A DNA stretch of 64,000 nt, taken from a virus. The position numbers and the translations under genes are program-made. The stretch is taken from the IMG/VR virus record IMGVR_UViG_3300032242_000550, positions 1 through 64,000 of that record; one strand, given 5' to 3'. The notes under the pieces were generated by a model. That model did not search any database. It was given only the letters and a program-made list of their open reading frames with translations, and was not told the origin of the DNA. Every line of letters starts with the position of its first letter. Within the stretch, counting starts at the first letter, position 1. Positions 1 through 64,000 of this stretch are shown here, one piece after another.

Positions 1-548
1 ATATTCAAATCAAGACCACGCATAAAGTCTGTTGGCAATTCTTCCATATCTGGATCCATCAAACTAGATTTGATGATTGTAAAGATTTGTGGACTAATAA
101 TAAATCTACGAATCGGGTTAGCTGGTGTTTTATCTTCACCAATTGGGTTTTGACGAACAAAACCTTGGAACAAATAACTACGTTTCTTCCAGTATTTGTT
201 TGCCAATTCTTTCAAGCTTTCATCTTTATACCAAGGACGAACTTCAGTTAAGATTGGGCATTGTGCTTTTGGATCATACATCTCAACGCAAGGTACTTGT
301 ACTTCAATACGTTTAACGTTAGGATCACCCTTAACTCCATTGAATGGAAGTTTAATAATTTGTCGTTCTACCCAGAAGTATGGGTTATTGCTATCTGCAT
401 CAGGCAATAGACGCAATGTAGCTGTTGTGCCTTCGTCCATGTTCCAGTGGGGGTAGATAGAGTTATCTGATGTTTTCTGTGTTGAACCAGAATTTGATTT
501 ATTTTCTTGTGCCGCAATGCGGGCACGAATTTCTGCTAATGATGCCAT
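1..548 (-). CDS. 32: Single-stranded DNA-binding protein, T4 gp32 type (C-terminus cut by window edge)
   Basis: Translating down from the ATG at 548 gives 182 residues that run off the left edge. The core reads like gp32 of T4-like cyanophages: an N-terminal MASLAEIRARIAAQEN helix, a segment containing TTATLRLLPDAD, then VPCVEMYDP, CPILTEVRPWYKD and YWKKRSYLFQGFVRQNP. In the family this protein coats ssDNA in replication, recombination and repair. T4 gp32 has a zinc site; here two cysteines (VPC and QCP) are visible and no complete zinc set can be assigned by eye. The start has a good ribosome site (AAGGAAAT). A late-type promoter and a 9-bp hairpin lie upstream. The acidic C-terminal tail expected for the family lies outside the window. 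Confidence 0.9.
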   Translation of the reverse strand, partial: MASLAEIRARIAAQENKSNSGSTQKTSDNSIYPHWNMDEGTTATLRLLPDADSNNPYFWVERQIIKLPFNGVKGDPNVKRIEVQVPCVEMYDPKAQCPILTEVRPWYKDESLKELANKYWKKRSYLFQGFVRQNPIGEDKTPANPIRRFIISPQIFTIIKSSLMDPDMEELPTDFMRGLDLN

Positions 549-619
549 GATTTTATTTCCTTATAAATTGAGATGGTCTCTTTTTTAATATTCGCCACTA
601 CCTATTAGTGACTAACACA

Positions 620-644
620 AGAGATAGTATAGCAGACTATCTCT
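620..644 (-). promoter_or_regulatory. Leader hairpin upstream of the gp32-like gene
   Basis: A 9-bp perfect inverted repeat (agagatagt 620-628 and actatctct 636-644, 7-nt loop) lies about 70 nt before the start codon and just after the late-type promoter box, so it would sit at the 5' end of that mRNA. T4 gp32 represses its own translation by binding a folded leader. A similar role here is inference. Confidence 0.5.
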
Positions 645-656
645 GTATGTCAATAG

Positions 657-664
657 TATTTATC
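657..664 (-). promoter_or_regulatory. T4-like late promoter box GATAAATA (gp32-like gene)
   Basis: The minus strand reads GATAAATAC, matching the NATAAATA late promoter of T4-like phages. It sits in the 150-nt gap upstream of the gp32-like gene. Confidence 0.55.
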
Positions 665-699
665 CCTGTTATGGGTAAATACATTTTTTATATAGGTTT

Positions 700-2133
700 T
701 TAACCCTTTTTAATGTAATCTAAACCGATTAGATTGTCCAACATACGTGCATATGTTTTATCTAATCCTTCAGTAAACAAATCAAGTTGGTTTCTTACAG
801 GTTCTTCCCATAATTTACTTTTAACTACTACTAACCAATTATTAACTTGTTCTGCTGTTAGTGGTGTATCTTCATCTGCTAGATTATATAGCATAGGAGT
901 ATATTTTTCTACGATGTAATGTATTTGTTCATCTGAATATTGTCTATCAGCTTTTTCCAAATCTCTCCAATATTTATTTTTAAATATTCTAACCAATGCA
1001 GGTAAATGTTTTGACAGCCATTCATCATATTCTTTATTACCATATTTTTGTAATGGCTTAATTGGTTTCTCTTGCACACCCTCAGCTAATTTTCTACCAA
1101 GCATATTTTCTGCACCTTTAGTGATATTCTTTTCTGATTCAGGACCTTTAGCTAATTGTCCTAATACATCTGCATTAGGTCCAGGGCCTGATCTAGGTTC
1201 TATACTTGAATCATTTTGTGCTTGTGCAGGATTAACAGCTAATTTACGAGTTACATCGTTAATCAAATCAAGCTTTGCACTGATTTCAGATTTCATATTA
1301 TTAATTTCTTCTGCATCTTGTTGCACACCGGCTCTTAATTGTAAGATGATACCTTTTTCTTTATCCATCTTTTTCAATTCATTACCAAAGTTATCAATTT
1401 CTTTTTGATAACCTTTAATAAGTTCTGCATATTTTTGAATTTCACCGGCGTGTGTTTGTTGCATAGAACCAACTTCACCTTTTTTCTTTTCAATATATTT
1501 TGCAAATCTGCCTTCTTTTTTATCCAAATCAGATTGAGTTTTACGTAATTGGTCTTCTAGTTTTTTATATAATTCATCTCCAACTGTTTTTTGATTGTTC
1601 AATGTGATTATCAACGAATTTACTTTTGCTAAATCTTTATCATCAACTGAAGGATTGTTAGCAATTTGTTTAATTTGTAGTTCTATATTTTTAAACTTCT
1701 CTGGATCCATACCAGGTTTAGTTTTCAACATTTCCAAATCTTTTTGTAATTTTTCTAAATCATCTGCACTAACTTTTGCTTTTTGTTGTGTTTGAGCACC
1801 GCCAGCAGTTAATGCACCGCTTAACTGTTTTAATCTAGCAACTTCACGATCGGTTTCTATTGATTGTTGTTCAAAGTCTTGTAGTTCTTGACCAAGTGAT
1901 TGTACTGCACCTCTTAGTCGTTCATTCTCACGTTTTTGAGTATCAATTAATTTATTTTGTGTAGTGTCAGTTTGTTCCTGATCACGCATCTGATCCGCAA
2001 TATACAATGTTAATGCCTGTTGACCATCATAGCCAGGATACTTCATCCTAGCTTTATGAATTAAATCTTTATCAATAGGCAAACCTTTAACAGTATTGCT
2101 ATTTTTTTCATTTAATAATGATGCAATTTTCAT
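700..2133 (-). CDS. Coiled-coil protein of unknown function with possible capsid-targeting N-terminus
   Basis: 477 residues, not recognised as a known family. Residues about 50-290 are heptad-like and rich in K, E, Q and L, predicting a long coiled coil. A Pro/Gly/Asn-rich linker follows (about 300-330), then a compact C-terminal domain (about 360-477) rich in W and Y. The first nine residues, MKIASLLNE, match the pattern of a T4 capsid-targeting sequence ending in an (L/I)xE prohead-protease site, as in two small proteins near 12 kb. The start overlaps the end of the 779-residue gene upstream by 4 nt (ATGA), so they are probably translated together. A virion or prohead-core role is inference. 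It is not excluded that this is a cytoplasmic protein whose N-terminus matches by chance. Confidence 0.8.
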   Translation of the reverse strand: MKIASLLNEKNSNTVKGLPIDKDLIHKARMKYPGYDGQQALTLYIADQMRDQEQTDTTQNKLIDTQKRENERLRGAVQSLGQELQDFEQQSIETDREVARLKQLSGALTAGGAQTQQKAKVSADDLEKLQKDLEMLKTKPGMDPEKFKNIELQIKQIANNPSVDDKDLAKVNSLIITLNNQKTVGDELYKKLEDQLRKTQSDLDKKEGRFAKYIEKKKGEVGSMQQTHAGEIQKYAELIKGYQKEIDNFGNELKKMDKEKGIILQLRAGVQQDAEEINNMKSEISAKLDLINDVTRKLAVNPAQAQNDSSIEPRSGPGPNADVLGQLAKGPESEKNITKGAENMLGRKLAEGVQEKPIKPLQKYGNKEYDEWLSKHLPALVRIFKNKYWRDLEKADRQYSDEQIHYIVEKYTPMLYNLADEDTPLTAEQVNNWLVVVKSKLWEEPVRNQLDLFTEGLDKTYARMLDNLIGLDYIKKG

Positions 2134-4469
2134 TTTTTAATTCCGGCAATATTTAATATTCTTGCTAAATCATCACTACCTTCAATTACCGTTTCATTAG
2201 TTAACGGTGTATCCAACTTCTTAACTGGAGGTTTTGGTGTGGGATAATATGCAGATTTTGCACGTTTATCAGTACCTTTAATCTTTGGATTATCTACTCT
2301 AGGATTTACATGCTTCCATGGATCTAATGGATTACTCTCTTCACCTTCTCCAACTAAATCACCAATCGTTGCTGGCTTATTTGCTTTAGGACCTTTGTTA
2401 CGCCATTGTCCTGCTTCACCAGTAGCATAATCACCTGCGAATTCATCTTCTGCAACTTCTTCTTTACTACTATATTTGGCACGAATATTTTGCATTTTCT
2501 TTTCGCTAGCATGTTCACTTCCGGCTTTACGTAGTGCATCCATACCATCTTTACCATACTTCTTATTACCTAAGTATGCTTGCAATCCGCTTTCTTCAAC
2601 TTCTTCTTCCTCAAGAGTTGACATGCGTTTTTTCAATGCAGCCATACCTGCTGGACTTGTCATATTCTTTTCATCTGCTTTAGCTAAATCTTGTGTAGTG
2701 ACTTTCCAATCACCTCCTGCAGCCTTACGTTGTACTGCAGGTGTATTGATTTTTTGATCGGCTTGTTCTGCATCATCTAACCCTTCACCAACTGGTTTAT
2801 CTTTTGGTTCTGGTTTTTTACCAGTCTGCGGAACACCGGCTGACTTTTGTAATTTCTTAATTAGGTCCTCTTCACTTCCACCGCCTAATTTGTCAAATAC
2901 TTTACTACCAACTTTCTTAACAGTATCTAATATACCTTCATCTACTGTTTCATCTTCAGGAAGCACACCTTTAGGACCATGTTTGCCTTTACTCACTTGA
3001 ATGTTTTGTTTTAACTGATTAGCAGGGCCAGCGGCTAGTGTACCTTTACGACCTGTTCTATCTGTCTTACGTAAATCATCTGGCCCATGTTGTTTACGTT
3101 GACCCAATCTATCAAAATTAGGTTTTTTACCACCCCAACTAGGATAACTATTACCACCACGCAATGCCTTCATAGCATCACCTATAGAATGATATGTATC
3201 ATCAACGTCTACATTATTTTCGCTATCATGGTAATGAACTTCAATTTCACCAGTCTTCCAGTTATGCTCAATACTACCACTAGCATAATAACCACCTTCA
3301 CCGTCATCATACTCATACACTTCTATGTCAGGATCATGTGAATTTTCTTTGTGCCAGCCTGACCAATTACCACCAAGTGATTTGAGTGCTAGGCCTAGAT
3401 CGCCCTGACCTAATGGCCCTTTACCTTCAGGAATTCCAATTGGATTTAAAGCCTGTTGACCACCGTCACCCTCACTTAAACTATCAGCCCATTCACTTAA
3501 TTCATTAACTTCTTTCATCTCAGCTACTTTTTTATGTAACTTACTTAATATTGGCATTACACTTTCAATACGTGGATCTAATGTTTCTTGTACAAACAAT
3601 TCATTTAAGTTGTTTTCTTCACTTTCATCTTCCATTAATGGAGGAGTATATGATTCAAAATAACTATTGTAACCACGTGATCCGCGCATCTTGCTTAATG
3701 ATTCACGCAAACTTTGATAGTGGTTAATACCCTCGTTAACCAATTGTTGTGCTGATTCATTGAACTGATTATTACGTACAGCACGTACAAAACCAGACAT
3801 TTTATTATATTCTTCACATAATCCAACAATATGATTCCAACGATCATCATGAGGTAGTCCACCTTCAGCTAAATGACGGGCATATATCTGTGCAACACCT
3901 GGTTTAGTTGTAGGAGCAAGAATTCTTTCACCTTGTGTATTCTCCAAAAAGATACGGTTTACATTACGATAACGCTGTTCACCTTCTTCAATTTGACGAG
4001 TGTGTTCAATAACAATCTTAACTGTTGGAATATTGTCATTATAACTAGCTTTCTTACCCATTGGATAATAGCCTTCTGATATTCTTTCTTGCTTTTTCAT
4101 ATGTTCCCTTTTTGCCATATCATATTTTAAATGGTCTCTGTTTTTAACTTCAAAACTCAATTGGTGTTGCTGTGCAAAACGCTTTAAATGATTTAATAGT
4201 TTATACCATGAATCATCTCCACCATTATCTTCTTTCTCACTATTAGCAACATCATCACCAAAATAGATTATTAACTTGTGTAATCCATCAATAGATGCTG
4301 TTACCGTGCCATATTCTTCACCGTCTTTAGTAAATTTAAACTGAAAGACTTCTGCTTCTTCTGGAACTGGAATTTCCTTACCAGAAGTATCTAATAATGT
4401 AGGAGCATAACCTCTACTACGTAATAACTCAAATAATGAGCGGTTAATTGATTCTTGATTTTTAGCCAT
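2130..4469 (-). CDS. Large hydrophilic protein of unknown function
   Basis: 779 residues. The N-terminal about 100 residues look like a folded domain (SLFELLRSRGYAPTLLD, then VFQFKFTKDGEEYGTVTASID). The centre has an acidic region and a short beta-rich stretch (YEYDDGEGGYYASGSIEHNW, about 375-395). The C-terminal half is low-complexity, charged and rich in K, E, G and P, with several EG motifs (VDEGILDTVKKVGSKVFDKL and similar) that could be prohead-protease sites. No enzyme motif is visible. It is overlapped by the 477-residue gene downstream and has the terminase gene upstream. This neighbourhood and the disordered tail suggest a virion or head-assembly protein, but that is inference. A late promoter box sits 4 nt before the ATG, and I see no clear Shine-Dalgarno sequence. 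Confidence 0.8.
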   Translation of the reverse strand: MAKNQESINRSLFELLRSRGYAPTLLDTSGKEIPVPEEAEVFQFKFTKDGEEYGTVTASIDGLHKLIIYFGDDVANSEKEDNGGDDSWYKLLNHLKRFAQQHQLSFEVKNRDHLKYDMAKREHMKKQERISEGYYPMGKKASYNDNIPTVKIVIEHTRQIEEGEQRYRNVNRIFLENTQGERILAPTTKPGVAQIYARHLAEGGLPHDDRWNHIVGLCEEYNKMSGFVRAVRNNQFNESAQQLVNEGINHYQSLRESLSKMRGSRGYNSYFESYTPPLMEDESEENNLNELFVQETLDPRIESVMPILSKLHKKVAEMKEVNELSEWADSLSEGDGGQQALNPIGIPEGKGPLGQGDLGLALKSLGGNWSGWHKENSHDPDIEVYEYDDGEGGYYASGSIEHNWKTGEIEVHYHDSENNVDVDDTYHSIGDAMKALRGGNSYPSWGGKKPNFDRLGQRKQHGPDDLRKTDRTGRKGTLAAGPANQLKQNIQVSKGKHGPKGVLPEDETVDEGILDTVKKVGSKVFDKLGGGSEEDLIKKLQKSAGVPQTGKKPEPKDKPVGEGLDDAEQADQKINTPAVQRKAAGGDWKVTTQDLAKADEKNMTSPAGMAALKKRMSTLEEEEVEESGLQAYLGNKKYGKDGMDALRKAGSEHASEKKMQNIRAKYSSKEEVAEDEFAGDYATGEAGQWRNKGPKANKPATIGDLVGEGEESNPLDPWKHVNPRVDNPKIKGTDKRAKSAYYPTPKPPVKKLDTPLTNETVIEGSDDLARILNIAGIKK

Positions 4470-4473
4470 ATTG

Positions 4474-4481
4474 TATTTATC
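4474..4481 (-). promoter_or_regulatory. T4-like late promoter box GATAAATA (779-residue gene)
   Basis: GATAAATAC on the minus strand, in the 21-nt gap between the terminase stop and the next start. The box ends only 4 nt before the ATG, so a transcript from it would be almost leaderless. Confidence 0.45.
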
Positions 4482-4490
4482 TTTTATGTC

Positions 4491-6038
4491 TTAGCTTATG
4501 ACCGCAAAGAAGGGCAACGGAGCTAGATATTCATCGTGGTCACGTATCTGTGTCTCTAAATTAACATGATAATCACTTAAATGCTGTAACATACGTGTTA
4601 CCAACAAACTAGCCATTATCAAATCGTCCGTATCACCAATTTTGGCGGCATAACTACCACCATGTGCTACAAACGCTTTTAATTCACTTATAAGACTACG
4701 ACTATTTACAGTCATTTTTTTACTTTCAACCAATGTTTTGAACTTAGCACAGCTTGCTAATTTGCTTTTATTTGTTGTGTTGAATCCTCTACGGCCTTTA
4801 CCTGCTTCACTAATAAAGATACCCGGGATATTGCTTTCCCCATATTCATTTAGTGATACGATAGCGGCTTCACCGATGCCATTACATTCAATACTGTAAT
4901 AGATACTATTGGGTTCGTTGGTACATTCTGCTATATATTTGTTTATTTGTGCTAGTAGTTTGATTTGGTTTGGGATATCAGTTTTGTTATGTTTCCATTC
5001 ACCAACCTGGGTAGTTGTATTTGCTTCAAAGATTTGTATAGCTGCCGGATCACCACCTGTACCAAGACTTGGATCTAATCCCACACAATAGATATTACCT
5101 TTCTTTGGCTTCTCATACCAACGAACTTGACCTATGCGACTTACAGGTTCTATACCTTCCATCATTAATAATGTATTTGGATTAATCAATGTCTCATCAG
5201 CAATAATGAATTCACAACCAATCTCTCGGTTGAAACGATCCTCACCAAGCTGTGCTTTCATTTCATCAGCCCACTTTTGGTCTCGTCCTGGTTGTTCATT
5301 CCAATATGCTCTATATGCCCTAAACCCGTTTATACCTAGTTCTGTTGTGTTACCAAAATCATCTTCCGTCTTGTTAGCACTTTTCCAAATGAAGGCAAAC
5401 TGATCCTCATCGCTGTTTGGTGTACTTGTGATAATCGCTTTACCACCAGTACTCAATGTAGGAGTAATAGATGTCCAGAATTCTTTAGCGATACTTGGTC
5501 TAACGAACGCAAATTCGTCCAGATATAATAGTGTAATAGACATACCACGACCTGTATTTTCAGTAGTTGTTGCTGATACAATACGACTACCATTCTCAAA
5601 GTCTAATGAGCCTTTGTTGTATGTTGTTACACCTGCTTTAATATGATCAGGACAGTTTTCATATGCATAGCGAATACGTTGCATAATCTCTTGTGCACCT
5701 GTATACTTGTGTGCCGCAACTAAGATAGTACTGTCTGGCACAAACATGGCGTACCACAGTAAGTATCCTGCGGCACTAGTTGACTTACCTGATTGTCGTG
5801 GCATCAATGAGATAGAGTAACGATATCTATGATATGTATCAATCAATCGTTCCTGATAAGGCCAAGGGTGATACAACATACTACCTCTTGTGGGGTGTTG
5901 TATGTAGAAGAAGTTATCCATAAAATATAGATAACCATTAATTGGGTCACAGCATTTGATAAAATCCTGTAGTTCTTTATCAGTTTTAAAAACTGTTTTA
6001 GTATAAGGATTCTTTACTAGTGATGGTGAATTACTCAT
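4491..6038 (-). CDS. 17: Terminase large subunit (gp17 type)
   Basis: 515 residues, close to the length of cyanophage gp17 and shorter than T4's 610. This is the ATP-driven DNA packaging motor and nuclease that docks on the portal. Visible motifs: Walker A PRQSGKST (80-87); Walker B ITLLYLDE with D174 and E175; coupling motif TSTP (204-207); RNase H-fold nuclease beginning VGLDPSLGTGGD (D322), a second acidic residue in YSIECNG (E384) and a third in GDTDDLIMAS (D471 or D472). All are in the family order. The 35-nt upstream gap holds the late box AATAAATA 6 nt before the ATG, consistent with late expression. The family assignment is firm. Confidence 0.97.
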   Translation of the reverse strand: MSNSPSLVKNPYTKTVFKTDKELQDFIKCCDPINGYLYFMDNFFYIQHPTRGSMLYHPWPYQERLIDTYHRYRYSISLMPRQSGKSTSAAGYLLWYAMFVPDSTILVAAHKYTGAQEIMQRIRYAYENCPDHIKAGVTTYNKGSLDFENGSRIVSATTTENTGRGMSITLLYLDEFAFVRPSIAKEFWTSITPTLSTGGKAIITSTPNSDEDQFAFIWKSANKTEDDFGNTTELGINGFRAYRAYWNEQPGRDQKWADEMKAQLGEDRFNREIGCEFIIADETLINPNTLLMMEGIEPVSRIGQVRWYEKPKKGNIYCVGLDPSLGTGGDPAAIQIFEANTTTQVGEWKHNKTDIPNQIKLLAQINKYIAECTNEPNSIYYSIECNGIGEAAIVSLNEYGESNIPGIFISEAGKGRRGFNTTNKSKLASCAKFKTLVESKKMTVNSRSLISELKAFVAHGGSYAAKIGDTDDLIMASLLVTRMLQHLSDYHVNLETQIRDHDEYLAPLPFFAVIS

Positions 6039-6044
6039 AATGAG

Positions 6045-6052
6045 TATTTATT
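6045..6052 (-). promoter_or_regulatory. T4-like late promoter box AATAAATA (terminase gene)
   Basis: AATAAATAC on the minus strand, just upstream of the terminase start and after the stop of the tail-fibre gene. Confidence 0.45.
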
Positions 6053-6073
6053 TGGTTAATAACCTGTTTATAA

Positions 6074-9000
6074 TTAAGACCAAGTGCCGGCTGATGTGTT
6101 AGCACCTATCGCACCTAATGGCATTAATCTAACATACGACCCTGCATTTATAGTCCAAGTTACAGGAGTGTTTTGATCCTGACTTACCATAAAGTTAACA
6201 TTACCGCCAGTAGTAACATCTATCGTGCCCTGTATTATATTATGAGTAAATGTAGCAGTATCTGCTACAGTCTGTGCCGTAGTGATTGCGGCGCCAGTAG
6301 CATTTTGACTCATCATGGTAATACCAGCAGAATATGCATCAATAGCTGTAGTTTTATTAGATATTACATTATAATTATGTTGCGCTACTGCTACACCACT
6401 ACCCAATGCTAATGCATAACTTAATACACCTGCCTTGCTACATTGTGAATTGAATAATATTTCATATTGATAGCGAGTGTTTGATGCTAGTGTAACACCA
6501 TTTGTTAATCCAAATAAACTGAGCAATGTATTTTTAGCATTACCAATACTTTGTTGAGCATTCAATACAAATACAAGTTGATTGCCACCTACCCCGTTAA
6601 CTGTGCTTATGCTAGCCCATGATAAGTTACCAGAACCATTTGTTAGTAGAATATTGTTAGCACTACCACCAGAAATGTGTAAATTAGCTACTGCGCCAAG
6701 TGTGACATTGCTTGTGTTGGCAAAATTAACCACACCGTTACTAGTAAATCCAGTTAGTGTACCAACACTAGTAATGTTAGGTTGACTATTTGTATAGACT
6801 GTGCCTGCTACTAATGCATTACCTACTTGCCCCGATACATTAGCTCCCGCTACACTGTTAGCTGTTGCCGCAAATGATACTTGTCCACTTACATTGGCAC
6901 CTGCTACACTATTAGCTGTCGTTGCAAATGCAACTGCACCTGTGACATTGGCGCCGGCTACTGCATTGGCTGAGGCAGCAACTGTTGCACTTGCTACAGT
7001 ACCGCTTACATTAGCACCTGCTACTGAGTTAGCTGTTGTTGCATATGCAACTGCACCTGTGACATTAGCGCCGGCTACGCTATTTGCTGTTCCAGCTGTT
7101 ACTGCATATGTTGCATTAGCTACAGTACCGCTTACATTAGCACCTGCTACTGCGTTGGCTGTTGTTGCATACGCCACTGCACCTGATACATTAGCACCAA
7201 CTACAAAGTTAGCAACTGCGGCATAATTTACTTGACCACTAACATTGGCGCCGGCTACACTATTGGCTGTATTAGCAATATTGCTATTACCTGTAATACT
7301 AATGCCCCATGTTCCGGTTGCATTAGTACCATCGGTCTTTGGAGCGCCTACTGTGTTATAACTGATTGTTACTGCACTACCACCGTTAAATGTAGCACCA
7401 CTAGCTGAGCCAGTGCCGCTATTATTGATTGTCAATGAATGTGTAACATTACCTGCATATGCCGCATAGTTAGCATTAGCAACTGTACCAACAATGTTAG
7501 CACTATTGATATTTGATATTTGATATCCATTACCAGAAAGATTAGCATTAATATTTCCTGTAATATTTGCACCATTCAAATTAGTTAATCCGGCACCGTT
7601 GCCTGCCAATGTATTAGCAGTAAAGTTGTTTGCCTTCAGGTTACCTGAATAGTCTTTTAGCTGTGGACCATATGTCATAGCGCCGGTGCTAGTATTATAT
7701 GTAATAATGTTACCTAATCCATCTCCACTACCAACACCTGACACATAGAACCCACCGTTTAAACTAATGCCTTGACTTCCACCACCCCAAATCAGATTAC
7801 CATCTGTTTTCATTTGGAATATTGTATTGTCATCGCCATCAGTAACAATTACATTACCTTTAATTGTAGTATCAGTTTCGCTGATAGTCAAATGAACATT
7901 ATCACTTGTTGTACCACCTGCGACAAACTTAACTACTTCACCTGTAGTGTCCGTACCAATTACTAAATTACCTTGATTGATAAACAAGTAACCATCATTT
8001 GCTGTTGTGCTATTGAATGCAGGATCGGTATAGTTGCTACCATTGATACCCATATCAATATAGTGATTGCCATCGTTACCTATGTCATTTACAAGAACTA
8101 AATCACTTGATGCGCTTGTGCCCGGACTATGGTTTTGACTTACAATTTGACTGTAACTATTAACATTGCTATCTACTTGAACATATGCATTTGGATAATC
8201 TAATTGTTCATTTATTAAACCAAAATGTCCACCGTTCTGTACATTTAAGAAATCTATATTAGCATTGGCAGCCAACAAATTATTAGTTGTTAATCCAGCA
8301 CCATCTGTGTTCCACGCATTGTTTGGTAAGTCATATAGAATACTTACTTTGTAACTTGAACTATTGTTGCCAAGAACAATACCACCCTGATTAATCTGAC
8401 TGTTACTCGTTGAGTTAGCCGCTAAGTATAATACTTTGCTATCTAAGTTAGCACTATTAGCAGTAGTTGTTGTACCGTTAACTGTTAAGTTACCAGTGAT
8501 TGTTAAGTTAGCAAAAGTCAATGTTGAACTTGTGTTTAAATCTTGCGGAGCACTGATATTAAAGTTTTGTCCACCTAAATCAGTGACAATGATTCTATTT
8601 GCAGTACCGGTTATGCTTTGTACACCAGTAGCGTCAATACCTACATCACCTACTGTAGCTGTTTGTGTTAAACCTAAACCAACTGTTACACTAGTAACCG
8701 CGCTGGTATCATTGAACGCTGTGTTTTGATATGTGTCATCAGCAAATGTAATGCCTCCGTTACCGTTATAAGTTCCAGTACCAGTTCCTCTAGTTGAAGT
8801 ATTTGGTAGAGTAAGACCTTTTGGTGTTATAAATGCTGATAGAGTTTTAGCATTAGAGCCAGTATTTCCTAAAGGTGTTGTATAAAAGTTTATCTGTGAG
8901 CCTGCATTAGAATCAGTAAAAGTTTGTGAGGCTGCAAGTTCAATAGTAGTACCACCTACAGGATATCCTGTAGTCCCGTAGCCAACACCGCTTAAGCGTA

Positions 9001-10528
9001 AAAATGTGTCTCCGGCTTGTGTGGCTGTGGGGGTAGTATAATTGCCTCTTGAAATGCGACTGGTTATTACTGAGTATGCACCACTACCAGCAAAAGTTCC
9101 AACAGCATCTAATGTAATACGACTAGCATTACTTTCATTGCCAACAATGTGTAACATACCACCTGGGTTAGATACATTAGGATATGTACCTGAAATACTA
9201 CCATTGATAAGCATTGCTCCGGGAGTATTTCCTGGTTGAGCACCAGTATCAATTCGTACTTTACCGTCACTTGTGACTTTGAATGTTTTATGTCCAGCAC
9301 TATCACTAACTGTTAGTGGACGATTAATGTTAAGATTACCAGTTGCTCCTGGTGTACCAATGTTGAATTCTTCTGCTGGATTATCTAGGTAGAGTGTATT
9401 ACCACTCATAATAAACTGTCCAACTGTTAATCCAGTACCACCATTGATAATCAAGTTGCCGTTGTTTGCACCGATACTTTGGTCAATACCTAAATATGTA
9501 TCATAAATGTAAATTGTGTTACTACCAAAGTATGCTTGCTTGATTCTACGAGTAGGAGAACCAAGAGTAAATGTGTCATCAGTGAGTGGTACTAGGTTCC
9601 CAGCCCAAATAATACCTCCACCAGAACCCGGAGTTAATACAATATCAGTATTAGCCGATGTGGTAACTGCAAGTCCAGCATTCAATGTTTGTCTTGCTAC
9701 TGGAATCAGTGTACCGTATGTTGGAACAGGTGTTGTTAATCCATAGAATGTACTAGATGTTACTACAACATTGCTATTACCACCAGTACCAATGTATACA
9801 ACATCACTGGGAACAGGAACGCCTGCACCAGATAACACATCATTTATTTCTAGTTTTGGACTAGGTGTTGTTGTAAACTGAAATACTGCCCACGGTGCTG
9901 GAACTTCATTAGGATTTCCATAACTACCTGCAGGTAATGCGGTTAATGTTCCATCACTATTTGCTAATATTTGATTTAGAGTTAATGTAGCAATAACATA
10001 TACAATTGCCGCATTGCCACTTAATAGTGTACCTGTTGGTATTGCTACCTTATCGGTGTATAGTGTATTGCTACCAGTATTAAATCTTAGATTACCACTG
10101 GCACTAAAATTACCATTGTTGTTGAATTGTAGTTCTGTTGTGTTTCCTGCGGCTGCACCGGTCAAATTGACATTAGTTAAGTTACCACCATCACCCGAGA
10201 AATATGTTGCGGATAATACATTTGTTGAACTATCAAAGGTAAAGCTAGGACTAGCACCAAAGTTACCACTATTATTATATTGTACCCAAGTGTTTGATCC
10301 ATATACAGTACCGTTACCAGAACCACCGCCAATTAATATACCGCCCGGTGTATTACCGTCACTAGAATAAAAATTGTTACGTGCCGGATCCCACCAAATG
10401 CGTCCCGCTTGACCTACAAAGTTTGCGGTGTTTGATGTGGCTTCTTGAGTATTGCCATCTACAAAGTTGTCACGGCTAGTAAATAGTTTTTGAATAAAAA
10501 CTGTATTGTTGGTGTTACCACTGCTCAT
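6074..10528 (-). CDS. Long tail-fibre protein with tandem repeats
   Basis: 1,484 residues, very rich in G, N, T, S and A and almost free of Cys, as in trimeric phage fibres. The N-terminus (FIQKLFTSRDNF, then AGRIWWDPARNNFYSSDG) resembles the virion-attachment end of marine T4-like fibres. The middle has repeating beta segments (LTVNGTTTTANSANLDSKVL and relatives). Residues about 1085-1245 are a tandem array of VAGANVSG(T/Q)V units. The C-terminal about 170 residues (from LVFVLNAQQSIGNAKNTLLS) look like a distinct folded tip with beta strands. It likely contacts the host surface. The stop lies 35 nt upstream of the terminase start. The exact receptor and any chaperone cannot be read. Confidence 0.88.
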   Translation of the reverse strand: MSSGNTNNTVFIQKLFTSRDNFVDGNTQEATSNTANFVGQAGRIWWDPARNNFYSSDGNTPGGILIGGGSGNGTVYGSNTWVQYNNSGNFGASPSFTFDSSTNVLSATYFSGDGGNLTNVNLTGAAAGNTTELQFNNNGNFSASGNLRFNTGSNTLYTDKVAIPTGTLLSGNAAIVYVIATLTLNQILANSDGTLTALPAGSYGNPNEVPAPWAVFQFTTTPSPKLEINDVLSGAGVPVPSDVVYIGTGGNSNVVVTSSTFYGLTTPVPTYGTLIPVARQTLNAGLAVTTSANTDIVLTPGSGGGIIWAGNLVPLTDDTFTLGSPTRRIKQAYFGSNTIYIYDTYLGIDQSIGANNGNLIINGGTGLTVGQFIMSGNTLYLDNPAEEFNIGTPGATGNLNINRPLTVSDSAGHKTFKVTSDGKVRIDTGAQPGNTPGAMLINGSISGTYPNVSNPGGMLHIVGNESNASRITLDAVGTFAGSGAYSVITSRISRGNYTTPTATQAGDTFLRLSGVGYGTTGYPVGGTTIELAASQTFTDSNAGSQINFYTTPLGNTGSNAKTLSAFITPKGLTLPNTSTRGTGTGTYNGNGGITFADDTYQNTAFNDTSAVTSVTVGLGLTQTATVGDVGIDATGVQSITGTANRIIVTDLGGQNFNISAPQDLNTSSTLTFANLTITGNLTVNGTTTTANSANLDSKVLYLAANSTSNSQINQGGIVLGNNSSSYKVSILYDLPNNAWNTDGAGLTTNNLLAANANIDFLNVQNGGHFGLINEQLDYPNAYVQVDSNVNSYSQIVSQNHSPGTSASSDLVLVNDIGNDGNHYIDMGINGSNYTDPAFNSTTANDGYLFINQGNLVIGTDTTGEVVKFVAGGTTSDNVHLTISETDTTIKGNVIVTDGDDNTIFQMKTDGNLIWGGGSQGISLNGGFYVSGVGSGDGLGNIITYNTSTGAMTYGPQLKDYSGNLKANNFTANTLAGNGAGLTNLNGANITGNINANLSGNGYQISNINSANIVGTVANANYAAYAGNVTHSLTINNSGTGSASGATFNGGSAVTISYNTVGAPKTDGTNATGTWGISITGNSNIANTANSVAGANVSGQVNYAAVANFVVGANVSGAVAYATTANAVAGANVSGTVANATYAVTAGTANSVAGANVTGAVAYATTANSVAGANVSGTVASATVAASANAVAGANVTGAVAFATTANSVAGANVSGQVSFAATANSVAGANVSGQVGNALVAGTVYTNSQPNITSVGTLTGFTSNGVVNFANTSNVTLGAVANLHISGGSANNILLTNGSGNLSWASISTVNGVGGNQLVFVLNAQQSIGNAKNTLLSLFGLTNGVTLASNTRYQYEILFNSQCSKAGVLSYALALGSGVAVAQHNYNVISNKTTAIDAYSAGITMMSQNATGAAITTAQTVADTATFTHNIIQGTIDVTTGGNVNFMVSQDQNTPVTWTINAGSYVRLMPLGAIGANTSAGTWS
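6795..7275 (-). repeat. Tandem VAGANVSG repeats in the tail fibre
   Basis: About eleven copies of a 14-24 residue unit, core AGANV(S/T)G(T/Q/A)V followed by an A-rich stretch. The DNA copies are nearly identical in places (gcgccggctac and acctgctac blocks), so they could recombine and change copy number. Confidence 0.85.
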
Positions 10529-10537
10529 AGCAACTCC

Positions 10538-10897
10538 TTAAACATCTAACGGTTCGTCATCACCAAGTGCGTCAATTGCTACAACATTGATACCAGCATT
10601 ACGCTTGATATGATCTAATTCATCATATGAATGTGACATTTCTTCTTCTTGTTCGGCTTCATCATATACATTCTCTACGCCAGTAGCTTTCTTTAGTAAT
10701 TCCAACTTTAACTGTAATGGTGGAATAAAGATATCATCAGGCTGTTGTGCTAAACCACTACCATCACCGGCTGGCTCAAGAGTAGTAACTGGTTCTTCTG
10801 GTTGTATTTCTGGGGCTAGTGCACCGGGCTCACTTATAGAATGCTGTTGTGCATCTATCATATCAGCTAAATTTCGTAGAATTTCACTTGGTTTCAT
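10538..10897 (-). CDS. Small acidic protein of unknown function
   Basis: 119 residues, strongly acidic. An N-terminal helix (MKPSEILRNLADMIDAQQ) is followed by a Pro/Glu-rich linker, a FIPPLQLKLELLKKATGVEN segment and an acidic C-terminus ending in DALGDDEPLDV. No known fold recognised. It ends 10 nt before the tail-fibre start and has a good ribosome site (AAAGGAAAT). The position suggests co-expression with the fibre gene from the late-type promoter upstream. Function not assigned. Confidence 0.75.
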   Translation of the reverse strand: MKPSEILRNLADMIDAQQHSISEPGALAPEIQPEEPVTTLEPAGDGSGLAQQPDDIFIPPLQLKLELLKKATGVENVYDEAEQEEEMSHSYDELDHIKRNAGINVVAIDALGDDEPLDV

Positions 10898-10934
10898 GTT
10901 TATTTCCTTTAAGTAACTTTATGGATAGCCATAA

Positions 10935-10959
10935 AAATACTCTCATATAGAGAGTATTT
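10935..10959 (-). terminator. Hairpin terminator after the methyltransferase gene
   Basis: On the minus strand an 8-bp stem (ATACTCTC with GAGAGTAT, 5-nt loop) is followed by TTTTT. Its upstream arm overlaps the late promoter box. Confidence 0.6.
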
Positions 10960-10962
10960 ATC
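10955..10962 (-). promoter_or_regulatory. T4-like late promoter box GATAAATA (119-residue and tail-fibre genes)
   Basis: GATAAATAC on the minus strand, 58 nt upstream of the 119-residue gene. It overlaps the first arm of the terminator hairpin. Confidence 0.55.
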
Positions 10963-10967
10963 TTAGT

Positions 10968-11663
10968 TTACTTAATATCTAAAGGTCTTTGTTTAGTAGC
11001 AAGTACACAATAGTATTGTTCTTTCATTTCCAATGGATTTTCAGGATCATTTGGATTAGGAGCATTTAAATCAAACTCAAAATTGTCAAATCTATTGATA
11101 CTAAACCCAGTACGTTCTAATAATGCAGCCAACTGTTGTTCACCTAAAATACTATAATGATTCAAGTTATATTCATGTCGTCGTGGACAATCAGGGGCGG
11201 GAACTTCAATGTAAATTTTGCCACCTTGTTTTAATACACGATTGTATTCCATCAAACTAAAGATAGGATATGGACTATGCTCTAATGCATGACGTAAAAA
11301 GATAAAGTCTACACTTTCATCATAGTAACCGTCTTTTTGTGGTAAAAAGCTTAAATCATATGTTTTAATTGTATGACCTTTACTTTCACATGTTTGAATA
11401 TCGCTGGGGCTTAGTGTTATACCGGTAAGATCGGTGTACCCACGTTCTTTCATATCATCTAGGAAATAGCCTGCACCGCATCCTAAATCAAGTATTTTAT
11501 AATCTTTTGGGAGATTTAGTGGGTCAATGTATTCACTGACTATTTTAGATGTTAAACCTTTATGAAAACCACTTTCACCTTCTGCATATATATGAGCGGT
11601 ATAAAGCCATTCGTTGTAGAATTTTAGCTTGATTAAATCAAGCGTGTTATTAATATCAATCAT
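10968..11663 (-). CDS. Class I SAM-dependent methyltransferase
   Basis: 231 residues. The SAM-binding motif I is ILDLGCGAGYF (57-67), followed by TGITLSPSDI (motif II region), FIFLRHALEHSPYP (motif IV region) and the RVLKQGGKIYIEVP segment typical of Methyltransf_11/23 proteins. It transfers a methyl group from SAM, but the acceptor is unknown. Similar proteins in sugar loci methylate sugars, which would fit the glycan genes elsewhere in the window. It is followed by a terminator. Its start codon lies in the arm of an inverted repeat. Confidence 0.88.
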   Translation of the reverse strand: MIDINNTLDLIKLKFYNEWLYTAHIYAEGESGFHKGLTSKIVSEYIDPLNLPKDYKILDLGCGAGYFLDDMKERGYTDLTGITLSPSDIQTCESKGHTIKTYDLSFLPQKDGYYDESVDFIFLRHALEHSPYPIFSLMEYNRVLKQGGKIYIEVPAPDCPRRHEYNLNHYSILGEQQLAALLERTGFSINRFDNFEFDLNAPNPNDPENPLEMKEQYYCVLATKQRPLDIK

Positions 11664-11702
11664 TGAGAATCCTGTAATTTGATATAATTACTTATTCTCA
11701 AT
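11662..11702 (-). promoter_or_regulatory. Inverted repeat covering the methyltransferase start
   Basis: ATTGAGAAT (11662-11670) pairs with ATTCTCAAT (11694-11702), with an inner GTAATT/AATTAC pairing. The start codon's first bases fall in the outer stem, so folded mRNA could mask translation initiation. The regulatory meaning is inference. Confidence 0.4.
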
Positions 11703-11715
11703 TCAATTGATTAAA

Positions 11716-12090
11716 TTATTTTCTTTTATAGCCCTTAAATGGCTTAACTGTACTGGTTTTGTTAGTATCAGTAGGTTCTTGACTTTTACTATAAGGAATA
11801 ACTACTTTTGTATCTGACGGTATAGTTTTTGAGGCTGCAACAAACATATTATGTTCTTCTTCTGAGTAAGGATGAATAGTGTTATATTTTTCAGCAAAAC
11901 TAGCATTATCCATTTCTACTGCATCTAAACTTTTACCATCAGCCATTGCCATAGCCATCATTAAACGATTCATATGATATATACGGTCATAACCACCTAC
12001 ATCACGAATCTTTGTAATACCCGGGGATGCATCACCGTGATGTTTGTGAATATTACCTTCACCTTCAGTTAAAAATTCATATGCTCTCAT
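11716..12090 (-). CDS. Small protein with T4-like capsid-targeting N-terminus (possible internal head protein)
   Basis: 124 residues. The N-terminus MRAYEFLTE|GEG matches the T4 internal-protein leader MKTYQEFIAE, which targets proteins into the prohead and is cut by gp21 after (L/I)xE. The rest has no known fold. It shares both the leader and the C-terminus (VKPFKGYKRK) with the gene immediately upstream, though the middles barely align. The two overlap by 4 nt (ATGA). In T4, proteins packaged this way are injected with the DNA and act on host defences or metabolism. That role here is inference from the leader alone. Confidence 0.8.
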   Translation of the reverse strand: MRAYEFLTEGEGNIHKHHGDASPGITKIRDVGGYDRIYHMNRLMMAMAMADGKSLDAVEMDNASFAEKYNTIHPYSEEEHNMFVAASKTIPSDTKVVIPYSKSQEPTDTNKTSTVKPFKGYKRK

Positions 12091-12482
12091 TTTCTTTTAT
12101 ATCCCTTGAACCCTTTGACTGGGCTAATTTTATCTACATCAGGTGCTTCTTCACTAGCCATAGTGCCGATCTGTATTGCATCACTTGGTGGCATACCCAT
12201 AGAACGTAACGCATCATGTATATAATCACCTACATGCGGATCATAACTTACTACAATTTCATTTTCACCAAATACTGACTCTTTACCGTCAAAATCAGGA
12301 ACACCGTCTTTAGCACGTTGACTAGCACCCTTAGCTCCGGCAATCGCTACACCAAAGCGATATTGTAAATATGGATCTTGATTCTTAAGCGCAGGAATCT
12401 TAAATGCTCCGGGCAATGCTAAACCCACATCATGTGTGATTGTACCGGTGCGACCTTCAGTTATAAATTCACTTGCTCTCAT
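12087..12482 (-). CDS. Small protein with T4-like capsid-targeting N-terminus, paralogue-like partner
   Basis: 131 residues. Leader MRASEFITE|GRTG, again nine residues ending in an (I)xE site. The C-terminus VKGFKGYKRK nearly repeats that of the next gene. The middle (DPYLQYRFGVAIAGAKGASQ, then VSYDPHVGDYIHDALRSMG) is unlike anything I recognise. The start overlaps the end of the structural protein upstream by 4 nt, placing it in a late, virion-type operon. Predicted internal head protein, by inference. Confidence 0.8.
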   Translation of the reverse strand: MRASEFITEGRTGTITHDVGLALPGAFKIPALKNQDPYLQYRFGVAIAGAKGASQRAKDGVPDFDGKESVFGENEIVVSYDPHVGDYIHDALRSMGMPPSDAIQIGTMASEEAPDVDKISPVKGFKGYKRK

Positions 12483-13339
12483 TCGGATTGTTCCGTAGTT
12501 AAAATAATACCATTTTCAGTACCTAATAAATATCCTGGCGGATAGTTATTCAATGACAATTCAATTCCTGCAGGAACAATTGTGTTTTTATATGTTACTA
12601 ATGCTGAAATAAAATGTTCTATTACTTCATTCTGTAATGGATTAATTAATACTCTAACATTACCACCAATTACATCCATATCATATCTACATACAACATT
12701 GCCTTCAAATAATGTACTATGCCCTGTAAATCTTACACCAGCTAAATTGTTGGTAATACTTGCATTAAGTGTAATATCCTGCATGTCAGGGCCAGGTGCA
12801 CTAGAACGAATCTGGAACTGTGCTTGATAAAATTGCTGTACCGGTACTTCAAATATAACTTGGTTTGTTGTTGTACCTATCGTATATTCTGTTAATGTAA
12901 CATTGGTTGTAAGAAATAAATTACTGAAATTATTATTAATCTTACCAAACGCAACACGCAATGGATCTCCATTACCATCATTTGCAGTAGCACCAATATT
13001 AATATATTCTTGATACCCGTATGGACCAGTTGTCAACTCTAACGGTGGAGGAATACTTAATGTCTTTTTAGGTACTATAGAAAGACCAGTTGAACTATCA
13101 AAAGTATTATTAATGTAAATATTACTAATATTGATAGTATTTGTATTACCAGATGAATTTGTTATATATGGATCTGCGTTAGGACCAAATGGATCTACTA
13201 ATTCTACAATCTGGTTATTGGCTCCGGTTAATGTGAATAAATTAGCAAAATTGTTATTAATCTTGTCAAAGGCTAAACGTAACGGATCGCCGGATCCATC
13301 GTTCGGTAATTCGCCTGTATCAATAATCTCTTGCGCCAT
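12479..13339 (-). CDS. Virion structural protein with two NDGxGDPLR repeats
   Basis: 286 residues. Two copies of a segment found in tail or baseplate proteins of marine T4-like phages: LPNDGSGDPLRLAFDKINNN (about 11-30) and ANDGNGDPLRVAFGKINNN (about 117-135), each followed by NFxNLF. The C-terminal half is beta-rich. It is probably a tail-fibre or baseplate attachment protein. A late box lies 22 nt upstream of the start with a clear ribosome site (TTAGGATG). The exact location in the virion is not known. Confidence 0.8.
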   Translation of the reverse strand: MAQEIIDTGELPNDGSGDPLRLAFDKINNNFANLFTLTGANNQIVELVDPFGPNADPYITNSSGNTNTINISNIYINNTFDSSTGLSIVPKKTLSIPPPLELTTGPYGYQEYINIGATANDGNGDPLRVAFGKINNNFSNLFLTTNVTLTEYTIGTTTNQVIFEVPVQQFYQAQFQIRSSAPGPDMQDITLNASITNNLAGVRFTGHSTLFEGNVVCRYDMDVIGGNVRVLINPLQNEVIEHFISALVTYKNTIVPAGIELSLNNYPPGYLLGTENGIILTTEQSE

Positions 13340-13360
13340 AATTCATCCTAACCTATATAG

Positions 13361-13368
13361 TATTTATC
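13361..13368 (-). promoter_or_regulatory. T4-like late promoter box GATAAATA (structural and capsid-targeted genes)
   Basis: GATAAATAC on the minus strand, well spaced from the start at 13339. It overlaps the end of the lipoprotein gene upstream. Confidence 0.6.
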
Positions 13369-13627
13369 AAAAGCCAAACCAATTCTTCTTTGGCGGCTCT
13401 ATAACTATAGGGGTCTTGCTACGCTGTATCTCTTGTAATGCACGTATCGCTTCCATCTTAACTTGATTGTCTGCACTCTTTGTCATATCAATCAATACAC
13501 TTATACGTGCGGCTTCACTCATAGTAGCATCACGACTTATGGCTTTTTGCGCTTCTAAATATAATTCAAAATCTTTATTGGTCGCACATCCAACTAATAA
13601 TATACACAATAACACTAGATACTTCAT
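13367..13627 (-). CDS. Small lipoprotein
   Basis: 86 residues. Signal peptide MKYLVLLCILLVGC with lipobox LLVG|C (C14), then a short helical domain rich in A, K and E and a C-terminus PPKKNWFGF. It lies 9 nt downstream of the probable outer-membrane spanin lipoprotein, so it may belong to the lysis cassette. No specific family recognised. Confidence 0.7.
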   Translation of the reverse strand: MKYLVLLCILLVGCATNKDFELYLEAQKAISRDATMSEAARISVLIDMTKSADNQVKMEAIRALQEIQRSKTPIVIEPPKKNWFGF

Positions 13628-13636
13628 AATATGCTA

Positions 13637-13897
13637 TTATTTTACGCTTTCAAATATCTTTTTCTGTTCGTTATACCACTCTTGCCATCCATCAACTTTA
13701 GTTGAGCATTCATAGTATAATGTATAGTTCTGTACGATAACCTTAAGCATTTCAGTTATAGCTACTTTATCACCCTCAACTTTCTTTAAGTTTTCACAAC
13801 TTTTCATTAGCTCAGGGGTAGCATTGGGAAACTTTACTGTTACAGGTACGGTAGTACTACAGCTTGCTAATAATAGTAGAACTAGGAGATATCTCAT
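13637..13897 (-). CDS. Probable outer-membrane spanin (Rz1/LysC-like lipoprotein)
   Basis: 86 residues. Signal MRYLLVLLLLASC with lipobox LLAS|C (C13). The mature part has VKFPNATPELMKSC and a second cysteine in YYECSTKVDGWQEW, the two-cysteine layout of LysC-type Rz1 proteins. The start overlaps the end of the membrane/coiled-coil gene upstream by 4 nt, the usual i-spanin then o-spanin order. The pair would fuse inner and outer membranes at lysis. Assigned by architecture and context. Confidence 0.65.
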   Translation of the reverse strand: MRYLLVLLLLASCSTTVPVTVKFPNATPELMKSCENLKKVEGDKVAITEMLKVIVQNYTLYYECSTKVDGWQEWYNEQKKIFESVK

Positions 13898-14346
13898 TTT
13901 TTATCTCCCTTTTCCGCAGCCTTATTAAGTGTATCAATTACATCTTTAGGTACTGGGCAGTTTTCAATATATTTGATTACTTCTTCTTTTTTGACTATTT
14001 CTTTGTCAATATATTGTATAATATCTTTACCCTTTTCACGGATAACCTTAGTTTTTTCTACAATCTTTTCTTGTATTTCTATATTCTTATTAGCGGATTC
14101 AGCTTGGGCCTGTGCTACTTTAGCTTCCATTTCTTTGACTCTGAGTTCCCACTCTTTATAATCAGCTAGTCCACCCTCAAGATATACAGCAAATACAAGT
14201 ACAACAATGCTACAAATCTGTATAGCAAATTGATATGTTTTGACAAGAGGAATGAATCCTAGGACGAATCCTGCTATTGTGCCCAAAATACCTAATCCAA
14301 AGATTATATGTATTGCGGCGTCGGGTAGTATTGATAGTATCCACAT
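13894..14346 (-). CDS. Probable inner-membrane spanin (Rz-like), two membrane segments plus coiled coil
   Basis: 150 residues. Two hydrophobic segments (about 8-31 and 36-57), then a charged coiled coil (about 60-125) and the C-terminal motif NCPVPKDVIDTLNKAAE, like the CxVPxxxxxxxNxAA end of many i-spanins. Classical Rz has one membrane segment; the extra one is unusual and could mean fusion with a small holin-like segment. The lipoprotein partner follows with a 4-nt overlap. No endolysin is visible in the window. Confidence 0.65.
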   Translation of the reverse strand: MWILSILPDAAIHIIFGLGILGTIAGFVLGFIPLVKTYQFAIQICSIVVLVFAVYLEGGLADYKEWELRVKEMEAKVAQAQAESANKNIEIQEKIVEKTKVIREKGKDIIQYIDKEIVKKEEVIKYIENCPVPKDVIDTLNKAAEKGDKK

Positions 14347-14353
14347 AGTACCC

Positions 14354-15580
14354 TTATTTATACACGATTTGTGCTAATTCAGGATTTACTTCAGCTAAAG
14401 ACAGTTTTTGATATTTATCCACTGTGGTAGTAAAATCTGCAAATTTTTGTAGTATGTATTGATAATCTACCTCTGATGTACATTTATTTTTTAATGCTTG
14501 TAATTGCACATCAAAAAAGTCATTTTGATATTTGCAATGGTTCTTTACCCAATGTTCAATCTTATCCCAGCATTTTATTTTATATTCTGTTGGTAAATTT
14601 ACTACATTTAAATAATTAGGAAATTCTAAATTGTTTAAGTCTATCTCTAACACAGTTTTTCCTGCTACTCTATTAAATTCCTCACAGTAATCAAGCAATT
14701 GTGTTATGTTTCCTATATTAGTAATTTGTACAACTATAGAGACTTTTACAACAATATTAGGATAATTACAAGATAATAGTGTCTGTAGGTTATTACTTAT
14801 TTGCCCCCAATTGCTAGGATATCTTATGTATTCCTGTACAGTTTTATATCCATCAATACTTGCAAGAAATATTACCTTTTTAAACTCTGAAAGCAGTTCA
14901 AAAAACTTATTGTTATTATTAGTCATATTTGAATTAGTGACCAATAATATATCTTTACTATAGCCTAACTCAATCAATTTTTCCAATAGTTCAAAATTCT
15001 TTTTAATTAATGTAGGTTCGCCACCAGTTATATAGAGAATTTTAATATTCTCTAATTGAGAATTAATATTATCTTGAAATGTAGTAGTTTCATACCATTG
15101 GTTGATATCATTATCAACACTTATATAATACTTTTTTAATTCAGAATGTTCACTAACCTGTTTATTAAGTTGGCTACTATTGCGAGGGTTACAGCTTCTA
15201 CATTGCAAATTACACAAATTACCAAATCTTAAATCAATATATTCTATTTTAGTATCTGCTATAGGACTAGTTTTATCAAGCTGATCCCTATACATGTGAT
15301 TATAATTTAATCTTCTGCTTTCTTTACCGTAATTTTCATAATTAACACATTGGATACATCCAGTAACTGGTTCACCCTTAAGCATCTTTTCTCTTATATC
15401 AACGTATTCTGGACTGTTGTAAAAATCTTCTATCTTATCATGTCCTAAATTATATATAGTGCCATCTGGTTTTTTAATAGAGCCTTTATATATACAACAT
15501 GGTTTAATATTACCTTCTGGATCAACTGCTATATGATTCCATGCTAATATACAAAAACTTTTATTATCTATAGAATTCAT
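14354..15580 (-). CDS. Radical SAM protein with N-terminal auxiliary cysteine cluster (twitch/SPASM-like)
   Basis: 408 residues. The core motif CxxxCxxC is GNLCNLQCRSC (C123, C127, C130), which binds the 4Fe-4S cluster that cleaves SAM. TGGEP follows. An extra cysteine set precedes the core (C10, C28, C29, C75, C78), with FCILAWNHIAVDPEGNIKPC and GCIQCVNYE, as in phage and bacterial twitch-domain radical SAM proteins. The substrate is unknown. The start overlaps the DegT aminotransferase gene by 17 nt, so the two likely act on the same pathway, probably a sugar. Two further proteins of the same layout lie at 39.6-42.2 kb. Confidence 0.88.
   Translation of the reverse strand: MNSIDNKSFCILAWNHIAVDPEGNIKPCCIYKGSIKKPDGTIYNLGHDKIEDFYNSPEYVDIREKMLKGEPVTGCIQCVNYENYGKESRRLNYNHMYRDQLDKTSPIADTKIEYIDLRFGNLCNLQCRSCNPRNSSQLNKQVSEHSELKKYYISVDNDINQWYETTTFQDNINSQLENIKILYITGGEPTLIKKNFELLEKLIELGYSKDILLVTNSNMTNNNNKFFELLSEFKKVIFLASIDGYKTVQEYIRYPSNWGQISNNLQTLLSCNYPNIVVKVSIVVQITNIGNITQLLDYCEEFNRVAGKTVLEIDLNNLEFPNYLNVVNLPTEYKIKCWDKIEHWVKNHCKYQNDFFDVQLQALKNKCTSEVDYQYILQKFADFTTTVDKYQKLSLAEVNPELAQIVYK
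14355..14362 (-). promoter_or_regulatory. TATAAATA box upstream of the spanin genes (uncertain)
   Basis: TATAAATA on the minus strand, 8 nt before the i-spanin ATG. It also encodes the last codons of the upstream gene (Tyr-Lys-stop) and would leave almost no leader, so coincidence is possible. Confidence 0.3.
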
Positions 15581-16643
15581 GTACTTTGTCCTTTATATAT
15601 TCAGTTTCATTATCAGTTAATTCAGGATACATAGGTAAACTAATTACCCCACGACTTAACATCACACTAGTACTTAGCATATCTGGTTTAACTAAATTTT
15701 TACCAATTGGCAAATCTCCCAAGACATATTCATAATGAATCTTACTGTCAATTCCAGTAGACTGTAAATGTGTATGTAAACTATTTCTGTCGTCTAGATA
15801 CAATACAAACTTTTGATGTGCATGCGGATCACTTGTATCACTTAAACAACTTAATGGTAGTTTTTTAAAACTATCACACCAATACTTTGCTATCTGACTT
15901 CTACGCACTTGCCACTCATCAATATACTTTGCTCTGACTAATATTTGAGCACAATCTTGTTCGCTCATTTTACTATTATTACCAACATCATGGAAGTAGG
16001 GTTTGTTATTATCTCTGTACTTTACTGCGTACAGATATAACTGTTCATTGTTAGTGACAATAGCACCACCGTTGCCCGAGCTTGGTAAATTTTTAGTAGG
16101 ATCAAAACTGATTGACATACCACTACCCACATCACCTTGACACTCTAACCAATGTTGTGCTCCGTCAACTATGACACCAAATGCATTTGGATAACTAGCA
16201 TCAGGCCATGGCTTGCGACCTGCAAAGCCCATCAAACAATCATATGTACCAGGTGATTCATTGAGTTTTGTATCAATATCAAATATACCGTTCTTGTCTG
16301 TATCAACTAAGTTGACATTCCATCCTGCAGTTAAGAATGCGTTAAGTGTTGCTGGATATGTTAAATTAGGAATATGTATAGTAGGATTGAACGGGATACC
16401 TTTACTGAGCCAATCTTTCTTTTTGTATCTTGCGATAATCTCTAATGCTTGTGTACCGCTATGTACAGTAACAGCATACTTTGTTTTAGTACGATGTTTT
16501 AGCCATTCTTCAAACGAGCGGGTATAATGACCACCCACAAGTTGTCCGTCTTTAAGGGCACGGTGTGTTGCATCAAGCAACTCTTCACCAATGTTCTTAT
16601 ACTGTCTTGCTAGACCAAAATGAGGAATTACTAAGCCACTCAT
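15564..16643 (-). CDS. DegT/DnrJ/EryC1/StrS-type sugar aminotransferase
   Basis: 359 residues, normal for the family. PLP-dependent enzyme that typically converts a keto-NDP-sugar to an amino sugar. Visible: HSGTQALE (phosphate-binding region, about 61-68), VDGAQHW with D160 for the PLP ring nitrogen, and SFDPTKNLPSSGNGG with the Schiff-base lysine K184. Its 5' end overlaps the epimerase gene by 47 nt and its 3' end overlaps the radical SAM gene by 17 nt, one tightly coupled unit. Confidence 0.9.
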   Translation of the reverse strand: MSGLVIPHFGLARQYKNIGEELLDATHRALKDGQLVGGHYTRSFEEWLKHRTKTKYAVTVHSGTQALEIIARYKKKDWLSKGIPFNPTIHIPNLTYPATLNAFLTAGWNVNLVDTDKNGIFDIDTKLNESPGTYDCLMGFAGRKPWPDASYPNAFGVIVDGAQHWLECQGDVGSGMSISFDPTKNLPSSGNGGAIVTNNEQLYLYAVKYRDNNKPYFHDVGNNSKMSEQDCAQILVRAKYIDEWQVRRSQIAKYWCDSFKKLPLSCLSDTSDPHAHQKFVLYLDDRNSLHTHLQSTGIDSKIHYEYVLGDLPIGKNLVKPDMLSTSVMLSRGVISLPMYPELTDNETEYIKDKVHEFYR

Positions 16644-17586
16644 AATACTTTTGAAAGCCTTCTTCTACATCAACTTTAGGATCATATCCAAAGTCTTTTC
16701 TTGCCGCATCAATGTTCAATGCACCACGACTTGGGAAGTCAGCGTCTTTATCACGTACATTAATTGACCCTTTACCTGCACATTTTACTGCTAGATTAGC
16801 AGCCTCTAGTAACGTTCTGCTATGGCTCTTTGTGATATTATAAGTCTTGTTCTCGGTGTTATTACTCAATGCGGCGGCAACTATACCATCTGCGGCATCT
16901 TCTACATATGTAAAGTCTAATGTTTCATTGGCACCATTAACATTCAATACACCACCACGCATTGCAGTAAGCATAAATTTAGCAATAACACGATCCTCAA
17001 CATCTAATTCACCATATACAGCACTTGGGCGAATGATAGTATGAACAAGATTAGTTCTGCGTGTGTAATCTTTTACCAAATCTTCACCGGCAAGTTTCAA
17101 TATACCATACTGACCTTGTGGTTTACAATCATAATCTTCTTTTACATCATCAGTAAAATCACCATATACCATTGAGCTACTGATATAGATGAATTTACGT
17201 ACCTCATACTTATCACTAGCTTCTAGCAAGTTGAGTAACCCTTCACTCATAACACGACTTCCCCATGCTGGATTTGCATTGACTACCTTTTGTCTTGGGA
17301 AGCTAGCCATATGTATTACAATCTCTGGTTCTTCAATTCTAAAAATTTCATCTACATCTTCTGCATTGCAAATATCTTTAGTATAGATAAAACTTAGTGT
17401 GTTGAGGAACTTATCGTTGATTACCTTCTTCTCACGCTCAGCCATCAAGTAGTCAATTTCATCTTGTGGGATGATGCCATAGTTTGTTTTAGTATCCATA
17501 ATGGATACATGATGACCTAAATCTTGTAATCGTACAACTACATTGTGTCCAATAAGTCCTAATCCGCCTGTTACTAGTATATTCAT
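16597..17586 (-). CDS. NAD-dependent nucleotide-sugar epimerase/dehydratase (extended SDR)
   Basis: 329 residues from the ATG at 17586. I prefer this start to one 18 nt upstream because it overlaps the previous stop as ATGA and begins exactly at the Rossmann strand MNILVTGGLGLIGHNVV. The catalytic set is an SSS stretch about 20 residues before a YxxxK motif (YGILK, Y160/K164). The family acts on NDP-sugars (epimerase, dehydratase or related). It sits between a small unknown gene and the aminotransferase, forming an NDP-amino-sugar pathway segment. Confidence 0.9.
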   Translation of the reverse strand: MNILVTGGLGLIGHNVVVRLQDLGHHVSIMDTKTNYGIIPQDEIDYLMAEREKKVINDKFLNTLSFIYTKDICNAEDVDEIFRIEEPEIVIHMASFPRQKVVNANPAWGSRVMSEGLLNLLEASDKYEVRKFIYISSSMVYGDFTDDVKEDYDCKPQGQYGILKLAGEDLVKDYTRRTNLVHTIIRPSAVYGELDVEDRVIAKFMLTAMRGGVLNVNGANETLDFTYVEDAADGIVAAALSNNTENKTYNITKSHSRTLLEAANLAVKCAGKGSINVRDKDADFPSRGALNIDAARKDFGYDPKVDVEEGFQKYYEWLSNSSFWSSKTV

Positions 17587-17915
17587 TCGTATTTCAACTT
17601 CCAATATGTTAATTGTTTATGTGTTAGATATGCTCTAATTTGATATGTTTGCCCATATGTAGTATAATCTACATTACGATGCCAACTGGGTGCTGGTACA
17701 GAGTTTTCCATGATCCATTTACCGGCTTCAGTTTGTTGCCACTCATATATAGGTTGTGCTACAAACAAATCAGGATCTTCAACATCACCCATTCTTATAG
17801 TATGAACTACATGAGTAATAGTTACCATTTCTTCCCCAGTATCAGACAGTTGTATCTGATATTTAGGTCTAGTAAATTCGTCTTTAGACGGCCATGTTGG
17901 CTTTAATTGGGCCAT
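17583..17915 (-). CDS. Conserved-looking small protein of unknown function
   Basis: 110 residues, soluble, rich in aromatic residues (YEWQQTEAGKWIMEN, PAPSWHRNVDYTTYGQ). No family recognised. It overlaps thyA by 32 nt at its 5' end and the epimerase by 4 nt at its 3' end. Its C-terminus TYWKLKYE resembles the end of the 108-residue protein at 44.8 kb (KWKLVTYEL), which may be chance. Confidence 0.7.
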   Translation of the reverse strand: MAQLKPTWPSKDEFTRPKYQIQLSDTGEEMVTITHVVHTIRMGDVEDPDLFVAQPIYEWQQTEAGKWIMENSVPAPSWHRNVDYTTYGQTYQIRAYLTHKQLTYWKLKYE

Positions 17916-18783
17916 GACTTTGATAATCCTCTAAATGTATGTCTTCCATTGTCATATCAAAGATGTTAGTCTTTTCTAGATTTAACATCAATGTGGGCAA
18001 TGGATATGGTTCACGACCTAATTGTTCTTTAACTTGTTCAATATGGTCTTTATAGATATGTGTATCACCTGTACTAATAACTAGTTCACCTACTTTTAGT
18101 CCAGTATGATGTGCCAATAGATGTGTAAGTAGTGCATAGCTAGCAATGTTAAAAGGTAAGCCCAGAAAAACATCAACGCTACGCTGATACATATGGCAAG
18201 ATAATTCACGATTTTTGTTAACATAGTATTGACTCATAACGTGACAAGGGGGCAATGCCATTTCGTCTAACTCGCTCACGTTCCAGGCACTGAGAATGTG
18301 CCTACGCCCATTAGGATCTTCAGTTAATCCTTTAATGAGATTTGCCAATTGGTCAACTTCCGTGCGGTCAACGGCGAGGCGTGTACCACCTTTGTGCGCC
18401 GGACCCATGTCTTTTTCAACACGGTCTTTGTTCCAATGACGCCATTGTACTCCATATACACGTCCGAGATCACCTTCGTATTTTGCTTTTGGTTTCCAAT
18501 ACGGTGCAAGTGCGTTTGGCGTCCAGATAGTAACCTTTCCTTCACTACTACCGTGGGTAAGTTCTGCCAATCTACGCTCATCACTAGATCCCTCAATAAA
18601 CCAAAGTAGTTCACCGACACAAGCACGCCAAGCAAGTTTTTTAGTTGTGACTGCGGGAAAGCCTCTACGCAAATCAAAGCGAATATGACGTCCAAACACA
18701 CTATAGGTACCCACACCAGTTCTGTCATCTTTAAGTTCTCCGTTGTCTAATATATCACGTAATAGTTCTAAATATTGTTTCAT
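17884..18783 (-). CDS. thyA: Thymidylate synthase
   Basis: 299 residues, ThyA family. Converts dUMP to dTMP using methylene-tetrahydrofolate to supply phage DNA synthesis. Visible: KDDRTGVGTYSVFG (N-terminal phosphate-binding region, R21), FPAVTTKKL, ELLWFIEGSSD, GRVYGVQWRHW, PNGRRHILSAWN and the catalytic cysteine in LPPCH (C180). All are in order and intact. The upstream gap holds the terminator of the previous operon, and I see no strong promoter. Confidence 0.97.
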   Translation of the reverse strand: MKQYLELLRDILDNGELKDDRTGVGTYSVFGRHIRFDLRRGFPAVTTKKLAWRACVGELLWFIEGSSDERRLAELTHGSSEGKVTIWTPNALAPYWKPKAKYEGDLGRVYGVQWRHWNKDRVEKDMGPAHKGGTRLAVDRTEVDQLANLIKGLTEDPNGRRHILSAWNVSELDEMALPPCHVMSQYYVNKNRELSCHMYQRSVDVFLGLPFNIASYALLTHLLAHHTGLKVGELVISTGDTHIYKDHIEQVKEQLGREPYPLPTLMLNLEKTNIFDMTMEDIHLEDYQSHGPIKANMAV

Positions 18784-18807
18784 AATTCATTGTATCATAT
18801 AAAAAGA

Positions 18808-18833
18808 AAAGCCCCGACAATTCAGGGCTTTTT
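18808..18833 (-). terminator. Rho-independent terminator
   Basis: AAAAGCCCTGAATTGTCGGGGCTTTT hairpin (GCCC/GGGC stem) followed by CTTTTT on the minus strand, just after the 98-residue gene. Confidence 0.8.
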
Positions 18834-18835
18834 GA

Positions 18836-19132
18836 TTAAAGTTTGCCTAGTAGTCGGTCAGTTTCGGGTTGAACAGTTTCAGCTATACTTTGTACATTAA
18901 GAACAAATTCTACACTAACTATCAAATCTTCTAGTTCATGTAGTTTTCTACTTACAGCATCCTCTACTTGATCTGGATCTAAACCTTGTTGAAGCAACTT
19001 TTGAATATTAATCGTTTGTTGTTTCTTACCTGTTAGTTTAATAACTAGTTTCTTAATAAACTCTACAGGTATTTTGTTCTTCTCAATATCTTCAAGGATA
19101 TGTTCCCATTTATCAATAAAATCAGGCGACAT
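18836..19132 (-). CDS. Small helical protein of unknown function
   Basis: 98 residues, mostly helical and charged, with KLTGKKQQTINIQKLLQQGL in the middle and VQPETDRLLGKL at the end. It looks like a protein common in T4-like cyanophages, but I know no function. It overlaps the 237-residue gene upstream by 11 nt and ends at a terminator. Confidence 0.72.
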   Translation of the reverse strand: MSPDFIDKWEHILEDIEKNKIPVEFIKKLVIKLTGKKQQTINIQKLLQQGLDPDQVEDAVSRKLHELEDLIVSVEFVLNVQSIAETVQPETDRLLGKL

Positions 19133-19835
19133 TAGTTACTTTTTTTGTATATTTTCTTTTTGCTGGTGCAACAGTTTCTGCAATTACTTCAGCCTTTTTA
19201 GCTTTAGTTGCCTTAGCTGGTTTAGGTGCCAATGAAGGATCTAATTGTTGTGCTTCGGTAGTTAACCGTTGTGCTTCTGCTAACAAACCTTTAGCTTCAC
19301 GTTCCATTTTTTGTGCTTGCTCTAAACGTTGTTTAGCTAATGAAGCATCACCTAATAGGTCATTTGATGAACTAGATACTGGTTGATTACCTTGTGGTCC
19401 ACGCATTCTACGTGCAACATCAACTGGATCTTGTAATCCCATACTCTTATCCATCTCAGCCATACGCTTAACTGCCTCTTCACCTAACTTCATTTCATTA
19501 AGCATCTTGTTAAGTTCATTTAACTTGATACGTGTGTTTGGTGCAGGTGTCATTACAATTTGTTCTGTATTGACTTTCTTAAGTTGACCTTCAGCGTGTA
19601 AAACGTGTAATATTGGTCTACCATCTTGTGTATATGTTCTGTTCAATGCATCAGCTAGATTTTCACTACTTTGTCCAATATCGCTTTCAATACAGCGAAT
19701 TAGTGGATCGTGAATATGTTGATTAATTGTTTCGGTATATGTTACCAAGCACATATGAGGCTCGCCTGGTACTTCTCGGAAAATTACAGCTACTTTTCTG
19801 TCCCCGTGTTTCCCTACGTGTCTTGTAAAACTCAT
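19122..19835 (-). CDS. Protein of unknown function with N-terminal domain and Ala/Lys-rich tail
   Basis: 237 residues. The first about 100 residues form a compact domain (MSFTRHVGKHGDRKVAVIFR, then MCLVTYTETI and LADALNRTYTQDGRPILHVL). A helical section (KLNELNKMLNEMKLGEEAVK) and a disordered basic tail (PKPAKATKAKKAEVIAET) follow. It has a good ribosome site (CAAGGAG). No function assigned. It resembles conserved hypothetical proteins of marine T4-like phages. Confidence 0.75.
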   Translation of the reverse strand: MSFTRHVGKHGDRKVAVIFREVPGEPHMCLVTYTETINQHIHDPLIRCIESDIGQSSENLADALNRTYTQDGRPILHVLHAEGQLKKVNTEQIVMTPAPNTRIKLNELNKMLNEMKLGEEAVKRMAEMDKSMGLQDPVDVARRMRGPQGNQPVSSSSNDLLGDASLAKQRLEQAQKMEREAKGLLAEAQRLTTEAQQLDPSLAPKPAKATKAKKAEVIAETVAPAKRKYTKKVTNVA

Positions 19836-19909
19836 ATTATGTTCTCCTTGTAATATGCTAAAACTATTTAATAAGAAATATATTGACTACAATATTTCTA
19901 TATGCCCAT

Positions 19910-20161
19910 TTATGACCATTTCAATTCATAAAATAATGCTTCTTGTGGATCTTCAAATGCAATACAGCTAGGAGTTAACAACTCAAATAGGTTATTAGAT
20001 ACTGTAGGATGTGTTACACTAAACCTACCACTAAGCTTATCTAATACCCATTGCTTAGATTCAGATGTGCATGGATATGATGTTACAATAAAATGCTTAG
20101 GTGTATAAGGTAATTCTCTCTCACTAAACCATGTGATAGGATCTAACTTATATTCTATCAT
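19910..20161 (-). CDS. Small protein of unknown function
   Basis: 83 residues, soluble, with TYPCTSES-like centre (VTSYPCTSESKQWVLDKL). It overlaps the next upstream gene by 4 nt and is the last gene of a four-gene chain of small unknown ORFs. A 74-nt gap with an imperfect AGAAATAT/ATATTTCT hairpin (19874-19899) follows upstream of the next gene. Confidence 0.65.
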   Translation of the reverse strand: MIEYKLDPITWFSERELPYTPKHFIVTSYPCTSESKQWVLDKLSGRFSVTHPTVSNNLFELLTPSCIAFEDPQEALFYELKWS

Positions 20162-20589
20162 TTAGTTAAATTATCCAACATCTTGTATTTTTCGTAGGCT
20201 TCTACTACTGCAGGCGTACTGTTATCATTTGTGGGTACAACTTGCATCCACAATCCATAACCCAACTTAGCAGGATGGTCATAGTAAAAATAATGTCCGG
20301 TTGTTCTACCTTCACTATCAAATACTCTAGGTTGATGTATCCTACCTGAAAAATACAATTTAGTAGCTAGATTTTTTACTTCATTCAAATCATAATCACC
20401 TAGTCCATATTGCGCAGGATTACGTGCATACGGATTACCTTCTGCGTGATATTGTTCTACTACTTTCATAAAGGAACCGTAGTCAGGACACAATGTACGT
20501 GTTATAATGAACATAACATCATCCTCGGACACTTCACCTGCCATCAAGCTAAGTAAACAACTACCAAGGCTTGTACCAATATACTTCAT
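20158..20589 (-). CDS. Protein of unknown function
   Basis: 143 residues, soluble. Features seen: LGSCLLSLMAGEVSEDDVMF, ARNPAQYGLGDYDLNE and GHYFYYDHPAKLGYGLWMQV. No family recognised. Overlaps both neighbours by 4 nt, so it is translationally coupled. Confidence 0.7.
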   Translation of the reverse strand: MKYIGTSLGSCLLSLMAGEVSEDDVMFIITRTLCPDYGSFMKVVEQYHAEGNPYARNPAQYGLGDYDLNEVKNLATKLYFSGRIHQPRVFDSEGRTTGHYFYYDHPAKLGYGLWMQVVPTNDNSTPAVVEAYEKYKMLDNLTK

Positions 20590-20957
20590 ACGATCAATTT
20601 TCTTTCACTTTTAACATAATCACTATAAACTTTTTTACCATTAGCTCTAATCCATTCTACAATAGGTTGTGGATTGTCATTAAATATTTCTGTAAGTTCT
20701 TTATACTTTAATGTGCTAGTGAATTCATAAATCTCATAGGCACGTTGACTATTAGACCTAGCACGAAGGATAAGCATTTGTAATGGGATACCTGTAGGTC
20801 TTGCCGGGATTTGTTCTTCTTTAAGAATACTAATGACTTTTTGCTTTTCCCATTCGTTGTATCTATCCATATGATAGTCAACATCATGTAGGCTTTCAAG
20901 GCCGTTACAGTCCCACATTGCCAAATAGTGTTTATTTTTCTTTCTTGACGAGGGCAT
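20586..20957 (-). CDS. Small protein of unknown function
   Basis: 123 residues, basic N-terminus (MPSSRKKNKHYLAMWD) and mostly helical. No family recognised. Overlaps the upstream gene by 26 nt and the downstream gene by 4 nt. Confidence 0.68.
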   Translation of the reverse strand: MPSSRKKNKHYLAMWDCNGLESLHDVDYHMDRYNEWEKQKVISILKEEQIPARPTGIPLQMLILRARSNSQRAYEIYEFTSTLKYKELTEIFNDNPQPIVEWIRANGKKVYSDYVKSERKLIV

Positions 20958-21177
20958 ATAATATCTCTGCTTTATTGATTATATCTCTTAATGAAGGTTC
21001 GGTCTCTGCTAATTGAAGAATATTTCTCCACTCATACCATCTAGTGATATAATGTTTATCAGGATCTTCTTTAATCAAAGTACGGTCAGACGATCCACTA
21101 CTACGTGAGTAGACCGTCTTTCCACCATCAGGACTTTCGTAAATAATTATTTCTTCACTAGACTTAATCATTGTCAT
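20932..21177 (-). CDS. Small protein of unknown function
   Basis: 81 residues, charged. IIYESPDGGKTVYSRSSGSS near the N-terminus, then HYITRWYEWRNILQLAETEP. No family recognised. The start overlaps the tiny membrane protein gene upstream by 14 nt. Confidence 0.65.
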   Translation of the reverse strand: MTMIKSSEEIIIYESPDGGKTVYSRSSGSSDRTLIKEDPDKHYITRWYEWRNILQLAETEPSLRDIINKAEILYALVKKEK

Positions 21178-21274
21178 CTTTTATCATTTCTAATAATTTA
21201 TTTAGGATAATAATAAACATCCAAATTAAACATAGTACAACGACTGAAATTACAATTTCATCTAACAAACTCAT
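21164..21274 (-). CDS. 36-residue single-pass membrane protein
   Basis: A short ORF starting at the ATG at 21274. MSLLDEIVISVVVLCLIWMF opens it: a short acidic head, one strongly hydrophobic segment (about 7-24), then a charged tail ending in EMIKDDND. It fills the otherwise empty gap between the VWA protein and the 81-residue gene, starts 6 nt after the VWA stop and overlaps the next gene by 14 nt. Size and layout fit small phage membrane proteins, but function is unknown. Confidence 0.6.
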   Translation of the reverse strand: MSLLDEIVISVVVLCLIWMFIIILNKLLEMIKDDND

Positions 21275-21279
21275 AACAT

Positions 21280-22551
21280 TTACTTTTCATCATAAATCGC
21301 ATATGTACCGAATGGGGGATTGGGATTCTTGTCACCATGAATGATCCATGTTGTATCACAATAGTCTGCATCACCCCAACTACCGTAAGGATATCCATCA
21401 GTAAATACAATCAATCGTTTAGGTACATTACCAACATCTTTCAAGTATGTAAAGATACAATCAAAATCAGTACCTCCACCGCCCATTGGCTCATATTCGT
21501 CAATCAGATCCATGTTCTCACTACTGAAGTCTTTTGGGTTATATGTCTCTGTATCAAAACAGAATACATGGACCTTATAACCATCAAAGCTATCCATCAT
21601 GCCACCAATCTCACCTAGAAATGCTTGTGCTTGCTTGTTACTGATACTACCTGACATATCAATAGCAATTACAACATCAATTTCTTCACCGGGATTCATA
21701 CCGGGCATGATTGCATCCATGTGCCAACCTCTACGTGAGGGACGCATCCAAGAGTAATCTGCACGAATAGCACTTGTCAGATTAGTTTGAATCAGTTCAC
21801 GCCAGGGCATAACTGGGTTAGTATGTTGTTTGATTAGTCTTTCAACACCTAAGGGCAATGAACCTGCTTCTGCACTACTTGCGGCATTGATAATAGCTTG
21901 TTTAACTTCCTGACGTACACGTTCACGTTCTTCAGGACTCATTGAGGGACGCTTACCTTTACCCTCACTATCACCTTCACCGTCTCCCTCACCTTCACCA
22001 TCCATGTGGTCATCAATCATCTGGTCAAGCAAATCTTCAATAGAGATTTTCTGAACATTTTTCATTAAGTCATCATAAATTTCTTCTGCAGGCTTACCAT
22101 CATATTTTGTTTCATATAAGCAAGGTACTGTCTTAATGAACTCACCGACTCTATGACGTTTCAAATCAGCATTGACAGCATAGTCATCAGCAATGTTCCA
22201 GATTTGTGGATCACGATTACCTCTACGACCCATGTGGTCATATACAACGTGCAACACTTCATGCCCAACTAAGAATTCAACTTCTTTAGGTTTCAACATC
22301 ATAATGAAACGACTATTGTAGTAAAACTTTAAGCCATCAGTTGCCGCTGTACTACACCACTCATCTGCATTGATTAATTGCATACGTGTAGCAAGATTGC
22401 CGAAAAAACTATGACGTAGTAATAGACCAATACGTGCGGTAACTAATCGTTCACGTGCTTGGTAGTCAACTTTACTATCTGTAGGTCCTACAAGATTCTC
22501 AAATTTCTTACTACGACTACGTTTTTTGCTGGGATTAAGTACATCACTCAT
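21280..22551 (-). CDS. VWA-domain protein with metallopeptidase-like N-terminal domain
   Basis: 423 residues. N-terminal domain with zinc-type motif HEVLH (H97, E98, H101), as in the putative metallopeptidase family paired with VWA. An acidic linker follows (DHMDGEGEGDGEGDSEG, about 181-197), then a VWA domain with MIDAS motif DMSGS (D298, S300, S302) and GGGGTDF. Together with the MoxR-type ATPase 222 nt upstream this is the classic MoxR/VWA chaperone pair, which remodels or activates target proteins. The phage target is unknown. It has its own near-perfect sigma70 promoter. Confidence 0.9.
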   Translation of the reverse strand: MSDVLNPSKKRSRSKKFENLVGPTDSKVDYQARERLVTARIGLLLRHSFFGNLATRMQLINADEWCSTAATDGLKFYYNSRFIMMLKPKEVEFLVGHEVLHVVYDHMGRRGNRDPQIWNIADDYAVNADLKRHRVGEFIKTVPCLYETKYDGKPAEEIYDDLMKNVQKISIEDLLDQMIDDHMDGEGEGDGEGDSEGKGKRPSMSPEERERVRQEVKQAIINAASSAEAGSLPLGVERLIKQHTNPVMPWRELIQTNLTSAIRADYSWMRPSRRGWHMDAIMPGMNPGEEIDVVIAIDMSGSISNKQAQAFLGEIGGMMDSFDGYKVHVFCFDTETYNPKDFSSENMDLIDEYEPMGGGGTDFDCIFTYLKDVGNVPKRLIVFTDGYPYGSWGDADYCDTTWIIHGDKNPNPPFGTYAIYDEK

Positions 22552-22577
22552 ATTGGTCCTTTGTTGTTTATGTATGT

Positions 22578-22606
22578 ATTATACACAAGTTTAAATTTAT
22601 TGTCAA
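22578..22606 (-). promoter_or_regulatory. Sigma70-type promoter, TTGACA-17-TATAAT
   Basis: Perfect -35 (22601-22606) and -10 (22578-22583) with 17-nt spacing, upstream of the VWA gene. The -35 is embedded in TTTGACAATAAAT, shared with three other promoters nearby. Typical of early phage transcription by host RNA polymerase. Confidence 0.85.
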
Positions 22607-22607
22607 A

Positions 22608-22772
22608 TCACATTGACAATTTGCGATAGCCTTTGTCAAAGTAAATCCTTGCATAGTCTGTGGCTCCTTTAAGATAAAGATCCTCGGCTACTGTTCTGTT
22701 TAGACCACGATCTCGGGCACTTTGACCCTTAGCGTAGAAATACTTTTTGCCTGATAATATCTTTGTTGCCAT
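22608..22772 (-). CDS. Small basic protein between the MoxR and VWA genes
   Basis: 54 residues from the ATG at 22772, preferred over an in-frame ATG 54 nt upstream because it follows an AGGTAA ribosome site and clears the MoxR stop. Basic and aromatic-rich (MATKILSGKKYFYAKGQSAR, then YARIYFDKGYRKLSM). No family recognised. The VWA promoter starts just downstream of its stop. Confidence 0.65.
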   Translation of the reverse strand: MATKILSGKKYFYAKGQSARDRGLNRTVAEDLYLKGATDYARIYFDKGYRKLSM

Positions 22773-22773
22773 T

Positions 22774-23874
22774 TTAGTTACCTGCATCAACAATATATTT
22801 GCCATACTTCTTGTGGAAGTCATCAAAATTCTTCAACTGACTTGGCTCAATCGGCAACTTGTATGTTTTAAGTGCAATCTTTGCGCCCATAACAACCAAT
22901 TCAGTTTCAAAGTTTGCCATGATATAACTAAAGAAGTTATCAGCCATTGTGTGAAACTCTTTCATAGAAACTTTCTTAGTTTCCAATGCATCACGCAATT
23001 CATAGCACATAGAAATAGTCAATGAATACATTGCCGAAATTTCTTTCACAGACAAATCTTTCACTTTACCAGAAAGAATGTCACTTGGCTCAGGCATACG
23101 TCCTGCAATCTTACGGTGTGCCGCAAACTTAACAGCAAGACCTTCACCAACAGCACCACTAATCAAATTGAACAATGTATCAGTATCTGTATCATCTTCA
23201 TCATTCAACAAATCTGATACGAAACACCATGAACGAGGTGTAGCAAACGCACGTGAACTAGATTTACTATCAAATTCGTACAAGTCTTGTTTAGCAAAAC
23301 TCAGATAACCCACAACGTCTTTGTGAATACCTTTGTCAACTGCCCAATTCTGCCATGCAGTAAAATCTGCTCGCATTTCCAAGTGCAAGAAACGATTAGC
23401 TAGGGGCATCGGCATTCTAAATGTAACACCTTTATCACTATCACGATTACCTGCCGCTACAATAACAACGTTATCGGGCAATACATACTTACCAACTCTA
23501 CGATTCAAAATCAATTGATAACCTGCTGCCTGTACTGCAGGGCTTGCACTATTCATTTCATCTAAGAATAACACAACAATCGGGTATTGACTTGCAAGTT
23601 CTTCATCAGGCAAATCAACCGGTGCCGCCCAGTCCATCTTATTAATATCTTTGTTGAAGAATGGGATACCACGAATATCTGTAGGTTCCATTTGTGCCAT
23701 ACGCAAATCAATCATATGACCTTTAAGTTCTTCTGTAACTTCTGCTACAACTTCACTTTTACCGATGCCGGGCGGGCCCCACAAGAATAGTGGACGTTTT
23801 GCTTTGAAAGCTTTGAGAATAGCTTTACGGGCCTGTACTGACGTAATTGTCAGATTGTCTGATACTGATGCCAT
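22774..23874 (-). CDS. MoxR-type AAA+ ATPase
   Basis: 366 residues. Walker A GPPGIGKS (33-40), Walker B VVLFLDEMNSA (D105, E106), sensor 1 VVIVAAGNRDSD (N143), then the MoxR-like helical C-terminal part. In the family the ATPase works with a VWA partner to remodel protein complexes; the partner lies downstream here. T4-like cyanophages carry similar ATPases with no settled role. It is served by two tandem early-type promoters. The assignment to MoxR is firm, the target unknown. Confidence 0.92.
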   Translation of the reverse strand: MASVSDNLTITSVQARKAILKAFKAKRPLFLWGPPGIGKSEVVAEVTEELKGHMIDLRMAQMEPTDIRGIPFFNKDINKMDWAAPVDLPDEELASQYPIVVLFLDEMNSASPAVQAAGYQLILNRRVGKYVLPDNVVIVAAGNRDSDKGVTFRMPMPLANRFLHLEMRADFTAWQNWAVDKGIHKDVVGYLSFAKQDLYEFDSKSSSRAFATPRSWCFVSDLLNDEDDTDTDTLFNLISGAVGEGLAVKFAAHRKIAGRMPEPSDILSGKVKDLSVKEISAMYSLTISMCYELRDALETKKVSMKEFHTMADNFFSYIMANFETELVVMGAKIALKTYKLPIEPSQLKNFDDFHKKYGKYIVDAGN

Positions 23875-23905
23875 TAGTTGCTCCTGTTAAAAATTTGATA
23901 TATGA

Positions 23906-23934
23906 AGTATAGTAGAAAACTGATTTATTGTCAA
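23906..23934 (-). promoter_or_regulatory. Sigma70-type promoter, TTGACA-17-TATACT
   Basis: -35 at 23929-23934 and -10 at 23906-23911, upstream of the MoxR gene. The -35 lies in TTTGACAATAAATCA. An inverted repeat AGAAAACTGA (23913-23922) / TCAGTTTTCT (23983-23992) brackets the region and could be an operator. Confidence 0.8.
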
Positions 23935-24007
23935 ATTTTGTATTGTTGTTTATTTACAACAACTATCAATTTGATTAACTAGTCAGTTTTCTATCTTCAA
24001 TACATGT

Positions 24008-24036
24008 ATTGTATCACCGTTTTGATTTATTGTCAA
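24008..24036 (-). promoter_or_regulatory. Sigma70-type promoter, TTGACA-17-TACAAT
   Basis: -35 at 24031-24036 and -10 at 24008-24013. Second promoter upstream of the MoxR gene, with the same TTTGACAATAAATCA box. It lies directly after the 98-residue gene's stop. Confidence 0.75.
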
Positions 24037-24038
24037 AT

Positions 24039-24335
24039 TTACGCAATACTCTTGTATGCTGTACTAAGCATAGTTTGCAGTAGAGTGCTGGCCCTGCTCA
24101 CATCAAAGTTTTCTTGACGATAGTGCCATTTTTTCTTACGTTCTGCAATTTCTAGTAGGTCCATTAATTGATACTTGTCTTTTAGATCACGTGTACCCAT
24201 AAGCAATTTTTGCATATCTACAATGTCTAAGCTGTACTCTACCCATTTCATTGTGCTATTGATTTTCTTTTTGGGTATCATTAATGGACCTTCAACTGAA
24301 GTTCTGTATTTTGTTACATAGTTTGCTACGTTCAT
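24039..24335 (-). CDS. Small protein of unknown function
   Basis: 98 residues, basic and helical (VTKYRTSVEGPLMIPKKKIN, then LLEIAERKKKWHYRQENFDV). Has its own early-type promoter and an AAGGACC ribosome site. Small genes behind strong early promoters are often host-takeover factors; that is inference. Confidence 0.7.
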   Translation of the reverse strand: MNVANYVTKYRTSVEGPLMIPKKKINSTMKWVEYSLDIVDMQKLLMGTRDLKDKYQLMDLLEIAERKKKWHYRQENFDVSRASTLLQTMLSTAYKSIA

Positions 24336-24362
24336 AATAGGTCCTTAGTTAATTGAAACTCT

Positions 24363-24391
24363 ATTATAGACCCAAAATGATTTATTGTCAA
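24363..24391 (-). promoter_or_regulatory. Sigma70-type promoter, TTGACA-17-TATAAT
   Basis: -35 at 24386-24391 and -10 at 24363-24368, both consensus. Upstream of the 98-residue gene, with the same TTTGACAATAAATCA box. Confidence 0.85.
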
Positions 24392-24392
24392 A

Positions 24393-24647
24393 TTACTTCA
24401 TAAGATTGGCCATCAATAACAATTTTTCTAAGTGATTGATAGCTATATTGATATCGGCTACTTTATCATCAAGCATATTGAACTTGCCCGTTCTGCGTAT
24501 AGCTACCTCAAGTTTGCTTAATTCAGTAACCATTTTGTCAATGTTTTTGTGCATACGAACTAGATCTGGATTATATCCAATGCCATTCATTTGACTATGT
24601 AAGTCAATGCTAACTTGATTCCAATCTATTGCACGTTGTATTTTCAT
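24393..24647 (-). CDS. Small helical protein of unknown function
   Basis: 84 residues from the ATG at 24647 (MKIQRAIDWNQVSIDLHSQM). A longer reading frame from 24698 would begin inside a terminator hairpin and upstream of the promoter -10, so I reject it. The protein is helical, with regular leucine and isoleucine spacing (DKMVTELSKLEVAIRR, DINIAINHLEKLLLMANLMK), suggesting a short coiled coil. Function unknown. Confidence 0.65.
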   Translation of the reverse strand: MKIQRAIDWNQVSIDLHSQMNGIGYNPDLVRMHKNIDKMVTELSKLEVAIRRTGKFNMLDDKVADINIAINHLEKLLLMANLMK

Positions 24648-24653
24648 ATTGTA

Positions 24654-24683
24654 ACTATAACATAGTAATGGATATTTAGTCAA
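24654..24683 (-). promoter_or_regulatory. Probable sigma70-type promoter, TTGACT-18-TATAGT
   Basis: -35 at 24678-24683 and -10 at 24654-24659, just upstream of the 84-residue gene. Weaker match and longer spacer than the neighbouring promoters. It lacks the shared TTTGACAATAAATCA box. Confidence 0.5.
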
Positions 24684-24687
24684 CAAA

Positions 24688-24707
24688 AAAGGCACCATAG
24701 TGCCTTT
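24688..24707 (-). terminator. Rho-independent terminator
   Basis: AAAGGCAC-TATG-GTGCCTTT hairpin followed by TTTTG on the minus strand, after the six-repeat protein gene. Confidence 0.75.
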
Positions 24708-24725
24708 GTTTTTGTGTTTATGTGA

Positions 24726-25667
24726 TTATGATAACCCGTAACTTGCGGCTGCAAGTTGTTGTCTAGCAGAACCAACACCTGCGGTATCTGTGGCTACTAT
24801 GCCAGTATTTGATACTAGGTTTGTTATTGCTGTATAAGAATAGCCAAATCCAAATATAGCAGTATCTACCCCATATCCGGCGGCTGCTAGGTCACATCTA
24901 GCAGTACCTACACCTGTGGTATCAGTAGCAACTACACCAGTATTTGATACTAGGTTGGTCATTGAATAACGAGGAGTCTGATTATTAGGGTCGGTAGTTC
25001 CATATCCAAATATAGCTTTATCAGTTCCATAACCTGCGGCTGCTAGGTCACATCTGACAGTGCCAACGCCTGTGGTGTCAGTAGCAACTACACCGGTGTT
25101 TGAAACTTTGTTGGTCATTGATAACGCTACAGAACCGTTATTCCCATATCCAAAGATAGCTTTATCCGTACCATAACCTGCCGATGCCAAAGCATATCTA
25201 GCAGTGCCAGTACCACCCGTGTCAGTAGCAACCACTCCAGTGTTTGAAACTAGATTGGTAATTGATTGTTGTGAGGTAGTATAACCGTATCCAAAGATAG
25301 CTTTATCCGTACCATAACCTGCGGCTGCTATATAGTATCTAGCAGTACCAACACCTGTGGTGTCTGTGGCGACTACACCTGTATTTGATACTAGGTTGGT
25401 CATTGATTTAGTTCCTGCATTGAACCCATACCCAAATATAGCCTTATCGGTGCCATAACCTGCGGCTGCTAGAAGCATTCTAGCTTGGCCAACACCTGTA
25501 GTGTCACTAGCAACTACTCCTGTGTTGCTTACAAGGTTTGTTATTGCCGTATACCCTCCTCCGTTAATATATCCATATCCAAATATAGCCTTAGCTGAAG
25601 GTGGAGGTTTAGCTATACTAAACCCACCGGTAAATGTTATACCACCTAAAAACGTCATGTCTGCCAT
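24726..25667 (-). CDS. Six-repeat, probable beta-propeller-like virion protein
   Basis: 313 residues built almost wholly of six repeats of about 49 residues. Each has AIFGYG, then S(M/I)TNLVSNTGVVATDT, then GVGTAR and LAAAGYGTDK. Variable residues cluster between AIFGYG and the TNLVSN core. Repeating Gly-rich beta units like these suggest a closed propeller or beta-solenoid. Similar repeats occur in phage tail proteins and could bind a receptor. No signal peptide or enzyme motif. It lies between a terminator and the porin gene. Confidence 0.78.
   Translation of the reverse strand: MADMTFLGGITFTGGFSIAKPPPSAKAIFGYGYINGGGYTAITNLVSNTGVVASDTTGVGQARMLLAAAGYGTDKAIFGYGFNAGTKSMTNLVSNTGVVATDTTGVGTARYYIAAAGYGTDKAIFGYGYTTSQQSITNLVSNTGVVATDTGGTGTARYALASAGYGTDKAIFGYGNNGSVALSMTNKVSNTGVVATDTTGVGTVRCDLAAAGYGTDKAIFGYGTTDPNNQTPRYSMTNLVSNTGVVATDTTGVGTARCDLAAAGYGVDTAIFGFGYSYTAITNLVSNTGIVATDTAGVGSARQQLAAASYGLS
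24760..25640 (-). repeat. Six tandem repeats of about 147 bp
   Basis: DNA blocks such as caccagtatttgatactagg and ccataacctgcggctgctag recur in each unit with few changes, so unequal crossing over could alter repeat number or shuffle variants. Confidence 0.8.
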
Positions 25668-25700
25668 ACTATATCCCCTTTAATATATTTAGCAAAAAAC

Positions 25701-25726
25701 AAAAAAGGCTCATAAAGAGCCTTTTT
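25701..25726 (-). terminator. Rho-independent terminator after the porin gene
   Basis: Stem GGCTC/GAGCC with a 5-nt loop, flanked by A-tract and T-tract, so it could work in either direction. It follows the porin stop. Confidence 0.8.
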
Positions 25727-25745
25727 ATATAATCTTAATTAAAGA

Positions 25746-26651
25746 TTAAAAGCTATGTGCTAAACCAATACCAAATTGCTTAACATCATTAGCTGTACCA
25801 CCTGCGTCAACATTGCGATAAGCAACTAAAACATTTGTACGCTTGCTAAAAGCATAGTTAACACCTACGTTATATGCTTTAGTTTCACCTGCGACTAAAC
25901 CAGTCTTAGTAGCATAGCTGCCTTTTAAGCTAACAGCACCAGTAACTGGTAATGTTGCGCCATAAAAATGACCTTTAGTCTTAACAATACCGGTTTTATC
26001 TTCACTTTGAATAGTAGATAACTCTAAACCACCTACTTTACCACCCAATGTTACTACATTAGTATAGTCTGTACCTGATGCAAAACGTGCGGCTGCGCCA
26101 GTTACTGGACCTAATTTACCACCAAGACTCCAACTAGTAGCTTCTGGTGTAGCAGGACTTGTGTACATACTACGGTCATATGTAATAGCGACAGAACTAA
26201 AATTTGTAGCTAAATAAGCACCATCACCAATACGCTTGTCACGGATGTTAATAACATCTGGAGAAACAGATGCATATGTTGCACCTGCAAATGGATCAGC
26301 GTTTTTCATAGTGATATATTCGCTATGTTCTTTACGACCTAAATCAATACTACCAACTCTAGTAGAAATACCTATAGTGCTTTGGCGATCACCAAATTGT
26401 GTTGCAGCTCCTGCTTTTGGATCATCGGCTGCTACAGATGTATCAAGTATAACTCTAGCTGTTAAGCCACTGCCTAACTTTTCTTCAACTTTGATACCGA
26501 AACGGCTTGAATCATTAACTAGTGAGTTAACTTTGGTAGTACCAGTTTTTGTGCTATCAGCAAATTCGCTGAGTCTGCCATACACAGTTACCTGTGCTGA
26601 TGCAACCATTGTCGTTGCTGCCAATAATGTCGCTAATGCGATTTTTTTCAT
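25746..26651 (-). CDS. Outer-membrane porin of the betaproteobacterial type
   Basis: 301 residues. Signal peptide MKKIALATLLAATTMVASA with cleavage before QVTVYGRL, the usual start of Burkholderiales porins. Family segments: SSRFGIKVEEKLGSGLTARV, RQSTIGISTRVGSIDLGRK and a C-terminal GIGLAHSF with the terminal Phe used for outer-membrane assembly. Slightly shorter than typical family members (about 330-370), probably in the loops. It would form a channel in the host outer membrane. A perfect T4-like late promoter, a small leader hairpin and a strong ribosome site (AAAGGAAAAT) precede it. The known parallel is the porin gene lc of phage PA-2, which replaces the host porin. Host-derived by transfer; role inferred. 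Confidence 0.93.
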   Translation of the reverse strand: MKKIALATLLAATTMVASAQVTVYGRLSEFADSTKTGTTKVNSLVNDSSRFGIKVEEKLGSGLTARVILDTSVAADDPKAGAATQFGDRQSTIGISTRVGSIDLGRKEHSEYITMKNADPFAGATYASVSPDVINIRDKRIGDGAYLATNFSSVAITYDRSMYTSPATPEATSWSLGGKLGPVTGAAARFASGTDYTNVVTLGGKVGGLELSTIQSEDKTGIVKTKGHFYGATLPVTGAVSLKGSYATKTGLVAGETKAYNVGVNYAFSKRTNVLVAYRNVDAGGTANDVKQFGIGLAHSF

Positions 26652-26696
26652 AAGATTTTCCTTTAAAATTAAACCTGTTTCAACAGGCTAGACTAA

Positions 26697-26704
26697 TATT
26701 TATA
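26697..26704 (-). promoter_or_regulatory. T4-like late promoter box TATAAATA (porin gene)
   Basis: Exact T4 late consensus on the minus strand, 45 nt before the porin ATG, in non-coding DNA. A short hairpin (CCTGTT/AACAGG) lies in the leader. Confidence 0.75.
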
Positions 26705-26758
26705 ACAATTTTTATGACCCATATAAAATAGTTGTTTACGTAAAAACAACTAGTATAA

Positions 26759-27637
26759 CTAGATTTTAGTACATAAAAACAGTTTTTCTGATATAATTTT
26801 GGCTAAAGGCATGCCAAAAGTCTTTGAACTAACAAAACTATCACTATCACTATTGTAATCAAGCCATGGACTAAAACCCAATACTAAATGTATTCTATCA
26901 TTTGGGTTATTGCAAGTTTTATTAATATTAACTCTATGTGGTATTCTAGTGTTCCATATATATGCTTTTCCAAGTTCAAGATGCACATCTTTTAGTGAAA
27001 GAGTATTACCATACTCATCTGAACCTTCAATATCTAATATATATTCTTCTGAAGTTTGTATAGGTATATTGATTCTAAATAAATGATTTGGGCTTTCATC
27101 TATATGCCAACCTGAATCTGTTGGAGTTTTCTCAAACATATTTAAATATGCAACTCTACTTCTTATTAATGGACAAGAAAATTTATTCAATAAAAAACCC
27201 AAATGTCTGTCTATTACAGGTAACACTTTTCTAAAACCATATGAATCATAATATGTGTTTTTTATATTTTGATGATTGCCCTTACCATTCTTAAATGCAA
27301 AAGATTGAGATAAAAATCTAGAACCAAACGTTTGATGATATATTGAAACATCACTATCAATATAGTCTGGGTTATATGTCAATGAAAAACCCTGATAAGA
27401 TTTAGATTCTTGTTCACCGGTCTTCCATGGCACAATACCTATCTCATTTTTTATACTATTTACAGCATTTAATATTTCAGTATGACTAGGCAAACCCAAT
27501 TCTTCTAAAGTATATTCATAGAAGTTATAATTTTCTAAACTGTTTTTATTGATTTCTTTACCAAATATACCTAGGTCTGTTAAGTAGCCGGCAGTGCTTT
27601 TGTTTTCTGGCACATCACTTAATTTAAGTTCAAACAT
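26759..27637 (-). CDS. Aspartyl/asparaginyl beta-hydroxylase-like 2-oxoglutarate oxygenase
   Basis: 292 residues. The C-terminal half is a cupin-like double-stranded beta-helix with iron ligands in GWHIDES (H178, D180) and IPHRV (H234), and a later arginine (R248) suited to 2-oxoglutarate binding. The pattern LELGKAYIWNTRIPHRVNI is typical of phage Asp/Asn hydroxylase-like proteins. It would hydroxylate an unknown substrate, possibly a protein side chain. The N-terminal 150 residues are unassigned. A short terminator precedes it (upstream, 27657-27676). Confidence 0.82.
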   Translation of the reverse strand: MFELKLSDVPENKSTAGYLTDLGIFGKEINKNSLENYNFYEYTLEELGLPSHTEILNAVNSIKNEIGIVPWKTGEQESKSYQGFSLTYNPDYIDSDVSIYHQTFGSRFLSQSFAFKNGKGNHQNIKNTYYDSYGFRKVLPVIDRHLGFLLNKFSCPLIRSRVAYLNMFEKTPTDSGWHIDESPNHLFRINIPIQTSEEYILDIEGSDEYGNTLSLKDVHLELGKAYIWNTRIPHRVNINKTCNNPNDRIHLVLGFSPWLDYNSDSDSFVSSKTFGMPLAKIISEKLFLCTKI

Positions 27638-27656
27638 AACGTTATTTAGTATTGGT

Positions 27657-27676
27657 AAAGGCTCCGTAGAGCCTTT
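27657..27676 (-). terminator. Hairpin terminator
   Basis: Perfect 8-bp stem AAAGGCTC/GAGCCTTT with a 4-nt loop, between the tmRNA terminator and the oxygenase gene. It is the second of two hairpins after the tmRNA. Confidence 0.6.
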
Positions 27677-27688
27677 ATTGAGTAAAAA

Positions 27689-27710
27689 AATAGGGACCGA
27701 AGTCCCTATT
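27689..27710 (-). terminator. Strong terminator after the tmRNA gene
   Basis: AATAGGGAC-TTCG-GTCCCTATT followed by TTTTT on the minus strand. The UUCG tetraloop makes this an unusually stable hairpin. It directly follows the coding piece of the tmRNA. Confidence 0.88.
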
Positions 27711-27745
27711 GCTATTTTTGGTTACAAGGTATAACTACCTCGCTA

Positions 27746-27784
27746 TCAGGCGTTTGCTGCCAATAGATATTGTGAATCGTTTGC
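27746..27784 (-). other. tmRNA proteolysis-tag reading frame (ANDSQYLLAANA)
   Basis: Twelve codons and TGA, starting GCA AAC GAT after GTAATC, as in bacterial tmRNAs (E. coli tag ANDENYALAA). Start and stop contexts match the E. coli tag region. The tag ends AANA rather than the usual LAA or VAA. Confidence 0.85.
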
Positions 27785-27893
27785 GATTACTTTTTTTGCT
27801 TCTACGGCCGAGATACTCCCAACCCTAACGGCTTCTGCTTTGCCGAGCTGTCCACTCTGTTACTCTTTGCCCAATCGATCCTGTGTCATCCCC

Positions 27894-27917
27894 ACCTAAA
27901 TATACATCATACACTTA
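27894..27917 (-). other. Intervening segment of the permuted tmRNA
   Basis: About 24 nt between acceptor end and coding-piece start. Its ends extend the acceptor pairing (CCACCTAA with TTAGGTGG), forming a hairpin in the precursor. In other permuted tmRNAs the intervening segment is removed. Confidence 0.7.
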
Positions 27918-27984
27918 GGTGGAGATGGCCGGCGCTGCCCCGGCGTCTTGAACTTATTTTACATCACTTCATACAGCAATAACT

Positions 27985-30900
27985 TCAATTGTATTTAGTA
28001 TTAAAATACTCTTTTAACCAAGGCCAATCATAACTTAGACGTAATTTGTCTAAATCACCATTGACTGATTCATAGTATTCTACAGCATCTATCGCACCAT
28101 TTATACTATATTGGGCGTAATCACCCTCACCCACAGTTGACCATATCTTTAATCGTTGTCTACTAACTTTACTATCTTCACAACGTAACTTAATAGCTTC
28201 ACGGAAACTAGTACGCCATGTGCTAAACTCATCAGTATTATACCTTGCCACACCACTATTCAACTCTACAACTTCATGTTCATTATCCAATGTAAAGTCT
28301 AACCCTTTACCCATATTGCTCAATGTAATCTGTCTGTTATAAGCAATCAAGGCTTGATGGCCGTATACCAAACCATTAACAGGATTACTTGCATAAAAGA
28401 TATAATGTTTAGGTATCTGTAATCTATCTGGTTGCCATGTCCAATCAAACTTACTGTTAACACGTAACTTAGCAAATACAGTAAACATCCATGAGGTACG
28501 GCTTGCATTTGCGGCAGCATGATAGGCAGCAACACGACCATTGACCCCATCAACACGAACAACACGATTCTTCAATCCTTTAGTTACATTCAATAAATGT
28601 TCATAGTTTTCATCGGCTCCAGTTTCACCATTACTTAGGAATACTATATCTAATGGCTTTGACTGTCCCATCTTAGTTGCTTTAGCTATATATGGATAAT
28701 CATACAACTCTTTTTCAACATAATCGTTAGCTTCTTTGGGTACAACAATACGTGTACCACCTACATTTGTAATCAATATGTTCTTTGATTCACTAGACCA
28801 CATGCTGATTGGTTCATCATTAATATCAGGAGCAATACAATTATCACTTGTTGTAAACACTGCATATGGGAAATTATATGTATGTTCTTTAAAGTTTAAA
28901 TGTGTATCTGCTTCTGTTACAAAACTAGGTGCAGATAAACGTTTTAGTTTCTGATGCTGATTAAAATTAATCTTCTCTATGTTCTCTAACTTATCCAAAT
29001 CTTCTACCAGAATACGTAACTTGTTTACATTAATAAAGAACGTGTCACCAAACTTCTGTTTATCACTAGGAAACACATGTAATTGTTCTAGTGAGAATGG
29101 ATCAACTATATAAGTAAAATCAAAATTACTGTAATCACAAATAGAACTACATACCCAAATATAATGATCTTTCTTAATACCCAACTCATATAGCATGTTT
29201 TTTAATGTGGTTAAGTAATCATTTTCATATTTGATTGTGTAAACGTTTTCACGTTTTGTTTTGTTTTCAATCAAGGAAACCATGTCAGTTAAACCATCGT
29301 TACCGTAATCAATTAGATATACATCATATAGGCAGTTACTAGCTATAGCACGTTTTGTTTTTACAAAGTTTAGATTGTTTAGATGTTCTATGACCTTTAC
29401 GTATTTTGTATCTTCTGCAAATGTTTCTTTATTAACCATAAACGTAGTACCCCAATGACTCCATTGTGTACCAAACACATGAACCATTGACATTTGCCAT
29501 GGGTTAGGATAATAGCTAAAATCAAATTTAGTATAATCTAATTCGCTGTTTAATATCCAACATAGTTCTGTTGTAGATTTGTTTATACAGCGATTGATAG
29601 TATCAACCCAACTGTTTAAGTATCTTGTCTTTTGTAGTGTAGGGAACTGTAATTTAAGTTGTTCAAATCGTACGGCAGATTCTTTATTACCCTTATCCAC
29701 AAAGAATGCATCTACTTGTTTAAACAGTTTAGATAGATATATTTCATCTAGTTTTGTATTTTCAATGAAGTTTATATCTCTATATCCTTCTTTATACATT
29801 TTTCCATTAACTAGATATGTTTGTGTTGTTTCACTTTCAGGGCTACCAAACGTATTAATATTGAATGCCTGTTCTTTAGTAGGCTTCCAATTAAAATCAA
29901 ACTTAGTATAATCAATATTTTTACGCAATGCCCAGAAGATTTCATCACTATGTTGTTCTATCAAACTATCTAATGTGGTTTCAATATAGTATTGAGGATA
30001 TTGTATTGCTTCAGAGGATAACAATATATTTTCTAATAATACAACAGTTCCATCATTGTTTGGAGTAACATATTTAGGACCATCTTGTAAATGAACATCT
30101 TCTAATAGTGTACCAAACTGATAGATATAAGGTGGGCTATGTATATCTGGATGCCAACTAAAATCAAATACGTTTTTATCAAACCCGGCTGGTATAATCC
30201 AATTGGTAAAATTTTGTTTAATTTTTGCTATAGGATAATCCATATATTTGATATCTGTTGCTCCATTTGCAACATATCTAGGACCACCTATCTTATCCCA
30301 TGTGCTAGGGAACTGATAGATATATGCAGGTTCGGTACTATCTGGATGCCAACTATAATCAAACTCTAGTATATTATCAGGTATATCCCAATTTGTTTTA
30401 TCAGAAACACGTGTTGCTTTAAGTATATCCATGTACTTAGTAGGTGTATCTGTTTTACAGTTTGGTGGAGTAAACGTTGGACCATCTGTTTTTTGCCATT
30501 GTGTACCAAATTGATATATTAGTGGTTCGTCATTTATATTTGGATGCCAGCTAAAATCAAACAGTGTGGTATCTAAGCCTGCAGGTACAGTCCAATATGT
30601 CATATCTTGTTTAACTTTTGCTGTTGGATAATCTATATATTTTACTTCAGTAGCACCTTCTACAGTAAATTTAGGTCCGCCTGTACGACTCCAAGTACTA
30701 GCAAATTGATAAATGTAGGGTGGTTCTGTATCATCTGGATGCCAACTAAAATCAAATGATGATTGTTCTACATTACCTGGGATCAACCAATTAGTAAATC
30801 TCCATGCTACCACACTTGCTTTAAGTGTATTAATGTATTTTATCTCTGTAGCACCGGGTACTACATATCTAGGTCCACCTGTTTTTTGATGTACGGTAGC

Positions 30901-32124
30901 AAATTGATATATGTAGGGTGGGTCATTAGGATTAGGTTCCCAACTGTAATCAAAACTATTTTGTACTACATATGATGGTATTTCCCAGTTATCCATACAG
31001 GGTTTACGTGTGGCACGTTCTTCCATGTATTTGTATTCAGTAGCACCTTCAACAACATATTGAATAGATATTTTATCTTCAGGTTTATTCCATTGATTAC
31101 CCCATGCATAGATATATGGAGGACTCCACGGATCGGGTACCCATGAATAATCTATACCATCACAGTTTTCTAAATGTGTAAATCGTGTACTATTAGGTAA
31201 TAATTTTGCTCTCAATGATTCATCTTCAATGAATTTATATTCAGTTGCACCCGGTACACGATATTCAACTGTTGGCATAATCTCTGCAAGATATTGAGTG
31301 TTGCCAAACATATATATAAATGCAGGCTCACGTGGATCTGGTCTCCAACTGAAATCAAATGAGTTTTTATCTATTGATTTTAATTCTGTCCATCTATCAT
31401 ACTCAGGTAATACTACAACTGAGTTGTCCATATACTTACGTTCAGTTGCACCAGGACAATGATATTCTAATGTAGGTTTTAACTCGGCACTGATATATTT
31501 GTTTCCCCATGTATAGATGTATGCAGGCTCACGTGGGTCAGGTCTCCAAGTAAAATCAAATGTATCTTTATCTACTGCTTGTATTTCTACCCACTTATCC
31601 CATTCAGGTAATAAATCTACTGAATCATTCATGTATTTTACATTAGTAGCACCTTCAACATGATATTCTACATAATGTTTAATTTCTGCTGGATAGAATT
31701 TACAACCCCACTTATATATGTAGGGTGGGTCATATGGGTTAGGTTCCCAACTGTAATCAAAACTTAACTCATTAATTTTGTCTAGTACTACCCAATTATC
31801 ATGTTTTATATTTTTTCTATGTAGTGGTTCAACATCAGCACGATAGATAATAATTTCACTATCTTGTGTTGAACATAACCATGTTCCACTATCTTTTTGA
31901 TATTGACTGGGCCATACGTTATTATGTTCACTAGTCCAAACTTCGTCATCGGGTAAGAAGTCAAAATCCCAATCCCAATCAAAGTTTGTATAGTCACAAT
32001 ATTCATTGATTATCCAAAAGTGTTCGGTGGTACATTGATTTCTAGCATGTGCCAAATCAATTGCATGTTTTTCTCTTGGGTGTGCGTTGGGTTTATTACC
32101 GTAATAAAATACATCTCTAAGCAT
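27985..32124 (-). CDS. Giant repeat protein related to glycosyltransferases
   Basis: 1,379 residues. About fourteen tandem modules of 45-75 residues, with core FDFSWHPDxxEPPYIYQFG, then GGPxYxVxGATExKYMD. The last about 250 residues resemble the 317-residue glycosyltransferase-like protein at 43.8 kb: KPLDIVFLSNGE, RVVRVDGVNGRVAAYHAAA, where the latter has RVDGVKGSDAAHKAAG. The DGD motif of that protein is missing here (VFAKL in its place). So it may be a catalytically changed enzyme or a glycan-binding scaffold. No signal peptide or membrane segment. It starts back to back with the plus-strand radical SAM gene and is followed by the tmRNA. Confidence 0.8.
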   Translation of the reverse strand: MLRDVFYYGNKPNAHPREKHAIDLAHARNQCTTEHFWIINEYCDYTNFDWDWDFDFLPDDEVWTSEHNNVWPSQYQKDSGTWLCSTQDSEIIIYRADVEPLHRKNIKHDNWVVLDKINELSFDYSWEPNPYDPPYIYKWGCKFYPAEIKHYVEYHVEGATNVKYMNDSVDLLPEWDKWVEIQAVDKDTFDFTWRPDPREPAYIYTWGNKYISAELKPTLEYHCPGATERKYMDNSVVVLPEYDRWTELKSIDKNSFDFSWRPDPREPAFIYMFGNTQYLAEIMPTVEYRVPGATEYKFIEDESLRAKLLPNSTRFTHLENCDGIDYSWVPDPWSPPYIYAWGNQWNKPEDKISIQYVVEGATEYKYMEERATRKPCMDNWEIPSYVVQNSFDYSWEPNPNDPPYIYQFATVHQKTGGPRYVVPGATEIKYINTLKASVVAWRFTNWLIPGNVEQSSFDFSWHPDDTEPPYIYQFASTWSRTGGPKFTVEGATEVKYIDYPTAKVKQDMTYWTVPAGLDTTLFDFSWHPNINDEPLIYQFGTQWQKTDGPTFTPPNCKTDTPTKYMDILKATRVSDKTNWDIPDNILEFDYSWHPDSTEPAYIYQFPSTWDKIGGPRYVANGATDIKYMDYPIAKIKQNFTNWIIPAGFDKNVFDFSWHPDIHSPPYIYQFGTLLEDVHLQDGPKYVTPNNDGTVVLLENILLSSEAIQYPQYYIETTLDSLIEQHSDEIFWALRKNIDYTKFDFNWKPTKEQAFNINTFGSPESETTQTYLVNGKMYKEGYRDINFIENTKLDEIYLSKLFKQVDAFFVDKGNKESAVRFEQLKLQFPTLQKTRYLNSWVDTINRCINKSTTELCWILNSELDYTKFDFSYYPNPWQMSMVHVFGTQWSHWGTTFMVNKETFAEDTKYVKVIEHLNNLNFVKTKRAIASNCLYDVYLIDYGNDGLTDMVSLIENKTKRENVYTIKYENDYLTTLKNMLYELGIKKDHYIWVCSSICDYSNFDFTYIVDPFSLEQLHVFPSDKQKFGDTFFINVNKLRILVEDLDKLENIEKINFNQHQKLKRLSAPSFVTEADTHLNFKEHTYNFPYAVFTTSDNCIAPDINDEPISMWSSESKNILITNVGGTRIVVPKEANDYVEKELYDYPYIAKATKMGQSKPLDIVFLSNGETGADENYEHLLNVTKGLKNRVVRVDGVNGRVAAYHAAANASRTSWMFTVFAKLRVNSKFDWTWQPDRLQIPKHYIFYASNPVNGLVYGHQALIAYNRQITLSNMGKGLDFTLDNEHEVVELNSGVARYNTDEFSTWRTSFREAIKLRCEDSKVSRQRLKIWSTVGEGDYAQYSINGAIDAVEYYESVNGDLDKLRLSYDWPWLKEYFNTKYN
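28430..32060 (-). repeat. About fourteen diverged tandem modules (FDFSWxPD motif)
   Basis: Each module has an (F/I)D(F/Y)(S/T)W-x-P-(D/N) core, a PPYIYxFG-like segment and, in most, GATExKY. The middle eight or nine are most alike. The first and last few are diverged. Confidence 0.8.
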
Positions 32125-32180
32125 TACTATACTTATTAATGATTGTACATCTTCTAAACTTTCCTACACACAAACTATGA

Positions 32181-32188
32181 TATAAATA
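32181..32188 (+). promoter_or_regulatory. T4-like late promoter box TATAAATA (plus-strand operon)
   Basis: Exact consensus in the 83-nt divergent gap, 19 nt before the GTG start of the radical SAM gene. The only late-type promoter seen on the plus strand. Confidence 0.7.
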
Positions 32189-32207
32189 ACTGTTTAGGAA
32201 TACAATA

Positions 32208-33269
32208 GTGAGTGAATATACCAATTATGAATTTACCCCGGGCAAACCAATCAGAACTTATAATACAAATGGTACATGGAGAGATTGGAGCACCGATGAA
32301 TTAGTAGGTGCAAAATTAAACTATCTTACTGGATGGAAATGTGGTGCGGGTGTTGATAGTTTATTCATTGATATGGATGGTGGTGTGTGGACTGCTAGCT
32401 GTCGTGTAGGTGGCAACTTGGGTAGTGTTTGGGACGACTTTGTAGTGCCAGAAGATTGGATAGATTGTACTAAAAACGTCTGTAGTTGTGGTGCTGACTT
32501 ATTCATACCCAAAACTAGTGTTATAGAATTTAAACCGTTATTACGTAAAGGTCAAGGATTAGATGCTCAACCTGAATTACGTAATGATAACTTAACAGAA
32601 TATGTTGCTATGGAACGTACACATGCTAGTACACAGAAACAAATTTACTGGGAAATAGGTCGTAGATGTAACTATGACTGTAGCTATTGCTGGCCATGGA
32701 TACACAACAACACTGATCCACATAAATCATTAGAAGAACTAATGAAAGCTACACATTTGATTGAGAAAAAATTCACTAAGGGTGAAAGTGTTAATTTCAT
32801 TATCAGTGGTGGTGAACCAACTGTCAACAAAGATTTCTTAGATTGGTTACGTTACTTAAATGCATGTGGACATCATGTTAGTTTGCATAGTAATGGTAGT
32901 CGTTTACCTGACTATTACAAAGAAGTTATACATTATGGTGACTTAAATCTTAGTGTACATTATGAATTCTATGATAGAAAGAAGTTTGTTAAGGTAGTTG
33001 AAGCTATTGCAAAAGAAAAAGCAGAAAATGGTGATTGCGGACATTTAGAAGTTAAGTTCATGATGGCACCACATAATCGTGATGAAACATTAAGTCTAGA
33101 AGCAGAATTAAAAGAACTACCATACTTTAGTGATTACTGTACATGGGCTATTGTTCCTATTCGCGGTGATTTGAATAACAAAACTAGTGCGCCTGATTCA
33201 GGATCGGGTAGTGAAGTTATGGTAGGTTATACTAAAGAAGATTATATTTTATTTGGCGATAGAAAATGA
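32208..33269 (+). CDS. Radical SAM protein with auxiliary cysteine domain placed N-terminally (permuted)
   Basis: 353 residues, GTG start with ribosome site TAGGAA. Residues 43-100 form an auxiliary cysteine domain: GWKC, CRVGG and C-x4-C-x1-C (C45, C65, C87, C92, C94). The radical SAM core follows: RRCNYDCSYC (C154, C158, C161) and SGGEPT. The same auxiliary domain lies at the C-terminus of the 316-residue protein at 42.9 kb with exactly the same cysteine spacing, so one of the two is rearranged. The substrate is unknown. Overlaps the next gene by 4 nt (ATGA). Confidence 0.88.
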   Translation: MSEYTNYEFTPGKPIRTYNTNGTWRDWSTDELVGAKLNYLTGWKCGAGVDSLFIDMDGGVWTASCRVGGNLGSVWDDFVVPEDWIDCTKNVCSCGADLFIPKTSVIEFKPLLRKGQGLDAQPELRNDNLTEYVAMERTHASTQKQIYWEIGRRCNYDCSYCWPWIHNNTDPHKSLEELMKATHLIEKKFTKGESVNFIISGGEPTVNKDFLDWLRYLNACGHHVSLHSNGSRLPDYYKEVIHYGDLNLSVHYEFYDRKKFVKVVEAIAKEKAENGDCGHLEVKFMMAPHNRDETLSLEAELKELPYFSDYCTWAIVPIRGDLNNKTSAPDSGSGSEVMVGYTKEDYILFGDRK

Positions 33270-34015
33270 AAATAGTATTAGTCACCGGAGGATTTGACCC
33301 ACTACATTCAGGTCATATTGAATACTTTAAGGCTGCAAAAAAGCTCGGAGATAAACTAATTGTTGGGTTGAATAGTGATGCATGGTTAGCTCGTAAAAAG
33401 GGTCAACCATTCATGCCCTACACCGAACGTATGTCAATCATTGAGAATTTAGTAATGGTAGAACATTGTGTCATTTTCAACGATGATGATGGATCTAGCA
33501 TTCAGGCTATACATAATGTAAAGATGATGTATCCAGATGCAGATATTATCTTTGCAAATGGTGGTGATAGGACAGCTACAAACATTCCCGAAATGTGTGT
33601 TAAAGATGTTGAATTTGTATTTGGTGTGGGTGGTAGTAATAAAAAGAACAGTAGCAGTTGGATATTAGAAGAATGGAAAAGTCCTAAAACAATACGACCC
33701 TGGGGTTATTATCGTGTGTTACATGAAGTTCCGGGTATGAAGGTTAAAGAACTTACAGTTGACTCAGGATCTAGTTTAAGTATGCAACGACACGAATATC
33801 GTGCAGAGTATTGGATTGTCTCAGAGGGTGAGGCTACAGTATATTGGGACAAGTATAGCAATACAAAACTAACGAAACATAGTTCAGAAGTCATACAAAA
33901 ACAAGAATGGCATAGATTAGTTAATGAAACATCTATGCCACTAAAGCTTGTTGAAATTCAATACGGAGAACAATGTATTGAAGAAGATATAATAAGATCA
34001 GATTACAAGCGTTAA
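33266..34015 (+). CDS. Cytidylyltransferase-like / cupin fusion
   Basis: 249 residues. N-terminal about 130: nucleotidyltransferase fold with GGFDPLHSGHIEYF (H14, H17, the HxGH motif) and NSDAW, as in enzymes that load a sugar or alcohol phosphate onto CTP. C-terminal about 115: cupin beginning RPWGYYRVLHEVPGMKVKEL, with SMQRHEYRAEYWIVSEGEATVYW, resembling the isomerase end of mannose-6-phosphate isomerase/GDP-mannose pyrophosphorylase. So one chain may make an activated sugar. Coupled to the radical SAM gene. Ends overlap the minus-strand gene at 34.0 kb tail to tail by 18 nt. Confidence 0.85.
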   Translation: MKIVLVTGGFDPLHSGHIEYFKAAKKLGDKLIVGLNSDAWLARKKGQPFMPYTERMSIIENLVMVEHCVIFNDDDGSSIQAIHNVKMMYPDADIIFANGGDRTATNIPEMCVKDVEFVFGVGGSNKKNSSSWILEEWKSPKTIRPWGYYRVLHEVPGMKVKELTVDSGSSLSMQRHEYRAEYWIVSEGEATVYWDKYSNTKLTKHSSEVIQKQEWHRLVNETSMPLKLVEIQYGEQCIEEDIIRSDYKR

Positions 34016-34744
34016 GCTATAATCTTCTGGTAATATATTATATTCTTTTAGCATATTAATTTTCATCTCTTTATGAAGGTTTTCCCAAACATGCCATCTT
34101 TCTTCCCACTCTTTTAAAGATTTTATTAAGTCATTAATGGAAGGTAAAAAATCAATATGAGTAGGACGAGAAATATTTGGATTACATAAGTTTCCTAAGA
34201 AGTTTAAGCTTATATTATTTTCTAAATAAAAGTCTCGCAAGTCAGTATGGTTATTCATTACTGTTGCTTTTTGATATCTTGTACAATAAATCTTAAAAAC
34301 ATTCATTGACATAATTTGAAAGGTGTCTGATATTCCCATGCTAACTGTATTATCAGCCGTAATTAATGATTCCCATATAATATGTAATGACCCATTATAA
34401 TTAAAATTATTATTTACTCTCATGAAGGGTACGATATCAGGTCTAGTCTCAATAACTATATCATAATCATTATATATAAAATTATTGGATATACATTTAC
34501 ATAGCCAACTAGGACCTTGAGAACCGTTATAATGTTTATCTGTACTAACTTTGAGAAATTTTATTAAGTTTTGTCCCTTAAAACTATCTATTATTCTATC
34601 CTCATCTAAACCAGGTATATCCCAAGTTACAAAATAATAATCTACTGATTTAGCAAGTTTACTATAATCTTTAAACACATATTCTTTAATTTGATGCCAG
34701 GTTCTTACATGACCTCTTAATACAACTGCGATTCTATCAAACAT
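33998..34744 (-). CDS. Protein of unknown function, possible glycosyltransferase
   Basis: 248 residues, soluble. Starts MFDRIAVVLRGHVRTWHQIK, like phage and giant-virus proteins in glycan loci that I recognise only by pattern. DYDIVIETRPDIVPFM in the middle resembles the acidic strand end of glycosyltransferases. No firm family. Overlaps the GDPD-like gene by 8 nt and belongs to the chain that runs from 46.9 to 34.0 kb. Confidence 0.65.
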   Translation of the reverse strand: MFDRIAVVLRGHVRTWHQIKEYVFKDYSKLAKSVDYYFVTWDIPGLDEDRIIDSFKGQNLIKFLKVSTDKHYNGSQGPSWLCKCISNNFIYNDYDIVIETRPDIVPFMRVNNNFNYNGSLHIIWESLITADNTVSMGISDTFQIMSMNVFKIYCTRYQKATVMNNHTDLRDFYLENNISLNFLGNLCNPNISRPTHIDFLPSINDLIKSLKEWEERWHVWENLHKEMKINMLKEYNILPEDYSLTLVI

Positions 34745-35189
34745 TTAAGTCCTTAATTTTATTAATATAATCGGTACATACTCCATAACATTTGGCATTT
34801 TTAACTATAGCTAACGTTGGATCAATATTTTCTGGTAGAACCATAATACTAGTGGTTCTTAAGTCTTGTCCGGGATAAGTCCAAATAAACCCTTTACTGG
34901 TTAATGTGAAATCATCTGTTTGATGCCAAAAGTAGTTGAAATTGGTATTGGTTAAATAATATAAAGCACTTAGATTTTTTGCATGAATCCATAAATTAGT
35001 ATTTGATAAAAAGTCATGTGATATTTTATATTGAGGGAAATCATGACCTAAATATAAATGAGAATCGTTTACCCATAGATCCACTTCGCAATCTATACCC
35101 AGATCGCAAACAGTACGTATTTGTTCAGGGTGATTTTCAATAGTCTCATCCGGTCCGTTGAGTAAACCTCTATGTGCAATTAGTTTCAT
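34737..35189 (-). CDS. Glycerophosphodiester phosphodiesterase-like protein (short)
   Basis: 150 residues, against about 230-300 for the family. Contains the GDPD signature: IAHRG (H6, R7), CEVDLW (E35, D37) and YLGHD (H49). The TIM barrel must be incomplete, because the later half of a usual barrel is absent. It may cleave a phosphodiester in lipid or teichoic-type polymers, or act on a CDP-glycerol-like intermediate. Overlaps both neighbours by a few bases. Confidence 0.75.
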   Translation of the reverse strand: MKLIAHRGLLNGPDETIENHPEQIRTVCDLGIDCEVDLWVNDSHLYLGHDFPQYKISHDFLSNTNLWIHAKNLSALYYLTNTNFNYFWHQTDDFTLTSKGFIWTYPGQDLRTTSIMVLPENIDPTLAIVKNAKCYGVCTDYINKIKDLNV

Positions 35190-36553
35190 TTTTTATGGTT
35201 CTTTAAAAATGTATCTAAGTCTTCCGGAGTGCCTATACCCCACATGTTTTCAACACGTTTAACTTTAATCTTTTTCCCGTCATCAATTGCTTCATTAAAC
35301 ACCGGACATACATAAAACTCATTGTTAACTCGTATATCTTTGTCAATCATTTGTTCAGCATATTTAACATAATCACTACCTCTTTTCCAATAGTAAATGC
35401 CCACTGTTGCCTCATTACTGATAACTTTTTTCTCTGCTACTGTATTTACGAACCCATCAACTCCCACCTTAGCATAACTCCATTTGGGATGTGTTGATTC
35501 AAATGTCAATATTCCACCATCAATTTCATCGGCGGTAAATGCATACATACATTCATTACTATTCCAATCTATATATTGGTCACTGTTAGCCATAATTAAA
35601 GGTCTATCATTATTAATAAATTCTTTAGCTAATAATGTTGAACAGGCAGCACCTTCTGTAATTCCATTAACCTGTACTATATCACAATTTGGGGCAATAA
35701 GGTTTAACAAGTAATTTAATTTATACTTTTCATAATGTTCCTGTTGAACAATGAAAATATAATGTGCTTCTATGTTTAAATTTTCTACCACTACTTGGAT
35801 CATTGGTTTACCATTAACTTCTATTAATGGTTTGGGGAAAGTATAACCCTGTTGTGCAAATCTACTACCGGCGCCTGCCATTGGTATTAGTACATTTAAT
35901 CTGCTATCTTTCCATGGCACAGAGGTAGTAACTAGTTGAGAATTCATTTTTTGTAAATGTGTATTTATTTTATCCCAAGTCAGGTCAGTTGAATTTTCTA
36001 CTGCTAATAATGATGCCCCACTATCTAATACTGCTTGTCTTCCAATATGACTATCTTCTATTATTAGTGTGTTTTTTGGTAATTCGTTTAATGCTGTCAT
36101 GCATTTCCAATACATTTCTGGAAATGGCTTTGGATGCTGAACATCCTGATTACTGACATAATAATCAACATACTCTATAACACCTATCTTAAGTAAACTA
36201 AGCTTAACTGTTTCCCTAATACTATTACTAGCAACTGCTATTGAACATCCAATGGATTTAAGTTTAACAAATATATCTATTAGTTTTTCATCAACACTAA
36301 ATGTTTTAATAAGTTGAGTTGTAGCAATTTGCTTACGTTGCCATACTATGTCATAAAATTCTTCTGGCAATCCTTTTGCTTTTGATAATAGTTTTAATTT
36401 CTTAGAGGTACTTAATCCATCATAGATGGATAGATGTTCATCTCTATTAATTACATATTTAGGGTCTATACTGAGTAAAGCGTTATTAAGACTGATGTAG
36501 TGTAATTCACGGCTTTCAATTAATACTCCATCTAAATCAAATATTATTAGCAT
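35186..36553 (-). CDS. HAD phosphatase / sugar nucleotidyltransferase fusion
   Basis: 455 residues. N-terminal HAD domain (1-200) with MLIIFDLDGVL (D6, D8), VASNS and IIEDSHIG motifs, of the beta-phosphoglucomutase type. C-terminal nucleotidyltransferase (about 218-455) with LIPMAGAGSRFAQQGYTFPK and PLIEVNGKPMIQ, the pyrophosphorylase signature. Such a protein could dephosphorylate or isomerise a sugar phosphate and load NTP onto it. Coupled to the genes on both sides by 4-7 nt overlaps. Confidence 0.88.
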   Translation of the reverse strand: MLIIFDLDGVLIESRELHYISLNNALLSIDPKYVINRDEHLSIYDGLSTSKKLKLLSKAKGLPEEFYDIVWQRKQIATTQLIKTFSVDEKLIDIFVKLKSIGCSIAVASNSIRETVKLSLLKIGVIEYVDYYVSNQDVQHPKPFPEMYWKCMTALNELPKNTLIIEDSHIGRQAVLDSGASLLAVENSTDLTWDKINTHLQKMNSQLVTTSVPWKDSRLNVLIPMAGAGSRFAQQGYTFPKPLIEVNGKPMIQVVVENLNIEAHYIFIVQQEHYEKYKLNYLLNLIAPNCDIVQVNGITEGAACSTLLAKEFINNDRPLIMANSDQYIDWNSNECMYAFTADEIDGGILTFESTHPKWSYAKVGVDGFVNTVAEKKVISNEATVGIYYWKRGSDYVKYAEQMIDKDIRVNNEFYVCPVFNEAIDDGKKIKVKRVENMWGIGTPEDLDTFLKNHKK

Positions 36554-37113
36554 CTCTGTAAAATCATTAATAGTCTATCATTTGTGACTTTTTGCCAACC
36601 ATTATCTATCATTTTATTAATTTCATTGATAACATCAGGGCATTCCTGTCCATAGTCATGTGCCGCAAGATATCCACCAACTTTAACAAACTTACTCCAA
36701 AATTCTAAGTTAGTAGCTAAATTGGGGTTACCATGGTCTCCGTCTTCAAAGTATAAATCAATTTCTTTATCCCAGGTACTCGCACAAGCAGGACTATATC
36801 CTTCTATAAATTGTATATTGCTAAATCTATTGATGTTGTTTAGTAAATGTTGTTTGGATATTTTATCATTTAATACTTGTTCAACAATATATGTTTGTAC
36901 ATATTCATTGTAGGGTTCATTCCAATTGCTGCCATGGTCACAACAATCAAATGTTGTAATAATTGCATCCGGACGTGTTTCTGCTATTCGCACCGTTGAA
37001 CCACCTAAATAAGTACCTATCTCTACGATTGTAGGGTTGGGTGGTAAAAGTTTTGCTATCTGTAATAAACAATCTATCTCGGGAATTGCATGAATCTTTG
37101 AATAATCAATCAT
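36547..37113 (-). CDS. Class I methyltransferase (Methyltransf_24-like)
   Basis: 188 residues. SAM motif IVEIGTYLGGST (29-40), second acidic position TTFDCCDHG, and DLYFEDGDHGNPN followed by VGGYLAAHDY, typical of methyltransferases found in sugar and glycan clusters. Substrate unknown. Overlaps the sugar dehydrogenase by 8 nt. Confidence 0.82.
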   Translation of the reverse strand: MIDYSKIHAIPEIDCLLQIAKLLPPNPTIVEIGTYLGGSTVRIAETRPDAIITTFDCCDHGSNWNEPYNEYVQTYIVEQVLNDKISKQHLLNNINRFSNIQFIEGYSPACASTWDKEIDLYFEDGDHGNPNLATNLEFWSKFVKVGGYLAAHDYGQECPDVINEINKMIDNGWQKVTNDRLLMILQRC

Positions 37114-38332
37114 TTTTAATCCTAGTATTACCGTAATGTATAACTTTACATCCTGTTATACTATCTATCGTACGCCACGGGTCTAAAATAACGCTACCGT
37201 GTTCTATATTAAAGTAGAATTGATTTGGTAATATCTCAACTCCAGTACCCGCATAAGTTACTGCAGGATTATGTGCCATTAAAATTACTGCACATCCTTG
37301 CCAAACATCATCAGTTAACGGGTCGGCATATGAAACTTTATGTCCTGCTTCTTCAACAAAATACCCAACCAATTCACTATAACTACCAATAGTATAGGGT
37401 ACATATGGCTTATATGCTCGTCCATGAATTACAATAGGTAATTTGTGTTCAACAGATAGATTAACTAATTTTAATGCTAGATTCTTAGCTTGTTGGTCTC
37501 TACTATGCATAACAGCATGAAACAAATCATATCCTAAATCTAAACGTTCTGCTAGATAGCGTAATGCAATATTATCTCTTGGATGACATGCTCCGGCATC
37601 ACCCATACCAGCAGTTAAATATCTTGGCCCTGTAATACGTTGTGTTGCGGCTTTCAATGCATCAGTAACTACATCTACATTGATATTGCCGTTCTTTTCC
37701 GCAACATCTTGTATCATATTCACCAAGCCAATCTTAGTACTAATAAACGTATTGTAAAATATCTTAATAGATTCAGCTTCATCCCATGTACCAATATTGA
37801 TTCTAGGATCGTTTGCCATTAATGGCTTATAAAAATCTACTAATAGTTTTGCATCACCGGTTTCACTACCATCACTAGTTCCAATGATAATACATTCTGG
37901 GTTAACCATATCCCATTTAACGCTTCCCATAGCTATCAAGTATGGATTATAAATGAATCGTGCATTGGTAATGCAAGGTTCTAAATGTTGTCGTACTGTT
38001 CCGGGAAGTACAGTAGAGATTAGTACTACCAATTGAGTTTTGTTAACATATTTGTTTATTTCAGTTAATACCTGCTGAACAATACTATAATCAAAATCTT
38101 TTGATGGTAAATCAGCGATTGGTTTACTACCACCATACATAGGATCGTGTGGTGTAGGCACTGCAACAAAGATTAAATCACGTCCGTTAACAGCTTCTTG
38201 TATCGTATCTGTTAACGGAATTTGACTATCGGGGTCTTTAACTACATCATATCCAACTATATTATAATGTTGGCTCATAACTTCTGCACACGGTAAACCT
38301 AATTTACCACAGCCAATCATTGCTACTTGCAT
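37106..38332 (-). CDS. UDP-glucose/GDP-mannose dehydrogenase family protein
   Basis: 408 residues. N-terminal Rossmann fold MQVAMIGCGKLGLPCAEV, then FVAVPTPHDP, STVLPGT and the catalytic cysteine in GDAGACHPRDN (C249), where the family usually has GGSCFPKD. It oxidises an NDP-sugar to a uronic acid. The middle and C-terminal domains are present, so it looks active. The His after Cys is a mild deviation. Overlaps the 423-residue gene by 10 nt. Confidence 0.9.
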   Translation of the reverse strand: MQVAMIGCGKLGLPCAEVMSQHYNIVGYDVVKDPDSQIPLTDTIQEAVNGRDLIFVAVPTPHDPMYGGSKPIADLPSKDFDYSIVQQVLTEINKYVNKTQLVVLISTVLPGTVRQHLEPCITNARFIYNPYLIAMGSVKWDMVNPECIIIGTSDGSETGDAKLLVDFYKPLMANDPRINIGTWDEAESIKIFYNTFISTKIGLVNMIQDVAEKNGNINVDVVTDALKAATQRITGPRYLTAGMGDAGACHPRDNIALRYLAERLDLGYDLFHAVMHSRDQQAKNLALKLVNLSVEHKLPIVIHGRAYKPYVPYTIGSYSELVGYFVEEAGHKVSYADPLTDDVWQGCAVILMAHNPAVTYAGTGVEILPNQFYFNIEHGSVILDPWRTIDSITGCKVIHYGNTRIKND

Positions 38333-39594
38333 AACTTTTCCTTAATAAAATCTACTACTTCTTGCTCTGGTCTACGTGACATTAGCAAGTTATAATTATG
38401 TTCTAGTATATATTTGTTTTCTTGTATTAGGTTAAATAACTGTTCTGTGGTATATTTACTAGATATATCTTCTACTAACTTAACTATTTTATCCATTCTT
38501 TTATGACAATCAAATTCTTCATCATAACTTTCATCCCATAATGTATCAAACGTTTTATATCCCAAACTACGTAAACGTTTTAATATATAAGGATTGCCTA
38601 TTACAATAAAGGGCATACCCAATGATAATGGTTTAAATGTTTTTTCTGTTAAAAACAGATTACTTGAATCTGAGGAAAATAATGTTTCTGTTGTTATGAA
38701 TATCAAATTCTTAGCTGAGAAATTATATTTTATATTATCCCAATGATTACTACTAAAGTCAGAGGTGTCAAGTACCCATGGTAAAGAACTTAACATTTCT
38801 GCAAAATCAGTATTATCTTTAATCTTATCAATAAACTGATTATTGTTATAGCTAACAATTTCATCTATAGAACGTACATCTTTTAAACTGGCATTAAAGT
38901 CCGTTAGTAACTTTTTATTATACATTTGATACATGAAATAATATCTAAGTTCTCTTGGAATACGATTCAAACATAAAAACTTTTTTAAATTAGGACTATT
39001 TATGTCGCTACTTGACGGTTGTTTAGTTGTGGTCATTCGCATCGCAGTTTCAAAATATTGCCAGGTAATCATTTTTATTTCATTATCAACAATATCATTG
39101 TTCATATTACCCGATATCAAAACTACATTACGTGTGTTAATAGATGCTTTAGCTAATTTATCCTTTAATAAAACATAGTAGTCTTGTGTATAATAATCAC
39201 TTTCATGTGCATCATTTAACACTAATAAACATTGTCCTGAGTTTACCGCATTAATTAATCCAATTGGCAGATGCTCAAAGAAGTTATAATTATCGGGTAT
39301 ACCCTTAATACCGTTACGTGAATGAAGATTACGCACAGTATTACCCAAATATCTAAATGTCAAAACATACACAAAGGGTTCACTAGTAGATAAAGCTTCA
39401 TGCATTGTAATAGCTTTAGTTGGTATATTGTTTTTTTCTAATACAGTTTGTAATGGGGCATGATAGTCATAATAACATTCTTCAAAAATGCCATTCATAG
39501 GGTAATATTTATTATCATATGAATTTATATGCCAACGCCACGTGGGCTGATAGTCTGCTACTATACCATCATATGCAAAATTAATTGGATTCAT
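38323..39594 (-). CDS. Probable glycosyltransferase (GT10-like C-terminal end)
   Basis: 423 residues. The last about 130 residues carry FLTEKTFKPLSLGMPFIVIG and LRSLGYKTFDTLWDESYDE, a pattern of fucosyltransferase-like (GT10) proteins in phages and giant viruses. The N-terminal part is unassigned. It would transfer a sugar to a glycan, but donor and acceptor are unknown. Overlaps the radical SAM gene upstream by 14 nt. Confidence 0.7.
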   Translation of the reverse strand: MNPINFAYDGIVADYQPTWRWHINSYDNKYYPMNGIFEECYYDYHAPLQTVLEKNNIPTKAITMHEALSTSEPFVYVLTFRYLGNTVRNLHSRNGIKGIPDNYNFFEHLPIGLINAVNSGQCLLVLNDAHESDYYTQDYYVLLKDKLAKASINTRNVVLISGNMNNDIVDNEIKMITWQYFETAMRMTTTKQPSSSDINSPNLKKFLCLNRIPRELRYYFMYQMYNKKLLTDFNASLKDVRSIDEIVSYNNNQFIDKIKDNTDFAEMLSSLPWVLDTSDFSSNHWDNIKYNFSAKNLIFITTETLFSSDSSNLFLTEKTFKPLSLGMPFIVIGNPYILKRLRSLGYKTFDTLWDESYDEEFDCHKRMDKIVKLVEDISSKYTTEQLFNLIQENKYILEHNYNLLMSRRPEQEVVDFIKEKLCK

Positions 39595-40798
39595 TTAATA
39601 AACTCCAATACTCAGGGAATGTTGTTGCAAAAGATTCATTACGATAGTCATCATGTAAATTGGTTACTTTAATAAATTCAGCTAAATTATCACTTGATCC
39701 TTCATTATCTAACATAAAAGCCAAGACTTCTTTAATACCAAATATTTCTTGTACATATGATAATGAATGTGCATCTAATTTTTCAACCTTAGCTTTGATA
39801 ATATTCTTAATATTAGTGGGTAAATTCTTAATGGACATCTTGTCTGGCCAATGTAATAGATTGAATTTTAAGTTTAATTTGAGATTTTCTGCATTAAACT
39901 TTATTAATTCATCAATATAAAATATATTGTACATACTTATGGTACAGTATAAACTCATTGATACATTAGATTTACTATTAGCTTGGTATTTCTTTATATT
40001 ACTTACTACCTCATCCCACTTAGCAGGATGACGTTGATATTCAAATCTAGGACCAATATCATCTAAACTTATGTTAAATTCAACCAATGCCATTTTATCC
40101 CAAACTTGTGATACAGCCTCATCATATATAGTTCCATTGGTATTGTAAAACAGTTCAATATCTAATTTTCTTATATCTGGATAGTTAGATAGCATTTCCA
40201 TAATTCTAGCATGTTCTGGTTGCATTAACGGTTCGCCACCATAAAATTCAATAATATGTAGATCTGGTATAAGTTCTTTAAACGTTTCAAAGTTCAGTTC
40301 ATTTTTAATAAACTTACGTTCTGCATACTTACTGAATATCTTAATAGTATGTTCGTGGTATTCACCTGTATCTAATGATTCTTTCAACCAATTAGAACTA
40401 CAGTATGGTCCACATATTCTACATTTTAAATTGCATAGACTGCTAAACTTTAAATCCATTGTGATAATTTTAGGATCTTGGTATCTAACAGGATACTTAT
40501 GTCCTTTATGACGATGCCATTTAGATACGTTTTCTCTATGTTGACGTAGACTGGTAATTCCAGCTGATTCTTCATCCCAACAGGCTTTACATGCTTCAGG
40601 CTCAACACCATTTAAAAAATCATTTCTAATTTTTTCCATTGCAGGCTGATAGAATAATTCTTGTATAGTCTTATCATGCAATGTTTCTGTATCAATCTCT
40701 GTATCTACTTTGTTAAGATTATACTTACAGCAAGGTGATACAGAACCACTAGGATTTAATACTATATTTGAGAAAGGAAATAAACACTTACGAGACAT
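39581..40798 (-). CDS. Radical SAM protein with N-terminal auxiliary cysteine cluster (twitch-type)
   Basis: 405 residues. Core SSLCNLKCRIC (C122, C126, C129) and YGGEPLM. Auxiliary cysteines before it (C5, C23, C24, C70, C73) with NPSGSVSPCC and CKACWDEES. Same layout as the proteins at 14.4 and 40.8 kb but diverged, so three copies of one architecture sit in this genome. Substrate unknown. Start shares one base with the previous stop. Confidence 0.87.
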   Translation of the reverse strand: MSRKCLFPFSNIVLNPSGSVSPCCKYNLNKVDTEIDTETLHDKTIQELFYQPAMEKIRNDFLNGVEPEACKACWDEESAGITSLRQHRENVSKWHRHKGHKYPVRYQDPKIITMDLKFSSLCNLKCRICGPYCSSNWLKESLDTGEYHEHTIKIFSKYAERKFIKNELNFETFKELIPDLHIIEFYGGEPLMQPEHARIMEMLSNYPDIRKLDIELFYNTNGTIYDEAVSQVWDKMALVEFNISLDDIGPRFEYQRHPAKWDEVVSNIKKYQANSKSNVSMSLYCTISMYNIFYIDELIKFNAENLKLNLKFNLLHWPDKMSIKNLPTNIKNIIKAKVEKLDAHSLSYVQEIFGIKEVLAFMLDNEGSSDNLAEFIKVTNLHDDYRNESFATTFPEYWSLLNESN

Positions 40799-42186
40799 TA
40801 AACAGCCTTACACATGTTGTAAAATTCAGTATATTCAGGGAAAGTATCTGTAAACTTCATACTTCTACGTACATCAAAATCATCAAACCACATCCAAAAT
40901 AATCGTCTTTGTTGATCTCTATCCATAGTGTTAGTTTTTATACTTTCACTTAAGGTACGTATAAAATCCATAAATTCAATCCATCTACCATATTTGTCTG
41001 GTACTAATGGCATAATATCTTTCTTAGTATCCATGTACTCTATACATTCATCAATATACTTTGCGAAATCAGGTGTCAATATAGATGGACTTTGATGGCT
41101 AGGGAACGTCACTACACTCTGTTTAATAGCAACTGGTCGTCCATGTTTATGATATAAACTTTCAGCATACATTACAAAATCTTTAATACTAGATATACTC
41201 AATGCATTAATTGCAGGCATAAATCCAAATCCAAAGTCTAGTTCTTTATGGCTCAATACTTTGTCAATGTTACTAGTGAATCTATCCCACTTAATACCAT
41301 TACGTATATATTCTGCTCTTTCACCCACACTTTCCATACTAACTAATATCTCAACATCAAATACTTCACTTAGTTTAGGTAGATATGTTAAGAACTTATC
41401 CAAATAATTCTTTGGTGTATTCATGTTAGTAACTATCCAAAAACTTACTTTCTTGTCAGGGGCAATAGCTTGTTTACTTGCTAATAACTTATCAACAAAC
41501 GTATAGAATTCTGGCATGATAAGTGGTTCACCACCAATAATACCAATACGTGTACAATACTTAACACCTACAGTATCAAACCATTCCCAAAACTTTTCAT
41601 TGAATATATCAGGTGCTTTGGGGAATTCTCTATCATATTGTTCTTGCGAGATACGTCCTAATTTGATTTCTTCAGTAGCCCATTGTGTGCTGTAGTGATG
41701 GTTACAATACATACATTTCATATCACACGTATTACCCAAACTAATCTCTAACATATATGGATGATCTGATTTTAATTTAGGATCGTTTATATCAGTAATA
41801 TTCTGTAAGGTGTCTAAAAATACTTCTTCACTATACTGTTGTTCAGGAATCTGTTTACGCATAGTCATATGACGCCAATATGCTTCTGGTGTATGTCTTG
41901 GACTAGTCATACCACTATCTTCAATGTTCCAACATGTTTTACAGTCTTGTGTTTTTACACCTTGAATTAAATCTAAACGGCTTTGTAGCATCTTAGGACT
42001 ATTAAGAAATGCATCTATCCCATGCGTTTTTAGTTCATCTTCAGATACTTTATTACTAGGTGTTCTACAGCAACTACGAAATTCTCCCCTATCCATATTA
42101 AATATAGGATAGTTCCATTTCAAATCACATATGGTGTCTAACGGACTAAATCTCTCAGCAGAATTATATATCGGTATTGTTTTCAT
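40798..42186 (-). CDS. Radical SAM protein with N-terminal auxiliary cysteine cluster (twitch-type)
   Basis: 462 residues. Core GNTCDMKCMYC (C154, C158, C161) and GGEPLIM. Auxiliary cysteines C20, C39, C40, C82 and C85 with REFRSCCRT-like and DCKTCWNIED. A longer insert separates the two clusters than in the sister proteins. The gene overlaps the sulfotransferase-like gene by 23 nt. Substrate unknown. Confidence 0.87.
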   Translation of the reverse strand: MKTIPIYNSAERFSPLDTICDLKWNYPIFNMDRGEFRSCCRTPSNKVSEDELKTHGIDAFLNSPKMLQSRLDLIQGVKTQDCKTCWNIEDSGMTSPRHTPEAYWRHMTMRKQIPEQQYSEEVFLDTLQNITDINDPKLKSDHPYMLEISLGNTCDMKCMYCNHHYSTQWATEEIKLGRISQEQYDREFPKAPDIFNEKFWEWFDTVGVKYCTRIGIIGGEPLIMPEFYTFVDKLLASKQAIAPDKKVSFWIVTNMNTPKNYLDKFLTYLPKLSEVFDVEILVSMESVGERAEYIRNGIKWDRFTSNIDKVLSHKELDFGFGFMPAINALSISSIKDFVMYAESLYHKHGRPVAIKQSVVTFPSHQSPSILTPDFAKYIDECIEYMDTKKDIMPLVPDKYGRWIEFMDFIRTLSESIKTNTMDRDQQRRLFWMWFDDFDVRRSMKFTDTFPEYTEFYNMCKAV

Positions 42187-42883
42187 CTTTTAATAACTTT
42201 TCTAAAAATTGTTTTACTTTTGGTGCATTAGATATTAAATTATAAGGGTCACCTGTTATTTGCTTTTGGTATCTAGGGTTAAATTTAACAGGAATTCCTA
42301 AATACTTCTCCAGGTCATCTATTGCGTGTTCGTATCGTATAGTGTCGTATTTAATGTTTAATTGAGATAACATCGTATTAAAAATACCTCGCTGTTTATA
42401 TAACCATTCTGCATTACCCGTACGAACAATTTCAAAAGATGAATCTATTGGGTGCGGTTGATTATTATCAAGAGTATTCCATTTATTTGTATGTAATGCT
42501 ATTAAAAAACTTAACAAATGATGTTCTACATTTTCTCTCTGTATAACAATAAATTTAAAATTTAAATCAGTAAGTCTTTTAACAATATCGGCTATATAGG
42601 GTTCCATTGAATCAACTAAAAACAATCTCATTACTAATGACTGATCCAATCTTGCCTCAGTTAATCGTTCAAATACGTATTTGATTCGTTCTTCATATGA
42701 GTCAAATTGAATGTTTACAGGGATGATGCGTTTATTTTCAGAGATACCAATTAACTTAATTAATGTTTTTTCAGTAAAGGGTTCAGCAAGATCAATAGAC
42801 CCTATCGTTTGCGAAATCATCCCTGCTATATATTGACTACCAGTTCTTGGCAAGCCCAATAAACAGTATCTATGTGTGCTCAT
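42164..42883 (-). CDS. Sulfotransferase-like protein
   Basis: 239 residues. N-terminal P-loop-like 5'-phosphosulfate-binding motif CLLGLPRTGSQYIAGM (8-23), followed by LAEPF. The later 3'-phosphate-binding region is less clear (VIQRENVEHHLLSF resembles it). The family moves a sulfate from PAPS to a sugar or other hydroxyl. PAPS supply would have to come from the host. Coupled to radical SAM genes on both sides. Confidence 0.75.
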   Translation of the reverse strand: MSTHRYCLLGLPRTGSQYIAGMISQTIGSIDLAEPFTEKTLIKLIGISENKRIIPVNIQFDSYEERIKYVFERLTEARLDQSLVMRLFLVDSMEPYIADIVKRLTDLNFKFIVIQRENVEHHLLSFLIALHTNKWNTLDNNQPHPIDSSFEIVRTGNAEWLYKQRGIFNTMLSQLNIKYDTIRYEHAIDDLEKYLGIPVKFNPRYQKQITGDPYNLISNAPKVKQFLEKLLKDENNTDI

Positions 42884-43830
42884 GGTTCTTTAGTACTCAT
42901 TATGTCAAAGTTACAATGACACATTGTTTTATTACATATTACAGGAGTTTTAGGTACTATAAAATCTTCAAAGATATTGCCAATCTTGCCACCAACACGA
43001 CACCATCCACGGTATATGTCACCGCCCAAATCTACAATAATTTGTTCTGCACCGGCATAACACTTCCATCCACTCCAATCATTAGTCTTTTGACTAATAA
43101 ATCTATGTGCGCTAGATACAACTTCAGTGCCATCATTTTTAATCATCTTCATAGCACCACGATAATATTCAAATGATTTGGTATACTTAATATGTTTAAC
43201 AATCAATTCATGTTGTTTATCAAATATCTTCTTTTGAAACTCATCATAATCATACAATGTATCACCAAAGTCATGTATTAATGGTTGCAATGCCATACTG
43301 ATATTACCGATACCTTTAACTTTATTTGCTACAGCATAACAAAAGTCAAACTTATCTGGACTCATCATAATATTTACATGGGTACGTACATCATCATGTA
43401 ACACTTTTACTACCTGTACAAAATGATCCGAATCTGCAAATTCTGGATGAAAGCTTAAACATACGTGGTCAAAGTATTGTTTATTATCTTCCCACCAACG
43501 TAGTGTTCTACTACCGTTACTGATTAGTCCTACTTTGGCACCTAATTCAGTACAATGCTTACATATCTCTACAAAGTGTTTGTATAGTGTTACCTCACCA
43601 CCTGTTAATTCAAAATAGACTTTACGTGGGGCAACTTGTTCTACTATACGTGTAATAAACTCTTTAACTTTTTCTAGTTCAGGCCATTTAATATCACCTG
43701 AATGAAGATTCTCTGGACAATAACTACATTCAAAGTTACAAGTGTTACCCATACACCAATTGACTACAAACCATTCTTCATGTGTAGGGTTACTGTGTAC
43801 TAATTTAATATAATCGTGTTCCATTACCAT
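42880..43830 (-). CDS. Radical SAM protein with C-terminal auxiliary cysteine domain
   Basis: 316 residues. Core GNTCNFECSYC (C31, C35, C38) and LTGGEVTLY. C-terminal auxiliary domain from about 251: C257, C277, C299, C304, C306, with GWKC and CRVGG. These cysteine spacings equal those of the N-terminal domain in the plus-strand gene at 32.2 kb. Substrate unknown. Overlaps neighbours by 4-7 nt. Confidence 0.88.
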   Translation of the reverse strand: MVMEHDYIKLVHSNPTHEEWFVVNWCMGNTCNFECSYCPENLHSGDIKWPELEKVKEFITRIVEQVAPRKVYFELTGGEVTLYKHFVEICKHCTELGAKVGLISNGSRTLRWWEDNKQYFDHVCLSFHPEFADSDHFVQVVKVLHDDVRTHVNIMMSPDKFDFCYAVANKVKGIGNISMALQPLIHDFGDTLYDYDEFQKKIFDKQHELIVKHIKYTKSFEYYRGAMKMIKNDGTEVVSSAHRFISQKTNDWSGWKCYAGAEQIIVDLGGDIYRGWCRVGGKIGNIFEDFIVPKTPVICNKTMCHCNFDIMSTKEP

Positions 43831-44777
43831 CCTTCTATTTTTCGTATTACATCCATCTCTTTTACTAATGGACCGAGATTATATTTATCAGCACTATAAT
43901 GACGCTTGAAGAACTTGCTTTGACTTCCATCAAAGTAATTCATCGGTAATCCCAATTTGTTATTTAATGCCGCACCCAACAATGTTGATTCACGATCTGG
44001 ATCACGATTCTCATGTTCTTCCCATAATACAGTATAGTTATCAAACCACTGTACATTAGCAGGATCCCATTCGGTGAGCATAGTCATATATGTACCAAGT
44101 CGTGCACCATAGATAGCCCACTCACCATTCTCTACATCACGTCCAATATTGTGCCAAATAGTTAAGTTGTTTAGGTTACGACTAGCAACAGTTTCTTTTA
44201 ATGCATCAACAGTGGGTTTTGCACCACGGTCAAGTACCATTTTTACTCCTTCACGGAAGCCAGCTCGCCAGGCTTGAAAAGGAGTGTAATTTGGATATGT
44301 AGTTGAATAGCAATCATACATTGCCCAGTATAGATTATCCTTGCTATCTAAACAAAAATCAGCAATACGTGATACATCACCTTCTGTTTGATGTTCATGT
44401 GTTTTCATTTCACGCACATATGTTTTTGTCCAACTACTCATTCCACCATTGCCATAACGTAAGCCATTAATGTTGTTGATTGCTTTCCAACGATATTGTG
44501 CTAATTTATATTTAGGATCTTTATCGGTGAAATCTAATTGTAGGTTAAAGAAACTTTCATTTGGCATATTGTCACCATCAATTAATATGAAACGTTCTGT
44601 ATCACTTGCTATACCGGCGGCTTTATGTGCCGCATCGGATCCTTTAACACCATCAACACGTTTAGCCCACGGGACCATGTTCTTAATTTTTAGCCAGAAT
44701 TCTTCTTTTTGTGGTTCATCGTAACTGAGATAGATACAATCTAAATCTGCTACATCAACAATATCATCAGAGTTCAT
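43824..44777 (-). CDS. Glycosyltransferase-like protein
   Basis: 317 residues. LDCIYLSYDEPQKEEFW, RVDGVKGSDAAHKAAG and then a DxD motif in FILIDGDNMP (D67, D69), typical of GT-A enzymes, where it binds the metal and nucleotide-sugar. The rest is rich in W and Y. The 1,379-residue protein ends in a related domain without the DxD. Substrates unknown. Confidence 0.78.
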   Translation of the reverse strand: MNSDDIVDVADLDCIYLSYDEPQKEEFWLKIKNMVPWAKRVDGVKGSDAAHKAAGIASDTERFILIDGDNMPNESFFNLQLDFTDKDPKYKLAQYRWKAINNINGLRYGNGGMSSWTKTYVREMKTHEHQTEGDVSRIADFCLDSKDNLYWAMYDCYSTTYPNYTPFQAWRAGFREGVKMVLDRGAKPTVDALKETVASRNLNNLTIWHNIGRDVENGEWAIYGARLGTYMTMLTEWDPANVQWFDNYTVLWEEHENRDPDRESTLLGAALNNKLGLPMNYFDGSQSKFFKRHYSADKYNLGPLVKEMDVIRKIEGW

Positions 44778-45093
44778 ATGTTACTAATTTCCATTTAGTT
44801 ATGTTATCGTAGGAACTATCTACCACTATGCTTAAATCTTCAGTAGCACAAGTTGTACCTTCAACATCAGGTATTAATTTAGATACAACTGAGCCTGCAA
44901 TTGCACCTGCTACTTTGCCGTCTATTACTACAACATCGGGGCGTCCTTGTGCATAAGTATCACTATCAATTACTACATACTTACCTGCAGGCTTCTCACA
45001 TGTGTAAAATAACACATTACCTTTATCATCGTAATATAACCTAAATTCAGGTTTAATGATAGGTGGTGCTTCCCAAATTATTACTTGTTCCAT
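44767..45093 (-). CDS. Small protein of unknown function
   Basis: 108 residues, beta-rich and acidic (WEAPPIIKPEFRLYYDDKGN, VVIDSDTYAQGRPDVVVIDG). No family recognised. Overlaps neighbours by 11-13 nt within the glycan chain, so it may belong to the pathway or be a structural protein. Confidence 0.65.
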   Translation of the reverse strand: MEQVIIWEAPPIIKPEFRLYYDDKGNVLFYTCEKPAGKYVVIDSDTYAQGRPDVVVIDGKVAGAIAGSVVSKLIPDVEGTTCATEDLSIVVDSSYDNITKWKLVTYEL

Positions 45094-45839
45094 AGATAAC
45101 TTTCTAGTAGTTTATCACTAAATGACTTAACATGATAGTGAAATGGATAAGATTGTGTATATGTATTAACTCTAATAGATTCTGGTAACAATTCATATAC
45201 CAATGTTTTAGTCCAATCTTCACTGGGTATACCATTAATATATTGTTTCATGTGAATCATACTCATCTCGGTAAAGTTTGGTAATGTAGTTTTTTCTATC
45301 CCTACAATATGACAAGCTATAGCATATACCCAATCAGTTGATACTTCTTCTTGTGGATTACATTTTAATATAGCTTTATACTCATCCCAGTGTTCAAAAA
45401 TATCTCTTACTACTGTGTAAAACAGTTTAGCTGTTTCTGATTTCTTAAAATAAGTTATACTATTGTATGTATCTGGTAGATTGTTTTCATCAATAAACTT
45501 ACGGTAAACTCTAGTATCTGATAATTCTCCCTTAAAGTTTCTAATATGTGTTGAAACTACTACATCATTAACATTTAATATATCCCACCAATGTTCAATA
45601 TTACGTGGGATAATCATATCTGCTTCTAGTTTAATTGTTTCATCATATGGGCTAGCCTCATATACTTGCCAATCATTAAAATATCCACCTAGATTACCAT
45701 ATGGTAACATATTACCGGTAAGTATACTTACATTGCTATTGGGCATAACTTTTTTGATACTTAATTCTAATGCTTTAGCGCAGTTAGTATAACTAACCTT
45801 GTCAGTATCTTGTGCTATAATTACGAAACCTCTAGTCAT
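45081..45839 (-). CDS. Glycosyltransferase-like protein, paralogue with altered DxD
   Basis: 252 residues. GFVIIAQDTDKVSYTNCAKA start and VYEASPYDETIKLEADMII. The position of the DxD motif reads EAD (72-74), while the neighbour has DTD. If this domain is a GT-A fold, its metal binding is probably changed. Overlaps the paralogue upstream by 4 nt. Function unknown. Confidence 0.7.
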   Translation of the reverse strand: MTRGFVIIAQDTDKVSYTNCAKALELSIKKVMPNSNVSILTGNMLPYGNLGGYFNDWQVYEASPYDETIKLEADMIIPRNIEHWWDILNVNDVVVSTHIRNFKGELSDTRVYRKFIDENNLPDTYNSITYFKKSETAKLFYTVVRDIFEHWDEYKAILKCNPQEEVSTDWVYAIACHIVGIEKTTLPNFTEMSMIHMKQYINGIPSEDWTKTLVYELLPESIRVNTYTQSYPFHYHVKSFSDKLLESYLWNK

Positions 45840-46639
45840 GCTATTAGCTCCATAAAATTATCTTTATTCATAACATGAAAGTCCATATCTTTAATGGTGA
45901 TATATTCTTTACGTATTTTACCACGACGCCAATTATCATACATTACTGTATATTCTGTATTGAATTCATTGGTATTATTTCTGTAGATTGACGTATTTTT
46001 GCCCACATGTACTAAATTCCACGGGATAATATCCCTACTATTATCACTATGTCCATTTGCAATACGTAGTGCTAGTGTTAGTGCATAGTCATTACGATAT
46101 ACCCCACCTACAAAACTATGTATATTGCAATAATGGTCATAGTTTTTTTGAACCATTTCTAAACATTCAAATATTTGTTTGGCTCTTGATGTTTTCTTAA
46201 ATGCAACTACAGTAGCCCATAGTGTTTTAAAGCTATATGCACTTAATACTTCTTGTGCAACACCCGGTTGCATTAAGTAGCTGGTTGTGTCATGGCAACA
46301 GAAATCATCGTACAAGTTAAATGTATGTAGTAGCTTATCTGAGTTTACCATATAATCTGTATCTAACAATAGTGTTTCATCATATGGGCTATATTCATAT
46401 GCATGATATCTACCCTTATTAATCCAGATGTTATGTTCTCTTATATTATTTTTATCTGCGTTAGTAATTACAGTGTTATCAAATGTATAAGTGGATGTAA
46501 TTGGGATAGATTCAGTATCAGTAATTAGAGTTACCGGAAGATTTAAGAAATGGTTTATGCGTTTAGCCGTAGCAACTGCCATATTATAGTAATTGACCTT
46601 GGGTGAATTGAACGCAAATAATATTGCACCTTTAGTCAT
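45836..46639 (-). CDS. Glycosyltransferase-like protein with DxD motif
   Basis: 267 residues. KGAILFAFNSPKVNYYNMAV, then YEYSPYDETLLLDTDYMVN with a DxD (D93, D95). Shares SPYDET and the surrounding pattern with the next gene, so they arose by duplication. Probably a GT-A-type sugar transferase. Its start overlaps the 101-residue gene by 4 nt. Confidence 0.75.
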   Translation of the reverse strand: MTKGAILFAFNSPKVNYYNMAVATAKRINHFLNLPVTLITDTESIPITSTYTFDNTVITNADKNNIREHNIWINKGRYHAYEYSPYDETLLLDTDYMVNSDKLLHTFNLYDDFCCHDTTSYLMQPGVAQEVLSAYSFKTLWATVVAFKKTSRAKQIFECLEMVQKNYDHYCNIHSFVGGVYRNDYALTLALRIANGHSDNSRDIIPWNLVHVGKNTSIYRNNTNEFNTEYTVMYDNWRRGKIRKEYITIKDMDFHVMNKDNFMELIA

Positions 46640-46941
46640 CGTATTGTCTCAATCTCTTTCCATTCTTTATACCAATCAAGCATAACTTTGTTATATGTAT
46701 CTTTTATTACTGTCAGTAGTTGGTCACGATTAACATGTACTGGGTTATTAAAGTTGTCAATTAGTATTACAAAGTTATCGTCTATTGCGGACAAAAATGA
46801 AATAAGTTCAGGGCTAGCTTTCCAAAGTCCCCCTTGTTCAGCAATAATAAATTTGCCGTCGTATTTGTCTTTTAGTTGCGCTTTTGCGCTATTGTGATTG
46901 AAGCGGGCTTTAGCCTCGCTGATTAAGGTTTTAGTATCCAT
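46636..46941 (-). CDS. Small protein of unknown function
   Basis: 101 residues. MDTKTLISEAKARFNHNSAK, then FIIAEQGGLWKASPELISFL and VLIDNFNNPVHVNRDQLL. It resembles a short conserved protein of cyanophages whose role I do not know. First gene of the glycan chain read from the right, with a good ribosome site (TTTTAGGAG). Might instead be a virion protein. Confidence 0.72.
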   Translation of the reverse strand: MDTKTLISEAKARFNHNSAKAQLKDKYDGKFIIAEQGGLWKASPELISFLSAIDDNFVILIDNFNNPVHVNRDQLLTVIKDTYNKVMLDWYKEWKEIETIR

Positions 46942-46989
46942 TAAACACTCCTAAAAGTATTTAGACGGATACTATGTTGTTGAGAAAAA

Positions 46990-47940
46990 TTAACTACCTG
47001 ATACTGTACCACTAACAGTTGGTGTGCCCCAGCTGTTATTGATGTATGTAGTTTCGGGAGGACGTATCGTTACAGTAGTAGCAGAACCAGTTGATACTGT
47101 TAATCCGTTTGGAATTTCATCCCAAACAGTAGAAATTGTAATTACAGAACCAGTATCACCATTTGAACCTTGTGTTCCATTTGTTCTAACAAACATATTA
47201 ATATTAGTTGACAAGTAACCAGAAGGACCTGTACTAGCTGTTTGATAGAAAACATTTGCGTTACTTGTAGTCCAAGCAAAGTAACCGCTATTAGTACCTA
47301 TAGTAGGACTATTACCACCGCCACCAACTTTAGTAACACCGTTGTAGCTTGTTCCAGCTATAGATGCTGTACCACTAGTAGGTGAGCTTAATACAACTGT
47401 ACCAACATTACTTGCTAAGTTATTTAATAATAAGTCAATACCTGAACCAGCTGGGTGTGAACATGTAATTGCTAGTTGACCGCCTGCATTGAAGAAATAA
47501 CGTGCGGCATCACCACTACTAAAAGTAACAGTATGTGTAAAGGTAATAGCATTAAACCAAGTGCTACCATATGTAGCTGTATTTGCAGTTGTTCCACCTT
47601 GTGATACCGCGTTTAGTCTGTTATTATATATTGTTGTTAGATTTGTAACAACGTTAGCATTATATGTAATTACTCCGCCTGTAACAGGAGCAGATACGCT
47701 AGTAATACTTGAACTTTGATGACTGGCTGAGTTTGCTGTTTTATTTACAAGGCTAGCCCATTCAGTAGCGCCAATTGTAGCACCTACGGAAACAGTACCT
47801 ACTGCAGATTGACCATAGCCAGCTGATGTGCCACCAGTAGCCCAAACCGTGTTAAGTGTACCTGAACTAGTGTTTGGATTTGTTCCAACAAGTCCATTAT
47901 AATCGGATGCGTTTATTACTTGATATTGTGCGTAACTCAT
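46990..47940 (-). CDS. Tail-fibre-type structural protein
   Basis: 316 residues, rich in S, T, N and G and nearly Cys-free. Begins MSYAQYQVINASDYNGLVGT and has beta-rich repeats (SSGDAARYFFNAGGQLAITC, then VFYQTASTGPSGYLS), as in adhesin or fibre proteins of T4-like phages. It lies 3 nt after the next structural gene, read from the right. Precise location on the virion not known. Confidence 0.8.
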   Translation of the reverse strand: MSYAQYQVINASDYNGLVGTNPNTSSGTLNTVWATGGTSAGYGQSAVGTVSVGATIGATEWASLVNKTANSASHQSSSITSVSAPVTGGVITYNANVVTNLTTIYNNRLNAVSQGGTTANTATYGSTWFNAITFTHTVTFSSGDAARYFFNAGGQLAITCSHPAGSGIDLLLNNLASNVGTVVLSSPTSGTASIAGTSYNGVTKVGGGGNSPTIGTNSGYFAWTTSNANVFYQTASTGPSGYLSTNINMFVRTNGTQGSNGDTGSVITISTVWDEIPNGLTVSTGSATTVTIRPPETTYINNSWGTPTVSGTVSGS

Positions 47941-47943
47941 TTT

Positions 47944-49143
47944 TTATCCTTTAATTGAAACAAATGCTTCTACTGTTCCAACATTCTCTGTAGTTTTATT
48001 TGATAAAGCACGACCAATAGTATTAAATGATGTTGCCTCTCCAGGTCCTGCAGCACGTGCAATACCGTTACCTGCACTTACTAGTCGTTGTCCTTTACGA
48101 ACTTTACCTGTTACTTTAACTTGTACTCGCCCACCAACAGCGATTGGAGGATGAGTTTTATCATCTCCTGCACGTGCGTTCATTAAATAAGCCGCAGTAT
48201 TTGATACTACACCAAATACATCTTCACTTAATTCTTGTACTACCGCAGTAATTTCAGCATCACCACCTATTTCAACTACTGTACCTGCATCGTATTCCAT
48301 ATCTGCTTCAAAACGTTCTGCTAAGTCAGCATATGTTGCATTTAATCTTGCACCACTATCTAATGTCCAAGTGCCAGAAATATTTCCGCCACCAGCAATC
48401 GTTGCTGTTGTAATTTTTGTAGGAGCAATGTTTCCAGTAAATTGCCCAATGCCAGTACCAGTTAGATAATTATAAACATTACTATTAGTATATGTACCAG
48501 TTGGATTGAATGGTGAACCGTTAGCATAATAATAATTGTCTGTCTTTACACCTGTACTAAAAACAGCGTTACCATTTGCTACAACAAGACTATTTCCACT
48601 TAAACCACCTGTCAATGTCCATGTACCGTTTAAATTGCCTGGAGTAACGTTAGCACCAGTAGTGATATTTGCAGTGATAATAGAAGTAATGTTAGCTGTT
48701 GTTACATTTGCAGTACCAATGCTAGCGTTTGCAGTAACTGTTAATAGTCTAGTTGAAATTGAGTCTGCAATTGAGTTATTAGTAGCAGTAATGTTATTCG
48801 CTAATAGATTTCCTGTTAATGTAACATTACCAAAAGTTGTTGATCCAGATCCACCTGCGGCTGCTAATGTGATCCAAGAACTTGCTGTAGTAGTTCCGTC
48901 AGCTGGGCATACACATAGTGTACTAGAACTTATATTATACCATAATTGACCACGTAATGGATTAGCTGGTGGAACAGAATTTGCATAATTCTCTAGTTGA
49001 TGAACAAAGTTAGTATCAAGCGATTGACCATATCCGGCATAATTCCTGCCCGGTAAGCCCAGTGATGTACTTGTTGTGTTGATAGTACCGTCAGCAATGG
49101 TTGTTAGTACTGTTCCATCACTCTTTACAATCGTATATGCCAT
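47944..49143 (-). CDS. Tail-fibre-type structural protein
   Basis: 399 residues. N-terminus MAYTIVKSDGTVLTTIADGT, low-complexity fibre middle (NITATNNSIADSISTRLLTV), and a C-terminal ADLAERFEADMEYDAGTVVE / DDKTHPPIAVGGRVQVKV domain, common at the end of marine T4-like fibre or spike proteins. In some families that domain self-cleaves as a chaperone; I cannot tell here. A late promoter box lies 23 nt upstream. Confidence 0.82.
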   Translation of the reverse strand: MAYTIVKSDGTVLTTIADGTINTTSTSLGLPGRNYAGYGQSLDTNFVHQLENYANSVPPANPLRGQLWYNISSSTLCVCPADGTTTASSWITLAAAGGSGSTTFGNVTLTGNLLANNITATNNSIADSISTRLLTVTANASIGTANVTTANITSIITANITTGANVTPGNLNGTWTLTGGLSGNSLVVANGNAVFSTGVKTDNYYYANGSPFNPTGTYTNSNVYNYLTGTGIGQFTGNIAPTKITTATIAGGGNISGTWTLDSGARLNATYADLAERFEADMEYDAGTVVEIGGDAEITAVVQELSEDVFGVVSNTAAYLMNARAGDDKTHPPIAVGGRVQVKVTGKVRKGQRLVSAGNGIARAAGPGEATSFNTIGRALSNKTTENVGTVEAFVSIKG

Positions 49144-49166
49144 GTTAAATTACCCCAATATTCTCT

Positions 49167-49174
49167 TATTTATC
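49167..49174 (-). promoter_or_regulatory. T4-like late promoter box GATAAATA (fibre genes)
   Basis: GATAAATAAG on the minus strand, between the 206-residue gene's stop and the 399-residue gene's start. Well spaced from the ribosome site. Confidence 0.6.
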
Positions 49175-49795
49175 TTAAATTGTCACTAAATTAGTCAAAC
49201 TTTGTATTCTAACAGTATAATCTATCTGGATCTGTCTGTTTAAACTCTTTTGAACTGGGTGAAAAATCACGTGAGTCAATAGTCTAGTAAGCACATTTCC
49301 ATTACTATCCGTTCCGTAATTTGCTAATAAACCCAATTCGTCAAAAATATATGCTGAATTAGTTTGTGTACTGTTATCAAATGCAGCCTGTCCTGATGGC
49401 TCACCGTAATCCAATAAGCATTGAACTAATATATCAGTATAAACCTTACCTGTAGTATGACTAACTGTCATTTTATTACGTGTAGGATCTAAGTTAAAAA
49501 CACTAGTATCATCAACGATTTTAGCGTATGTTTGATTGTATAATGCCGCATTCTGACCTGTAGTATTTGGGGGTAGATATGTGATTACACCTGTTTCATC
49601 TACGCTTGCACCACCGTTCCCAAATGCCATTTGATAGATTTCTCCATAACCACGACTGCTTAATGTGTCAGCAATGGCTTCACTCATGTTTTCGTAATTG
49701 ATAGCATTATGCTTATCAACTAAAACTTCTCCGCTATTAGGGTCATAAATCTTTAAAAACCCTTCTACTTTATATGATAGTGTTATTACTGACAT
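49175..49795 (-). CDS. Virion protein of unknown role
   Basis: 206 residues, mostly beta, with EGFLKIYDPNSGEVLVDKHN near the N-terminus and LDYGEPSGQAAFDNSTQTNS later. It resembles conserved virion proteins of marine T4-like phages. It follows the 50-residue gene with one shared base (TAATG). The N-terminal 20 residues match that small protein, indicating a duplication. Confidence 0.78.
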   Translation of the reverse strand: MSVITLSYKVEGFLKIYDPNSGEVLVDKHNAINYENMSEAIADTLSSRGYGEIYQMAFGNGGASVDETGVITYLPPNTTGQNAALYNQTYAKIVDDTSVFNLDPTRNKMTVSHTTGKVYTDILVQCLLDYGEPSGQAAFDNSTQTNSAYIFDELGLLANYGTDSNGNVLTRLLTHVIFHPVQKSLNRQIQIDYTVRIQSLTNLVTI

Positions 49796-49947
49796 TAATT
49801 ATCGCCTCGTGTTTGAACCAAAACTTCTTTTGTGTTTGGATCAGTTATTTTTAAAAAAGATGAAAAATAAAAGCCACCATGCTCATTTGGTTTAGGACCA
49901 TATTCCTGTACAGGTTTAGCTTTATTTTCGTCTATATTATCACTCAT
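49795..49947 (-). CDS. 50-residue protein, partial paralogue of its neighbour
   Basis: A short ORF from the ATG at 49947. The C-terminal half FSSFLKITDPNTKEVLVQTR matches GFLKIYDPNSGEVLVDKH of the 206-residue protein downstream. The N-terminal half is hydrophilic (MSDNIDENKAKPVQEYGPKP). The stop overlaps the next ATG by one base, so it is coupled. It fills the gap between the giant ORF and the 206-residue gene. Confidence 0.65.
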   Translation of the reverse strand: MSDNIDENKAKPVQEYGPKPNEHGGFYFSSFLKITDPNTKEVLVQTRGDN

Positions 49948-49952
49948 ATATT

Positions 49953-49960
49953 TATTTATC
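49953..49960 (-). promoter_or_regulatory. T4-like late promoter box GATAAATA (50- and 206-residue genes)
   Basis: GATAAATAAA on the minus strand, directly after the giant ORF's stop and 5 nt before the small ORF's ATG. Confidence 0.45.
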
Positions 49961-49962
49961 AT

Positions 49963-52900
49963 TTAAGATACATCCGTATTTAAGAAATATGCTGCCATTG
50001 TTTCGCTAATTTGCAACGGATCGCCCTCTACTACATTGTAAACATTACTATTCCAAGTTACATTATACTCAGGTTCTGGTAATAAATTAGTAGATAATAT
50101 TCCGTATACTTCGGTATACAACGGAATATATGTTTGTTCTCCGGTACCATTTGCACCACGCTGTAATCCTGTAATAGTATTATTATCTAAATCTACTGTT
50201 GTAAATCTAATTTGCTCACCGTTAATATATAACAAGTTACCCATAATCGTAGTTATAACTAGTTGATCTCCTGTGCTTACCTGACTGGTTATTTCTAATA
50301 CCGGAGCTAAATCAATGACTACCACAGAATAATGACTAGAACTTACATAACTACTTGTGGTTGTATTATATACAATTACTTGAGAAATAGTGTTCTTATC
50401 AGCATTTAAACTTATACTTGTAACTCCACTAACTACTGCCGGTGCAATAACATTTTGTACTACAGTATCGGTAATTCTAGTTACATCTGCCACATATATT
50501 GTTTCATCTGTGTAATTTAATGGTTCAACTAACCAAGTAGTAGTGTTACTATTTGCTCTAAATACAGTACCAAAACCATTCTTGTTAACGTTTTGTATGT
50601 ATACCAATTCGTTAGGAGTTGCATTAGGTACCATACTAGTTATAGTAATTTTGTCACTAGATACAATTGGAACTAATATACTTAAATTATTATTGTTGTT
50701 CAAATACAATGATGCAGGAGGTACACGGTATCCGTTAACAGTGACCCATAATCTGTTAACATTGATTTGGTCCCAATAATTGTTAATTATGAATGATGTA
50801 TTCTGCCAGATATAACCACCTGAAACATATGTAGAAACATTTGTTATTGGTATATTAATCGCTGTCAAACTAGCTGAATATGCAATCTCATACAAATCAA
50901 CTTGGGTAGTATTAATTACATGTACATAATACGTATTGTTGTTTAATTGTACAGAACCAACTGTTCCGTTAATTCTTATTACATTATTTGTAGATAAATT
51001 ATGTGCTGTACTAGTTGTTACACGAACAGCAGGTTGTCCACCTACAGTAGTTACCATGTTGCCACTACTTGTTGATGTTATAGTATATACTGGACCACCT
51101 AATGTAGCACTAATAGTAAAATGTGTTGGATCTACTATAGAGTTAATATAATAAACTGTACCGTCAGTTAATATATTTGCAATACTAATTCCTTTAAATT
51201 GTACAGTCTGGTTAACAATAAAACCATTAGTAGAAGTACATGTTAATTGATTTGGTCGTACTCCGTCAGTGGATATTGTTGTATCCGTAACATACGTAGT
51301 AGCTAATGGTGTAGTAATTTGATTACTAATACCAGAAATACTTACAACAGATTTACCACTAAGATCATATTGAGTATTGAAATATTGACGATTGGTTAGG
51401 TTATAACTTGTTACAGCTATAACATCGTTTAAAGAAGCACCAGTAGTTAGTGTTAATACGTTGGTAGTATCATTGATAGAATACCCACTACTTAAACGTA
51501 TACCATTCTTCTCAACTATTGCATTTGTAGGATTATCACCACTTACATAGTTAGTTAAAATAAAGGTAGTTTGTCCTGCAGTTGCAACAAATTTCTCTGT
51601 TTCTGGTACTGTATATCCATATTGGATTCCAAAGGTCTCGCCAAATACAGTATATGTTAAATAGTCCACTGAGTCATCATATTGTGCCGCAAATACTAAT
51701 TTTGCGGTGATACCGTTATCAGTTATACCAAATGTATAATCATTAGTAACTGCAACTGCACCTCCAACATGTGTGGTTAGTGTTAATGTTGGACCACCTA
51801 ATGTAGATGAAATCGTAAAGTTAGTACCATCAACAATCGTTTTAACATAGTATGTAGTTAATGAACTTATTTGAGGGCAGAATATAGTGTCACTAAAGAC
51901 AATCGTATCATTTACTGCTACACCATTAGTAGTATTACATGTAATAGTATTAGTAGAACTAGAAGTACTTGTTATAGTAAGAGTATGTCCACTTACTAGT
52001 TTAGTACCGTTATGATATACTATAGGATCTGTCCACGGCGCTCCACTACCAATTTGAAGTTCTACAACCATTGATCCGGTATCTGTAGATAAAGCAAATG
52101 TAGGACCTGCTACACCATTTACATTGGTTGCTGAAATAGTAATTCTATTTGTTATAGTACTGATTGTTTTAACATAATAATGTGTATCTGCAACAATATT
52201 ACCAAACACACCACCTTGGAATACGATTTGGTCATTTAACGTAAAGTACTCAACATTTTCACATAAAATAGTATCAGTTACGCTATCTGTCTCTGTTGCA
52301 ATAACATTAATTGGTTGTGTACCTGGACGAATTAATCCGGATCCACTGTTTAGTGTTGCTGAATAGTTGCAATTTAAATATATTTCATTGAATCCAGTAG
52401 TATCATTAGTTCTGATAGGGTCTGCTTGTGAGTTAGATTTCTCTAATTGATAACCATTACCCACTTCATATACTTCTATCATTAAACTATTACCCATAGA
52501 TAACGGTGTAGCTAATGTAATTGTTTTTGTAATCCAATTTACACTAAAGCTAGGTGAATATAATCTTGTTGCTAATTGAGTTGCCCCATTAACATTATAT
52601 ACTGATAGTTGAGCCGGTGTCTGAATTAATCCATCAAAACTAAAGATCAATTGACCTGTAACAGGAGTAATTTGTTTTGTCATCACGTTGTACCCAACGT
52701 GTTGATATATATCAGCATCCCAGTTTGTGCCTGGTCGGGTATTAACAATCATGGTTAAGTTATCAGTAACTACACCTGGCACCAATTCTTCAGGGCCGTA
52801 ACCTGCAGTAAATTCGTCTCCAACAATATCATAAACTGTAGGTTCTGTGACAAATATATTGCTAGATGTCCACATGGTTCCGTTCGTACTCTTAAGTATA

Positions 52901-55900
52901 ACATTATTGTTACCAGTAGCTATAAATTCTCCTACTGTGTTATTCCATATTACACTATTTAAATCTTGTGTAGTACCAGATGTCACTGTGGTCAATACAT
53001 TACCGTTTAGTTTACCGATATATCCTGAACGACCTACTATTATAAAGAATCCAAGACTACTAGAATATACAATATCTATTAAGCTTTGTGACCCACTACT
53101 AATATTAGTCCAGTTACTACCGTTAATACTTGTTAATATTGTTCCATTATTTCCAATTACAACGATAAGACCATTACCGCTAGTTACACCGTGTAGTGTA
53201 GGTGTTAATGCAGAAGGGGTTACATTAGTCCACGTTATTCCATTCAAGCTTTGTAATATAACACTCTTAGATCCTGTAGGTATAACACTATAATCAGGGC
53301 CTGTTCCTACCGCTATAAATCCATTGTAATTAGTGATGGCTATACCAGATACACAGTATAGTGTTACAGCAGTAACATTATATCTTTCTACCCATGTAAA
53401 TGCATCACTACTTGAAACAATACTAGTTCCTACACCAACATATACACTATTTAAGTATGCAACACTATTCAAACTTGTGCTGCCGATAGATACTGATCCG
53501 GCTGTTAAACCAGTTGATGCCCAAACAACACCGTCAGTACTAACAAAGATAGGTGTTGCTGTGTTTTGTGAGCTTACAACATATTTTGAACCATTATATA
53601 ATATATCACTTAATGCAACAGGTTGCTCTGTTATCTTATTAGATAACCATGTACTACCAGTAGTACTAGTTGCTATATCTGAATATGTAGGTGTATTAGC
53701 TGATGTAAGGTATCTACTACCGTTCCAAGTCACAGAAGTAACATCCACCTCTGTTGGTGAGAATGGTCTATCTTCTAATATAGTGTCTAACGGAAATTCA
53801 TCAGCTGGAGCAAATGCATTACCCATATATGTACTGTTTGGATATGTTATACCATCTACTAGTTGTGTTAGGTCTAGCCCTGGCATATTTACAGTAGGAG
53901 CATAGTAGCCTACAATTCTATCTAATGCATTAAGGTTACTATTGTCGCTAGATATTTCTTCCCATTTACCAAATACAAACTGTGTATCATTGTTACTTAT
54001 AATACATTGATAAACTCTGTTGTTATACTTAACTATGCTTTGATTTAAACTGAATGGTTCTGGTAATACAATATAGTCACCGGCATTATATTCTAAACCA
54101 ATCCCACTTACTGGCATTTGTAATAATGGATCACTGTAAAGACCACATGTTGTTGCTGTAATTACTTTCAAGTAATATTTTTCTACTATTTCATTAGGAG
54201 TACCTGAACTAATAAATGAAGCAATCTGTCCATTAGTACCTATACCTGTAACTGTTATTACTAAATCATTAGCAGGAGTTGTTCCACCAATAAGAGTTCC
54301 TAAAATAGTTATAGTATTATTTACTGCATAACCTAAAGTAGAACCTATTAACAATGACTCATAACCACCTAATATAGTACGTACATTAACTGTAGGAGAT
54401 AATAATATCTCTTGTGTCAATACTATATCAGTAGACTCATCTGTTAATGTTTTAATACCACCGCCTAATGTATCTGATATAGTGATATACGGTTGACCAG
54501 TTACTGTTAAGTTTGATCCACTATCACCTGTCAAGTCTACTTCAGAACCTGAAGGAGTTAATGAAATCTTGAACTGTGTACTGGTAATTGAGCCGGGCAA
54601 TACATAATATGTAGTATCTAATACGATTCCACCAAAAGCTGCACCAGTAAACATAACTGCCATATTACCATAGAAACCATTAGTAGTTGTACAAGTTATT
54701 ACATTACTAGCACTTGTAGATGTTACTTGTGTTTGCACAGTGCCTAATCCTGCTACATAATATGTTGTGCCACCGATTAATGTACTATAATTTGTAGGTA
54801 CTGTGAATGGCATATTAACGTAAATATTACTTAATCCACCACTAACAGATGATATACTTAAATAGTTACCTGACGATGTAGCATTATCTATTGTACGTTC
54901 TATTAGATTACCGTTTGTTCCACTTAATCCTGTAACAAAATTTGTTGTAGGATAGAATGTAAATTGTTGACCATTAATCTGTCCGGGACTTAATGGTATT
55001 CCAGCATTACATATCATAGAACCAGTACCAGATGACAATTTTACAGTATTCTTTTGATTTGTACCAATCATTGTTACTGTGCTAGTTCCAGGATTAAATA
55101 CTGCACCATTGATTGTAGTAGATAATTGGAACTGAACTGCATTAGTAATTGTACTTACATAGTATGTTGTACCTGCTATAATATTAGTTGATCCACTAGT
55201 AACAGCTAAATTAGTAAATATGATTGGATCATTTACTGATAATCCCAATGTAGTTTCACAATTAACAAAATTACCAGATGATGTAGTTGATGTAACATTA
55301 ATCATTACTGGATCAGTTGACGTAGACATGGTAAATGTTGTATCATTGATTACAGTAGTTACATAATATGTTTCATTATCAATAACTCCACCAAACACAT
55401 TACCTGTAAAGAATATTGGTAATCCGTTATAGAACCCTGAGGTACCGCCTGATCCAGTAGCATTTAACGGAATAGTTATAGTATTAGTTGTACCTGTAGT
55501 AGTAGTTGCTGTTAGTATACCAGGATAGAAAAGTGTTACTATTGCTGTATCAGTAGTTTCACCTACATACATTAATAACCCTGCACTACTGATAGTTGCA
55601 TCACCTAATTGGAATGTTCCGCCACCAATTGTAGCAGATATAGTAATATCTGTCTCATTCAATATTGATTTAACATAGTAAGTTGTATTATTAACTAACA
55701 AACTACTGCCAACTGCACCTTGGAATTTAACTGGCATATTAACATAGAAACCAGTTGTAGGTCCAACGTAACCTGCATCAGGTGCACCGCCGGTTGATGG
55801 TGCAATCGTAATTACATCTGTAGATGCAACCGTTGATATTACATTTCTAGTACGTGATGACCATGTTAGTGTTTCATTGTTGGTAAGATTTTGAATTTCT

Positions 55901-58900
55901 AATGTTGCACCTTGACTACTAGCCAATATTGTATTAATTGAAGGCTGTGTAGAAGATAATATAATGCCAGAACTAGCTATGTTTTGTGCATTTGTATACG
56001 ATCCTGCATATGCACTACCATAGAATGCGCCACTTACCCAATCAGTTAGTGATGCATTATAAGATGTTCTATCAAATTTCAATGTTATTTGATTTTCTCT
56101 TGTTGGTACAGATGTTGTTACACAACTTGCTCTTGGAGTAACACTTAATGTGTTGTTACTACCAAAACCAGCATTGTAGAATACTACTCTATTTGTATCA
56201 TTGATTGCATCACCGTAACTAGTATACAATCCAATTGCAAATGTTGGAGTATTTTCTAGTACATTTACATAATAATATTGGTCAACCTCTAGTCCACCAA
56301 CTGGTGTAGTATCAGCACCAACAGTATATTTTATTAAATCCCCTGTTTGTAGTGAGGGAGCAGGTAATAAGATTATATCTGTTACAGTACTTACATCAGT
56401 TGATGCAAAGTTTACTGATATAGAAGGCTCTATAACAATCTTTGGTAGTACAGCATATCCCTCACCCGCATCAATTACATCTATACGTAATATTGAGTCT
56501 AGGTTCATCACAGCTTGCAATACTGCTTCACGTCTTGGTGCTGGATACATTGGATCAATATATGCAACTACTCTAGGTGCAGTAGCATATCCACGCCCAC
56601 CGTTTAATACTAATACAGCTGGTAGATCAATAGTGATTATTTCACCAGGTAAATGTGTTGATATAGTAGTTCCATCAACACCGCGAGTTAATCCACTTAG
56701 TGTACTAGTTGAACTATCTACAGAAGAATAACCAATTAACTCTTCTCCGATTAATATCGTACCATTAATTGGGAAGCCATATGCGTTATCAACTACTAAA
56801 ACATTACTGTTTAATGTAATATATGATACCGATACTGTAATTTTATAGTTTTTAACACCGGTAATAGACAAACCATAATTGTTAAACCACTGACTATATA
56901 ATTCAGTCTGCCATATTGGATCACTTGGTAAATATTGATTTATACCACTTGGATTAGCATATACTAACTCAGGAGTAATGAATTGTTGCACATCAGTATT
57001 ATATTGAGCCGGTAAATCAAAATCTGTGATTAGACCAGGATATACATCTGTACCTGTATATTTAAACAAGAAGTCTTTAATAACCACATGATATGGTTTA
57101 ACTTCATTAATATAGCCACTTAAGAAATCTTGGTTATCAGATTGAAATACTTCTAATGGTAATAATTCACGAATAGTATGTCCAACATCAACAAATGATG
57201 TTTTGTTTAACCATGGTAAATAGTTTTGTGCTTCAATGGTTTCACTTTGAATATATTCAAACAATAGAATCAAACTATTATTTCTATAGATCAATAATTC
57301 GTTAGTGTAAATTTCTTCATTCAATGCTCTAACAATATTACGTGTTTCACGTGATGGATATGTATCATATGGTGTAGTATCAAAGAAGTTATCACCAAAG
57401 CCTAATCTTGCACTTGAGTAATCCCATAAACTACTACTAAACTCAATTGTACCATTTTGTAAGCCAATACGTTCCCAAACATTTGTATTAGTATATACAT
57501 ATGTCTCAGATTTACCATCACCATTTGCGGCAACAGTAACAATCAATCCTGGAGTAGCATCTATTGTTGACAAATCTGCATACATAGGTACTTGTAATGC
57601 TGATTTAGTATTATTATCATACCCAGTCGCCCACCAATTAATATAATTCCAATAGTTAGTTGTATCATATATTAATGTTACTGGACCTAACCATTGTGGG
57701 TTATCAAGTGTAGATGGATTATATGCGCCATTATCATTATCAAATAAGAAATTAGAATGTCTAGTCTCTGCTATTGGATATTGTGCTAATACTTCATTAG
57801 CATAAGTCAAATAATTCTTTAATGCAAGGAATCTATTGACAAAGAAGCTTTGTCTTGGTCTTGCATATATACCATATTGTACTGGTTTAGGTAAGTATGG
57901 GTCAGGAACAACAGCTCCGGATTCATCTACACCACATAAACTATCCAACATTCTATCATATAATGATTCTGGTACATCTAATCCAGTAGTGCTAGGTAGT
58001 CCGGGTAAGAAATCATCTGCATACTTAGTACGTATTAAACTGTATAAACCATGTGATACATCATCATTTGTGCCGGTAGAGAAACCAATATGTAATACTG
58101 TATCGTTTGCATTAATGTTACTACCACAGTTATATAATGCAAATATATCTTGTTCTAACGGACTAAAGTAACTGATACCAGAATTTGTAGGTGACGCAAT
58201 ATAACTTTGAATGATATTATCAGATAGTGTTTTACCCTGCTTAGTAAAAATTATATTAGTATTTCTTACCCAATAGAAATATACCGGAGCTAATACACCT
58301 GTGGCATTTAATACATATTCTATTGCATATGAATCAATATTATATGGGGTGCCAGGACCAGGGTATGCTATTGGTAATACATTACTAGTTATCCAACTAT
58401 AAACAGTTATATCACTACCAGGGAATACTTGTCCCCACCATTTGCTATTATATACAATATCATTCTGATGATAATTTACAAATCTTGTAGTACTAGTATT
58501 GAACCAAATCTGACCAAGTTGTGCTGTTCCCCATACCATAGCACCTTTATTAACATTAGGACTATTATAACCAGCTGGATCAACATTTGATACTACATCA
58601 ATGTTCTGTCTAACTGAGCCTAATATCTTGCCTTGTAACGGATCAATATAATCTAAATTATCTAATGTGTTATTAGTACTAGCACTATATAATTGAATAT
58701 TTTGAATTCGGTTAATATCAACTACTGGACTTGAACTTCTATAAACACTCCAATCAGGTGTACCTGTAGTATTAATATAAGTTACTATCTGTCCAGCAAC
58801 TGTTGTTGGTTTAAAGTTTGGCGTACCAATAACAACATGTGACGCATTAAACTCTAATGCATGACCATATAACGGTTGACTACCATATGTTTCATTAATA

Positions 58901-61900
58901 TCATTTACACTCTGTGCATATACAAAATTACCAACATTTGCTAAAGATTCATTATATACTGATAGGTAATCAAACATATATACTGCACCGGCATTCTTAT
59001 ATGTGTCTACCCACTGAGTAGCATTATTGTCAAACAATGTGTCGTTGTCATAATTCTCATCATCGGTACTATCAAACGTTGTTGCTTCATAACGTGTACT
59101 AGTAGGTGCACTTACAACAAATGAATCAAATTCATTAAACTTTACTACACTACCAAATTGTGTTGTACCTTGACTATGTGGATCATTAATTACTTGAGTA
59201 AGAGTATATACATTAAATCCTAATTCAGCCCACGTGGCACTATTTAATACAGCAATACTAAGCTTATTATTAGATAAAGCTAGTGCATTGTCTATTAAGC
59301 TAATAATTAATTTACCATTAATTGATGTTGATTGTACGTTAGTGATATTTGCGTGATTGATAGCTGTAGATGCATCAACTGCATTACCAACCGGTAATGT
59401 TACTATATAACCATTAATTAATATAGTTCTAGGTGTAGTGATATTACAATCAACTGTACCAATAACCATACCATAACTGCCGCCGCCATTAGTATAACGA
59501 TAAACAGCACCTTCTTGGTTTAGTTCATTCAATTCAAACGGTGCACCAACTAGTATCTCAGTAGCATATGAATTTGTATCTACACTAGTACCAAACTGCA
59601 CACCAATTCTAGGAGTATGTTCTGTTGTTAGTGTTTGGTCAAATACAAAATTATTACTACTGATATTAATAATATCACCTGCTAATAAACTCTGAACTAT
59701 ACTAATAGTAGATCCTACAGTGTAATATAAAGAATCACTAATTACAGTGCCATTAACTGATACATAAAGAGGTGTATCTTGTTGTACCGCACTCATTGAT
59801 CCAGTAAGTGTAGACAATTGTAAAACCGATCCTCCACGTGTAGCGGATACTGTAAATGAATTACTAGTTGGCTTTGTTAGTACATAATAAACTGTATTCA
59901 ATGATACCCCACCGTATACATTACCGGTGAATATAATTGGTGTACCTATTAGTAAACTAGATACACTATTAAGTGATGTAAATGCATCAGATGTAGAATC
60001 TGTAGAAGTAATGTCAGTTATAGTTGTTGTATACGGTGTCCATGCCAATGTGAATGTTTGTGGAACATAAGGTATACTTGTAAATTGTGCTTCAACGTTT
60101 TGTGTAGTTCTGTTATATACATATGTATAACCCCAATTATCTATTTCAGGACTATAGTTTTTAGTTGGGGTACCTATTACTACAGTACTACCGTAATAAT
60201 CAGTTGCAATTGAATGACCAAAACTTTCAGATGGTGTTAACCCTCTGTTAATTACAGTAGAATATTCATATAAACCAGTGGTACTAGATAAACGGTAAAC
60301 ATATACTAAACTAGCAGATGATGTAATTGCTGAGATATATAACCACTTAGTATCACCCGAAATAGCAACAGAGCTACCCCAATTTGTAACACCAGCTGGT
60401 GCTGATATATAGTAAGGAGCCCATGGTTGATTTGGTATAGGATCAATTACAGCAGAACTTAATGGAACCAATTGGTCAAGTAACGTATTGGTTATTAATT
60501 TATATATATAAACACGTGGTGTACCTGTAGGTTGTGATATGACATATATATCATTACTATGTTGAATAGTAGTACCATATGTTGTAGTACCAGTTAGTGT
60601 TTGTCTCAATTCATATCTATTAAACAATTGGTTAAAGACATAACGATATGCTTCACCGGCAACTGCATCACCTACTAGATATCCTAAGGTATCTGTATAA
60701 GCCACCGCACTACCAAATGTTTCTGAACCTTCTTTAACTAATTCACTGTCATAGAGATAATTTAGACTTTTACGATATACTGCCCAATCACCATTGGTAT
60801 CTGTATCTACCCAAACTTTATTTTTAACAAATTCACTATTCAATAACGGTAAATTTATAATATCGCTTGGGTTATCTACACGTTGTGATTGGAACTTAAA
60901 TCCAATGCCCTGACCAGTTATTGTAGTGATTGCTGGATCTAGTGTTACATTAACTAAAACACTGTTTAGGTCTATTACTGTATTAACTATATAATAACCA
61001 TTCAAGCTAGTATTAAAATTAACAACAGCAAAAGGCTGATATTTTGTTAAGCCGTGTGGATTATTAAACACTAAAGTTGCAGTACCATTTAAGTTATTCT
61101 TTGCAAATATTATTGAACCCAAACTTACTGGGGTCATTACTTGCCAAGTACCTTGATAATCAGCTAACCAAACATATTGACCTACATATAGTTTTGATAT
61201 AGGTGTTACACTACCACTAGGTGAGGTACTGTTTGCTAAGTTATAGTAATAGTATGCCGCAATACGCACATCATTGAAATTAACATAACCTGCAGTTGGG
61301 AATAACGTTGAAGGTGAATCTGGTGGTAATAATGGTAATACATTTGTATTAGTAATAGGACGACCATAATTATATAGACTATATAACGGAACTTCTTGTT
61401 GTACTCCGTCTGTAGGTACTCCATTAGTTAGCCCAACAATACATGGGTTACCTGTTAATTCAGATTGATTAAGTTTAAAATCAATAAAGTTGCTGTTTAA
61501 TACACCACCAAACTCTCCTGACTTAATAGCCCAATTTTCATAGATATTATAGTCAATACCACCTTGTGGTAAGTTTGCACCCTTAAAGGCGCTGGCTGCA
61601 TTTAATGTACCTTTGTTCTTAATAAAGTTTTTATAAACATTAATTTGAGTAATTTCAGTTAGGTCAACTAATGCTAAGTAATCACGTGGACGATAACCAA
61701 TTAAACTGAAACTTAATAGGTCTGCATCGTTTTCTAAATTAGGACGATTTACATCATAGTATAGTGTACTTTCAAATGAACGTGTACTTGTATTAGGTAA
61801 TAATCCTTTTTGAATTTCATTATAAGGAGTTTCTTTCCACTCACGTTCTTCAAACACTTCTTTAGGTTGTATGATAGTAAGAGCTATCCAATATTTGTTT

Positions 61901-64000
61901 TTATACTTAACTATACTACCAGTTGTATATTTTACTGTCTTGTTCCAATCAAGTATATTATCTTGATTTAAGATAAAGCCTTGTGCATCAACTGTACCAT
62001 TCCATTCAGCAGTTTTCGCACCACGTACTAATATACGATTTTGACGTAACCCTGTAGGCAAATTATATATGACATCGGCAAACAATGTTACATTATCAAA
62101 CACGATACCATGTTCAAAGTTACTAATATTAAATTGTCCATATGCAACAGTATCACCTTGATTCAAAGGTTGTGCAGTAAATAATGTTCCATCACGTACT
62201 ATACTTAAATCGGTACTTTGTATTGGATATAAATTTTGATTTAGTAAAAAGTTCTGTTTTTGTAATGTCAATGGCTGAACTATATAGCTATCTTTATTGA
62301 TAGAAATAAGATTAGAAGCTGGATTGATATTAACAATACTACCTACTTCCCAACCACACTGTGCCCAATATAAGTATTCGGCTACCATTTGTTTCCAACT
62401 TACTTCTAGGCCAGATTCAATTTGGTCAAATAACACACCCTGACTTGCTAAATATCTGCCGTAACCATCTAAAAATTGTGCTACTTCTTGTACTGTAACA
62501 AACTCAGTTCCATACGCTACTAATTGCGGAGTGTCGTAATAATTTTTAGCCAGTTGTACACTTAACCCTTGTACAGATACTCGTTCATAGTTACCATTAA
62601 TTTTTGGTTTTAATATTTTAAAATATGCATTAGTTTGACTATTACCATATACTTTATAACCAGTCTCTGTCAATTGCACAACCACACCGCTATATACGAT
62701 TTTATCAAAAGGTTGATTGTCATACAACAATACTTGATAGCTTTCGTCAGGTATCAATAGACTACTATTGTTACTATTGGCAGTTGATTTTTCAACATAA
62801 AATTTTAATAAATTCTTATCACTAAACCCAGCTAATCTATAAACCAATCTGACATCTATGTTGTTTAACAAATCAGTAATATTAGTAGTTGCGTCAACAC
62901 CTGCTTGTTTTTCGTAGTCAACAATCCAGTTGATATAACTTGTTTTAGCTATACCATTACCATAGATTTCTACATCACTTATAACTAAATGACTTCTATC
63001 GTTTACCAAATATTGACCAAATTCTGTATTATATTTGTAGTTGTCAATATCTACACCCAGATTATAGAATTCTGCTGGTTTAGTTAATGCCAATATACGC
63101 ATTAAATCAAAAGGCCAGCTACTACTTCTACGATAGCTGAATTCAGCAGGTCCAACATCACCCACTACCCAATCACGATTAAATGATGTATTGCTATAGT
63201 TACCTACAATAGAAACAAAAGGTGATACTAGATTACCTTGACTATCTACAGGTAACACTTGTAATAATTCTGGACGTATTGCGCTAGGTATCACGACTGG
63301 ATGTCCGTTATTATAATCAATACCTTGAGCTAAGTCATTCCATAATATTAAGTTATCACTAGTATATGGTGCCATACCATATCTACTTGTCCACCAAGTT
63401 GGTTCATCTGTATAACCCAACATCTCCCATGGACTAGTATCTGGATTACTAGTATCATAGAAATATTCATATATACCTCTCCAATAACCTTGAGGTATAA
63501 CTGCTCCGTTTATCTTATTACCACTTTGGTTATAGTTGTATGAATATTGATTGTTAGAACTATAGAATTGTTTTTTATAATTAATTCTATTTTGTCCAAC
63601 CCAATCTAAGAAGCTAGTTGAATAAATCTCTAATATTTCATCATAACTATAATCAGTATCTCTAAAGAAGCCTGGTAATATTTCATATTCTTGAATTGGA
63701 ATAATATTACTTAATTTTAAGTTATTATAGATACGTTTCTCAAACTCAAGTAATACCTGATCTCTAAAATCAAACAATATACCATCAATATATTCACCAT
63801 ATAACTTATTATATGAACCATCATGCCCTACAATAAAATACGTAGGTTGATAATATGATGAATCTAGTACAACTGTTGGTATAGTAGATGGGTATAATCC
63901 CAATTTCGTTGGTGTATTAGGGACATAACTACCGTATGTTTGATTATATTCTTTAATAGTAATTTGATCGCCGGCATTTAAATCTAATGTAACTGTTAAT
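49963..64000 (-). CDS. Giant structural/adhesin protein (5' end outside window)
   Basis: At least 4,678 residues and open at the right edge: the frame upstream of 63903 reads LTVTLDLNAGDQITIKEYNQ without a stop, so a TTG at 63903 is not a real start. N-terminal half as seen (61-64 kb): a globular beta/alpha domain with many aromatic residues. 58.8-60.7 kb: seven FG-GAP-like motifs. 52.9-53.7 kb: BNR/YCF48-like repeats with STDGVVWAST and SLNGITWTNV. About 50.9-56 kb and one at 59.9 kb: roughly eleven copies of a TTYYVxxI...FxIS module. Very little Cys. Typical of a virion-associated adhesin or tail-tip protein. Its exact role is unknown. Confidence 0.85.
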   Translation of the reverse strand, partial: LTVTLDLNAGDQITIKEYNQTYGSYVPNTPTKLGLYPSTIPTVVLDSSYYQPTYFIVGHDGSYNKLYGEYIDGILFDFRDQVLLEFEKRIYNNLKLSNIIPIQEYEILPGFFRDTDYSYDEILEIYSTSFLDWVGQNRINYKKQFYSSNNQYSYNYNQSGNKINGAVIPQGYWRGIYEYFYDTSNPDTSPWEMLGYTDEPTWWTSRYGMAPYTSDNLILWNDLAQGIDYNNGHPVVIPSAIRPELLQVLPVDSQGNLVSPFVSIVGNYSNTSFNRDWVVGDVGPAEFSYRRSSSWPFDLMRILALTKPAEFYNLGVDIDNYKYNTEFGQYLVNDRSHLVISDVEIYGNGIAKTSYINWIVDYEKQAGVDATTNITDLLNNIDVRLVYRLAGFSDKNLLKFYVEKSTANSNNSSLLIPDESYQVLLYDNQPFDKIVYSGVVVQLTETGYKVYGNSQTNAYFKILKPKINGNYERVSVQGLSVQLAKNYYDTPQLVAYGTEFVTVQEVAQFLDGYGRYLASQGVLFDQIESGLEVSWKQMVAEYLYWAQCGWEVGSIVNINPASNLISINKDSYIVQPLTLQKQNFLLNQNLYPIQSTDLSIVRDGTLFTAQPLNQGDTVAYGQFNISNFEHGIVFDNVTLFADVIYNLPTGLRQNRILVRGAKTAEWNGTVDAQGFILNQDNILDWNKTVKYTTGSIVKYKNKYWIALTIIQPKEVFEEREWKETPYNEIQKGLLPNTSTRSFESTLYYDVNRPNLENDADLLSFSLIGYRPRDYLALVDLTEITQINVYKNFIKNKGTLNAASAFKGANLPQGGIDYNIYENWAIKSGEFGGVLNSNFIDFKLNQSELTGNPCIVGLTNGVPTDGVQQEVPLYSLYNYGRPITNTNVLPLLPPDSPSTLFPTAGYVNFNDVRIAAYYYYNLANSTSPSGSVTPISKLYVGQYVWLADYQGTWQVMTPVSLGSIIFAKNNLNGTATLVFNNPHGLTKYQPFAVVNFNTSLNGYYIVNTVIDLNSVLVNVTLDPAITTITGQGIGFKFQSQRVDNPSDIINLPLLNSEFVKNKVWVDTDTNGDWAVYRKSLNYLYDSELVKEGSETFGSAVAYTDTLGYLVGDAVAGEAYRYVFNQLFNRYELRQTLTGTTTYGTTIQHSNDIYVISQPTGTPRVYIYKLITNTLLDQLVPLSSAVIDPIPNQPWAPYYISAPAGVTNWGSSVAISGDTKWLYISAITSSASLVYVYRLSSTTGLYEYSTVINRGLTPSESFGHSIATDYYGSTVVIGTPTKNYSPEIDNWGYTYVYNRTTQNVEAQFTSIPYVPQTFTLAWTPYTTTITDITSTDSTSDAFTSLNSVSSLLIGTPIIFTGNVYGGVSLNTVYYVLTKPTSNSFTVSATRGGSVLQLSTLTGSMSAVQQDTPLYVSVNGTVISDSLYYTVGSTISIVQSLLAGDIINISSNNFVFDQTLTTEHTPRIGVQFGTSVDTNSYATEILVGAPFELNELNQEGAVYRYTNGGGSYGMVIGTVDCNITTPRTILINGYIVTLPVGNAVDASTAINHANITNVQSTSINGKLIISLIDNALALSNNKLSIAVLNSATWAELGFNVYTLTQVINDPHSQGTTQFGSVVKFNEFDSFVVSAPTSTRYEATTFDSTDDENYDNDTLFDNNATQWVDTYKNAGAVYMFDYLSVYNESLANVGNFVYAQSVNDINETYGSQPLYGHALEFNASHVVIGTPNFKPTTVAGQIVTYINTTGTPDWSVYRSSSPVVDINRIQNIQLYSASTNNTLDNLDYIDPLQGKILGSVRQNIDVVSNVDPAGYNSPNVNKGAMVWGTAQLGQIWFNTSTTRFVNYHQNDIVYNSKWWGQVFPGSDITVYSWITSNVLPIAYPGPGTPYNIDSYAIEYVLNATGVLAPVYFYWVRNTNIIFTKQGKTLSDNIIQSYIASPTNSGISYFSPLEQDIFALYNCGSNINANDTVLHIGFSTGTNDDVSHGLYSLIRTKYADDFLPGLPSTTGLDVPESLYDRMLDSLCGVDESGAVVPDPYLPKPVQYGIYARPRQSFFVNRFLALKNYLTYANEVLAQYPIAETRHSNFLFDNDNGAYNPSTLDNPQWLGPVTLIYDTTNYWNYINWWATGYDNNTKSALQVPMYADLSTIDATPGLIVTVAANGDGKSETYVYTNTNVWERIGLQNGTIEFSSSLWDYSSARLGFGDNFFDTTPYDTYPSRETRNIVRALNEEIYTNELLIYRNNSLILLFEYIQSETIEAQNYLPWLNKTSFVDVGHTIRELLPLEVFQSDNQDFLSGYINEVKPYHVVIKDFLFKYTGTDVYPGLITDFDLPAQYNTDVQQFITPELVYANPSGINQYLPSDPIWQTELYSQWFNNYGLSITGVKNYKITVSVSYITLNSNVLVVDNAYGFPINGTILIGEELIGYSSVDSSTSTLSGLTRGVDGTTISTHLPGEIITIDLPAVLVLNGGRGYATAPRVVAYIDPMYPAPRREAVLQAVMNLDSILRIDVIDAGEGYAVLPKIVIEPSISVNFASTDVSTVTDIILLPAPSLQTGDLIKYTVGADTTPVGGLEVDQYYYVNVLENTPTFAIGLYTSYGDAINDTNRVVFYNAGFGSNNTLSVTPRASCVTTSVPTRENQITLKFDRTSYNASLTDWVSGAFYGSAYAGSYTNAQNIASSGIILSSTQPSINTILASSQGATLEIQNLTNNETLTWSSRTRNVISTVASTDVITIAPSTGGAPDAGYVGPTTGFYVNMPVKFQGAVGSSLLVNNTTYYVKSILNETDITISATIGGGTFQLGDATISSAGLLMYVGETTDTAIVTLFYPGILTATTTTGTTNTITIPLNATGSGGTSGFYNGLPIFFTGNVFGGVIDNETYYVTTVINDTTFTMSTSTDPVMINVTSTTSSGNFVNCETTLGLSVNDPIIFTNLAVTSGSTNIIAGTTYYVSTITNAVQFQLSTTINGAVFNPGTSTVTMIGTNQKNTVKLSSGTGSMICNAGIPLSPGQINGQQFTFYPTTNFVTGLSGTNGNLIERTIDNATSSGNYLSISSVSGGLSNIYVNMPFTVPTNYSTLIGGTTYYVAGLGTVQTQVTSTSASNVITCTTTNGFYGNMAVMFTGAAFGGIVLDTTYYVLPGSITSTQFKISLTPSGSEVDLTGDSGSNLTVTGQPYITISDTLGGGIKTLTDESTDIVLTQEILLSPTVNVRTILGGYESLLIGSTLGYAVNNTITILGTLIGGTTPANDLVITVTGIGTNGQIASFISSGTPNEIVEKYYLKVITATTCGLYSDPLLQMPVSGIGLEYNAGDYIVLPEPFSLNQSIVKYNNRVYQCIISNNDTQFVFGKWEEISSDNSNLNALDRIVGYYAPTVNMPGLDLTQLVDGITYPNSTYMGNAFAPADEFPLDTILEDRPFSPTEVDVTSVTWNGSRYLTSANTPTYSDIATSTTGSTWLSNKITEQPVALSDILYNGSKYVVSSQNTATPIFVSTDGVVWASTGLTAGSVSIGSTSLNSVAYLNSVYVGVGTSIVSSSDAFTWVERYNVTAVTLYCVSGIAITNYNGFIAVGTGPDYSVIPTGSKSVILQSLNGITWTNVTPSALTPTLHGVTSGNGLIVVIGNNGTILTSINGSNWTNISSGSQSLIDIVYSSSLGFFIIVGRSGYIGKLNGNVLTTVTSGTTQDLNSVIWNNTVGEFIATGNNNVILKSTNGTMWTSSNIFVTEPTVYDIVGDEFTAGYGPEELVPGVVTDNLTMIVNTRPGTNWDADIYQHVGYNVMTKQITPVTGQLIFSFDGLIQTPAQLSVYNVNGATQLATRLYSPSFSVNWITKTITLATPLSMGNSLMIEVYEVGNGYQLEKSNSQADPIRTNDTTGFNEIYLNCNYSATLNSGSGLIRPGTQPINVIATETDSVTDTILCENVEYFTLNDQIVFQGGVFGNIVADTHYYVKTISTITNRITISATNVNGVAGPTFALSTDTGSMVVELQIGSGAPWTDPIVYHNGTKLVSGHTLTITSTSSSTNTITCNTTNGVAVNDTIVFSDTIFCPQISSLTTYYVKTIVDGTNFTISSTLGGPTLTLTTHVGGAVAVTNDYTFGITDNGITAKLVFAAQYDDSVDYLTYTVFGETFGIQYGYTVPETEKFVATAGQTTFILTNYVSGDNPTNAIVEKNGIRLSSGYSINDTTNVLTLTTGASLNDVIAVTSYNLTNRQYFNTQYDLSGKSVVSISGISNQITTPLATTYVTDTTISTDGVRPNQLTCTSTNGFIVNQTVQFKGISIANILTDGTVYYINSIVDPTHFTISATLGGPVYTITSTSSGNMVTTVGGQPAVRVTTSTAHNLSTNNVIRINGTVGSVQLNNNTYYVHVINTTQVDLYEIAYSASLTAINIPITNVSTYVSGGYIWQNTSFIINNYWDQINVNRLWVTVNGYRVPPASLYLNNNNNLSILVPIVSSDKITITSMVPNATPNELVYIQNVNKNGFGTVFRANSNTTTWLVEPLNYTDETIYVADVTRITDTVVQNVIAPAVVSGVTSISLNADKNTISQVIVYNTTTSSYVSSSHYSVVVIDLAPVLEITSQVSTGDQLVITTIMGNLLYINGEQIRFTTVDLDNNTITGLQRGANGTGEQTYIPLYTEVYGILSTNLLPEPEYNVTWNSNVYNVVEGDPLQISETMAAYFLNTDVS
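50900..56350 (-). repeat. About ten diverged beta modules (TTYYV...FTIS)
   Basis: Each unit of about 60-100 residues has a T/N-rich strand pair (ITCTTTNGF, VNDTIVF), then TTYYVKTI, F(T/K)IS and a GG-x-L end. One further diverged copy lies near 59.9 kb. Copies differ enough to be stable at DNA level. Confidence 0.75.
52860..53745 (-). other. BNR/YCF48-like repeat domain within the giant protein
   Basis: About six WTSS/WTNV-type units: GSTWLSNK, DGVVWAST, SDAFTWVER, NGITWTNV, NGSNWTNI and NGTMWTSS, each with a preceding beta strand. These Asp/Asn-x-Trp motifs are typical of sialidase-type and YCF48-type propellers that often bind sugars. Confidence 0.7.
58815..60720 (-). other. Seven FG-GAP-like motifs, probable seven-bladed beta-propeller
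   Basis: Seven evenly related motifs along the chain: FGSAVAYTDTLGYLVGDA, YGTTIQHSNDIYVISQP, WGSSVAISGDTKWLYISA, FGHSIATDYYGSTVVIGTP, FGTSVDTNSYATEILVGAP, FGSVVKFNEFDSFVVSAP and YGHALEFNASHVVIGTP. This is the integrin-alpha-type FG-GAP blade pattern. One TTYYV-type module is inserted between the fourth and fifth. Confidence 0.72.

Follow-up and report, generated by a model that had tools for sequence, protein, structure and literature searches.

Permuted tmRNA is already known in phages. Such a gene was published for the Methylophilales (OM43) phage Melnitz, and the phage survey in the same paper covered 18,146 genomes and found tmRNA structures in 402 phages, with 53 two-piece cases among them (PMC9004378). 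The available text of the tmRNA database paper counts 79 unique phage tmRNAs and describes one nominally archaeal permuted tmRNA with a tRNA-Ala gene in its spacer and another with a repeat element (PMC11915505). Protein genes in tmRNA spacers are not mentioned in that available text, and the inserts which it lists, a tRNA-Ala gene and a repeat, differ from the protein ORFs found in the spacers of the phage family described here (PMC11915505). Until now, phage tmRNA was known but scattered.

The stretch of DNA analysed here, called the window, is 64,000 nucleotides long (positions 1 to 64,000 of the virus record IMGVR_UViG_3300032242_000550), and it adds another member to this group. Its gene is, like the Melnitz ssrA (MZ577097), a phage-encoded, permuted two-piece tmRNA. 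The Melnitz gene scores as the alphaproteobacterial type (RF01849, 106.7 bits), whereas the window copy scores best as the betaproteobacterial one; a glutamine riboswitch follows the Melnitz gene, whereas the window copy is marked by a 24-nt spacer and a tag ending in LAANA. The reading preferred here, with a probability of about 0.78, is that the phage has here a functional two-piece tmRNA gene, which belongs to a phage-borne, modular lineage in which many relatives carry genes in the spacer.

The permuted tmRNA gene and its genome setting

An earlier note on this DNA had proposed a phage-encoded, circularly permuted tmRNA at 27718-27960 without naming the strand, and had suggested a covariance search with the Rfam families as a check. 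The tmRNA strand is the minus strand, and the gene extends from 27978 to about 27687, slightly exceeding the range first given. In the covariance search, the core at 27978..27746 (-) matched tmRNA_permuted (RF04321) over the full model length with 92.1 bits against a cut-off of 47 (E 1.8e-16). The whole locus, 27687..28018 (-), matched the betaproteobacterial model beta_tmRNA (RF01850) with 84.5 bits against a cut-off of 84 (E 5.8e-24), which is a marginal pass and also the best result of any lineage model in the clan, the alphaproteobacterial model RF01849 being outscored despite the alpha-like T-loop of this copy.

Reading of the minus strand from 28060 to 27640 recovered the 7-bp acceptor pairing, the 5-bp T-stem, the tag with its stop and the terminator, all in the order that the note had claimed. 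The acceptor half is encoded ahead of the coding half, and a 7-bp acceptor stem joins both. The acceptor (3') half at 27918..27978 (-), the part to be transcribed first, comprises a P2 strand, the T-arm, the acceptor 3' strand and A73-C-C. The T-arm GCCGG-GGCAGCG-CCGGC (27944..27928, -) has a 5-bp stem and a loop of the GGCRG type. The acceptor 3' strand CATCTCC (27927..27921, -) pairs in 7/7 positions, including G3-U70, with the acceptor 5' strand GGGGATG (27893..27887, -), and an RNase P cut is predicted just 5' of 27893. A73-CC is read from the sequence at 27920..27918 (-), where A76 of CCA is absent from the gene and a T follows A73-C-C. G3-U70 and A73, both present here, are alanine identity elements.

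Between the two acceptor strands lies the 24-nt spacer TAAGTGTATGATGTATATTTAGGT (27894..27917, -), which contains no ORF and prolongs the acceptor stem into a single 19-bp hairpin; acceptor and spacer together fold with -37.4 kcal/mol (z -6.19). In the RF04321 alignment, the coding (5') half as far as the tag stop occupies 27746..27893 (-). Within it, the tag frame was read from the sequence at 27746..27784 (-), starting at the resume codon GCA, and its codons GCA AAC GAT TCA CAA TAT CTA TTG GCA GCA AAC GCC TGA encode ANDSQYLLAANA followed by the TGA stop. After the tag comes an intrinsic terminator with a 9-bp stem and a T run (27689..27710, -). ARAGORN reported nothing at this locus or elsewhere in the record, including no tRNA in the rest of it, and the program is therefore unfit to judge the tmRNA call; the miss is probably due to the GGCAGCG T-loop. 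BLASTN searches of 50,697 phage records with the locus and with a coding piece of the family found no real match.

The source virus record, of which the window is a part, has 155,159 bases and is probably, to judge from sequence lengths, a fragment of a larger genome, because several related records reach 320-352 kb. The earlier note had called the genome T4-like. This holds loosely: the terminase is of the T4 gp17 type (phrog_2, E 2.2e-49), but the nearest terminases of named phages, about 50% identical, are those of the PA5oct/Paride group of jumbo phages of Pseudomonas. Upstream of the tmRNA, a repeat-rich gene of 1379 aa (27985..32124, -) ends 7 nt ahead of the tmRNA match; its family is unassigned, and it found no match in the 50,697 phage records, Pfam or PHROGs. 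Downstream are encoded a 292-aa protein with no family match and, two genes from the tmRNA, a gram-negative porin (Porin_4, E 8e-26; 25746..26651, -). SmpB is encoded neither in the record nor in 19 relatives of up to 352 kb, so host SmpB would be needed as partner.

Several other genes in the window were noted. The gene at 24726..25667 (-) encodes a protein with no family match, in which a unit of about 45 residues (AAAGYGTDKAIFGYG...ITNLVSNTGVVATDTTGVGTAR) is repeated in tandem. Several radical SAM proteins occur together with the nucleotide-sugar genes for UDP-glucose dehydrogenase, an epimerase and a cytidylyltransferase (14354..17604, 32208..34015 and 37106..43830), a gene content that suggests a cluster for surface or glycan modification. 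An ORF of 4646 aa (49963..63903, -) is very large for a phage protein.

A phage-borne lineage of exchangeable parts

Related viral records, 43 in number, were reached through the neighbour protein or the tag pattern, and RF04321 is above its cut-off in 29 of them. The neighbour gene led to nine records of 100 kb or more, eight of which have the tmRNA above cut-off, and in each of the 17 copies that were reached through this gene and parsed, the tmRNA lies downstream of the homologue of the 1379-aa gene, on the same strand. The gap between the two is about 60 nt in L003, L005, L012 and L023; a segment-by-segment comparison with L003 and L023 cannot be used within the spacer, as theirs are longer. 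A second pattern scan returned mostly unrelated stretches, from which those parsing as tmRNA were kept, and the parsed set comprises 120 tmRNA copies with 110 distinct spacers.

In these 120 copies, compensatory changes were found at acceptor pairs 4-6 and T-stem pairs 1-5. The parser required full acceptor pairing and T70, so that the pairing percentage and the constancy of G3-U70 are no independent evidence, while the variety of pair types at 4-6 is. Tag and stop are retained in nearly all of the 120 copies. A conserved tag frame and acceptor pairing in related phages, for which the earlier note had looked ahead, are both present, and together with the covariance match they support its identification of the gene. 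A large phage lineage that keeps the gene at a constant genome position suggests that ribosome rescue is a lasting part of the biology of these phages and not an accident.

For the family motif TGGACAG..CGG.AA....GAA..CGT, the matches in viral sequences numbered at least 119 stretches. Among 84,980 genomes of bacteria and archaea it matched 18 stretches, most of them judged to be chance matches, with about 7 expected by chance according to our own estimate. No bacterial chromosomal copy was confirmed among these genomes, seven of the matched ones having been checked by covariance model. The lone parsed member among the 18 matches is L203, a contig of 3 kb that belongs to a gammaproteobacterial metagenome bin.

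A tree of coding pieces separates phage and betaproteobacterial rows from alphaproteobacterial rows with a weak support of 84. T-loops of the GGCRG class occur in 38 of 39 alphaproteobacterial rows and TTCRA loops in all four betaproteobacterial rows; the phages show all three kinds of T-loop. Along the tree, the phages switch T-loop class 33 times and spacer class 37 times, where shuffling gives means of 48.6 and 49, respectively; both counts are upper estimates on a poorly resolved tree. The 24-nt spacers of L001 and L005 are identical, but the two copies differ in T-loop and tag. One spacer accompanied by differing T-loops or tags was likewise found in L085/L163/L168 (near-identical ORF spacers), L148/L203 and L086/L127. 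From such combinations, it is hard to avoid the conclusion that acceptor half, spacer and tag have been swapped between phages in an exchange of parts. The window copy itself combines an alpha-like T-arm with a beta-like body.

These data bear on the proposal of the earlier note that the gene was captured from a bacterial host. In the sense of a recent capture from the present host, the proposal was not borne out and is judged quite improbable. The betaproteobacterial model RF01850 is the best in the clan for the window, and one Burkholderiales genome (L339) has a short hairpin spacer similar to the TAAG...TTTAG of the window copy, yet the four betaproteobacterial copies compared carry TTCRA T-loops, while the GGCAGCG loop of the window is of the class common to the alphaproteobacterial rows (RF01849). 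The coding piece of the window copy groups instead with phage and betaproteobacterial rows, at the modest support given above. The nearby porin, which we take to resemble a Burkholderiales porin, may hint at the phage host and would fit a capture; permuted tmRNA is, however, above cut-off in just 5 of 120 Burkholderiales genomes, compared with 105 of 115 alphaproteobacterial ones. Further against capture, the nearest rows to the window on the tree are all from phages (L044, L041, L004 and L012), and the only real motif match in the bacterial and archaeal genomes is the small metagenome-bin contig.

Open reading frames in the spacers

Spacer length ranges over 24-383 nt across the family, the window having 24 nt. 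An ORF test was applied to distinct spacers of at least 60 nt, demanding a Shine-Dalgarno-like motif and an ATG within the first ~24 nt and an ORF reaching the spacer end or beyond, and 39 of 93 spacers passed. Shuffled spacers gave an expectation of 0.47 passes (at most 3 in 300 rounds), rising to 4.7 (at most 12) when the ends were kept fixed. Among spacers of at least 200 nt, 12/14 passed, and the other two also have long ORFs by eye (L082 with a later ATG, L088 with a TTG start). Judged by sequence comparison, the spacer ORFs are under purifying selection, with codon-position differences of 57/28/113 and a pN/pS of 0.26 (one pair per family). A chance origin of the ORFs was rejected by these counts and by both kinds of shuffle.

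Some of the encoded proteins have recognizable relatives. One spacer ORF is a DUF2061 protein (E 3.5e-20) with a homologue in a phage record, and Lak megaphages encode homologues of the 119-aa ORF of L105. The spacer ORF of L249 is homologous to Melnitz gene 85 (59% identity, E 6e-30), which stands as a separate gene immediately upstream of the tmRNA in that phage. The Melnitz tmRNA has its own 143-nt spacer, in which GGAGAA and an ATG frame, MFKWLSKTRLVVITRDYFRERNRKADAK..., are unannotated in MZ577097. This frame lies at 1080..1261 of L413 (about 46079..46260 of MZ577097) and extends into the coding half; it was recognized by inspection, fails the strict Shine-Dalgarno pattern with GGAGAA and stands outside the 39/93 count.

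Bacterial copies served as controls. The 43 that were parsed have a median spacer of 35 nt, and two spacers exceed 100 nt (L398 and L399). None of the 43 passes the ORF test; only 5 of them have spacers of at least 60 nt, so this control demonstrates short spacers more than long ones lacking ORFs. The sample favoured best-scoring loci with ten more picked for length, and cyanobacteria were left out. The alphaproteobacterial permuted tmRNA of L398 has a 233-nt spacer with repeats.

The ORFs are closely fitted to their spacers, 20 of the 39 ending 1 nt short of the spacer end. In the 39 cases, the Shine-Dalgarno motif is predicted to pair with the last codons of its own ORF, the mean predicted chance of its being unpaired amounting to 0.04. 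Spacer ends form 9.5 contiguous paired bases on average versus 4.5 in shuffles, with or without an ORF. Because the end pairing is independent of the ORF, it may serve processing first, with the ORFs later fitted into it.

We give even odds to a broader model in which the permuted tmRNA of large freshwater phages is a two-in-one gene. The excised spacer would be an exchangeable pocket for small protein genes, the precursor acting first as messenger and then as tmRNA, and translation would be confined to nascent precursors through the pairing between the Shine-Dalgarno motif and the last codons of the nested gene. The window would represent the empty, short-spacer form. A structured RNA whose discarded spacer contains protein genes would be an arrangement so far undescribed for tmRNA in the literature searched, and the novelty of the spacer genes is provisionally claimed. 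The idea of spacer ORFs can be directly tested in the cultivated phage Melnitz.

Proposed working and the tag peptide

The window gene is, on its sequence features, a sound and probably functional phage permuted tmRNA. It would be transcribed downstream of the 1379-aa gene, with the acceptor half leading, as far as the intrinsic terminator. In the precursor, the acceptor stem would join the two halves, with the 24-nt spacer lengthening it to the 19-bp hairpin. The spacer would then be cut out by RNase P and 3'-processing enzymes of the host, the host would supply the final A of CCA, and host AlaRS would charge the molecule by way of G3-U70. Together with host SmpB, it could enter and release stalled ribosomes, adding the tag ANDSQYLLAANA and keeping up translation during infection. 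Freeing of stalled ribosomes during infection, as the earlier note had suggested, would be the natural reading of the gene. In relatives with a spacer gene, the Shine-Dalgarno motif of which is predicted to pair with the last codons of that gene, translation of the gene would probably occur mainly during synthesis of the precursor.

A decayed, non-functional remnant is the least probable of the alternatives, and we regard it as very improbable. Features that speak against a working tmRNA are the betaproteobacterial score barely above its cut-off, the LAANA tag end and a T-loop without the TTCRA of ordinary tRNA, and a remnant would also agree with the ARAGORN miss. The unusual loop loses its force, though, as the GGCRG class is common in related phages and normal in alphaproteobacterial tmRNA. 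Every pair is intact, the tag is open and the terminator is there, and the gene is kept at the same place in most relatives, all of which favours a working tmRNA.

Unlikely, with somewhat more in its favour, is a decoy or re-targeting tmRNA, which would compete with host tmRNA or whose tag would escape or redirect proteolysis, instead of performing ordinary rescue. The window tag ends in LAANA and not in ALAA, and this end is common to related tags with differing middles (SQ, ET, DT), so it is judged to be kept. Other relatives have long basic tags of 23-39 aa, and the tag-less tmRNA of phage DS6A inhibits host tmRNA, according to the available text of the database paper (PMC11915505). Against these points stand the intact tag frame of the window and the standard ALAA end in most members (78/120). 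Within the preferred reading of ordinary rescue, the LAANA end may, as far as sequence tells, still alter the proteolysis of tagged proteins.

With the kept unusual tag ends, LAANA and long basic ones, one can examine whether tagged proteins are re-targeted or shielded by phages. AANA ends in place of ALAA were also seen in L041, L044, L004, L012, L016, L080 and L084. Long, partly basic tags of 25-39 aa, compared with the usual 10 aa, occur in L047, L061, L063, L127, L135, L137, L111 and L165, one example being ANVNKTVTVSGKNVKFSARTAKEALAV.
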